Below are positions 1 to 32,810 of a DNA stretch of 32,810 nucleotides, piece after piece. Origin of the DNA: Xanthobacteraceae bacterium. Lineage in GTDB: Bacteria; Pseudomonadota; Alphaproteobacteria; Rhizobiales; Xanthobacteraceae. Positions within the stretch are counted from its first letter, which is position 1, and the number at the start of each line of letters is the position of its first letter. The notes under the pieces are model-generated. The model saw only the letters and a list, made by a program, of their open reading frames with translations. It searched no databases and had not been told where the DNA came from. Made by a program: the position numbers and the translations under genes. The DNA lies in the NCBI GenBank assembly GCA_019745775.1, contig JAIESR010000084.1, forward strand, positions 1 through 32,810, read 5' to 3'.

Positions 1-102
1 GAGCCTGTGCGGGAAAAGCGCGCGCCGGCCGAGCGCCGCGCGGGCACTCAAGCGCGGGCCAAGACCGCCGTCGCCGTCGGGCAGGACTGGGACGAGTTCT
101 GA
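1..102 (+). CDS. C-terminus of a probable methyl-accepting chemotaxis protein (partial)
   Basis: An open frame enters from the left edge and ends at TGA 100-102, giving 33 residues. The tail is charged and Ala/Arg-rich and finishes with Asp-Trp-Asp-Glu-Phe. In chemoreceptors a flexible linker ending in an x-aromatic-x-x-aromatic pentapeptide tethers the CheR methyltransferase (and CheB); alphaproteobacterial receptors often end in a D/E-W-x-x-F form. That match is the only basis for the call, because no signalling-domain sequence lies in the window. The frame has the GC-rich third positions of its neighbours. An unrelated protein that happens to end this way cannot be excluded. Confidence 0.5.
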   Translation, partial: EPVREKRAPAERRAGTQARAKTAVAVGQDWDEF

Positions 103-114
103 CGAAAGCGGTCG

Positions 115-182
115 CCGGGGCAAGTCCGAACAAGGACGACGGCCCTTGGGTCTTGCCCCGGCTGGCGGCTTTGCCGCCAGCC
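115..182. terminator. Two hairpins after the chemoreceptor tail, possible terminator
   Basis: A perfect 10-bp inverted repeat pairs 115-124 (CCGGGGCAAG) with 152-161. It is followed by a tighter perfect hairpin with 10-bp arms at 160-169 and 173-182 and a TTT loop. They lie between a plus-strand stop at 102 and a minus-strand stop at 286, where a bidirectional terminator would be expected. Neither has a T-tract, so Rho-independent function is uncertain. Confidence 0.4.
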
Positions 183-282
183 ATCGCGGCGCGGCAGCCG
201 GCGCTCAGGCTTCCGCGTTTGCGCCGCAAGGCAGCTCGCGACGTCCTGCCCGTTCGGGATGTACCGGCTGCACAGCCGGTGC
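165..282 (-). pseudogene. Truncated, frameshifted copy of the Cys-rich secreted protein gene
   Basis: This stretch aligns with about 1590-1707, the middle and 3' part of the intact Cys-rich gene, at roughly 85% identity by eye. The translated remnant keeps the core HRLCS-IPN-QDVASCL. An extra A at 228/229 (gccgcaagg against gccgcagg) then shifts the frame, and the N-terminal half with the signal peptide is missing. Homology stops within a few bases of the stop codon of the oxidoreductase gene at 286. It is a same-orientation duplicate fragment, not a functional gene. Confidence 0.7.
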
Positions 283-285
283 AAC

Positions 286-1425
286 TCATGCGGTCGCGGC
301 CGCGGCCAGCCGCGGCATCGGTGCATTGAGGCCGAGCATGGTCGCGACGTATTCGCCGATCGCCAGCGACGACGTCAGCCCCGGCGATTCGATTCCGAAT
401 AGGTTGACGAGATACGGAACGCCGTGGTCGTCTGGCCCCTGGATCATGAAGTCGGCCGCCGCTTCGTCCGGGCCGGTGATCTTCGGCCGGATGCCGGCAT
501 AGGCCGGAGCGAGCGCGCCGTCGGCCAGGTCCGGGTAGAACGTGCGGACAGCGCGGTAGAACGCGTCGGCGCGCTTCGGATCGACGGCGTAGTCGAGGCG
601 ATCGACCCATTCGACATCGGGGCCGAAGCGCACATTGCCGGCAAGATCGATGACGGCATGGATGTCCATGCCGCTGGGACCATGCATCGGATAGATCAGC
701 CGCTTGAAAGGACGGCCGGTCACGCTGAAATACACGCCGCGGCGGAAATAGCCGCGCGGCACCTTGTGAATCGGCATGCCGGCGATCGCGCGCGCCAGCG
801 GCGGCGCCCCGTGCCCGGCGCAATTGATCAACGTTCTGCAGATCAACGTTGTCGGTTCTGCGCCGCCAACATCGAGGCGAATGCCCTGCGCCGTGACCTC
901 GCCGCCGATGACCGGCGCCCGCAACACAACGCGGCCGCCGTGATGCTCGATTTCGCCCTGATACGCGAGCATCAGCGCGTGGCTGTCGACGATGCCGGAG
1001 GACGGCGACAGGTAGGCGGCATGGCAAAACAGATTGGGTTCGAGTTCGCGGGCCTGATCCGGCGTCAGCCATTGCAGATCGTCGAGGCCGGCCGCGGCCG
1101 CGTGCGCCATATGATGGCGGAGCGCTTCGACCTCTTCGGGACGGCGCGCGACCACCAGCTTGCCGAGCCGCTTGTGCGGCACGCCATGCTCGGCGCAGTA
1201 GGCGTAGAGCAGGCGCGGTGCGCGGGGGAAGAGGTGCTGCCTGAGCGTGCCTTTCTTGTAGTAGAGGCCGGCGTGGACGACCTCGCTGTTGCGCGAGGAG
1301 GTATGCTCGCCGATGTGCGGCTCCGCTTCGAGCACCAGCACCTCGCGACCTGCCGCCGCCAGCGTTCGCCCCACCGCAAGGCCCACCACCCCCGCGCCGA
1401 CAACGATGCAGTCCGCGGTCTCCAT
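286..1425 (-). CDS. FAD-dependent oxidoreductase, L-2-hydroxyglutarate dehydrogenase-like (DAO family)
   Basis: The 379-residue protein starts with a Rossmann dinucleotide-binding motif (VVGAGVVGLAVGRTLA, about residues 8-23) and an acidic end of the second strand (LVLEAE), typical of FAD binding. SSRNSEVVHAGLYY (about 44-57) is a hallmark of the L-2-hydroxyglutarate dehydrogenase/LhgO group within the DAO fold, and the C-terminal FGIESPGLTSSLAIGEYV supports the family. Such enzymes oxidise 2-hydroxy acids, passing electrons to FAD and on to quinone. The exact substrate is not proven. I chose the ATG at 1425 because the Rossmann fold follows at once; an ATG at 1452 is possible but adds an atypical nine residues. 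The gene stands alone between an intact (1554-1835) and a broken (165-282) copy of the Cys-rich gene. Confidence 0.85.
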   Translation of the reverse strand: METADCIVVGAGVVGLAVGRTLAAAGREVLVLEAEPHIGEHTSSRNSEVVHAGLYYKKGTLRQHLFPRAPRLLYAYCAEHGVPHKRLGKLVVARRPEEVEALRHHMAHAAAAGLDDLQWLTPDQARELEPNLFCHAAYLSPSSGIVDSHALMLAYQGEIEHHGGRVVLRAPVIGGEVTAQGIRLDVGGAEPTTLICRTLINCAGHGAPPLARAIAGMPIHKVPRGYFRRGVYFSVTGRPFKRLIYPMHGPSGMDIHAVIDLAGNVRFGPDVEWVDRLDYAVDPKRADAFYRAVRTFYPDLADGALAPAYAGIRPKITGPDEAAADFMIQGPDDHGVPYLVNLFGIESPGLTSSLAIGEYVATMLGLNAPMPRLAAAATA

Positions 1426-1553
1426 CGAATGCCAATCCCCCTTGTCATCCATGCCGGCGCCGCCAAGTCGCCGCTAGATGGGTAGCGAATGTCAATACAC
1501 TCCGCCAGTGGCGGGCAGGCCGCATCATTTGAGGGGAGAACCCGGGTACCCTG

Positions 1554-1835
1554 TCAGTTGGATCGCGTCTTCTTCCGGGCGGCTCTCTTCGCCGCCTTGC
1601 TGCCGCCCATGGCGGCGCGGCAGGCGGGGCTCAGGCTTCCGCGTTTGCGCCGCAGGCAGCTCGCGACGTCCTGCTCGTTCGGGATGAACTGGCTGCACAG
1701 CCGGTGCGCGTCCGGCTCGCAGGCGTGCTGCGCCGCCGCGGGCGTGGCGGTGACGCCTGCGGTAAGCGTGAGGGCCAGAAGCAATCCAGCCCCGCTCATC
1801 GCGATGAAGGGAAATTTGCTTGTGACGTTCTTCAT
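1554..1835 (-). CDS. Small secreted cysteine-rich repeat protein
   Basis: The protein has 93 residues. An N-terminal signal peptide (MKN, a hydrophobic stretch GAGLLLALTLTAG, cleavage near AAA-QHA) is followed by one Cys-rich unit: AC-x5-RLCS, ten residues on QDVASCL, then LSPACRAAM. This resembles the short Cys-rich repeat (GLG1/FGFR-type) found in many rhizobial periplasmic proteins of unknown function, in which four Cys probably form two disulfides. The C-terminus is a basic Lys/Arg-rich tail. Longer in-frame starts exist upstream, but the ATG at 1835 is preceded by AAAGGA at suitable spacing and alone places the signal peptide at the N-terminus. No function is assigned. Confidence 0.75.
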   Translation of the reverse strand: MKNVTSKFPFIAMSGAGLLLALTLTAGVTATPAAAQHACEPDAHRLCSQFIPNEQDVASCLRRKRGSLSPACRAAMGGSKAAKRAARKKTRSN

Positions 1836-1997
1836 GTTCGGTCCTTTCCGGCTCAATCCGGAAGCGTCGGATGACGCCTGATCCCTCGCCAAGATAGCAA
1901 TCTTCGGACGGGCCCGGGCCGAGGTGAGCCGGGTATGGTTACCGGCCGGTCGCGGGAACCTCTGCCGCAGCTCCGCCGCCTTTCGACGGGCACGTGT

Positions 1998-2079
1998 GTA
2001 GCCCGGATGGAGCGAAGCGACATCCGGGAAAAGCGCCGCCATCGGACCCCCGGATTTCGCTTCGCTCAATCCGGGCTAC
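1998..2079. repeat. Palindromic intergenic repeat (GTAGCCCGGAT...ATCCGGGCTAC)
   Basis: Left arm 1998-2028 (GTAGCCCGGATGGAGCGAAG and on) and right arm 2047-2079 form a long imperfect inverted repeat that could fold into a cruciform or RNA hairpin. It sits between the stop of the binding-protein gene at 2094 and the start of the Cys-rich gene at 1835. Repeats with this core are dispersed in intergenic regions of many Bradyrhizobium-like and other proteobacterial genomes. It may act as a transcription end or mRNA-stabilising hairpin for the operon that ends at 2094. Confidence 0.7.
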
Positions 2080-2093
2080 TTGTCATGCCGCAG

Positions 2094-3089
2094 CTACTGC
2101 AGGCCCGCGGCCTTGAGATAGGCGAGGTCGACGAAGCGCTCGGCCGCGGGCAGCGGCTGTTTGAGCGCGCCGGTGCTGCCGAGCAGCTCGATCACCTTGG
2201 CGACGCCGGGCAGGCTGATCTCGGCCTGCCTCGGCATCACGCCGCGGTCGGGCTCGTAGTAGAACGCGAGCATCGCGCGCGCGACGTCGGGCGGCGCGTC
2301 GGTGGTCTCGGCGAGAATGCGCACCACCTCGTCGCGGTTGTTCGGATCGCGCATGAAGCGGTAGGCGTCGCCGAAAGCGCGGGCGAAGCGCACCGCGAGG
2401 TCCTTGTTCTGCGCCGCCCATTCGCGGCGCGCGGCGATCACATTGAACTGGAGCACCGGGATCACTTCGAGCGAGTCGGCGAGCTTGGTGAAGCCCTTGG
2501 CCACGAACACGATGTCGTCGGGCTGGCCGAGGGGGACCGCATCGCATTCGCCGCCCGTCAGGCACTTGGCGCGGGTCTGGGTGCCGATCAGCTCGGTGGT
2601 GCGATAGTCGCTTTCCTTGAGGCCGTGCTTCTCGAGCAGCAGCCGGCTCGCGATCGAGATGGTGTCGACCGGCAGCGACATCGCGAACATCTTGCCCTTG
2701 AGGTCGGCGAACGACCTGATACCGGGCTTGGCGATCACGCTGAAGATGGTGTTGGCGGGGCCGCCGACGATACCGACCGTGGGGGAGCCCTTCAGCACGC
2801 CCTCGATCAGATAGGGCGTGGCGGTGTGGCTGACGTCGACGGTGTTCTTGTCGAGCCCCTCGATCATGTGGTGCACGCCGGGCAGGCGGATCACCTCGAG
2901 GTCGATGTTCTCGCGCGCCAGGAAGCCCTTGCGCTGCGCGGTGTAGAGCGCGAGCGAGGACACGCTCTTCACCGAGCCGGCGATCTGGCCGTAGCGCAGC
3001 TTGTCGGGAGACTTGGTTTGCGCCTGCGCCGCGACCGGCGCGCCGAGAACGAGGGCGGTGAGAACAATTGGTAGGGTAAGAGATCGCAC
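2094..3089 (-). CDS. ABC transporter substrate-binding protein, NMT1/THI5-like
   Basis: This 331-residue protein has an N-terminal signal peptide (LPIVLTALVLGAPVAAQAQ). The mature part starts with LRYGQIAGSVKSVSSLALYTAQRKGF and matches the NMT1/THI5/SsuA-TauA class of periplasmic binding proteins, including GIRSFADLKGKMFA and the YKA-like ligand-lobe layout. Family ligands include sulfonates, pyrimidine precursors and aromatic acids; the ligand here is unknown. The start is GTG at 3089 with GGAG about 12 bases upstream. It is the last gene of a four-gene minus-strand operon, 16 bases after the TTT receptor. No ABC ATPase or permease accompanies it, so it must use components encoded elsewhere or have been recruited as an extra receptor. 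Confidence 0.82.
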   Translation of the reverse strand: MRSLTLPIVLTALVLGAPVAAQAQTKSPDKLRYGQIAGSVKSVSSLALYTAQRKGFLARENIDLEVIRLPGVHHMIEGLDKNTVDVSHTATPYLIEGVLKGSPTVGIVGGPANTIFSVIAKPGIRSFADLKGKMFAMSLPVDTISIASRLLLEKHGLKESDYRTTELIGTQTRAKCLTGGECDAVPLGQPDDIVFVAKGFTKLADSLEVIPVLQFNVIAARREWAAQNKDLAVRFARAFGDAYRFMRDPNNRDEVVRILAETTDAPPDVARAMLAFYYEPDRGVMPRQAEISLPGVAKVIELLGSTGALKQPLPAAERFVDLAYLKAAGLQ

Positions 3090-3105
3090 GGCAGGAATTC
3101 TCCAG

Positions 3106-4134
3106 CTATTGTCCGATATAGCGCTTGGCTTGCTCGATCAGCGGCCGCGGCGTGGCGGCATAGGCGGCCACCATCTTCTGGACCTCCTCGCCGGTCAGCG
3201 GTTCGAGATCGAGCCCGCGCTTCCTGGTCTCCGCCAGCAGTTCGGGATCGCGCATCGCCGCCATGAAGGCAGTGCGTAGCGCCATCGCGCGCTCCGGCGG
3301 AATGCCGGGCTCGGCCACGAGCGAACGCCCGATGTCGGGAACGCTGCCGAGCAGTCCCAAGAGGCTGCGGCTGCGTTCGTCATGGGCAAAGTCGAGCAGT
3401 CCCGGCGTGTCCGGCAGCGCCCGCATGCGCCTGGCGCTCTGCGTATAGAGCACGCGGATCTTTTTCTCGGTCAGCCAGTCCTGGTGATTGGCCTGGATCG
3501 CCTCCCAGCTCATGCCGCCGATCGAATGGACCTCGCCGCGCAGCATCGCCAGCGCCTGGTCGGGCGATCCGCGGAAACCGAGGATCACCTTGATCCTGGT
3601 ACCGATCAGATCGTTGAGCGCGGCCGGGATGAAATTCGAACTGTTGGCCGGCACCGTGCCGGCCATCAGGAGCTCGCGCGTCTTGGCCTGCTCGATGCTC
3701 TGCACGGGCGAGGTATGCCAGGCCACGGAAACGGTCGCGGTGGAGACGATGCGGCCGATCCAGGCGAGCTTGACCGGATCGAACTCGCCCGGACCGCCGA
3801 GCACCTTGCCGAGCGTGAGCGCATCGAGGAACAGGCCGAGCGAGGTCCCGTCCTGCGGCGTGATCCCGGTCATGTAGGATGCGGCGCGCACGCCACTGCC
3901 GCCGGTCATGGTCTTGACCACGATGGCCGGATTGCCGGGGATGTGACGCGTGAAATGCGGCGCAATCACGCGCGCGTAGAGGTCGTAGCCGCCGCCGGGC
4001 GGGAAGCCTACGTAAAGGCTGATGGTCTTGCCCTTGTAGAACTCCGCGACCGGATCGGCCGGTGCCGACGGGGCCGCGGCAAGCATCACCGCACCGACGC
4101 CGGCGAGACGGAGTATTGCGGACAAGCGCGGCAT
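3106..4134 (-). CDS. TTT-type (Bug) periplasmic solute receptor
   Basis: This 342-residue protein has a signal peptide ending near APADP. It then carries the signature of one Bug subclass: EFYKGKTISLYVGFPPGGGYDLYARVIAPHF followed by HIPGNPAIVVKTM. Members are the extracytoplasmic receptors of tripartite tricarboxylate transporters and bind small carboxylates through two pinched lobes. The C-terminal LTGEEVQKMVAAYAATP is usual for the subclass. AGGAG lies seven bases before the ATG at 4134. It is third in the operon, nine bases after the amidohydrolase, and the same amidohydrolase-receptor pairing recurs at 10048-12062. No TctA or TctB gene is nearby, so its membrane partner must be elsewhere. 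Confidence 0.87.
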   Translation of the reverse strand: MPRLSAILRLAGVGAVMLAAAPSAPADPVAEFYKGKTISLYVGFPPGGGYDLYARVIAPHFTRHIPGNPAIVVKTMTGGSGVRAASYMTGITPQDGTSLGLFLDALTLGKVLGGPGEFDPVKLAWIGRIVSTATVSVAWHTSPVQSIEQAKTRELLMAGTVPANSSNFIPAALNDLIGTRIKVILGFRGSPDQALAMLRGEVHSIGGMSWEAIQANHQDWLTEKKIRVLYTQSARRMRALPDTPGLLDFAHDERSRSLLGLLGSVPDIGRSLVAEPGIPPERAMALRTAFMAAMRDPELLAETRKRGLDLEPLTGEEVQKMVAAYAATPRPLIEQAKRYIGQ

Positions 4135-4143
4135 CGGCAGCTC

Positions 4144-5073
4144 CTAGAGCTTCAGCAGCGTCCTGGCGGTGCCGCCGAGAACCCTGGCCTTGTCGGCTGC
4201 GTCGAGCCCGAGCTCGTCGATGATGGCGCGGCCGCGCTGCTTCAACGCGATCAGCATGGGCGAATCCGTGCCGAAGATCAAACGGTCGGCGCCGACGGTC
4301 TTGATCGCGCATTCGATCGCCGGCGCATGATAGGCGACAGTGTCGAAATACATCATGCGCAAATAGTCGCTCGGCTTGCGCGTGATGTGAACCGGCGGGC
4401 CGTAAGGACCCAGGATCACCGGGTTGTCGCGCAGCTCGTAGGCATAGTCCATCCGGCCGATGATCTCGCAGATGCCGCCGCCGAGATGGCTGGCGACGAA
4501 TTTGATCGTCGGAAACTCCTCGAACAGGCCTTTCACGATCAGCCTCGCCAGGGCCAGGCAGGAATCGAACGGTCGTCCGACGCTCGACGCCAGTCGGAAC
4601 TCCTTCATGCGCTCCTCGCCGAAGCCGACCGACGGGGGGTGCATGAACACCGGGATGTCGAGATCGCAACAGAGCTTGAAGAACGGCTTGGCGTCGTCGT
4701 CGTCGGGATAGGCGCGGCGGTGGCTGGAGCTGATGATCACCCCGCGCAGATCGTCCTCTCTCACCGCGCGCTCGAGCTCTTTGAGATGATCGTCGCCGCC
4801 GCCCGGGATCGCGACCGCGAGCGCGACGATCCGGTCTTTGTGCTTGTCACGCAGAGAAGCGAGATATTCGTTGGAGGCGCGGATCGCCGGCACCGCGTCC
4901 TCGCGGCTGAAGTCCTTCAGGTAGTGGCCGGAATTCGAGATCACGCTGACGTCGAGACCGACCTCGTCGTGCAGCCGCAGGACATTGTCGATGGTGGCGG
5001 GACATTGGCCCTTCCAGCGCGGCATGGCCTGCTCGCGCTCCGAATGAACATGGGTGTGCCAATCGATGATCAT
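4144..5073 (-). CDS. Metal-dependent amidohydrolase (Amidohydro_2, ACMSD-like)
   Basis: The 309-residue TIM-barrel hydrolase has an N-terminal His-x-His pair (H6, H8 in MIIDWHTH), H145 in FMHPPSVGFG, H196 in ASHLGGG and D270 in FGTDSP. These are the expected metal ligands and catalytic Asp of the amidohydrolase_2 group, which contains decarboxylases (ACMSD, gamma-resorcylate decarboxylase) and lactone hydrolases. No signal peptide is visible, so it is cytoplasmic. I chose the ATG at 5073 because the barrel starts immediately; an in-frame ATG at 5097 would overlap the dehydratase gene. It is the paralogue of 10048-11004, sharing HPPSVGFGEERM and HLGGGICE. A decarboxylase or hydrolase step is inferred; the substrate is unknown. 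Confidence 0.85.
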   Translation of the reverse strand: MIIDWHTHVHSEREQAMPRWKGQCPATIDNVLRLHDEVGLDVSVISNSGHYLKDFSREDAVPAIRASNEYLASLRDKHKDRIVALAVAIPGGGDDHLKELERAVREDDLRGVIISSSHRRAYPDDDDAKPFFKLCCDLDIPVFMHPPSVGFGEERMKEFRLASSVGRPFDSCLALARLIVKGLFEEFPTIKFVASHLGGGICEIIGRMDYAYELRDNPVILGPYGPPVHITRKPSDYLRMMYFDTVAYHAPAIECAIKTVGADRLIFGTDSPMLIALKQRGRAIIDELGLDAADKARVLGGTARTLLKL

Positions 5074-5080
5074 CGCGCGC

Positions 5081-6268
5081 TCACGCCTTCGCTGCATGCT
5101 TGCGCAGCGCGTCCTCGTTCACGTCGGTGCCCCAGCCGGGGCCGGTCGGCAGCACGAACTCGCCGTTCTCGATCACCGGCGGATGCGTGAGCAGCTTCGG
5201 CTTCCACGGCACCTCGTCGACGTCGTATTCCGAGATGCGCAAGTTGGGCACGACAGCAGCAAAATGCGCGCAGATGATCGCGGAGAGCGGCCCGCTGAAA
5301 TAGTGCGACGCGACGTTGACCTCGTAGGCATCGCACATCGCGGCCATGCGGATCGCCTCCGGCACGCCGTTGTACTGCGGATCGATGATCGCGACGTCGA
5401 CGCAATGCGCTTCGAGATAGGGCTTGAGGGCGCGGCGGCCGAGGATGGTCTCGAGCGACGCGATCGGGGTCGTGGTCGACTGCCGGATGAAGGCGAGCGC
5501 GTCGGGCTCGTAGATGTCCATTTCGAGCCACATCAGGTCGAACGGTTCGACCTTGCGCGCGATCCGGCGGAAGCCCTCGGCCTTGTAGTTGAAGTTGACG
5601 TCGACCGCGATGCGGACGGTCGGGCCGGCGCCCTCGCGCAAGGCGGTGAGCTGCGCGATCAGCGCGTCGAGCATCTCCTCCGGCAGGTTGAGCTCGGGAT
5701 GGCCGGGGCCCCGCGCGGAGCCCGGCGTGTACTGGCGGCCGCCGTTCTTGTCGAACACCAGGAGGTTCGCCTTGATCGCCTTGAAGCCGAGGTCACGGGC
5801 CTCGCGGGCGGCGGCCTTGAGGTCGTCGACGGTGTGCACCGCCGGGTGATCGATCACCTTACCGTCGAAATATTCGGCGCAGCGTGCCCGGATCACGCCG
5901 CAGCGGGACCAGTAGACCGGGATGCGGTCGCGCACGGCGCCACCGAACAATTCGTAGACGGGCACGCCCAGCGCCTTGCCCTTGATATCGAGGCAGGCGT
6001 TGAGAATGGCGCCGGCCGCGTTCTGGTTGAGCCCGCCCGGCACGGCGCGCGTGAACGAATTGAGCATGGCGTCGATGCGGCCGATCGCGCGCGGGTCCTC
6101 GCCCACGAGCAACGCGCCCATGCCGTGGATCGCGGCCGCAACGCCGGGCCGGCGGTGCTCCCTGAACTCCGACCAGCCGGCAAGACCCGCATCGGTGCTT
6201 ATCTTCAGGAACGAATAGATCTCCCACCCGCAGTCGACATGGAATTCCTCGAGCTTGGTGATTTTCAT
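5081..6268 (-). CDS. Enolase-superfamily dehydratase (mandelate racemase/muconate lactonizing-like)
   Basis: The protein has about 395 residues with the N-terminal capping domain (MKITKLEEFHVDCGWEIYSFLKI) and a C-terminal TIM barrel. Visible motifs are KAIKANL on the second barrel strand, metal ligands D in RIAVDVNFNYK, E in WLEMDIYEPD and E in ASLETILG, and ASHYFSG with a conserved His. NACLDIKGKALGVPVYELFGG is a standard superfamily motif. The order resembles acid-sugar dehydratases such as galactonate dehydratase, which abstract a proton alpha to a carboxylate. The ATG at 6268 is preferred; a TTG four codons earlier is preceded directly by AGGA. It is the first gene of the operon, seven bases ahead of the amidohydrolase, which implies that a carboxylate is processed by this set. 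Confidence 0.83.
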   Translation of the reverse strand: MKITKLEEFHVDCGWEIYSFLKISTDAGLAGWSEFREHRRPGVAAAIHGMGALLVGEDPRAIGRIDAMLNSFTRAVPGGLNQNAAGAILNACLDIKGKALGVPVYELFGGAVRDRIPVYWSRCGVIRARCAEYFDGKVIDHPAVHTVDDLKAAAREARDLGFKAIKANLLVFDKNGGRQYTPGSARGPGHPELNLPEEMLDALIAQLTALREGAGPTVRIAVDVNFNYKAEGFRRIARKVEPFDLMWLEMDIYEPDALAFIRQSTTTPIASLETILGRRALKPYLEAHCVDVAIIDPQYNGVPEAIRMAAMCDAYEVNVASHYFSGPLSAIICAHFAAVVPNLRISEYDVDEVPWKPKLLTHPPVIENGEFVLPTGPGWGTDVNEDALRKHAAKA

Positions 6269-6497
6269 CCGGCGCCCCAATCCTGCAAGCGGGTCGCACC
6301 CGCGTCCCGATCATCCACCCACCGCCACGATCAATTCATGTGTCGCAGTGTAAGCATCCAGTCGAGTGCGGTCACTATGGCGCGGTTTCGGGTTAACGAT
6401 AGCGGCGTCTGCGACCATGGTGCATCGCCGTTTGCGTTGCCTTTCGCGGTCGGTGTGGGTAGCGTCCGCACATACCCTGACACGTCCGGAGTGCGCG

Positions 6498-7568
6498 ATG
6501 ACCGGCCATCCAAGGTTCCCCCGCGTCGGACCTCTGGCTGCGCTGATGCTGGCGCTCATGCTCCCGGCCCCGTCGGCGCTGGCGCAGAACAACAATCAGG
6601 CCGTGGAGGTTGCGACCTATCATGGGCCGGACCGCGAAAAGCGGCTGATCGAGGGCGCCAAGAAGGAAGGCGAGCTGATGTTCTACGCCTCCATCCCGGT
6701 GGCGGACATCGCAGTGCTGACCGAGGCCTTCACCAAGAAATACGGCGTCAAGGTCAAGGCATGGCGCGGGGATTCCGAGGCCATGATGTCGCGCGTGCTC
6801 AACGAGGCCAAGGCCCGCCGCTACGAGGTCGGCGTCATGGTGGCGTCGAGCTCTGCGCTCGAGCCGCTGTCGCGCGAGAAGCTCCTCACCGAGGTGAAAT
6901 CGCCGTTCCTGGCCGATCTGGTCAAGGGATCGGTCGCGCCCAACCGGGAATGGGCCTCGGTCTATCTCAACACCTTCGTGCAGGCCTACAACACCAATCT
7001 GGTGAGGAAAGAGGAGCTGCCGAGAACCTATCGCGACCTGCTCAATCCGCGCTGGAAGGGGCGGCTGGCGGTGGAGGCCGAGGACTACGACTGGTTCGCG
7101 CAGGTCGTGATCGGCCTGGGCGAGGCGCAGGGCCTCAAGCTGTTCCGCGAGATCGTCGCGACCAACGGCATCTCGGTGCGCCGCGGCCACTCGGTGCTCA
7201 ACAACATGATCGTCGCGGGCGAGATCCCGCTCGGGCTTTCGGCCTATGGCTTCCTGGCCGAGCAGGCCAAGGTCAAGGGCGCGCCGCTCGACTGGTTCGT
7301 CATCCCGCCGCTGCTCGCGCGCCCCACGGTCGCCGGCGTCTCGCGCTACGCGCCGCAGCCGCATGCGGCGGTGCTGTTCTACGATTTCCTGATCAGCGAG
7401 GCGCAGCCGATCCTGGCCGGCCGTCAATTCGTGTCGCCGAGCAAGAAGATCGACTCGCCGTTCCTGCGCGACAACACGCTCCAGCTCATCGACTCGGTCG
7501 AGATGCTCGACCATGCCAAGAAGTGGCAGGAGCTTTATCAGACGATTGTGCTGCGCCCGTCGCGCTAA
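6498..7568 (+). CDS. Extracellular solute-binding protein, Fe(3+)/type-1 family
   Basis: This 356-residue protein has a signal peptide (LAALMLALMLPAPSALAQ). Its body begins EVATYHGPDREKRLIEGAKKEGELMFYAS, typical of the ABC iron/putrescine-type binding proteins of class 1 (iron(III)-binding-protein-like). NPRWKGRLAVEAEDYDWFAQV is a further family motif. The start ATG at 6498 follows GGAG by about eight bases; the frame is open further upstream but those codons do not look like protein. It faces away from the dehydratase operon across about 230 bases that must hold both promoters. It converges on the TctC-like gene, with only seven bases between the stops. No ATPase or permease partner is present. 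Iron is not proven; many members bind organic solutes. Confidence 0.82.
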   Translation: MTGHPRFPRVGPLAALMLALMLPAPSALAQNNNQAVEVATYHGPDREKRLIEGAKKEGELMFYASIPVADIAVLTEAFTKKYGVKVKAWRGDSEAMMSRVLNEAKARRYEVGVMVASSSALEPLSREKLLTEVKSPFLADLVKGSVAPNREWASVYLNTFVQAYNTNLVRKEELPRTYRDLLNPRWKGRLAVEAEDYDWFAQVVIGLGEAQGLKLFREIVATNGISVRRGHSVLNNMIVAGEIPLGLSAYGFLAEQAKVKGAPLDWFVIPPLLARPTVAGVSRYAPQPHAAVLFYDFLISEAQPILAGRQFVSPSKKIDSPFLRDNTLQLIDSVEMLDHAKKWQELYQTIVLRPSR

Positions 7569-7575
7569 CGGAGCG

Positions 7576-8556
7576 TCAATCCTCGCTGAGGTTGGCGAAC
7601 CTGATCGCCTTGCCCCACCTGTCGGTTTCCTCGGCGATCATCCTGCCGAAGTCTTCCGGCGAGCCGCGCAAAATCAGTACGCCCATCTCGTCGAACCGCT
7701 GCTTGATCTTGGGGTCCTCGAGGCCGCGGTTGATCTCGGCGTTGAGCCTGTTGACGATCTCGCCCGGCGTGCCGCGCGGCGCGCAAACTCCCCACCATGA
7801 GCTGGTGTCGAATCCCGGCACGGTGGCGGCGACGGTCGGCGTATTCGGCAGCGTCGGCAGCTTGACATTGCTGGCGATGGCGAGCGAACGGATCTTGCTG
7901 CCGCCCTTCATTTGCGCGGCCATGGTCACGACGTCGGAGAACATCACCTGCACCTGGCCGGACAGTACGTCGGCGATCGCCGGCGCGCCGCCGCGATAGG
8001 GCACGTGCACCATCTCGATCCCGGCCAGCATCTTGAACATCTCGCCGGCGATGTGATTCGCCGTGCCGGTGCCGGCCGAGGCGAAATTGATCTTACCAGG
8101 ATTGGCTTTCGCGTAGGCGATCAGCTCCGCCACCGTCTTGGGCGGAAATGTCGGCGCGACGAACAGAACATGCGGCGCGCGCACTAGGCCGGCGACGGGC
8201 ACCAGGTCGCGCATGAAATTGAAATTGAGCTTGCGGTAAAGCGTAGCATTGATCGCATTGCCCGCATTGGCCACCAGCAGGGTGTAGCCGTCGGGCGTTG
8301 CGGTGGCGACCGCCTCCGTGCCGATATTGGTGCCGCCGCCTGGCCGGTTCTCGATGATGAAAGGCTGGCCGAGTCGATCCGACAGCCACTGGCCGATGAT
8401 GCGACCGGTGATATCGGCGGCGCCGCCCGGCGCGAACGGGACGATCATGCGCACTGGCCGTGTCGGGTAGTCCTGCGCCCAGGCGCGGCCCGTTATGGCC
8501 GGCGCTGCGGCGAACGCCGTGGCGAGTTGCAGGAATTGTCGGCGGGCAGAAGTCAT
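7576..8556 (-). CDS. TctC-like (Bug) solute receptor with Tat-like leader
   Basis: The 326-residue protein starts MTSARRQFLQLATAFAAAPAITGRAWAQ, a twin-arginine-like leader with RRQFL and an A-x-A cleavage site. The mature start YPTRPVRMIVPFAPGGAADITGRI, IENRPGGGTNIGTE and VPYRGGAPAIADVLSGQVQVMF are diagnostic for TctC-type receptors, which bind carboxylates such as citrate. Two ATGs lie six bases apart; 8556 is preferred because GGAG is eight bases before it but only two before the first. It stands alone, convergent with 6498-7568 and 43 bases downstream of the monooxygenase gene on the same strand, so co-transcription with that gene is likely. Confidence 0.87.
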   Translation of the reverse strand: MTSARRQFLQLATAFAAAPAITGRAWAQDYPTRPVRMIVPFAPGGAADITGRIIGQWLSDRLGQPFIIENRPGGGTNIGTEAVATATPDGYTLLVANAGNAINATLYRKLNFNFMRDLVPVAGLVRAPHVLFVAPTFPPKTVAELIAYAKANPGKINFASAGTGTANHIAGEMFKMLAGIEMVHVPYRGGAPAIADVLSGQVQVMFSDVVTMAAQMKGGSKIRSLAIASNVKLPTLPNTPTVAATVPGFDTSSWWGVCAPRGTPGEIVNRLNAEINRGLEDPKIKQRFDEMGVLILRGSPEDFGRMIAEETDRWGKAIRFANLSED

Positions 8557-8599
8557 GGGCATTTCTCCGGCATTCAGCGTGACCGTTGTGACTTTGGCG

Positions 8600-9772
8600 T
8601 CATCGTTCGAGGCTCGCCACCGCTGGAACCTTCCTGGCTGCCGTTTGCGGATGGCGCAAGCCGGCCCGTTCCATGCGCGGCAGCACCTCCTGAACGAAAA
8701 GCGGCATCTCGGAAAGATAGTTCAGAAAAACCAGCGCTGATCCGGCAATGCCAGTCGTGCTCAACAGCTTCAATTTCTCGACCACGTCGTCGGGACTTCC
8801 CACAATAGGCAGCATCCCCGGAAAGATACCGGGATAGGGCTTGCCAGCGGTTTCGACAGAATGCTTCGTGGGCTGTTGCTGGTAGTGTTGGTATTCGCCT
8901 GCGCTCTTGCCAACTGTGGTGAGCTTCTGACGTCGGAAGTACGCCAAAGCTTCGTCGTCTGCCTGCTCCTCGGCAAAGTAGTAATAGAAATCCTCCGCTT
9001 CCTTGCGCGTGGGCCGACAGACCACTTGGGTCTGGGTGTAGACCTCCGTTGCGCGCCCGCATTGAGCCGCCGCCTGTTGAACAGAGCGAATAAGTTGAGG
9101 CGCCTCGTTCAGATTATTGGGAAGGGACGTGAACAGAATGTCGGCGGCTTGTGCCGCAAAGTCGCGGCCGGCCGACGAAATTCCGGCACTCATCACTGGC
9201 GGGCGGGGCCGCTGCACCGGCAGCGGATCGGTTGCAACTCCGCGTAATTTGAAGAATTCGCCATCCCAGTCGAAGGCGGCGTCTCCTTCGCACATCTTGG
9301 CATAGATGTTGAACCATTCGAGCCCGTGCGCGTACCGCCGTGCATAGTCAATCTTCGCGCCGTGGATATCGAATTCGTCCGGATTCCAACCGCATACGAT
9401 ATTGAGCCCGGCACGGCCGTGGGTCACATGATCGATGGTGGCAATCGCCTTCGCTGCGAAAGCCGGTGTCGTGATGGGTACATGCGCGGTGACGAAAACG
9501 CCGATACGCTTTGTCATGGCGCCGGCAGCGGCGCTATGGGTGAAGGTTTCGTAAGACCGGCCCCACATGTCGGCCTTGCCGCCCAGTCCACGCCATTTGG
9601 CGATCGGGAGGATGAATTCAATTCCGGCTTCGTCCGCCAGCCGGTATACTTGCGTGATCTCATCCCAGTCGGCGCGCCAACGCTCCGGCGCTGCGCTGAG
9701 CGACATGCCGCCGGCACAATTCGCACCGAACAGCCCGAACTTGTAGGCGTTGCTCCCGAAAACGTTCCTCAT
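8600..9772 (-). CDS. LLM-class flavin-dependent monooxygenase (luciferase-like)
   Basis: The 390-residue protein fits the bacterial luciferase-like fold of the SsuD/RutA group. Features are the N-terminal NAYKFGLFGANCAGG, EFILPIAKWRGLGG, TKRIGVFVTAHVP, IATIDHVTHGRAGLNIVCGWNPDEFDIHG and a C-terminal GSPDDVVEKLKLL. Members use FMNH2 and O2 to cleave C-S, C-N or amide bonds of small molecules (alkanesulfonates, pyrimidines). The flavin reductase is not encoded here. The ATG at 9772 is preceded by AAAGGGA at good spacing. GC content and codon use look lower than in the flanking genes, hinting at a separate origin. It is divergent from the amidohydrolase at 10048, with two small palindromes between them, and probably shares a transcript with the TctC-like receptor downstream. 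Confidence 0.87.
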   Translation of the reverse strand: MRNVFGSNAYKFGLFGANCAGGMSLSAAPERWRADWDEITQVYRLADEAGIEFILPIAKWRGLGGKADMWGRSYETFTHSAAAGAMTKRIGVFVTAHVPITTPAFAAKAIATIDHVTHGRAGLNIVCGWNPDEFDIHGAKIDYARRYAHGLEWFNIYAKMCEGDAAFDWDGEFFKLRGVATDPLPVQRPRPPVMSAGISSAGRDFAAQAADILFTSLPNNLNEAPQLIRSVQQAAAQCGRATEVYTQTQVVCRPTRKEAEDFYYYFAEEQADDEALAYFRRQKLTTVGKSAGEYQHYQQQPTKHSVETAGKPYPGIFPGMLPIVGSPDDVVEKLKLLSTTGIAGSALVFLNYLSEMPLFVQEVLPRMERAGLRHPQTAARKVPAVASLER

Positions 9773-9866
9773 CTTGCGCGTCCCTTTATCCGCTGGAAGC
9801 AGGACGACTGTGCTGTCCACGCCACGAGGTTTGCGGCCAGTCTAGACGATCAATCCAGCAATTGGA

Positions 9867-9894
9867 CCACAGTTTGTGGGAACAACAGTTGTTC
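9867..9894. promoter_or_regulatory. Twin palindromes, candidate operators in a divergent promoter region
   Basis: Two perfect palindromes lie back to back: CCACA-GTT-TGTGG at 9867-9879 and GAACAAC-A-GTTGTTC at 9880-9894. They sit in the 275-base space between the starts of the monooxygenase (9772, minus) and the amidohydrolase (10048, plus), about 95 bases upstream of the first. Paired dyads there are typical of repressor or activator sites. No regulator gene is adjacent, and which promoter they serve is unknown. Confidence 0.45.
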
Positions 9895-10047
9895 TCGGAA
9901 GAGGCGCGACAAATTATCAGGCAGAATTTGAACCGGCGTATTGCACGATCGCGCGTGAAACGGCAGCCTCTATACACAGGTGAGACCGGGGAGGGCGCTC
10001 GATCGCAAGCGGTCACGCCCCGCACCAGGAGCGCGGAGCAACGCCGC

Positions 10048-11004
10048 ATGATCATCGACTTCCACGTCCACGTCCTGCCGCCGGAGGACATGGCGGACTT
10101 CACCGGCACCCAGTTTCACAAGAACATCGGCGCCGCGCACAGGCGCTCGCCGACCACGATCGAGAACGCGCTCGAAGCCGCCAGGAACGGCGGCGTCGAC
10201 ATCACCGTGATCTCGAACCCGATCCACAACCTGCGCGACATGGACCGGATGCAGCAGTTCGAGCGTTGCGAGCGGCAGAACCGATTCAACGCGGAGTGCC
10301 AGAACAAATATCACGGCCGGATCGTCGGCATGGCCTCCACGGTGCCCTATGGCGGCGACAAGTTCCTGCGCGCGTTCGAGCGCGCGATCAAGGAAGACGG
10401 CCTCAAGGGCGCCTGGATCACCTCGAGCCTGCAGGGCATGTACCCGGACGACGACGAGGCGATGCCGTTCTTTCAACTCGCGCAGGAGCTCGACGTGCCG
10501 GTCGTCATCCATCCGCCGTCGGTCGGCTTTGGCGAGGAGCGGATGCGCGACTACCGCCTGGCGTCGAGCATCGGGCGCCCGATGGACGGCGCGCTCGCGA
10601 TCGCGCGGCTGATCGTGCGCGGCGTGTTCGAGAAATTCCCAAAGCTGAAGCTGGTCGGCACGCATCTCGGCGGCGGCATCTGCGAGATGATCGGGCGCAT
10701 GAACTACGCTTATCGCCTGCAGGACGAAGCGTTCTTCCTCGGCTCCTATTCGCCGATGCTGATCAAGCACGAGCCGCTGCATTACCTGAAGATGATGTAC
10801 CTGGAATCGACCTGCTATCATGCGCCCGGCGCGCGCTGCGCGATCGACACCGTCGGCGTCGATCATTTCCTGTTCGGTACCGACTCGCCGCCGCTGTTCG
10901 TGCTCAAGCAGGAAGGCGTCGACCTGATCAACAAGCTCGGGCTGACGCCCGAGGAGAAGGACAAGGTCTACTACCGGAACGCCAGGAGACTTCTGAAGCT
11001 GTAG
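10048..11004 (+). CDS. Metal-dependent amidohydrolase (Amidohydro_2, ACMSD-like), second copy
   Basis: The 318-residue protein is the close paralogue of 4144-5073 and keeps the same active-site set: H6 and H8 in MIIDFHVHV, H155 in VIHPPSVGFG, H206 in GTHLGGG and D279 in FGTDSP. The HPPSVGFGEERM and RLASS-GRP stretches are nearly identical between the two. No signal peptide is seen, so it is cytoplasmic. The open frame extends upstream to 9862, but the family N-terminus (Met directly before the His-x-His strand) fixes the ATG at 10048, with GGAG about 13 bases earlier. It leads a plus-strand set with a TTT receptor 29 bases on and a polysaccharide deacetylase. The products likely form one uptake-and-processing pathway; the substrate is unknown. 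Confidence 0.87.
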   Translation: MIIDFHVHVLPPEDMADFTGTQFHKNIGAAHRRSPTTIENALEAARNGGVDITVISNPIHNLRDMDRMQQFERCERQNRFNAECQNKYHGRIVGMASTVPYGGDKFLRAFERAIKEDGLKGAWITSSLQGMYPDDDEAMPFFQLAQELDVPVVIHPPSVGFGEERMRDYRLASSIGRPMDGALAIARLIVRGVFEKFPKLKLVGTHLGGGICEMIGRMNYAYRLQDEAFFLGSYSPMLIKHEPLHYLKMMYLESTCYHAPGARCAIDTVGVDHFLFGTDSPPLFVLKQEGVDLINKLGLTPEEKDKVYYRNARRLLKL

Positions 11005-11033
11005 CTTCGAAAGCGCCGACAGGGAGGACCGTG

Positions 11034-12062
11034 ATGGAGTTGAGGACCGTCGCTCTCGCCACCGGCCTCGCGGCCGCGCTCCTGCATCTCGCCGCGTCCG
11101 ACGCCGCGTCCGACGATTATTTCAAAGGCAAGGATATCACGATCTTCGTCGGCTCGACCTCCGGCGGTCCCTACGATGCCTATGCGCGGATGCTCGCGCG
11201 CCATTGGGGCCGCAACATTCCCGGCAACCCGAACATCGTCGTGCAGAACATGCCCGGCGCGAGCGGCCGGCGCCTGATGGGACACATGCAAGGGCTTGCG
11301 CCCAAGGACGGCACCGCGATCGCGGCCGGCCACCGCGCGCTGCCGTTCGATCCGCTGATGGGCGTGAAGGCCAAGTTCGACCCGACCAAGGTGACCTGGA
11401 TCGGCAATGCCAACGACGAGGTCAATATCTGCATCGTCTGGCATGCGTCGCGGGCCAAGACTTTCGACGATCTGCGCAAGTACGAGACCGTGGTCGGCAG
11501 CGGCGGACCCGCGAGCACCGACACGATCTATCCGAACATCATGAACGCGCTGTTCGGCACGAAATTCCGCGTCATCCACGGCTACGAAGCGGCGGCGCAG
11601 ACGCATATCGCGATGGAGCGCGGCGAGGTCGACGGCCGCTGCGGCATGACCTGGGATACGCTGCAGGCGATCAAGCCGGAATGGATCACCGAGAAGAAAG
11701 TGAACATCCCGGTGCAGTTCGCGCTCGAGAAGCATGCCGACCTGCCGCAGGTGCCGTCGGTCTTCGATTTCGCGCGCAACGACGAGGAGCGCCAAATATT
11801 GGCGCTGTGGTCGGCACCCAACAAGATGGGCCGTCCGTTCTACGCGCCGATCGAGCTGCCGAAGGATCGTGCCGAGCTGCTCCGCCGCAGCTTCGACCGC
11901 ACCATGAAGGACCCCGCGCTGCTGGCTGAGGTGGAGAAGACGAAGCTTTACGTCTCGCCGACCACCGGCGAGGAGGTCGGCGCGCTGATCGAGCGCATCT
12001 ATGCCACGCCCGCGCAGGTGGTCGCGCGCGCGATCGAGGCCAGCAAGGGCACCAGCAAGTAA
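11034..12062 (+). CDS. TTT-type (Bug) periplasmic solute receptor
   Basis: The 342-residue protein has a short signal peptide (ATGLAAALLHLAASDA). The subclass signature follows: DDYFKGKDITIFVGSTSGGPYDAYARMLARHWGRNIPGNPNIVVQNMPGASG, read in segments. SGGPYD replaces the usual PGGGYD, a change in the glycine loop that contacts the ligand carboxylate, so the specificity may differ from its relatives. It has the same length as the receptor at 3106-4134, and both follow an amidohydrolase. GGAGG is seven bases before the ATG at 11034. The translation also has Cys in NICIVW and GRCGMTW. It lies 39 bases ahead of the deacetylase gene and is probably in one operon with it. Confidence 0.86.
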   Translation: MELRTVALATGLAAALLHLAASDAASDDYFKGKDITIFVGSTSGGPYDAYARMLARHWGRNIPGNPNIVVQNMPGASGRRLMGHMQGLAPKDGTAIAAGHRALPFDPLMGVKAKFDPTKVTWIGNANDEVNICIVWHASRAKTFDDLRKYETVVGSGGPASTDTIYPNIMNALFGTKFRVIHGYEAAAQTHIAMERGEVDGRCGMTWDTLQAIKPEWITEKKVNIPVQFALEKHADLPQVPSVFDFARNDEERQILALWSAPNKMGRPFYAPIELPKDRAELLRRSFDRTMKDPALLAEVEKTKLYVSPTTGEEVGALIERIYATPAQVVARAIEASKGTSK

Positions 12063-12101
12063 CCCAAAAGACAGTCACCCGACACCGAGGAGATCAAGGT
12101 C

Positions 12102-12962
12102 ATGAGTACGCCGGCATTCGCCTGGCCAGAAGGTCGCCGCGTCGCAGTCATCGTCAGCGTCCTTCTGGAAACCTGGTCCGAGGGAAAGGCGCCGAGCTAT
12201 TTCCCGCGCACCACGCCGAACAAGCCGGGCATCCCCGACATCGCCGGCATCAACTGGTCGACCTATGGCGGCAAGGAAGGCGTGTGGCGGCTGGCGCGCA
12301 TCCTCGACGAGGTCGGGCTCAAGGCCACGCTGTTCTGCAACGGTCGCTCGGCCGAGCTCTATCCCGACGCGGTCGCGCAATATGTCCGCGCCGGCCATGA
12401 TGTCGCCGGGCATGGCTACCTCCAGGACGAGGTGTTCGCGCTGCTGACGCCGGAGGAGGAGCGCGGCCGCATCCGGCAGACGCTCGACGCGATCGAGAAG
12501 GCCGGCGGCAGGCGCCCGACCGGCTGGATCACGCCGATCTACGGCTGGTCCGAGCACACCATCGATATCGTGGTGCAGGAGCAGCTCGTGTGGTGCTCCG
12601 ACGCGCTCGACTCCAATCTGCCGTATCAGCAGAAGACCAAGAGCGGCTCGGTCGTGGTCATTCCCTGGAGCGACTTCGTCGACAACCGGGCACTGCGGGC
12701 GAGCCCGCAGATCTATTTCGACGTCTACAAGGAGACGTTCGACTACCTGCACGCCTGCGAGCCGGGCTCGCTGATCAACGTGGGCGTGCACAGCCATTTC
12801 GGCGGCCGCCCGCTGATGTCGGCGATGTTCCGCAAGGTGCTGCAGTATCTCTCGAGTTTCCCCGACGTGTGGTTCCCGCAGCACGCCGACGTCGCGAAGT
12901 GGATGCTCGACAACAGGATCGAGCATCCGACCTACGCCAGCCGGTTCTTCAAGGGGCGGTGA
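12102..12962 (+). CDS. Polysaccharide deacetylase family protein, PuuE/allantoinase-like
   Basis: The 286-residue protein has a NodB-like fold: ARILDEVGLKATLFCNGRSAELYPDAV, AGHDVAGHGYLQDEVF (the His-containing motif 2), GWITPIYGWSEHT (motif 3-like), ALDSNLPYQ and GVHSHFGGRP. The canonical Asp-Asp of motif 1 is replaced around VSVLLETWSEGK, as in the PuuE/urate-pathway and uncharacterised rhizobial branch of the family. No signal peptide is seen, so it likely acts in the cytoplasm on a small amide or imide rather than on a polysaccharide. GAGGAG precedes the ATG by several bases. It is third in the amidohydrolase-receptor operon, which fits a hydrolytic pathway for an imported nitrogenous compound. 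Confidence 0.82.
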   Translation: MSTPAFAWPEGRRVAVIVSVLLETWSEGKAPSYFPRTTPNKPGIPDIAGINWSTYGGKEGVWRLARILDEVGLKATLFCNGRSAELYPDAVAQYVRAGHDVAGHGYLQDEVFALLTPEEERGRIRQTLDAIEKAGGRRPTGWITPIYGWSEHTIDIVVQEQLVWCSDALDSNLPYQQKTKSGSVVVIPWSDFVDNRALRASPQIYFDVYKETFDYLHACEPGSLINVGVHSHFGGRPLMSAMFRKVLQYLSSFPDVWFPQHADVAKWMLDNRIEHPTYASRFFKGR

Positions 12963-12972
12963 TTTTGAGGTA

Positions 12973-13073
12973 CGTGTCCCGGACGCGGTGCAGCACGAAG
13001 TGATGCACCGCTGATCCGGGACCCCGGTTGACCTTCGATTGAATAAATCGGGTCCGGGTCTGCGGTGCGCCAC
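12973..13073. repeat. Palindromic intergenic repeat (GTCCCGGA...TCCGGGAC)
   Basis: Nested inverted repeats pair GTCCCGGA (12976-12983) with TCCGGGAC (13015-13022), and CGGTGCA with TGCACCG inside. A weaker second half, GGGTCCGGGTCTGCGGTGCG, lies near 13050-13069. The unit resembles the dispersed GTGTCCCGGACGCG-type repeat of Bradyrhizobium-like genomes. It follows the deacetylase stop by about ten bases and could end or stabilise that transcript. The rest of the gap to 13180 shows no gene. Confidence 0.6.
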
Positions 13074-13179
13074 TTCCCTTCGCTAGGCGGAGCATAGCTC
13101 CCGGAACACGCGGGACCTGTCGCCGCGGCGCGCCGCGTGGCACAGTGTGCCGAAGACACCAGGGACGGAGACCCGCCCC

Positions 13180-14250
13180 ATGCTGCGGATCGTCGTTGCA
13201 ACGGTTGCGCTTGTGCTGGCGTTCGCGTGTGCCCCCGCGCACGCCGATCCCGTCGCCGATTTCTACAAGGGCCAGCAGGTCAAGCTGATCGTCGGCTACG
13301 GCACCGGCGGCGGCTATGACGTCTATGGCCGGCTGTTCGCCCGTCATCTCGGCCGGCACATCCCGGGCAATCCGACCGTGATCGTGCAGAACATGCCGGG
13401 CGCCGGCTCGCTGCGCGCCGTCAACTTCATCGCCAACACCGCGCCGAAGGACGGAACCACCATCGCGACGTTCTCGCGCGACATGCCCTTGCTCGCGATC
13501 ATCGGCCACAACGCCAATGTGCGGTTCGATGCGCGCACCCTGACCTGGCTCGGCTCGTCGTCGAGCTACGCCAACGACGCCTATTTCCTGTTCGTGCACA
13601 AGGACGCCAAGGTGCAGTCGGTCGACGACGCACGCCGCGCCGGCGGGCCGCCGCTCGTGCTCGGCGGCACCGCCGAAGGCGCGACCGGCAATGACGTGGC
13701 GATGGCGTTGCGCAGCGCGCTCGGTCTGAACCTGCGCCTCATTTCCGGCTATCCGGATTCCGGCGGTCTGTTCCTGGCGGTCGACCGCCGCGAGGTCGAC
13801 GGCCGCTTCGTCGGGCTGTCGGCGACGGCGTCGTCGCATCCGGCCTGGCTCGCGCCCGGGACGCACATGCGTATGCTGTTGCAGTTCGCGCGCACGACGC
13901 GGCATCCGGACTATCCCGCGGTACCGACCGCACGCGAGCTGGCGCCCGACGACAAGACGCGCGCGCTCATCGCGCTTGCGGAATTGCCTTACCGGCTGTC
14001 GCGGCCGTTCGCCGCACCGCCGGGCGTGCCGCTGGAGCGGGCGCGGGCGCTGCAGGCGGCTTTCCTCGCGGTGCACAACGATCCCGCCTATCGCGAGGAC
14101 GCGGCGCGGCTGAAGGTCGACATCAGCCCGATCGGCGGCAACGACGTGGTGCGGGCGATCGACGACATCGCCAGTGCGCCCGCCGACATGCTCGACGTGA
14201 TCCGCGCCATCATGGTGGATTCGAAAGGGGGCGGCGAGGGCAAGCGCTGA
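13180..14250 (+). CDS. TTT-type (Bug) periplasmic solute receptor, first of three in tandem
   Basis: The 356-residue protein has a signal peptide (VVATVALVLAFACAPAHA). ADFYKGQQVKLIVGYGTGGGYDVYGR, HIPGNPTVIVQNMPGAGSLRAVNF and LTWLGSSSSYANDAYFLFVHKDAKVQS define it, in segments, as the same subclass as 14359 and 15903. Tandem placement and shared motifs imply local duplication followed by divergence. GGAG lies ten bases before the ATG at 13180; a frame opening at 13147 is less likely because it displaces the signal peptide. The C-terminus is Lys/Gly-rich (SKGGGEGKR). No permease is adjacent. The ligand is presumably a small carboxylate. Confidence 0.87.
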   Translation: MLRIVVATVALVLAFACAPAHADPVADFYKGQQVKLIVGYGTGGGYDVYGRLFARHLGRHIPGNPTVIVQNMPGAGSLRAVNFIANTAPKDGTTIATFSRDMPLLAIIGHNANVRFDARTLTWLGSSSSYANDAYFLFVHKDAKVQSVDDARRAGGPPLVLGGTAEGATGNDVAMALRSALGLNLRLISGYPDSGGLFLAVDRREVDGRFVGLSATASSHPAWLAPGTHMRMLLQFARTTRHPDYPAVPTARELAPDDKTRALIALAELPYRLSRPFAAPPGVPLERARALQAAFLAVHNDPAYREDAARLKVDISPIGGNDVVRAIDDIASAPADMLDVIRAIMVDSKGGGEGKR

Positions 14251-14358
14251 CGGGGAAGCGCTGAAGGGCTTCCTCTTAACCGCATCCAACGGCCACCGTT
14301 GCCCGTAGTTTCCAGAGGGCATAGGCTCACTGTCAAAATATGCGGGGAGAGGAACGGC

Positions 14359-14797
14359 ATGCCCGGGCGTTGGGCAAGATGCGCGCTGACGGCGCTGGCT
14401 TTGTCATGGGCATGGACGGCGCTGCTGGCGTCGCCGGCCTCGGCCGACACCGTGGCCGATTTCTATAGAGGCAAGACGGTGACGCTGGTCGTCGGCTACG
14501 GGCCCGGCGGCGGCTACGACGTCTATGCACGGCTGATCGGCCGCCATCTCGGCCGCCACATCCCCGGCCACCCCAACGTCGTGGTGCAGAACATGCCGGG
14601 TGCGGGATCGCTGCGCGCCGTCAACTGGCTCAACAATCTGGCGCCGCGCGACGGCACCGCGATCGTGCATTTCGCCCGCAACATGCCGTTGATGGGCATG
14701 CTCGGCAGCAACAGCAACGCGCAGTTCGATCCGCGCAAGTTCAACTGGCTTGGCTCGTCATCGAGCTTCGCCAACGACGCCTACATCCTGATCGTCG
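14359..14797 (+). pseudogene. 5' half of a TTT-type receptor gene, cut and joined to a porin fragment
   Basis: The first about 146 codons are a good receptor: a signal peptide (ALSWAWTALLASPASA), DFYRGKTVTLVVGYGPGGGYDVYARLIGR, HIPGHPNVVVQNMPGAGSLR and NWLGSSSSFANDAYILIV, all aligning with 13180 and 15903. After ILIV, where the relatives continue with a -KVQS- segment, homology ends abruptly at about 14797. The frame runs on with meaningless residues to a stop at 14952. From there the DNA encodes a porin in another frame. The receptor has lost its second lobe and cannot bind ligand. It is either a real deletion fusion or an assembly chimera. Confidence 0.8.
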
Positions 14798-15665
14798 CGT
14801 TCCAGGTCGGTCGCCAACCTGGCGTCGTCGGCGACAACCGTCGGCAACGATCCCGCCAGCTCCGCCCATGGCCAGTCCCATCCCGATCCCTGGGTGGCCT
14901 TGCGTGTCAATCAAGAGTGGGGCTCTGCCAGCCTGGGCGTCATCGCGCATAAGAACGCGGCCCGGTACTACACCGCCCCCGCCGGCGGTGTCTGCGCCCA
15001 GACCGGCACGACGTTGTGCGGCTACCCGGACGACAAATGGGGCTGGGCGGTCACCGCCGGCACCGAGATCAAGCTCGACTTCCTGAGCCCCGGGAGCCGT
15101 ATCGGCATGTTCGGCGCCTACGGACAAGGCGCGTCCCGCATCACCCGAAATGGCCAGACCAGCGTGAACCTGTTCGGCTCCGGCAACCAGGTCGCCTTCG
15201 GCGTCGTGACCGATGCGGTTTACATCAACGGCTCGAACCTTGAGCTTACCACGACCTGGGCGGTCGGCGGCGGCTTCGAGTACTTCTGGACCCGCAACTT
15301 CTCGAGCACGATCTACGGCGGCTACTCGGGAACGGAGTACAACAACAATGTCGTCGCCGGCCGCTGGTTCTGCAGCGGCGGGGGGGTTGGCGAGCACGAT
15401 CACCGCCGCGGCCGGTGCCCCCTGCGATCCAAGCTACAAGCTCTGGCAGATCGGCACGCACCATGATTGGTTCCCGGTGCGCGGGCTGCGTTTTGCGATC
15501 GACGTCTTGTACACGAACATCGACACCGCTTTCGACGGTCAGACCGTGACGCTCGGCAAGACGCAGGGAGCGCGCCCGACGGGCGCCTACCTCGTCAGGG
15601 ACCGTGGCATCGTGTCGGTCGCGTTCCGCGCCCAGCGTAGTTGGGGTGCAGGAGGCGGCGACTAA
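14798..15665 (+). pseudogene. 3' part of a Rhizobiales-type porin gene with frameshift (no 5' end)
   Basis: The frame entered near 14798 encodes porin-like beta-strands: HPDPWVALRVNQEWGSASLG, FLSPGSRIGMFGAYGQGASR, EYFWTRNFSSTIYGGYSGTEYNN and WFC. A run of seven Gs at 15380-15386 then breaks the frame. In the next frame the protein continues with ITAAAGAPCDPSYKLWQIGTHHDWFPV, GLRFAIDVLYTNIDTAFDG and the C-terminal SVAFRAQRSWGAGGGD to TAA at 15665. These match the porin_2 family outer-membrane channels of rhizobia. The N-terminal signal and about half of the barrel are missing. Removing one G restores the frame, so the shift may be a sequencing error, but the missing 5' part is not. Confidence 0.78.
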
Positions 15666-15683
15666 GCCGGACCGGCGGCATCC

Positions 15684-15725
15684 AAGTCCCGCGACTGCCT
15701 CGCGCCGTCGCGGGACTTCTTTTTT
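15684..15725 (+). terminator. Rho-independent terminator of the porin gene
   Basis: A perfect 12-bp stem (AAGTCCCGCGAC at 15684-15695 pairing with 15707-15718) with an 11-base loop is followed by CTTTTTT. It sits 19 bases after the porin stop. It marks the natural end of the porin transcript and separates the chimera from the receptor at 15903. Confidence 0.9.
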
Positions 15726-15902
15726 GCAGTCACCATGCGCACGCTTTCGCCGAACGCGACACAAGCGCACACGGTGGTCAATCCAAGCTCCCTGCTTCCT
15801 CGAAGCGGACGCACGGCGCACCATGCCGGCCACGGCGTTGAGCGATTGTAGGCTATCGCGACTTTGCTCTAACATCGGCCCGAGGGAACCCGGGAGATAC
15901 GC

Positions 15903-16949
15903 ATGGCCAGATTTGGCGCCGCATTCATTATGCTTGTCGCTGCTCTTGTCGCCACGGCGCAGGCCGACGAGGTGGCTGACTTCTACAAGGGCAAGCGCGT
16001 CAACCTGATCGTCAGCTACGGGCCGGGCGGCGGCTATGACGTCTATGCGCGCGTGCTCGCCCGCCATATCGGCCGGCACATCCCCGGCAATCCCTCGATC
16101 GTGGTGCAGAACATGCCGGGCGCGGGCTCGCTGCGCGGCGCCAACTATCTCTACAACGTCGCGCCCAGAGACGGGACCGTGTTCGGCACCTTTGCGCGCA
16201 ACATGCCGATGCTCGGCCTGCTCAAGACCGGACAGAACGTCCAGTTCGATCCGATGAAGTTCACCTGGCTCGGTTCGTCGTCGAGCCTCCAGAACGACGC
16301 TTATGTGCTGATCATGCGCCGCAACGCCAAGGTGCAGTCGATCGAGGATGCGCGCCGCCCCGGCGGTCCGCCGATCATGCTCGGCAGCACCGCGGAAGGC
16401 ACCTCGAGCGACGCCATGGCGGTGCTGCTGCGCGAATGGCTCGGCTTCAATGTCAAGGTGATCCCGGGCTACACCGATTCCGGCGTTCTCTATCTGGCGA
16501 TGGAGCGCGGCGAGGTCGACGGCCGCACCTCGGGACTATCGTCGGTGCGCTCTAACAAAGCCGAATGGCTCAAGCCGAATGGCTTCGGCCGCGTCATGGT
16601 CGTGTTCGGACGCGCGACGCGCTTTCCGGAATTTCCCGACGCACCGACCGCGCGCGAGCTCGCCCGGAGCGCGGAGGATCGCAACCTGATTGAGATCCTG
16701 GAAATGCCCTATGCGCTGTCGCGGCCTTATGCAGCGCCGCCCGACGTGCCGCCGGCGCGGGGGCGCGCGCTGCAGAAGGCGTTCATGGATACGCACAAGG
16801 ACCCGGCCTATCTCGCCGACGCCGAGAAGGTCGGCATCGAGGTCAGCCCGATCGACGGCGACGCGATCCGCAAGCTGATCGAGCAGATCTCCCGGACGCC
16901 ACCGGAGCAGCTCAAGCGGATCGAGAATTTGATTACGGCCGGCGGCTGA
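15903..16949 (+). CDS. TTT-type (Bug) periplasmic solute receptor, third of the tandem set
   Basis: The 348-residue protein has a signal peptide (FIMLVAALVATAQA). The segments DFYKGKRVNLIVSYGPGGGYDVYAR, HIPGNPSIVVQNMPGAGSLRGANY, FTWLGSSSSLQNDAYVLIMRRNAKVQS and PYALSRPYAAPPDVP show it to be an intact close relative of 13180 and of the broken 14359. GGGAG lies seven bases before the ATG at 15903. A terminator at 15684-15725 lies upstream, so it needs its own promoter in the 177-base gap; I could not assign one firmly. A TctC-like receptor follows 30 bases downstream and is probably co-transcribed. Confidence 0.87.
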   Translation: MARFGAAFIMLVAALVATAQADEVADFYKGKRVNLIVSYGPGGGYDVYARVLARHIGRHIPGNPSIVVQNMPGAGSLRGANYLYNVAPRDGTVFGTFARNMPMLGLLKTGQNVQFDPMKFTWLGSSSSLQNDAYVLIMRRNAKVQSIEDARRPGGPPIMLGSTAEGTSSDAMAVLLREWLGFNVKVIPGYTDSGVLYLAMERGEVDGRTSGLSSVRSNKAEWLKPNGFGRVMVVFGRATRFPEFPDAPTARELARSAEDRNLIEILEMPYALSRPYAAPPDVPPARGRALQKAFMDTHKDPAYLADAEKVGIEVSPIDGDAIRKLIEQISRTPPEQLKRIENLITAGG

Positions 16950-16979
16950 TCGACGCCCAGGTTTCGGGGGAGGGACAGC

Positions 16980-17975
16980 ATGAAAAAAATCGCCCGTCGC
17001 ACATTTCTTACGATGGCCACGGGCACCGCGCTCGCGGCGACGTCGCGGCGCGCCGCCGCGCAGGCCTATCCGTTGCGGCCGGTACGCCTCATCGTTGCGT
17101 TCGTGCCTGGCGGCGCCACCGATACGCTGGCGCGGCAGATTTCCGAGGACCTCAAACAGGCGCTCGGCGAGACTGTCGTGATCGAGAATCGTCCGGGCGC
17201 GGGCGGCTATATCGCCTGGAGCCACGTGGCGTCGTCCGATCCGGACGGCCACACGCTGCTGCTCGCGGAGAATGCGCTCGGCATGAGCCAGGCGCTCTAT
17301 CGCGGCAAGGCGTCGACGTTCAATCCGTTGACGCAATACGATGCCGTCGCCGGCATCGCGACCTCGCCGTCGGCGCTGATCGTCTCGCCCTCCATTCCCG
17401 CCAACACGGTCGCCGAGCTCGTCGCCTATTCGAAGACCGTGAAGGGCAAGATGAACTACGCCAGCGCCGGTGTCGGCAGCGTCTCGCACCTCAATTTCGA
17501 GGTGTTCAAGGACGCGGTCGGCATGGAGGCGGTCCACATCCCCTACAAGGGCGGCGGCGCGGCGATCGCAGATGTCGTCGCCGGCCACGTGCCGATGACG
17601 ATCACGTCGGTGCAGGGCACCAAGGCACTGGTCGAGTCGGGCAAGCTCAAGGCGCTGGCGGTGACGAGCCTCGCGCGCTCGCCCGCGATGCCGCATGTGC
17701 CGACCATGCAGGAAGCGGGCGTGAAGAAGACCGCCGACGTCGAGCTGCGGTTCTGGTTCGGCATTTTCGGACCGAAAGGCCTGCCGGAGCCAGTGAAGGC
17801 CAAGCTCGACGGTGCGTTGAAGAAGGTCCTAGCCGATCCGAAGCTGCGCGAGCGGCTGGCTAACCTCGACATCACGCCGGAATACTCGTCCGGTTCGGCA
17901 TTGCGCGCGCGACTCGAGACCGAGATCAAGAGCTGGAGCAAATTCGTCGACGAAAAGGGCATCAAGCCCGAGTAG
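16980..17975 (+). CDS. TctC-like (Bug) solute receptor with Tat leader
   Basis: The 331-residue protein starts MKKIARRTFLTMATGTALAATSRRAAAQ, a twin-arginine leader (RRTFL). The TctC signatures follow: YPLRPVRLIVAFVPGGATDTLARQI, IENRPGAGGYIAW, VAELVAYSKTVKGKMNYASAGVGS and HIPYKGGGAAIADVVAGHVPM. A Gly-rich P-G-G-A-T-D loop and an E-N-R-P-G-A-G-G loop form the carboxylate cleft in this family. GGGAGGGAC precedes the ATG by about five bases. It lies directly after a receptor of the other Bug subclass and 59 bases before the exported amidohydrolase genes, so the receptor and hydrolases may act on the same periplasmic compound. Confidence 0.87.
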   Translation: MKKIARRTFLTMATGTALAATSRRAAAQAYPLRPVRLIVAFVPGGATDTLARQISEDLKQALGETVVIENRPGAGGYIAWSHVASSDPDGHTLLLAENALGMSQALYRGKASTFNPLTQYDAVAGIATSPSALIVSPSIPANTVAELVAYSKTVKGKMNYASAGVGSVSHLNFEVFKDAVGMEAVHIPYKGGGAAIADVVAGHVPMTITSVQGTKALVESGKLKALAVTSLARSPAMPHVPTMQEAGVKKTADVELRFWFGIFGPKGLPEPVKAKLDGALKKVLADPKLRERLANLDITPEYSSGSALRARLETEIKSWSKFVDEKGIKPE

Positions 17976-18034
17976 CGGCGCTGGCGCAGTACGCTTCGCC
18001 ATTGTGCCCTGCAACGCGACACGGGAGGACGACC

Positions 18035-19510
18035 ATGACGTATGACCGCAAGAGCCGGCACCGCATGAGCCGGCGCACGATGCTCCAGGGCGCGGCTGCG
18101 CTCGGCGCGACGCTCGCCGCCTCGCACAAAGCGTTTGCCCAGCAGGCGCCCACGCGCGGCGCCAAGGGCCCGGCCGCCAAGCTGCCGGCGCGCGGCGAGT
18201 TCGTAATCCGCGGCGCCAACGTGCTCACCATGGACCCGAAGATCGCCGATCTGGCGGCCGGCGACGTGCATGTGCGCGACGGTGCCATCGTCGCGGTCGC
18301 CGCCGACGTCGACGCGCCGAAGGCGCAGGTCGTCGACGGCGGCGGCATGATCTGCATGCCCGGCATCGTCGACACCCACTGGCACCTGTGGACGAGCCTG
18401 TTCCGGCCGTTCGTGCGCGCCGATCTTCCCGCGGTCGGCTATTTCCCGGTCAGCAACCGGCTCGGCCAGCTGATGACGCCGGAGGACAGCTACCGCGCCG
18501 TGATGCTCGGCCTCGCCGAGGCGCTGAGCGCGGGCTGCACCACCGTGCACAACTGGGCGCACAATGTTCGCAGCCCCGATCATGCCGACGGCGAGCTCGC
18601 CGCCATGCGCGACGCCGGCATCCGCGGCCGTTTTGCCTACGGCCCCGCGCAGGGCATGCCGGACGACCAGCCAATGGATTTCGACGGCATCGCGCGCGTG
18701 CAGAAGGATTGGATGCCGGGCGACGGCATGCTCACAATGGGCATTTGTTCGAGGAACGTGGGCGCCATGAGCATCGGCGGCGCTGCGCGCGGCGTGCTTA
18801 CTATCGAGCAGACCAAGCGCGACTGGGATGCCGCGCGCAAGCTCGGGCTGCCGATCACGCTGCACACCTCGGGCCCGAGCCCGATCACGCAGCTCGAGGA
18901 AGCCGGCCTCCTCGGCAACAACGACCTCCAGCTCATTCACCCGCTGCTCACGACCGCCGAGGAGCGCGCGATGCTGGCGAAGCGCGGGGTGAGTTATTCG
19001 ATCGCGCCCATCGGCGAGGCCGGGCGGCCGTCCAAGGTCGGCGTCATCCAGCTCGGCGAGATGCTCCAGGCCGGCGTCAAGGTGAGCATGTCGACGGACC
19101 ACACCACCAACTACAATTGCGATCCGTTCGTCGGCATGCGCGTCCTGTTCGCGGTGCATGGTCACCGCATCGGCAATGCTATCCCGCTGACGGTGAAGCG
19201 GCTGGTTCAGCTTGCCACGCTCGACGGCGCGGTCGACCTCGGCATCGCCGACAGATGCGGCTCGCTCACGCCCGGCAAGCGCGCCGACATCATCCTGATA
19301 CGCACCACCGACATCAACATGACGCCGGTCGGCGATCCCTACGAGGCGCTGGTCCATCGGGCGCAGCCCGGCAACGTTGACACCGTGATCGTCGATGGCC
19401 GCGTCTTGCGCCAGGGCGGCAAGTTCACGACGCTCGACCACGCCAAGGTGGTGAAGGACGCGCAGGAGGCGGCGGCGGCGCTGCGCACCAGGGCGAAGTG
19501 GCCGGTGTAA
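18035..19510 (+). CDS. Tat-exported TRZ/ATZ-type amidohydrolase (first of a tandem pair)
   Basis: The 491-residue protein opens with a twin-arginine leader (SRRTMLQGAAALGATLAAS, cleavage near AFA-QQ). After a linker it has the beta-sandwich start EFVIRGANVLTMDPK and a TIM barrel with H115 and H117 (DTHWHLW), H277 (ITLHTSG), H302 (LIHPLL) and D355 (STDHT). It ends with GSLTPGKRADIILI and a VIVDGRVLRQGG strand, the usual C-terminal half of the beta-sandwich. This is the aminohydrolase group that contains atrazine chlorohydrolase, cytosine and guanine deaminases. Export to the periplasm is unusual for the group. The ATG at 18035 is preceded by GGGAGG at nine bases. The partner 19558-21018 is a near-duplicate. 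The substrate is unknown. Confidence 0.87.
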   Translation: MTYDRKSRHRMSRRTMLQGAAALGATLAASHKAFAQQAPTRGAKGPAAKLPARGEFVIRGANVLTMDPKIADLAAGDVHVRDGAIVAVAADVDAPKAQVVDGGGMICMPGIVDTHWHLWTSLFRPFVRADLPAVGYFPVSNRLGQLMTPEDSYRAVMLGLAEALSAGCTTVHNWAHNVRSPDHADGELAAMRDAGIRGRFAYGPAQGMPDDQPMDFDGIARVQKDWMPGDGMLTMGICSRNVGAMSIGGAARGVLTIEQTKRDWDAARKLGLPITLHTSGPSPITQLEEAGLLGNNDLQLIHPLLTTAEERAMLAKRGVSYSIAPIGEAGRPSKVGVIQLGEMLQAGVKVSMSTDHTTNYNCDPFVGMRVLFAVHGHRIGNAIPLTVKRLVQLATLDGAVDLGIADRCGSLTPGKRADIILIRTTDINMTPVGDPYEALVHRAQPGNVDTVIVDGRVLRQGGKFTTLDHAKVVKDAQEAAAALRTRAKWPV

Positions 19511-19557
19511 GCTTTGACCTTAGCGACGGGAACAACAGAAGAAACGGAGGTTGGGCG

Positions 19558-21018
19558 ATGACGAACGATTATGTGAGTCGGCGCACGCTCCTGAAGGGCG
19601 CGAGCGTGTTGGGAGGCTGGGCGCTGACATCCGGCCCGCTGTTCGCGCAGCAGGCGCCCGTGCGTTCGGTCAGGAGCCCGGCCGCCAAGTTGCCGCCGCG
19701 CGGCGAGTTCATCATCCGTGGCGCCACTGTGCTGAGCATGGATGCCAAGCTCGGCGATTTCGCTGGCGGCGATGTGCATGTGCGTGACGGCGTCATTGTG
19801 GCGGTCGGTCCGAAGGTCGAAGCAGCCGGTGCACAAGTGGTCGACGGCAGCGGGACGATCTGCATGCCGGGCTTCATCGACACGCACTGGCACCTGTGGA
19901 CTAGCTTATTCCGGCCGTTCGTCCGGTCCGATGTTCCCGCGGTTGGCTACTTCCCGGTGAGCAACCGCCTGGGCCAGTTGATGGCGCCGGAGGACAGCTA
20001 CCGCAGCGTCGTGCTCGGCTGCTCCGAGGCGTTAAGCGCGGGCGTCACGGCCGTGCACAATTGGTGTCACAACACGCGCTCGCCGGAGCACGCCGATGCC
20101 GAGCTTGCCGCCATGCGTGATGCCGGCGTCCGCGGCCGCTTCGCCTACGGCCCGGCGCAGGGCATGCCTAACGAGCAGGCGATGGATTTCGCGGGCTTGG
20201 AGCGCGTCAAGCGCGACTGGATGCCGGGCGATGGCCTGCTCACGCTCGGCATCAATTCGCGCAACGTGGGCGGCAGCTCGATCAGCGCCCCCGGCATTCG
20301 CGGCGCGCTCACGATCGAACAGGCCAAGCGCGACTGGGACGGCGCCCGTGCGCTCGGGCTCCCGATCACCCTGCACACGTCAGGGCCGAGCCCGGTCACG
20401 GCCCTCGAGGAGGCCAAGCTGCTCGGCCCCGACGTGCAGCTCGTACATCCGATGCTCACCACGCCTGAGGAGCGCGCGATCATGAAGGCGCGCGGCGTCA
20501 GCTATTCGATATCGCCGGTCGGCGAGGCGCGCCGTTCGTCCAGTCTCGGTGTCATCCAGTTCGGCGAGCTGTTGGAGGCCGGCGTCAAGATCTCGCTGTC
20601 GACCGACCACACCACCAACTACAATTGTGACCCGTTCGGCAACATGCGCCTGCTGTATGCCCTGCATCAGTTCCGCATCGGCAGCAAGATCCCGCTGACG
20701 ATGAAGCGGCTGGTGCAGCTCGCGACCATCGACGGCGCGGTCGACCTCGGCATCGCCGACAAGGCCGGCTCGCTCACGCCCGGCAAGCGCGCCGACCTCA
20801 TCCTGGTCCGCACCACCGACCCGAATATCGCGCCGGTCAGCGATCCCTACGAGGCGCTGGTCTCGCATGCCCAGCCCGCCAACGTCGACACCGTGATCGT
20901 CGATGGCCGCATCCTGCGCCAGGGCGGCAGGTTCACGGCGCTCGACCACGCCAAGGTGGTGAAGGACGCGCAGGAGGCGGCGGCCGCGCTGCGTGCGAAG
21001 GCGAAGTGGCCGGCGTAA
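19558..21018 (+). CDS. Tat-exported TRZ/ATZ-type amidohydrolase (second of the pair)
   Basis: The 486-residue protein is collinear with the gene before it over its full length, with the same FDTHWHLWTSLFRPF-like core (DTHWH), LHTSG, VHPML, STDHTTNYNCDPF and GSLTPGKRADLILV motifs, so every metal ligand and the catalytic Asp are kept. The Tat motif SRRTLLKG is even closer to consensus than in the first copy. GGAGG lies eight bases before the ATG at 19558. Only 47 bases separate the genes, which suggests one transcript. Differences concentrate in the segments between the barrel strands, so the two may have split substrate ranges. It arose by tandem duplication. Confidence 0.87.
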   Translation: MTNDYVSRRTLLKGASVLGGWALTSGPLFAQQAPVRSVRSPAAKLPPRGEFIIRGATVLSMDAKLGDFAGGDVHVRDGVIVAVGPKVEAAGAQVVDGSGTICMPGFIDTHWHLWTSLFRPFVRSDVPAVGYFPVSNRLGQLMAPEDSYRSVVLGCSEALSAGVTAVHNWCHNTRSPEHADAELAAMRDAGVRGRFAYGPAQGMPNEQAMDFAGLERVKRDWMPGDGLLTLGINSRNVGGSSISAPGIRGALTIEQAKRDWDGARALGLPITLHTSGPSPVTALEEAKLLGPDVQLVHPMLTTPEERAIMKARGVSYSISPVGEARRSSSLGVIQFGELLEAGVKISLSTDHTTNYNCDPFGNMRLLYALHQFRIGSKIPLTMKRLVQLATIDGAVDLGIADKAGSLTPGKRADLILVRTTDPNIAPVSDPYEALVSHAQPANVDTVIVDGRILRQGGRFTALDHAKVVKDAQEAAAALRAKAKWPA

Positions 21019-21109
21019 GCGGGCAGCGGAGCATCGGCTATGGACTTGCGCTCCCCGAAAGCCGAACATAGCATTCTTCGACCATCTTCACCTGTCGTTG
21101 CAATAAATC

Positions 21110-21862
21110 ATGCGAGCCATCATTATCGGCGCGGGACGCGGCCGGCGGCTGATGCCGACTACAGCCGACACGCCGAAATGCTTTGCCGAGGTCCAGGGCA
21201 GGCGGCTGCTTGACTGGACGCTGAAAGCATTCGCGGAGAACGGCATCGACGATATCTGCTTCATCGGCGGCTACCGGATCGATCGCGTGCGCGCCGACTA
21301 TCCGCACTTCACGTTCCGCGAGAATGCTGACTGGGAGAACAACAACATCCTGCTGTCGCTCATGCATGCCGAGGATCTGATGGGCGAGCCGTTCATGTGC
21401 ACCTACTCGGACACGCTTTTCAACGCCGATGTGATCCGGCGGCTGCTTGCGAATCCCGCCGACATCGCGCTTTCGGTCGATACCGATTGGCTCGCACGCT
21501 ACGAGCACCGCACGGAGCATCCGCCGACCGACGCCGAGAAAGTGTCGGTCGAAAACGGGCTCGTCACGAGGATACATCGCGGTATCGAGCCGAGCCTGGC
21601 GCATGGTGAATACACCGGCGTTGCGAAATTCACGCCACGCGGCGCCGCCGCGCTGAAGGAGCACTATCATCGCTGCCGGCGCGCCTATGCCGGCAGGCCG
21701 TTTCGCGAAGCGGCCGTATTCGAAAGGGCCTATCTCATCCATCTGTTTCAGGACATGATCGAAGCCGGGACGAAAATGGCGCACGCCGACACCCCGGGCA
21801 ATTACATCGAAGTGGACACGCAGCAGGATTTCGAATTCGCACGAAACTCCTGGCGTGGATGA
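21110..21862 (+). CDS. Sugar/phosphocholine-type nucleotidyltransferase (LicC/PntC-like)
   Basis: The 250-residue protein has the nucleotidyltransferase N-terminus IIIGAGRGRRLMP and TPKCFAEV (Lys23), a W-ENNNILLSL segment where LicC-type enzymes have a T-N-N-I-x-S-L motif, YSDTLF with the metal-binding D101, and a C-terminal NYIEVDTQQDFEFA matching the E-x-D-T-x-x-D ending of the group. Such enzymes transfer CMP or NMP from CTP/NTP to phosphocholine, 2-aminoethylphosphonate or sugar phosphates. The start has no clear Shine-Dalgarno. The stop overlaps the next start (ATGA at 21859-21862), so the two are translationally coupled. The phosphonate-type transporter converging from the right makes a phosphonate substrate attractive but unproven. 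Confidence 0.75.
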   Translation: MRAIIIGAGRGRRLMPTTADTPKCFAEVQGRRLLDWTLKAFAENGIDDICFIGGYRIDRVRADYPHFTFRENADWENNNILLSLMHAEDLMGEPFMCTYSDTLFNADVIRRLLANPADIALSVDTDWLARYEHRTEHPPTDAEKVSVENGLVTRIHRGIEPSLAHGEYTGVAKFTPRGAAALKEHYHRCRRAYAGRPFREAAVFERAYLIHLFQDMIEAGTKMAHADTPGNYIEVDTQQDFEFARNSWRG

Positions 21863-22929
21863 CCATGGCAAGGCAGCTCTTTCCAGCTTCCATCGTCGGC
21901 TCGATGCCGCGATCGACTTTCGTACAGGATCTCATCAACGAGAAGCCGCCGCTGCCGCCGGAACGATACGAAGCCGAGATGGCCGCGGCGGTCCGCTACA
22001 TCGTGGCTTTGCAGGAGCACGCCGGGCTTGACGTCGTGTCCGATGGCGAGTGGCGTCGCAAATCATACATCGGTGTGATTGCCGAGCTCGCACATGGGTT
22101 CGAGCTTGGCTACAACCCTGCCGACAACCGTCCCTGGACAATCGTCACCGGCGAGCTCACGCCCAGGAATCCAGGCTTCATAGCCCGCGAGATCGCCTTC
22201 CTGAAGACGATCACCTCGCGCAAGATCAAGGCCACGCTGCCGGCGCCGGCCTTGCTCGGCGAGCGCCTCTGGGACGCCGTCAAATCGACCGGCGCCTATC
22301 CGCATCGCGATGATTTCGTGCGCGCCTGCGTGCCGATCCTGCGCCGGGAGGTCGAGCTCATCCGCGAGGCCGGTGCCGACATCATCCAGATCGACGATCC
22401 GCACCTGTGCCTGTTCGTCGATCCGGCGGTACGTTCCGCTTATCGACGGCCCGACGCTGCCGCCGATTTCGCCGTGGACATGGTCAATGCCGTCATCGAG
22501 GGCATCGAAGGCGTGACGCTCGCCGTCCACCTGTGCCGGCGAGCGGGCGCCCGTGTCCGCGGCGAAGCGCAGTTCCAAGGCGACTATGGATCGATCGTCC
22601 CGCAATTGAACAAGCTCAAGGCGCACCACCTCACGCTCGAATTCACGACCGGCGCGGCCGGCGACGTGACGGTGTTCAAGCAATTGCGCGAGGATTTTGA
22701 GATCGGCCTCGGCTGCGTGAGCGTCGAGCCTGGACAGGTCGACTCCGCCGAGACTATCGCCGCGCGTGTGCGGCGGGTGGCGCAATGCATTGCGCCCGAA
22801 CGGATCGTGCTCAATCCGGATTGCGGCTTTGCGCCGGGCTCGGGCGCGGCGGTCAGCATCGACGAGGCCTACCACAAGCTGCGCAACGAGGTGGCGGCGG
22901 CAAAGATGCTGCGGGACGAGTTTTCCTAG
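21859..22929 (+). CDS. Stand-alone MetE-type methyltransferase catalytic domain
   Basis: The 356-residue protein matches only the C-terminal, catalytic half of cobalamin-independent methionine synthase (about 750 residues in full). Seen are SIVGSMPRS, VVSDGEWRR (E64), ADIIQIDDPHL and the complete zinc set H224, C226 (VHLC), E261 (LEF) and C322 (NPDCGF). The N-terminal folate-binding duplicate domain is absent, as in MetE-like proteins that use other methyl donors or other thiols. ATG at 21859 overlaps the previous stop; a second ATG at 21865 is possible. The TAG at 22927-22929 shares a CTAG with the opposite-strand phnE stop. The true donor and acceptor are unknown, and homocysteine is only a family default. 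Confidence 0.8.
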   Translation: MTMARQLFPASIVGSMPRSTFVQDLINEKPPLPPERYEAEMAAAVRYIVALQEHAGLDVVSDGEWRRKSYIGVIAELAHGFELGYNPADNRPWTIVTGELTPRNPGFIAREIAFLKTITSRKIKATLPAPALLGERLWDAVKSTGAYPHRDDFVRACVPILRREVELIREAGADIIQIDDPHLCLFVDPAVRSAYRRPDAAADFAVDMVNAVIEGIEGVTLAVHLCRRAGARVRGEAQFQGDYGSIVPQLNKLKAHHLTLEFTTGAAGDVTVFKQLREDFEIGLGCVSVEPGQVDSAETIAARVRRVAQCIAPERIVLNPDCGFAPGSGAAVSIDEAYHKLRNEVAAAKMLRDEFS

Positions 22930-23825
22930 CGCGCCCCGCGCTTTTGCCGGTGATAAGTCTCGAGCAGCAATGCGCGATCCGTGCCCGCCTTGATCAGGCA
23001 GCTGCGGAGCATGTGCGAGATGAAGTCGATCAGCGCCACCACCATGATGATCATGATGATGATGAAGCAGACCTCATCCCACCGGTGGGCGCGGATGCGG
23101 TCCGAAAGGTGGAAGCCGATACCGCCCGCGCCCACGATCCCCAGGATAGTCGCGGAGCGCGTGTTCGATTCGAACATGTAGAGCACATTCGAGATCATGA
23201 TCGGCAGCACCTGTGGAACGATGCCGAAGCGCACCCGCTGCACGGCATTGGCTCCCGTGGCCTGGACGCCGTCGACCTGCTTGCGGTCGACATTCTCGAT
23301 CGCCTCCGCGAACAGCTTCGACAGAATGCCGATATCGGTCGTTGCAATCGCCAGCACGCCCGCCAGCGGTCCGAGCCCCACCGCGCGCACGTAGACGAGC
23401 GCCCAGACCAGCGCGTCGACGCCGCGCAGGAAGTCGAACGACCGTCGGATCGGAAATCGGAACAGCGGCAGCTTGACGACGTTGCGCGCGCCCAGGAAGC
23501 CCAGCGGGAAAGCGATGCAGGTGGCGATCAGGGTACCGAGAAACGCCATGCCGATGGTCTCCAGCATGGCCTTGACGAGGTCCCAGAACGCGTCGCCGGG
23601 CGTCGGCGGGAACAGGGCGGCCGCAATCTTGCCGAAGCGGTCGAGGCCGTTCCAGATACGTTCCGGCGAGGCGTCGAAGCGATAGAGGCAGAAGACGACG
23701 AACGCGACAACCCCGATCAGGATCGCTGCCAGGGTGGCGCGCTGCAGCGGCGTCTTCGCAAACGCGCGCGGGTAGCTTCGCCGAAGCTCCGCGATCCTGC
23801 CGGGATCGATGGCGCTCGCCTTCAT
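22926..23825 (-). CDS. phnE: Phosphonate-type ABC transporter permease (second PhnE)
   Basis: The 299-residue inner-membrane protein has a first helix AILIGVVAFVVFCLYRF and further membrane segments. It carries the permease cytoplasmic loop EAIENVDRKQVDGVQATGANAVQRVRFGIVPQVLP in pieces (EA, GV-ATGA, PQVLP), with NTRSATILGIVGAGGIGF after it, which is characteristic of PhnE. Start ATG at 23825 overlaps the stop of the other phnE by four bases (ATGA), so they are coupled and probably form a heterodimer. The long frame that continues upstream is a shadow. It is the last gene of phnC-phnD-phnE-phnE. Confidence 0.86.
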   Translation of the reverse strand: MKASAIDPGRIAELRRSYPRAFAKTPLQRATLAAILIGVVAFVVFCLYRFDASPERIWNGLDRFGKIAAALFPPTPGDAFWDLVKAMLETIGMAFLGTLIATCIAFPLGFLGARNVVKLPLFRFPIRRSFDFLRGVDALVWALVYVRAVGLGPLAGVLAIATTDIGILSKLFAEAIENVDRKQVDGVQATGANAVQRVRFGIVPQVLPIMISNVLYMFESNTRSATILGIVGAGGIGFHLSDRIRAHRWDEVCFIIIMIIMVVALIDFISHMLRSCLIKAGTDRALLLETYHRQKRGAR

Positions 23826-24694
23826 TGCAGGCTTTCCTTGCCGATGAGCCGGTGGCGCAGTTGCTCGCAGATCAGGTCGATCACCATGATGGTCGCAACC
23901 ACCATGAGCACGATCGCGCTGACGTCTTCGTAGTAGTTGAAGCTGATGGCGTGATAGAGTTCCTGTCCGATACCGCCGGCGCCGACGAAGCCGACGATCG
24001 CCGCCGAGCGGATGTTCAACTCGAGTCGCCACAGCGTGTAGGTCGTGAAGTTCGGTAGTACCTGGGGCAGCACGGCAAAACGGATAACCTCGAACCAATT
24101 GCCTCCGGCAGCGCGGACACCCTCGAGCTGGCGCTCGTCGATGTTCTCGTTGGCTTCCGCGTAGAGCTTCCCCATGGCGCCGATCGTGTGAATGGTGAGC
24201 GCGAGGAAGCCGGCAAACGGCCCGATGCCGAAGGCGACCACGAATATCAGTGCGTAGACGATCTCCGGCACGGTGCGCGCAATCTCCGCCAGCCGCCGGA
24301 ACACGAAATAGATGGCGAAGTTCCCGGCAAGATTGCGCGATGCGGGAAAGCAGAGAAGGAAACCGCCGAGCGAACCGAAGATCAGCGCCATCAGGGCGAT
24401 CAGGAGCGTGTCGAACAGCAGCCCTAGCCACTTGAAAAAGCCGTAGTACCAATAGGCGATGTCGCCCGGCAGCGTGTCGAGCCGGATCTCGGGAATGGTC
24501 TTGCCGATATATTCGCCGATCCTCGGCAGGCCGGCGATCAGCCGGTCGAGTCGGAAATTGCTTACGTCGGCGGCCGCATGGGAGATGATCACGAAGATCG
24601 CGCTGAATGCGAGAAGCTGGAGTCGCTGCCGCCGGCGTAGCCGGGCAAATTCCTCCTCGAAGCGCGCGACGGCGACGGAAGGCTGGCTAGGCAT
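23822..24694 (-). CDS. phnE: Phosphonate-type ABC transporter permease (first PhnE)
   Basis: The 290-residue protein has an Arg-rich cytoplasmic N-terminus (RLRRRQRLQ), a first helix LLAFSAIFVIISHAA, several more hydrophobic spans (LLFDTLLIALMALIFGSLGGFLL) and the ABC loop EANENIDERQLEGVRAAGGNW followed by LPQVLPNF. The NIRSAAIVGFVGAGGIGQEL segment is typical of PhnE. It pairs with the second PhnE downstream. The gap to phnD (65 bases) contains a tandem 17-bp repeat. The start at 24694 has only a weak Shine-Dalgarno sequence, so lower translation than phnD is plausible. Confidence 0.86.
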   Translation of the reverse strand: MPSQPSVAVARFEEEFARLRRRQRLQLLAFSAIFVIISHAAADVSNFRLDRLIAGLPRIGEYIGKTIPEIRLDTLPGDIAYWYYGFFKWLGLLFDTLLIALMALIFGSLGGFLLCFPASRNLAGNFAIYFVFRRLAEIARTVPEIVYALIFVVAFGIGPFAGFLALTIHTIGAMGKLYAEANENIDERQLEGVRAAGGNWFEVIRFAVLPQVLPNFTTYTLWRLELNIRSAAIVGFVGAGGIGQELYHAISFNYYEDVSAIVLMVVATIMVIDLICEQLRHRLIGKESLQ

Positions 24695-24720
24695 TTGCCG
24701 ACATTTTCAGAGTGCCACTT

Positions 24721-24754
24721 CTTGCCTGCACAACTCACTTGCCTGCACAACTCA
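24721..24754. repeat. Tandem 17-bp repeat between phnD and phnE
   Basis: Two identical copies of CTTGCCTGCACAACTCA lie end to end at 24721-24737 and 24738-24754, just after the phnD stop (24760, minus strand). It looks like a recent slippage duplication; no role is evident. Confidence 0.8.
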
Positions 24755-24759
24755 CGGGC

Positions 24760-25689
24760 CTAGCGGCTGCGCCGTTCCTTGGCGAGCTGGTTCCGCAGGT
24801 CGATGGCGATCTGGTAGACCTTGTGATCGACCTCGCGGTAGCCCTGCGACTCGCCGCGCGCGACTTCCCGGAAGACCGCAGGATTGTCCTTGTGCAAGTT
24901 GAGGAACATCGCCTTCAGGTCGGCTTTCATCTGCGCCGGTACGTCGGAGCGGATGGCGATGACCGGGTTCGGGATCAGCTCGGACACCCAGATGATGCGG
25001 ATGTCTTTGATATTGAGCACCTTGCGATCGAGCATCATGTGCAGGCCGCCGCGCGTATGCTTCTCGACGTCGTTGGTCCAGGTGACCGCGCCGTCATAGG
25101 CGCGATCGAGCACGCCGATGATGCTCTGCTCGTGGCCGCCGGAGAACACCACCTTGCCGAAGTGCTTCTCCGGGACGAGCCCCTTGTTGCGGAAACTGAC
25201 CAGCGGAAACAGGTAGCCGGACGACGAGTTCGGCTCGGCCCAGGCCCAGATCTTTCCCTTCAGGTCGTCGAGCGACTTGTAGGGACTGTCCGCGCGCACG
25301 AAGGCGACCGCATAGTATCCGATCGTTCCGTCAGGATTGGTCGGGACCACCAGCGGCTCGATGCCGCCCATGGTCTCGACATAGCCGGCGGCATATCCGC
25401 TCGCGCCCATGTCCATCACTTCGAGTTGCTTGGCGCCGATCGCCTGGATCACGCCGGCATATTCCGCCGACAGGAACAGCTCGAGCTCGACCCCGAGCTT
25501 CTCCTTCACATAGGCTGAAAAGCCCTTGTAGCGCGTCAGCGCCGCGGCCTGGGTTTCGACCGCCTGCACGCCGTAGCGGAATTTCGGGAACTGCTTGCGC
25601 CAATCCTGCGCCTGCGCCGGCTGGCCGAACAACAGGCCACCGCACAGCGCCGCGGCCAGGGTTAACGGGAACAACCTGTTAGCCTTCAT
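24760..25689 (-). CDS. phnD: Phosphonate-type periplasmic binding protein
   Basis: The 309-residue protein has a signal peptide (LTLAAALCGGLLFGQPAQA). The PhnD features follow: FRYGVQAVETQAAALTRYKGFSAYVKEKLG, SAEYAGVIQAIGAKQLEVMDMG, SPYKSLDDLKGKIWAWAEPNSSSGYLFP and KVVFSGGHEQSIIGVLDRAYDGAVTW, given in segments. The S-S-S-G-Y loop contacts the phosphonate group in known members, but relatives also bind phosphite or other oxyanions. AAGGAG stands eight bases before the ATG at 25689. It is second in the phnC-phnD-phnE-phnE operon. Confidence 0.88.
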   Translation of the reverse strand: MKANRLFPLTLAAALCGGLLFGQPAQAQDWRKQFPKFRYGVQAVETQAAALTRYKGFSAYVKEKLGVELELFLSAEYAGVIQAIGAKQLEVMDMGASGYAAGYVETMGGIEPLVVPTNPDGTIGYYAVAFVRADSPYKSLDDLKGKIWAWAEPNSSSGYLFPLVSFRNKGLVPEKHFGKVVFSGGHEQSIIGVLDRAYDGAVTWTNDVEKHTRGGLHMMLDRKVLNIKDIRIIWVSELIPNPVIAIRSDVPAQMKADLKAMFLNLHKDNPAVFREVARGESQGYREVDHKVYQIAIDLRNQLAKERRSR

Positions 25690-25710
25690 GGTGTGCTCCT
25701 TCGGGGGCCT

Positions 25711-26550
25711 TCAAGTCGGAATGCGATTTGACCCGCCGCTCGTCGAGCGAAGATCGATCGGCGGTATACCCGGCAAAGTCGTCGATGTGATGTATTCGTC
25801 AATTTCGTCGTCGCTGCCGTCCGCGACGTAGATCTCCCTGATCCGTTCATGATCGAGTACCTTGGGATGGTCGTCGAAGATCACCCGGCCGGTCCGCATG
25901 CCGATGATGCGGTCGCAATATGCGCGCGCCGTGTCGATCGTATGAAGATTGCAGATCACCGTGATGCCGTCGTCACGATTGATACTGCGCAAGATGTCCA
26001 TCACGCGCGCGGCGCTGCGCGGATCGAGCGAGGCGATTGGCTCGTCGGCAAGCAGGATTCTCGGCTCCTGCACCAGTGCCCGTGCGATCGCGACCCGTTG
26101 CTGCTGTCCGCCCGAGAGCTGGTCGGCGCGTTGCAGGACCGCCGATGTCATCTCGACCCGCTCCAGCGTGATGACCGCCAGCGCACGCTCCTCCGGCGTG
26201 AACAGCTTGAGCAGCGAGCGCGCCGTCGGCTGGTAGCTGAGCCGGCCCATCAGGACATTGGTGAGGACGTCGAGCCGCGGCACCAGGTTGAACTGCTGAA
26301 AGATCATCGCGCATTCGCGCCGCCAGAGGCGGAGCGCCCGCCCTTTCAAGGCGGCGACGTCGCGGCCGTCGTAGTCGATCCTGCCCGCGGTCGGCTCGGT
26401 GAGCCGATTGATCATGCGCAGCAGCGTCGACTTGCCTGCGCCCGAGCGACCGATGATCCCGAGCATCTGCCCGGTCGGTACCTCGAAAGACACGTTGTCG
26501 ACGGCAGTCAGCGTCCCGAAAGTCTTGGTCAGACCTTCAACCTTCAGCAT
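25711..26550 (-). CDS. phnC: Phosphonate-type ABC transporter ATP-binding protein
   Basis: The 279-residue protein has Walker [10 protein letters not shown] (about 34-42), Q-loop [12 protein letters not shown], signature [15 protein letters not shown], Walker B ILLADEP and an H-loop NLHTID with Asn before Leu-His as in Phn[20 protein letters not shown] is the usual N-terminus. Compared with typical PhnC (about 250-260) it has a C-terminal extension after the H-loop domain rich in Asp, Ser and Thr. Two ATGs abut at 26550 and 26553; the GAGGGGGG just before favours 26550. It is the first gene of the operon; an inverted repeat lies about 60 bases upstream. Confidence 0.87.
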
Positions 26551-26864
26551 CATCCCCCCTCGAGCACGCGGATGCCTGCGATGGGCTCCGGGCACGCCGA
26601 CCCTTGTCATTGGGCATCGTTATCCGGCCCAATTGCGCCCAACCGTCGAGTAAGCCATCTTTTGTCGTTGAAATAGCTATCGCCCGCGTCGAGCGCTTCG
26701 ATGCTCTGCGAAGTCGCCAGGGCCGTCAAGGTAGGACAGGCCATGCCTTCCAGCCTTGATGACGCAGGCTTGGCGGCTGGAAACGAATTTCAAGTTGCGA
26801 AACGCGCATGGCCCAAGCGACCCGGCGCGGTCGTGCCGGCCGGTTCGGGCGTCGTCGTCGCTTT
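26551..26864. other. Gene-free gap between phnC and minE with an inverted repeat
   Basis: No convincing gene lies here. The left part must hold the phnC promoter (minus strand). ATTGGGC at 26609-26615 and GCCCAAT at 26627-26633 form a perfect 7-bp inverted repeat with an 11-base spacer, a reasonable operator. A TTGTCAT next to it resembles one Pho-box half, but no second half fits. The right part follows the minE stop (26865) and shows no strong terminator. Confidence 0.45.
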
Positions 26865-27134
26865 CTACCGTATCCCGGCCAGGGCAACGGCCGAGTGTGG
26901 AACCTCGATGTCGATATCGAGCGTCGACACCTTGTCGCCGCGCTCCAGCTTCACCCGCACCTGGTCGTGGTCGACGGCGATGTGCTGCGCCACCACCGCC
27001 AGGATCTCGTCACGCAGCTTGCTCAACAGGTCGGACTGCCCGTGACTGGAACGCTCATGGGCCAGGAGGATTTGCAGCCGCTCGCGCGCGACCGGCGCAC
27101 TACCGCGGCGCCTGAAGAGTCCAAGAAAACTCAT
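26865..27134 (-). CDS. minE: Cell division topological specificity factor MinE
   Basis: This 89-residue protein starts [28 protein letters not shown], with the N-terminal amphipathic membrane-targeting stretch followed by the MinD-interacting [13 protein letters not shown] helix. The dimerisation domain [40 protein letters not shown] follows in pieces. MinE stimulates the MinD ATPase and drives pole-to-pole oscillation that keeps MinC away from midcell. Its ATG overlaps the minD stop (ATGA at 27131-27134), which couples their translation. It is last in minC-minD-minE. Confidence 0.96.
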
Positions 27135-27946
27135 GCCGCTCTCCGTCCGAACAGCTTGTCGAGCAGGCCTTTGCGGTCGGCTGGAACGATCATTGGCACG
27201 TCTTGCCCGCGCAGCCGGGCCGCGGCGTCGCGATAGGCCTGCGCGGCCGCGCTCTTGGGATCGTTGAGCGTCACCGGCGTTCCGACGTTAGACGCGCGCA
27301 GCACCTCCTCGCTCTCGGGGATGATCCCGAGCAGCGGCAGCGACAGGATGTCGAGCACGTCGTTGATGTTGAGCATCTCGCCGCGTGCGGCGCGGGCGGG
27401 ATCGTAGCGCGTGATCAGGATGTGCTTCTCGACGCGCTCGCCTTTCTCGGCTAGCTCGGTCTTGGAGTCGAGCAGGCCGATGATGCGGTCGGAATCGCGC
27501 ACCGACGATACCTCGGGATTGGTGACGATGATCGCCGTATCGGCGAACCGCATGGCGAGCGTCGCGCCGCGCTCGATGCCGGCGGGGCTGTCGCAGATTA
27601 CCCAGTCGAATTTCGTGCGCAGCTCCTTGATCACGCGCGCGACGCCGTCCTCGGTGAGGGCGTCCTTGTCGCGCGTCTGCGAGGCCGGCAACAGCGAAAG
27701 CGTGTCGATGCGCTTGTCGCGGATCAGCGCCTGCGGCAGCTTGGCGACGCCCTGCACGACATTGATCAGGTCGTAGACCACGCGCCGCTCGGCGCCCATC
27801 ACCAGGTCGAGGTTACGCAGGCCGACGTCGAAATCGACCACCACGACGCTCTGGCCGGTCGCCGCGAGCGCGGCGCCCAGCGCGGCGGTCGTGGTGGTTT
27901 TGCCAACGCCTCCCTTGCCGGACGTGACGACGATGACTTTGTTCAT
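27131..27946 (-). CDS. minD: Septum site-determining ATPase MinD
   Basis: The 271-residue ParA/MinD-family protein has the deviant Walker [12 protein letters not shown] (K11 and K16), [24 protein letters not shown] (Walker B) and the C-terminal membrane-targeting helix rich in Lys/Arg ([12 protein letters not shown]). It dimerises on ATP at the membrane and recruits MinC. AGGAGGT stands seven bases before the ATG at 27946, a strong ribosome binding site; the longer in-frame start is not needed. It lies 28 bases after minC and overlaps minE by four. Confidence 0.97.
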
Positions 27947-27974
27947 GCGAGTGACCTCCTCAATCCACGTTCGC

Positions 27975-28697
27975 TCAATCAAGCGGCGCGACTTTCAACA
28001 CACCATTCTCAAGCCATGACTGGATCGCGTGGGAGCGGATGGCGTCGTCCCAATCCTCGGCGGTCCGGTAGTAGCCGTTGATCGCGAGCAGCTCGGCCTC
28101 GTTCTTGCGGCAGAAGATGCGCGCGCGGCCGTCGCCCTTGGTGCCGGCCATGGCGCGTCCGCGCAGCGTTCCGTAGACGTGAATAGAGCCGCCGGCGACG
28201 ATCTCCGAGCCGGAGGCGACCGATCCGAGCACCGTGACGTCGCCGTTCGGGAAATAGATCGCCTGGCCGGAGCGCACCGGGCATTCGATGAGCAGCGACG
28301 TAGGCTCGTCCGTCTGGACGGGAGCGGCCGGGGCGGGCGCTTCTCTCTTCGGGGCAGTCGTCTCGGCTGCCTGCGGCCGTTCCGACGGGCGTCCGCTGGT
28401 CAGAAGCGGCGGCAGCGACGGATCGAGCTGCGCAGGATCGGCGCCTTCAATGCCGACCACGCGGATGTTGCGTTCGCTGAGCTGGCCGAGGAGGTGCCGG
28501 ATGCCGGGCTGGCCTAGTTTGACGGCGCCGAGATCGAGCACGACCGGCCGGTCGGCAAAGAAGCCCGCCGAGGTCTTGATCCAGTTGTCGAGCTGGGCGA
28601 GCCAGTCGATGATCGGTGCCTGCGGCGCGAGGACAAAGGCGATGTAGGAGCGAATGCAGAAGCGGATCGAATTGTTCGCGTCGCTTGCGCTGGTCAC
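27975..28697 (-). CDS. minC: Septum site-determining protein MinC
   Basis: The 240-residue FtsZ inhibitor has an N-terminal domain (FVLAPQAPIIDWLAQLDNWIKTSAGFFADRPVVLDLG in pieces) and a Pro/Ala/Thr-rich linker (about 105-130). Its C-terminal beta-helix includes RSGQAIYFPNGDVTVLGSVASGSEIVAGGSIHVYGTLRGRAMAG, given in parts, with the R-S-G-Q and G-S-I-H-V-Y-G-x-L-R-G-R-A motifs that bind MinD. The start is GTG at 28697. A CtrA-type box lies 57 bases upstream, so the operon is probably under cell-cycle control. Confidence 0.95.
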   Translation of the reverse strand: MTSASDANNSIRFCIRSYIAFVLAPQAPIIDWLAQLDNWIKTSAGFFADRPVVLDLGAVKLGQPGIRHLLGQLSERNIRVVGIEGADPAQLDPSLPPLLTSGRPSERPQAAETTAPKREAPAPAAPVQTDEPTSLLIECPVRSGQAIYFPNGDVTVLGSVASGSEIVAGGSIHVYGTLRGRAMAGTKGDGRARIFCRKNEAELLAINGYYRTAEDWDDAIRSHAIQSWLENGVLKVAPLD

Positions 28698-28753
28698 GGC
28701 GGCCCCCGAAACGTCTTGTGAAGGCGATTGACCGGAGCATTGGGCTGAAATGG

Positions 28754-28768
28754 TTAACGCGGAGTTAA
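28754..28768 (-). promoter_or_regulatory. CtrA binding site upstream of minCDE
   Basis: TTAA-N7-TTAA is perfect here, and on the minus strand (the minC direction) it reads TTAACTCCGCGTTAACCAT, containing the extended half-site TTAACCAT of alphaproteobacterial CtrA. It ends 57 bases before the minC GTG. CtrA control of minCDE has been reported in Sinorhizobium; binding here is inferred from the motif and its place. Confidence 0.75.
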
Positions 28769-28815
28769 AACGAAACTATTCGCAAAGATGATTGGCGCGT
28801 GATGGTAGTATTCTG

Positions 28816-28835
28816 CTGCGAGATTACAGTCGCAG
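28816..28835. repeat. Small inverted repeat upstream of the min operon
   Basis: CTGCGA (28816-28821) and TCGCAG (28830-28835) flank eight bases, in the space between minC and the livF remnant. It could be an operator, but nothing else supports this. The rest of this 216-base gap shows no gene. Confidence 0.35.
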
Positions 28836-28913
28836 GTTAGGAAGGGCGGCCTACGGTATTCCCGTACAACTGAAATATCCGGAGAATTACTGGAGAGCAA
28901 CGCAACCGTGGCG

Positions 28914-29009
28914 CTAGTACAAGCCGAGATGCTGCGTGAGATCGAGACCCTCCCGCTCGATATCGGCCGGCGTGGACGTGAGCGCTACACGGCCGCTGTC
29001 GAGATCGCA
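28914..29009 (-). pseudogene. Displaced 3' end of a livF-like gene
   Basis: On the minus strand this reads in frame to TAG at 28914-28916 and encodes about 30 residues: LDSGRVAL, TPADIERE, LDLTQHLG, Tyr-stop. The C-terminus of the intact LivF at 31918 is LNSGRVAV, TPADIERE, LDLTQHLG, Tyr-stop. Alignment stays good at the DNA level through about 29009, close to the stop of the ModA-like gene at 29030. The rest of the gene is missing. The copies have the same orientation about 3.0 kb apart and differ at several bases, so this is not a very recent duplication. Confidence 0.85.
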
Positions 29010-29029
29010 CGCTTAGGAAATAGTCGCGC

Positions 29030-29758
29030 TCACTCATGCTCCATTCCTTGCGAGGTCATGACGGCGACGGCATTGGGTCCGGTGAGAAATCGGATCAGGT
29101 TTTGAGCCGCCAGCCGCACCTTGGAATTGCTGCTCACGCCTGCTGCAAAGACAACGGAGGACTGCAACTCAATCGGGAGCGGCCCGACGAGCTGAACGCC
29201 GGACGTCGTCAGAATCTGACTTGTGTTGACCATTCCGAGCTCAACATCGCCCTTGGCTACCAGTTCTGAAACAATATCGACGTCAGGTCGCGTGACCTTG
29301 GATTTGATGGCGTCGTAGATGCCAATGCGTTCGAGCATGTTCTGTACATGGAGGCCGCCGCCGATTTTGAGATAGGCGATCGAATCTGCGTTGAGAAGCG
29401 CGCGCTTGAACGCCTCGACGGATCCAATATCCGGTTTTGCCGCGCCGGCGCGCACTTCGATGCCGATGGGAGCGCTGCCAAACGCTGTGCGTGTTTCAGC
29501 AACGATCTCGCCGCTCTCGATCAACTCGTCCACGAGGCTGGACGTGCCGATGAAGACGTCAAACGGTTCGCCCGCATTCATCCACTTGGCGTACGTTGTA
29601 GGCAAATCCGAGATGACATCCAGTTGGTAGCCGGTGGCGAGTTCGAACTGCGCTCCAATCTTCCACAATACTGTTGCGAACACCCATGGTCCCCACACTT
29701 TGATTTCCGCGAGTTCAGGGGCCTGAGTGACGGGAAGTACATTCCGCCGTATTTTCAT
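29030..29758 (-). CDS. ModA-like substrate-binding domain protein without an obvious signal peptide
   Basis: The 242-residue protein resembles the SBP_bac_11/ModA class (molybdate-type binding fold): EIKVWGPWVFATVLWKIGAQFELATGYQLD, GEPFDVFIGTSSLVDELIESGEI, FGSAPIGIEVRAGAAKPDIGSVEAFKRALLNADSIAY and the late FLTGPNAVAVMTSQGME. The first residues (MKIRRNVLPVTQAPELAE) are not a signal peptide, and a longer in-frame start at 29869 adds polar sequence and overlaps the receptor gene. Either export is lost, the true start is not visible, or it works as a cytoplasmic sensor. GC content is visibly lower than in min and liv genes. It follows the TctC-like receptor by 52 bases on the same strand. Confidence 0.72.
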   Translation of the reverse strand: MKIRRNVLPVTQAPELAEIKVWGPWVFATVLWKIGAQFELATGYQLDVISDLPTTYAKWMNAGEPFDVFIGTSSLVDELIESGEIVAETRTAFGSAPIGIEVRAGAAKPDIGSVEAFKRALLNADSIAYLKIGGGLHVQNMLERIGIYDAIKSKVTRPDVDIVSELVAKGDVELGMVNTSQILTTSGVQLVGPLPIELQSSVVFAAGVSSNSKVRLAAQNLIRFLTGPNAVAVMTSQGMEHE

Positions 29759-29810
29759 GACGGCTTGTGCCCTAGGCGCAAACTGCAAGTGTTGGCGGTT
29801 TCCAAGAAAG

Positions 29811-30800
29811 TTACTCCCCCTTGATGTTGCCGGCCCGGATGATCGGCCACCATCTCTCGATCTCGGCATCTTGAAAGGCTCGCAGCGCTTCCGGCGTTTG
29901 CTGATCGCGCGGGAAAACGTCCTGCCCTAGCTCGGAAAGGCGCCGGCGCACCGGCAAATCGGCCAAGGTGGTAACGACAGCAGCATTCAGTCTGGCGGCT
30001 ATGTTTTTGGGGGTTGCCTTGGGCACAAAGATCGCTTGCCAATTCAAGGCGTGGAGCCCCGATAGTCCCGCTTCGGCGACTGTCGGGATATTGGGCGCGG
30101 CGGCCATCCGGCTTTTCGATGTAACGGCATAAGCCTTGATGGTGCCGGCAGCAACGTGGGCCAAAGAATTGGCAGCTGTAGCGATCATGAAGTCAATCTG
30201 ACCGGCCACCACAGCCTGCATGGCGGGGCCCTGGCCACCGCGATAGGGCACGAACCTGAAGCGCGTGCCTGTTTCCCTTTGGAAAAGGAGCCCGGCCACT
30301 GTCCCAACACCGCCTGCACCAGTGGTCCCTTGCGTGGCTTCCGGGTTTGCCCTCAGCCAGGCAACAAGTTCTTTCAGATCGTTGGCCGGGATGCCTTTCT
30401 TCGCGACGATTATCAAAGGGTCACTGCAAACCAGCGAAACGGGCTGGAAATCCCTTTGCAGGTCATATGGCAGCGCAAACATGGGGCCGTTCAGAACGTG
30501 TGTGGCCCAGTTGCCGAGGACCGCGGTGTAGCCGTCAGGAACTGCCCGCGCGACACGACCAACAGCTATCGTGCCGGAAGCGCCAGCCACGTTTTCGACA
30601 ATGACGGGTTGACCAAGCGGTCCGCGCATACCCTCCGCGAGGATGCGTCCGATCGTATCCGCTGGGCCGCCCGCGCCAAACGGGACCACCATCGTGACCG
30701 GCCGTGCGGGATAGCTCTGCGCAACGGCAGTGTGTGTCAATGCAGGGGCGACGGTGGCAGCTCCGGCAAGCCTCAGAAATTTCCGACGGACAAGAATCAT
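29811..30800 (-). CDS. TctC-like (Bug) solute receptor with Tat-like leader
   Basis: The 329-residue protein starts MILVRRKFLRLAGAATVAPALTHTAVAQ, with RRKFLRL as a twin-arginine motif. The TctC motifs follow: YPARPVTMVVPFGAGGPADTIGRIL, VENVAGASGTIAVGRVARA, TGAGGVGTVAGLLFQRETG and FVPYRGGQGPAMQAVVAGQIDFM. ENVAGASG departs from the common ENRPGAGG in the second ligand loop. AGGA lies six bases before the ATG at 30800. It is divergent from the LysR gene across 126 bases, the classic layout for LysR control of a neighbouring operon. The next gene on its strand is the ModA-like protein. Confidence 0.86.
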   Translation of the reverse strand: MILVRRKFLRLAGAATVAPALTHTAVAQSYPARPVTMVVPFGAGGPADTIGRILAEGMRGPLGQPVIVENVAGASGTIAVGRVARAVPDGYTAVLGNWATHVLNGPMFALPYDLQRDFQPVSLVCSDPLIIVAKKGIPANDLKELVAWLRANPEATQGTTGAGGVGTVAGLLFQRETGTRFRFVPYRGGQGPAMQAVVAGQIDFMIATAANSLAHVAAGTIKAYAVTSKSRMAAAPNIPTVAEAGLSGLHALNWQAIFVPKATPKNIAARLNAAVVTTLADLPVRRRLSELGQDVFPRDQQTPEALRAFQDAEIERWWPIIRAGNIKGE

Positions 30801-30926
30801 GGTCCTGCTCCATCTGATGGATCGCGGCGGCGCCGCGCCGGGACAACGTCATTTCCATCGAGGCACTACCGGAGAAATCGATATAAGCGTACTCTGATTT
30901 TTTCTCTGACCCTATAAGAGGCCATT
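30801..30926. promoter_or_regulatory. Divergent promoter region of the LysR gene and the TctC-like receptor
   Basis: These 126 bases separate start codons on opposite strands. The LysR-proximal 60 bases are AT-rich, unlike the rest of the window, and hold two TATAAG hexamers (near 30882 and 30914), compatible with overlapping promoters. A clean T-N11-A LysR box could not be chosen by eye. Autoregulation of LysR and control of the receptor from here are inferred from layout. Confidence 0.5.
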
Positions 30927-31895
30927 ATGACATCTGTCACGATGGAATGGGAAAGCCGCCTCGGACGCCGGCTTCGGGTGCGCGACCTCTACATCCTCTC
31001 GGCCGTAGTAAAGGCGGGCGGCATGGCCAAGGCGGCACGTCAGCTTGCTATGACGCAGCCGGCAGTGTCAGCGGCAATCGCCAATCTCGAGCACATGCTT
31101 GGCGTTCGCCTGCTCGACCGCAGCCCGCGCGGTATCGAGCCAACGATCTACGCGGACGCGATACTCAAACGAAGCATCGCTGTGTTCGACGAATTGAAAC
31201 AGGGCGTCAAGGACGTCGAAGCCCTCGCAGACCCATCGACGGGCGAACTGAGGATTGGTTGTCCGGTTAACACCACAGTGGTTCCGCTATTTATCGAGCG
31301 GTTTTCTAAGCGATATCCGCGCGTCGGTGTTCATGTCTATGACGTGCCAAGCCCCGTGATCAAGAATCCCGGACTGCGCGATCGAACATACGATCTGGTC
31401 ATTGCGCGTGTAGGTTCTCCACTTTCGAAGGATGCGATCGACAACGACTTGAACGTAGAGCGTCTTTTCGATGATCCCCTGGTGATCGCGGCCGGTCCGC
31501 GCAGCGCGTGGGCGCGCCGCCGTGCAATCAAGATTGAAGAACTGTCTGCTGAGCCTTGGATTCTGACTCACTCCGACGCCTGGAATTACATCGGGGTGGC
31601 GGAGGCCTTCGCAGCAAGGGGTTTTGAGATGCCGAAGGTGAGTGTGTTCGGTTCCTCCGCACATCTCCTGAATCACTTCGTTGCCAATGGCTCATATATC
31701 ACTGCAATGCCTAAGTCAGTTGCAAGGTTCTGCTTGCTAAAGATATTGCCAGTCAAATTGCCCGTTCGGCCCTGGCCGGTTGCGATTGCGACCCTGAAAA
31801 AGCGCACCTTGAGCCCGGTGGTCGAGCGCTTTATTGAATGTGCCCGCGAGGTAGCGAAATCGATGGGCGGAACCTCACGTACGCAAAGATCTTGA
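30927..31895 (+). CDS. LysR-family transcriptional regulator
   Basis: The 322-residue regulator has an N-terminal winged helix-turn-helix: LRVRDLYILSAVVKAGGMAKAARQLAMTQPAVSAAIANLEHMLGVRLLDRSPRGIEPT (about 15-72, in pieces). The ligand-binding domain follows, starting GELRIGCPVNTTVVPLFIERFSKRYP. AGAGG sits about eight bases before the ATG at 30927; ATG six codons later (MEWESR) is an alternative. It is divergent from the TctC-like receptor and likely senses the compound that receptor delivers. GC content is lower than in the flanking genes. Its stop is 22 bases from the livF stop on the other strand. Confidence 0.9.
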   Translation: MTSVTMEWESRLGRRLRVRDLYILSAVVKAGGMAKAARQLAMTQPAVSAAIANLEHMLGVRLLDRSPRGIEPTIYADAILKRSIAVFDELKQGVKDVEALADPSTGELRIGCPVNTTVVPLFIERFSKRYPRVGVHVYDVPSPVIKNPGLRDRTYDLVIARVGSPLSKDAIDNDLNVERLFDDPLVIAAGPRSAWARRRAIKIEELSAEPWILTHSDAWNYIGVAEAFAARGFEMPKVSVFGSSAHLLNHFVANGSYITAMPKSVARFCLLKILPVKLPVRPWPVAIATLKKRTLSPVVERFIECAREVAKSMGGTSRTQRS

Positions 31896-31917
31896 GCGAA
31901 GCCAGCCGGCTGGCGTC

Positions 31918-32640
31918 CTAGTACACGCCGAGATGTTGCGTGAGGTCGAGGGCTTCCCGCTCGATATCGGCGGGCGTCGAGACCACGGCGACGCGGCCGG
32001 AGTTGAGGATCGCGATGTCGTCGGCGATGTCGAGCACCAGCCGCGGGTTCTGCTCGACCAGGACGATCGAGAGGCCGCTCTCCTTGAGCTTGCGGATGGT
32101 CGCCATCACGTCGGCGACGATCTGCGGCGCCAGCCCCTCCGAGGGCTCGTCCATCAGCAGCACGCGCGGATTGGCCATCAGCGCGCGGCCGATCGCGAGC
32201 ATCTGCTGCTCGCCGCCGGAGAGATGCGCGGCGTATTGATGCCTGCGCTCGGCAAGCCGCGGGAACATGCCGAACACGGTGTCGGTGGTCCACGGCGCGT
32301 GCCGGCTGCCGGGGCCGGGCGGCCGCGCGGCGACGATCAGGTTCTCGCGCACGGTAAGGCTCTTGAAGATGCGCCGGCCCTGCGGCACCAGCGCGATGCC
32401 GCGCGCCGCGATCGCTTCCGGCGGCAGCCGCGTGATGTCGGTGCCGAAGACTTCGACGCGGCCGCCGCGTGCGGGCAGGAGGCCGACCACGACATTCATG
32501 CAGGTCGACTTGCCGGCGCCGTTCCTTCCGAGCAGGCCGAGCAGGCGGCCCTCGCCGAGCGCGAACGACACGTTCTCGAGGATGTGACTGTCCCCGTAGA
32601 AGGCGTGGATATCGCGGAGGTTTAAAGCTGTAGTGGTCAT
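31918..32640 (-). CDS. livF: Branched-chain amino acid-type ABC transporter ATP-binding protein LivF
   Basis: The 240-residue ATPase has Walker A GRNGAGKST (38-46), Q-loop VPQGRRIFKSLTVRENL, signature LSGGEQQMLAIGRAL, Walker B VLLMDEPSEGLAP and H-loop VEQN. LRDIHAFYGDSHILENVSF is the standard LivF start. LivF and LivG are the two ATPases of HAAT-type importers for branched-chain amino acids, amides or other small solutes. The ATG at 32640 gives the normal length; ATGs at 32652 and 32664 are in frame but add residues. livG and the permeases would be expected to the right, beyond the window. The 3' end matches the remnant at 28914-29009. Confidence 0.92.
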   Translation of the reverse strand: MTTTALNLRDIHAFYGDSHILENVSFALGEGRLLGLLGRNGAGKSTCMNVVVGLLPARGGRVEVFGTDITRLPPEAIAARGIALVPQGRRIFKSLTVRENLIVAARPPGPGSRHAPWTTDTVFGMFPRLAERRHQYAAHLSGGEQQMLAIGRALMANPRVLLMDEPSEGLAPQIVADVMATIRKLKESGLSIVLVEQNPRLVLDIADDIAILNSGRVAVVSTPADIEREALDLTQHLGVY

Positions 32641-32687
32641 GGCTGCCACCATTCGAGTCGCCATGGTGCCGCGTGCACCGGCCGGCT

Positions 32688-32791
32688 CCCTCTCCCCATT
32701 GGGGAGAGGGGTGGGGTGAGGGGGGCTAGGTGTCGATAGGTTCGATCCCCCTCAACCCAAACCTCTCACCTGCGGGGTGTGGGGGGGGACC
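32688..32791. repeat. Rhizobiales intergenic repeat with a CCCTCTCCCC hairpin
   Basis: A perfect 10-bp stem (CCCTCTCCCC at 32688-32697 and GGGGAGAGGG at 32701-32710, loop ATT) is followed by GGTGGGGTGAGGGGG. After that comes a rough inverted counterpart (CCCCCTCAACCC and CCTCTCACC near 32747-32769). Elements of this composition are dispersed between genes in many Bradyrhizobium-like genomes. It lies directly upstream of livF on its strand, probably at the end of the next gene. Confidence 0.65.
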
Positions 32792-32810
32792 GAGTAAGCG
32801 GGTGAGTGAT

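Follow-up and report, generated by a model that had tools for sequence, protein, structure and literature searches.

A low-GC LysR-TctC-SBP block between the intact livF end and a second, decayed livF tail in a Xanthobacteraceae genome

Described systems and the material compared

In genomic islands that occupy tRNA genes (Islander), a regenerated gene end and a displaced fragment are reported to mark the two ends (PMC4383910); the target of SGI1 is given as the 3' end of trmE (PMC8409611). At T6SS effector/Rhs loci, new DNA enters the 3' part of a gene and the old 3' end is shifted downstream, with no integrase involved, in the process reported in PMC5361080. The locus reported here resembles the tRNA-gene islands and SGI1 in having a regenerated gene end plus a displaced fragment, and is unlike them in that no integrase was found in the open reading frames (ORFs) scanned, the ends are 79% identical, and further rearrangements lie adjacent. 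The 3' displacement proposed for it is analogous to that ascribed to homology-facilitated illegitimate recombination (HFIR) at T6SS effector/Rhs loci (PMC5361080); here, in contrast, the transporter ATPase stays full-length, the cargo is metabolic in kind, and a donor was not found among the loci searched. A literature search on livF as a genomic-island integration site returned nothing. The structure is unusual, yet it is no new kind of element.

The window, that is, the whole stretch of DNA analysed, is the entire contig C85 (32,810 bases) of a MAG-like genome of 6.3 Mb in 147 contigs, with a contamination figure of 2.72%; the arrangement is known from this one MAG-like assembly only. The family sample comprised 391 genomes and the genus sample eight, the own genome included in the latter. 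The window holds 126 listed ORFs, 48 of which were scanned with Pfam and 10 with PHROGs. Features are collected in Table 1.

Table 1 Features of the window. Positions count from the first base of the contig; G and C numbers denote genomes and contigs.
Feature	Position	Strand	Basis
Gene X, TctC-like, convergent with livF in congeners	15903..16949	+	match position by livF; collinearity beyond
Relocated genus DNA: TctC, two amidohydrolases, phosphonate-type ABC cluster (21109-26550)	16980..26610	.	G002:C165, G006:C15, G006:C23
minE, minD, minC and upstream DNA, relocated	26850..28893	-	G006:C4, G004:C152; MinE PF03776
livF 3' remnant, decayed, about 30 codons and stop	28914..29009	-	79% repeat; codon analysis
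SBP_bac_11 (ModA-like) solute-binding protein	29030..29869	-	PF13531 E 4.9e-29; best non-self match 55% aa
TctC-type receptor, twin-arginine-like start (by eye)	29811..30800	-	PF03401 E 7.3e-55
LysR regulator, divergent from TctC	30927..31895	+	PF00126 and PF03466
livF, intact, branched-chain amino-acid-type ABC ATPase	31918..32664	-	Pfam ABC_tran; 88-89% aa to G004/G006 livF

Two livF tails and the block between them

The initial annotation had proposed that the 3' end of livF is present twice in the same orientation, and alignment agrees: positions 28914-29003 and 31918-32007 form a direct repeat of 79% identity over 90 nt (71 of 90 bases identical). The "several bases" said to separate the copies amount to 19 of the 90. 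The remnant also proved to be in frame with the C-terminal motif and stop attributed to it, reading LDSGRVALTSTPADIEREGLDLTQHLGLY before an in-frame TAG, against LNSGRVAVVSTPADIEREALDLTQHLGVY before the stop of the intact tail. BLASTN of the remnant against its own genome (E up to 1) gave five matches: itself, the intact livF tail (E 6.6e-16, 103 nt, 79%), and three short ones of 22-29 bases (E 0.007 to 0.57), with no third comparable copy of the tail. The remnant DNA was without match in the seven congeners at E 0.001; in a local search it aligns to the livF tail of G006 at 76%. Residues in the spacers adjoining the remnant or the intact livF were not above chance.

The intact livF shares 86% of its DNA sequence with that of G006 and 85% with that of G004. 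The contig stops 146 bases upstream (5') of the gene, so that the remaining operon, livG included, lies outside the window; by eye, the stretch at the contig end (32680-32810) looks like a palindromic repeat. A foreign origin of the intact tail was considered and is not detectable: of eight 90-base bins, the C-terminal one ranks lowest or second lowest in the own-G006, own-G004 and G006-G004 comparisons and in the middle against G274, which shows no clear anomaly.

Between the tails lies a 2.9-kb block (29010-31917), which is lower in GC, as had been noted: 0.583 against a mean of 0.652 (sd 0.021) across 20 chosen stretches of this genome, cut into 360 overlapping windows of 2.9 kb, or 3.3 sd below the sample, with 1.1% of the sampled windows equally low. 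The ModA-like gene, TctC-like receptor and divergent LysR gene read there from the sequence all exceed their Pfam cut-offs, "ModA-like" being the general SBP_bac_11 family. The SBP_bac_11 gene overlaps the TctC gene; the block ends 22 bases past the LysR stop on one side, where the LysR and livF stops are 22 bases apart, and about 20 bases past the SBP stop on the other. The SBP gene possibly has an inner Met (MKIRR...) as its start, shows no obvious signal peptide by eye, and stands as a lone binding domain with no adjoining ABC permease.

A LysR gene with a divergent TctC receptor gene makes up what we take to be a Bug/TctC-type module. For comparison, 29 SBP and 29 non-self LysR loci with short flanks were drawn from longer match lists; 17 of these 29 LysR loci share the layout of the block, with a divergent TctC gene within a flank of about 1.5 kb, whereas the block differs in the overlap of its SBP_bac_11 gene with the TctC gene. 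The closest non-self LysR relative (58% aa, on G006:C1) has a divergent TctC gene of its own; L237 carries TctC then SBP on one strand without overlap, and in L166 and L175 LysR is divergent from SBP. Against the congeners the block gave single-gene matches only, among them TctC, at 72% in both G004:C211 and G002:C452. With divergent LysR-TctC pairs in more than half of the LysR loci compared and the best non-self relatives at 58% (LysR) and 55% (SBP), the cargo is ordinary in kind and distant in sequence, and it probably works as an ordinary LysR-regulated solute-receptor module. A plasmid origin was also considered and dropped: 23 of 72,556 plasmid records match, and in the best 15 of the 23 the match takes up no more than roughly 7% of the query and falls in the TctC region. 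These matches were uninformative.

Gene X, minCDE and the livF neighbourhood in relatives

Matches to livF at E 1e-100 or better occur in 53 of the 391 family genomes and, within the genus, in the own genome, G006 and G004. In each of the two congeners that have a close livF, gene X adjoins it; the alignments of livF and X are separated by 3 bp in G006 and by 79 bp in G004, and past X both genomes carry homologs of the left part of the window. The ancestor therefore probably had X beside livF; in the window the two are about 15 kb apart. A possible residue of a livF tail, or of the G004 spacer, by X, in the first 41 bases past the X stop, was rejected, since random window positions match as well in 34% (G004) and 33% (G006) of 2000 draws. 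TctC-like paralogs of X lie near one another at 13147-16949, and in G006 they stand in tandem.

The 15-kb livF-X interval is a mosaic, mostly of ordinary genus DNA. Positions 17065-17977 match G002:C165 (72%), 18161-21018 match G006:C15 (80-82%), 21109-26550 (the phosphonate-type ABC cluster) match G006:C23 (78-80%), and 26850-28768 match the minCDE region of G006:C4 and G004:C152 (75-78%). The segments between 16.9 and 28.9 kb are spread over three other G006 contigs (C15, C23 and C4); about 12 kb of the interval, minCDE included, is the genus's own DNA, and about five synteny breaks were counted within the 15 kb. As a yardstick, two of the 20 sampled stretches, of 20 kb each, were compared with G006: one is collinear throughout, the other over about 14 kb, its collinearity ending near a G006 contig end and giving way to matches on other contigs. 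An amidohydrolase homolog (73%) and minCDE occur together on G004:C152, about 5.6 kb apart and in another order; some of the 12 kb may therefore already have lain close together. The neighbourhood of minE-minD-minC (26868-28697) differs from that in both G004 and G006. The two tandem amidohydrolase genes (18002-21018) match one and the same G006 locus, C15:1835-3259, and hence look like a tandem duplication, which is not seen in G006.

The ordinary G004 match stops upstream of minC at 28768, and a gapped local alignment of 28769-28913 to G004 runs on to about 28893; none of 1000 shuffles was as good, and 3 of 1000 random pieces of the window scored as high. The same piece gave nothing above chance against G006 (27% of 500 shuffles equal). 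The stop of the remnant (28914) is about 20 bases past the minC-upstream DNA alignable to G004, which places the remnant at the end of that relocated DNA and not beside X. The single 3-kb entry of the initial annotation is thus too narrow, X lying 15 kb from livF and the remnant ending the relocated minC-upstream DNA; the larger 15-kb rearrangement goes beyond what was first noted.

Downstream sequence (2 bp to 10 kb) was covered for 75 livF loci, from 80 retained out of 103 matches, less five distant ones. X follows livF in two, the G006 and G004 records. Neither minC nor LysR lies behind livF in any of the 75 over that distance, so that the livF-minC adjacency predicted for related genomes did not appear; the same loci show no LysR-TctC-SBP donor behind livF, and no second tail copy matched in the livF loci that were searched for one. 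Among the 29 SBP and 29 non-self LysR loci listed, with their short flanks, none joins a livF anchor to the cargo. In two of the 75 (L096 and L098; livF 64% and 62%), livF is followed at once by an SBP_bac_11 gene and, at more distance, by a TctC-like gene, the TctC assignment being confirmed by Pfam for L098 only; in view of these loci, a donor with SBP and TctC behind livF would be conceivable. As the source of the cargo itself L096 and L098 were set aside and kept as a lead: their SBP and TctC-like genes are 26-30% identical overall (SBP to block SBP 26-27%), the arrangement differs, and no LysR was seen in either locus. Their SBP_bac_11 genes (L096:980-1705, L098:1630-2343) lie on the livF strand, as if members of the liv operon, and start almost at the domain start, as the block SBP may.

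Origin of the arrangement

The relationships of the remnant were examined against 59 distinct tails, the own one among them, from 94 loci whose livF match has 64% identity or more and extends to the C-terminus. The nearest tails are the own (71 of 90), that of G274 (67) and that of G006 (66). When these 59 are placed in one tree together with the remnant, the latter groups with the own, G006 and G004 tails (support 99), and the maximum-likelihood (ML) tree joins it to the own tail. Four placements were compared by AU on 15 of the 60 tails (sister to own, 0.66; outside own, G006 and G004, 0.58; with G006, 0.11; own with G006, 0.12); the test rejects none of them, and the remnant-own sister relation is not significant. 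The raw differences between remnant and own tail fall 5, 3 and 11 on the three codon positions and had suggested strong purifying selection on the remnant. That suggestion was abandoned on polarising the 19 sites, which put nine on the remnant branch (4, 1, 4), two more likely there (third positions), six on the own branch (1, 2, 3) and two undecided; from this pattern, the remnant changes look like the neutral drift of a dead copy. In a simulation of 12 random changes, about 79% of the copies were without internal stop. Given the position in the genus's livF clade and the drift-like changes, these sequences lend no support to a distant donor of the tail, while a congener donor is compatible with them; the tail from a different lineage that had been suggested is not needed.

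We favour, at a rough probability of 0.45, an old insertion that brought foreign cargo to the livF 3' end without an integrase, most likely anchored by homology on one side and closed by an illegitimate join on the other. The homology of the livF tail would have anchored the incoming DNA, with illegitimate joining at its other end; the LysR gene and the divergent TctC-SBP pair would have been put directly behind an intact end of livF, and the 96 or so bases that had ended the gene before shoved to the far side of the cargo, there to decay. The junction next to livF would have broken at least twice, the X-livF interval also gaining about 12 kb of genus DNA with minCDE. We infer the order of events, the donor and the joining mechanism from this layout, which fits the geometry of HFIR, where foreign DNA is bounded by a homologous junction on one side and an illegitimate one on the other. 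Of the earlier proposal that incoming DNA entered the 3' end of the gene, the core is retained: the tail repeat and the low GC fit it, as does the lack of the block by livF in the two informative congeners. The single 3-kb entry is given up, and no sign of site-specific integration was seen in the ORFs scanned.

The homology-anchored insertion is favoured over a duplication within the own lineage, although the data hardly separate the two. Such a duplication, of the livF tail or of all of livF (tandem, or as a long target duplication), with the cargo between the copies and the spare decayed to 30 codons, would require no donor tail and is only slightly less probable than the favoured reading: GATATCGAGCGGGA is common to the remnant and the own tail and absent from both G006 and G004, the ML tree unites these two tails, the changes on the remnant (4, 1, 4 and the two likely third-position ones) fit neutral drift, and decay of a duplicate accounts equally well for the differences between the tails. 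It asks, however, for a duplication and an insertion-deletion; no trace of a second livF body was seen besides the intact gene, and the AU comparison leaves the union with the own tail without significance. An assembly chimera, in which the contig joins DNA from different genomes or places, is suggested by the MAG-like genome with its many contigs and its contamination, and by the density of synteny breaks. We consider it unlikely, as no exact match shared by the tails exceeds 17 bases, too short for the usual assembler k, the other segments of the mosaic have a GC of 0.632-0.684 and genus affinity, and minC is single-copy in the own genome.

The layout of intact gene, cargo and displaced tail (28914-29009, on the far side) is also what would be expected of an integrative element, whole or reduced by deletion, that has the 3' end of livF as its target and brings a replacement end, like islands at tRNA genes or trmE. 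This origin is very unlikely. Pfam recognised no recombinase in 48 window ORFs (the three block genes and 45 others) and PHROGs none in 10, in line, within that scope, with the integrase and transposase reported missing at the outset; the window gave no tRNA and no Rfam match. The block is 3 kb only, with three metabolic-type genes, the tails are only 79% identical, none of the 75 livF loci has LysR or minC behind livF within the 2 bp to 10 kb covered, and no second tail copy follows livF in the loci searched for one. Broader than the homology-anchored insertion, and improbable, is a reading of the livF 3' boundary as a recurrent integrase-free entry point, where DNA would anchor in livF tails, regenerate the gene end and stack cargo as effector arrays do at T6SS/Rhs loci, but at a housekeeping-type transporter gene.

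If the homology-anchored insertion is the true history, the locus exemplifies how genes from outside can become established behind an ordinary gene with no mobile-element machinery and leave that gene unharmed. Otherwise, it is a well-preserved rearrangement scar, of use mainly as a caution that a repeated gene tail, where no recombinase accompanies it, is not necessarily the sign of an integrative element.
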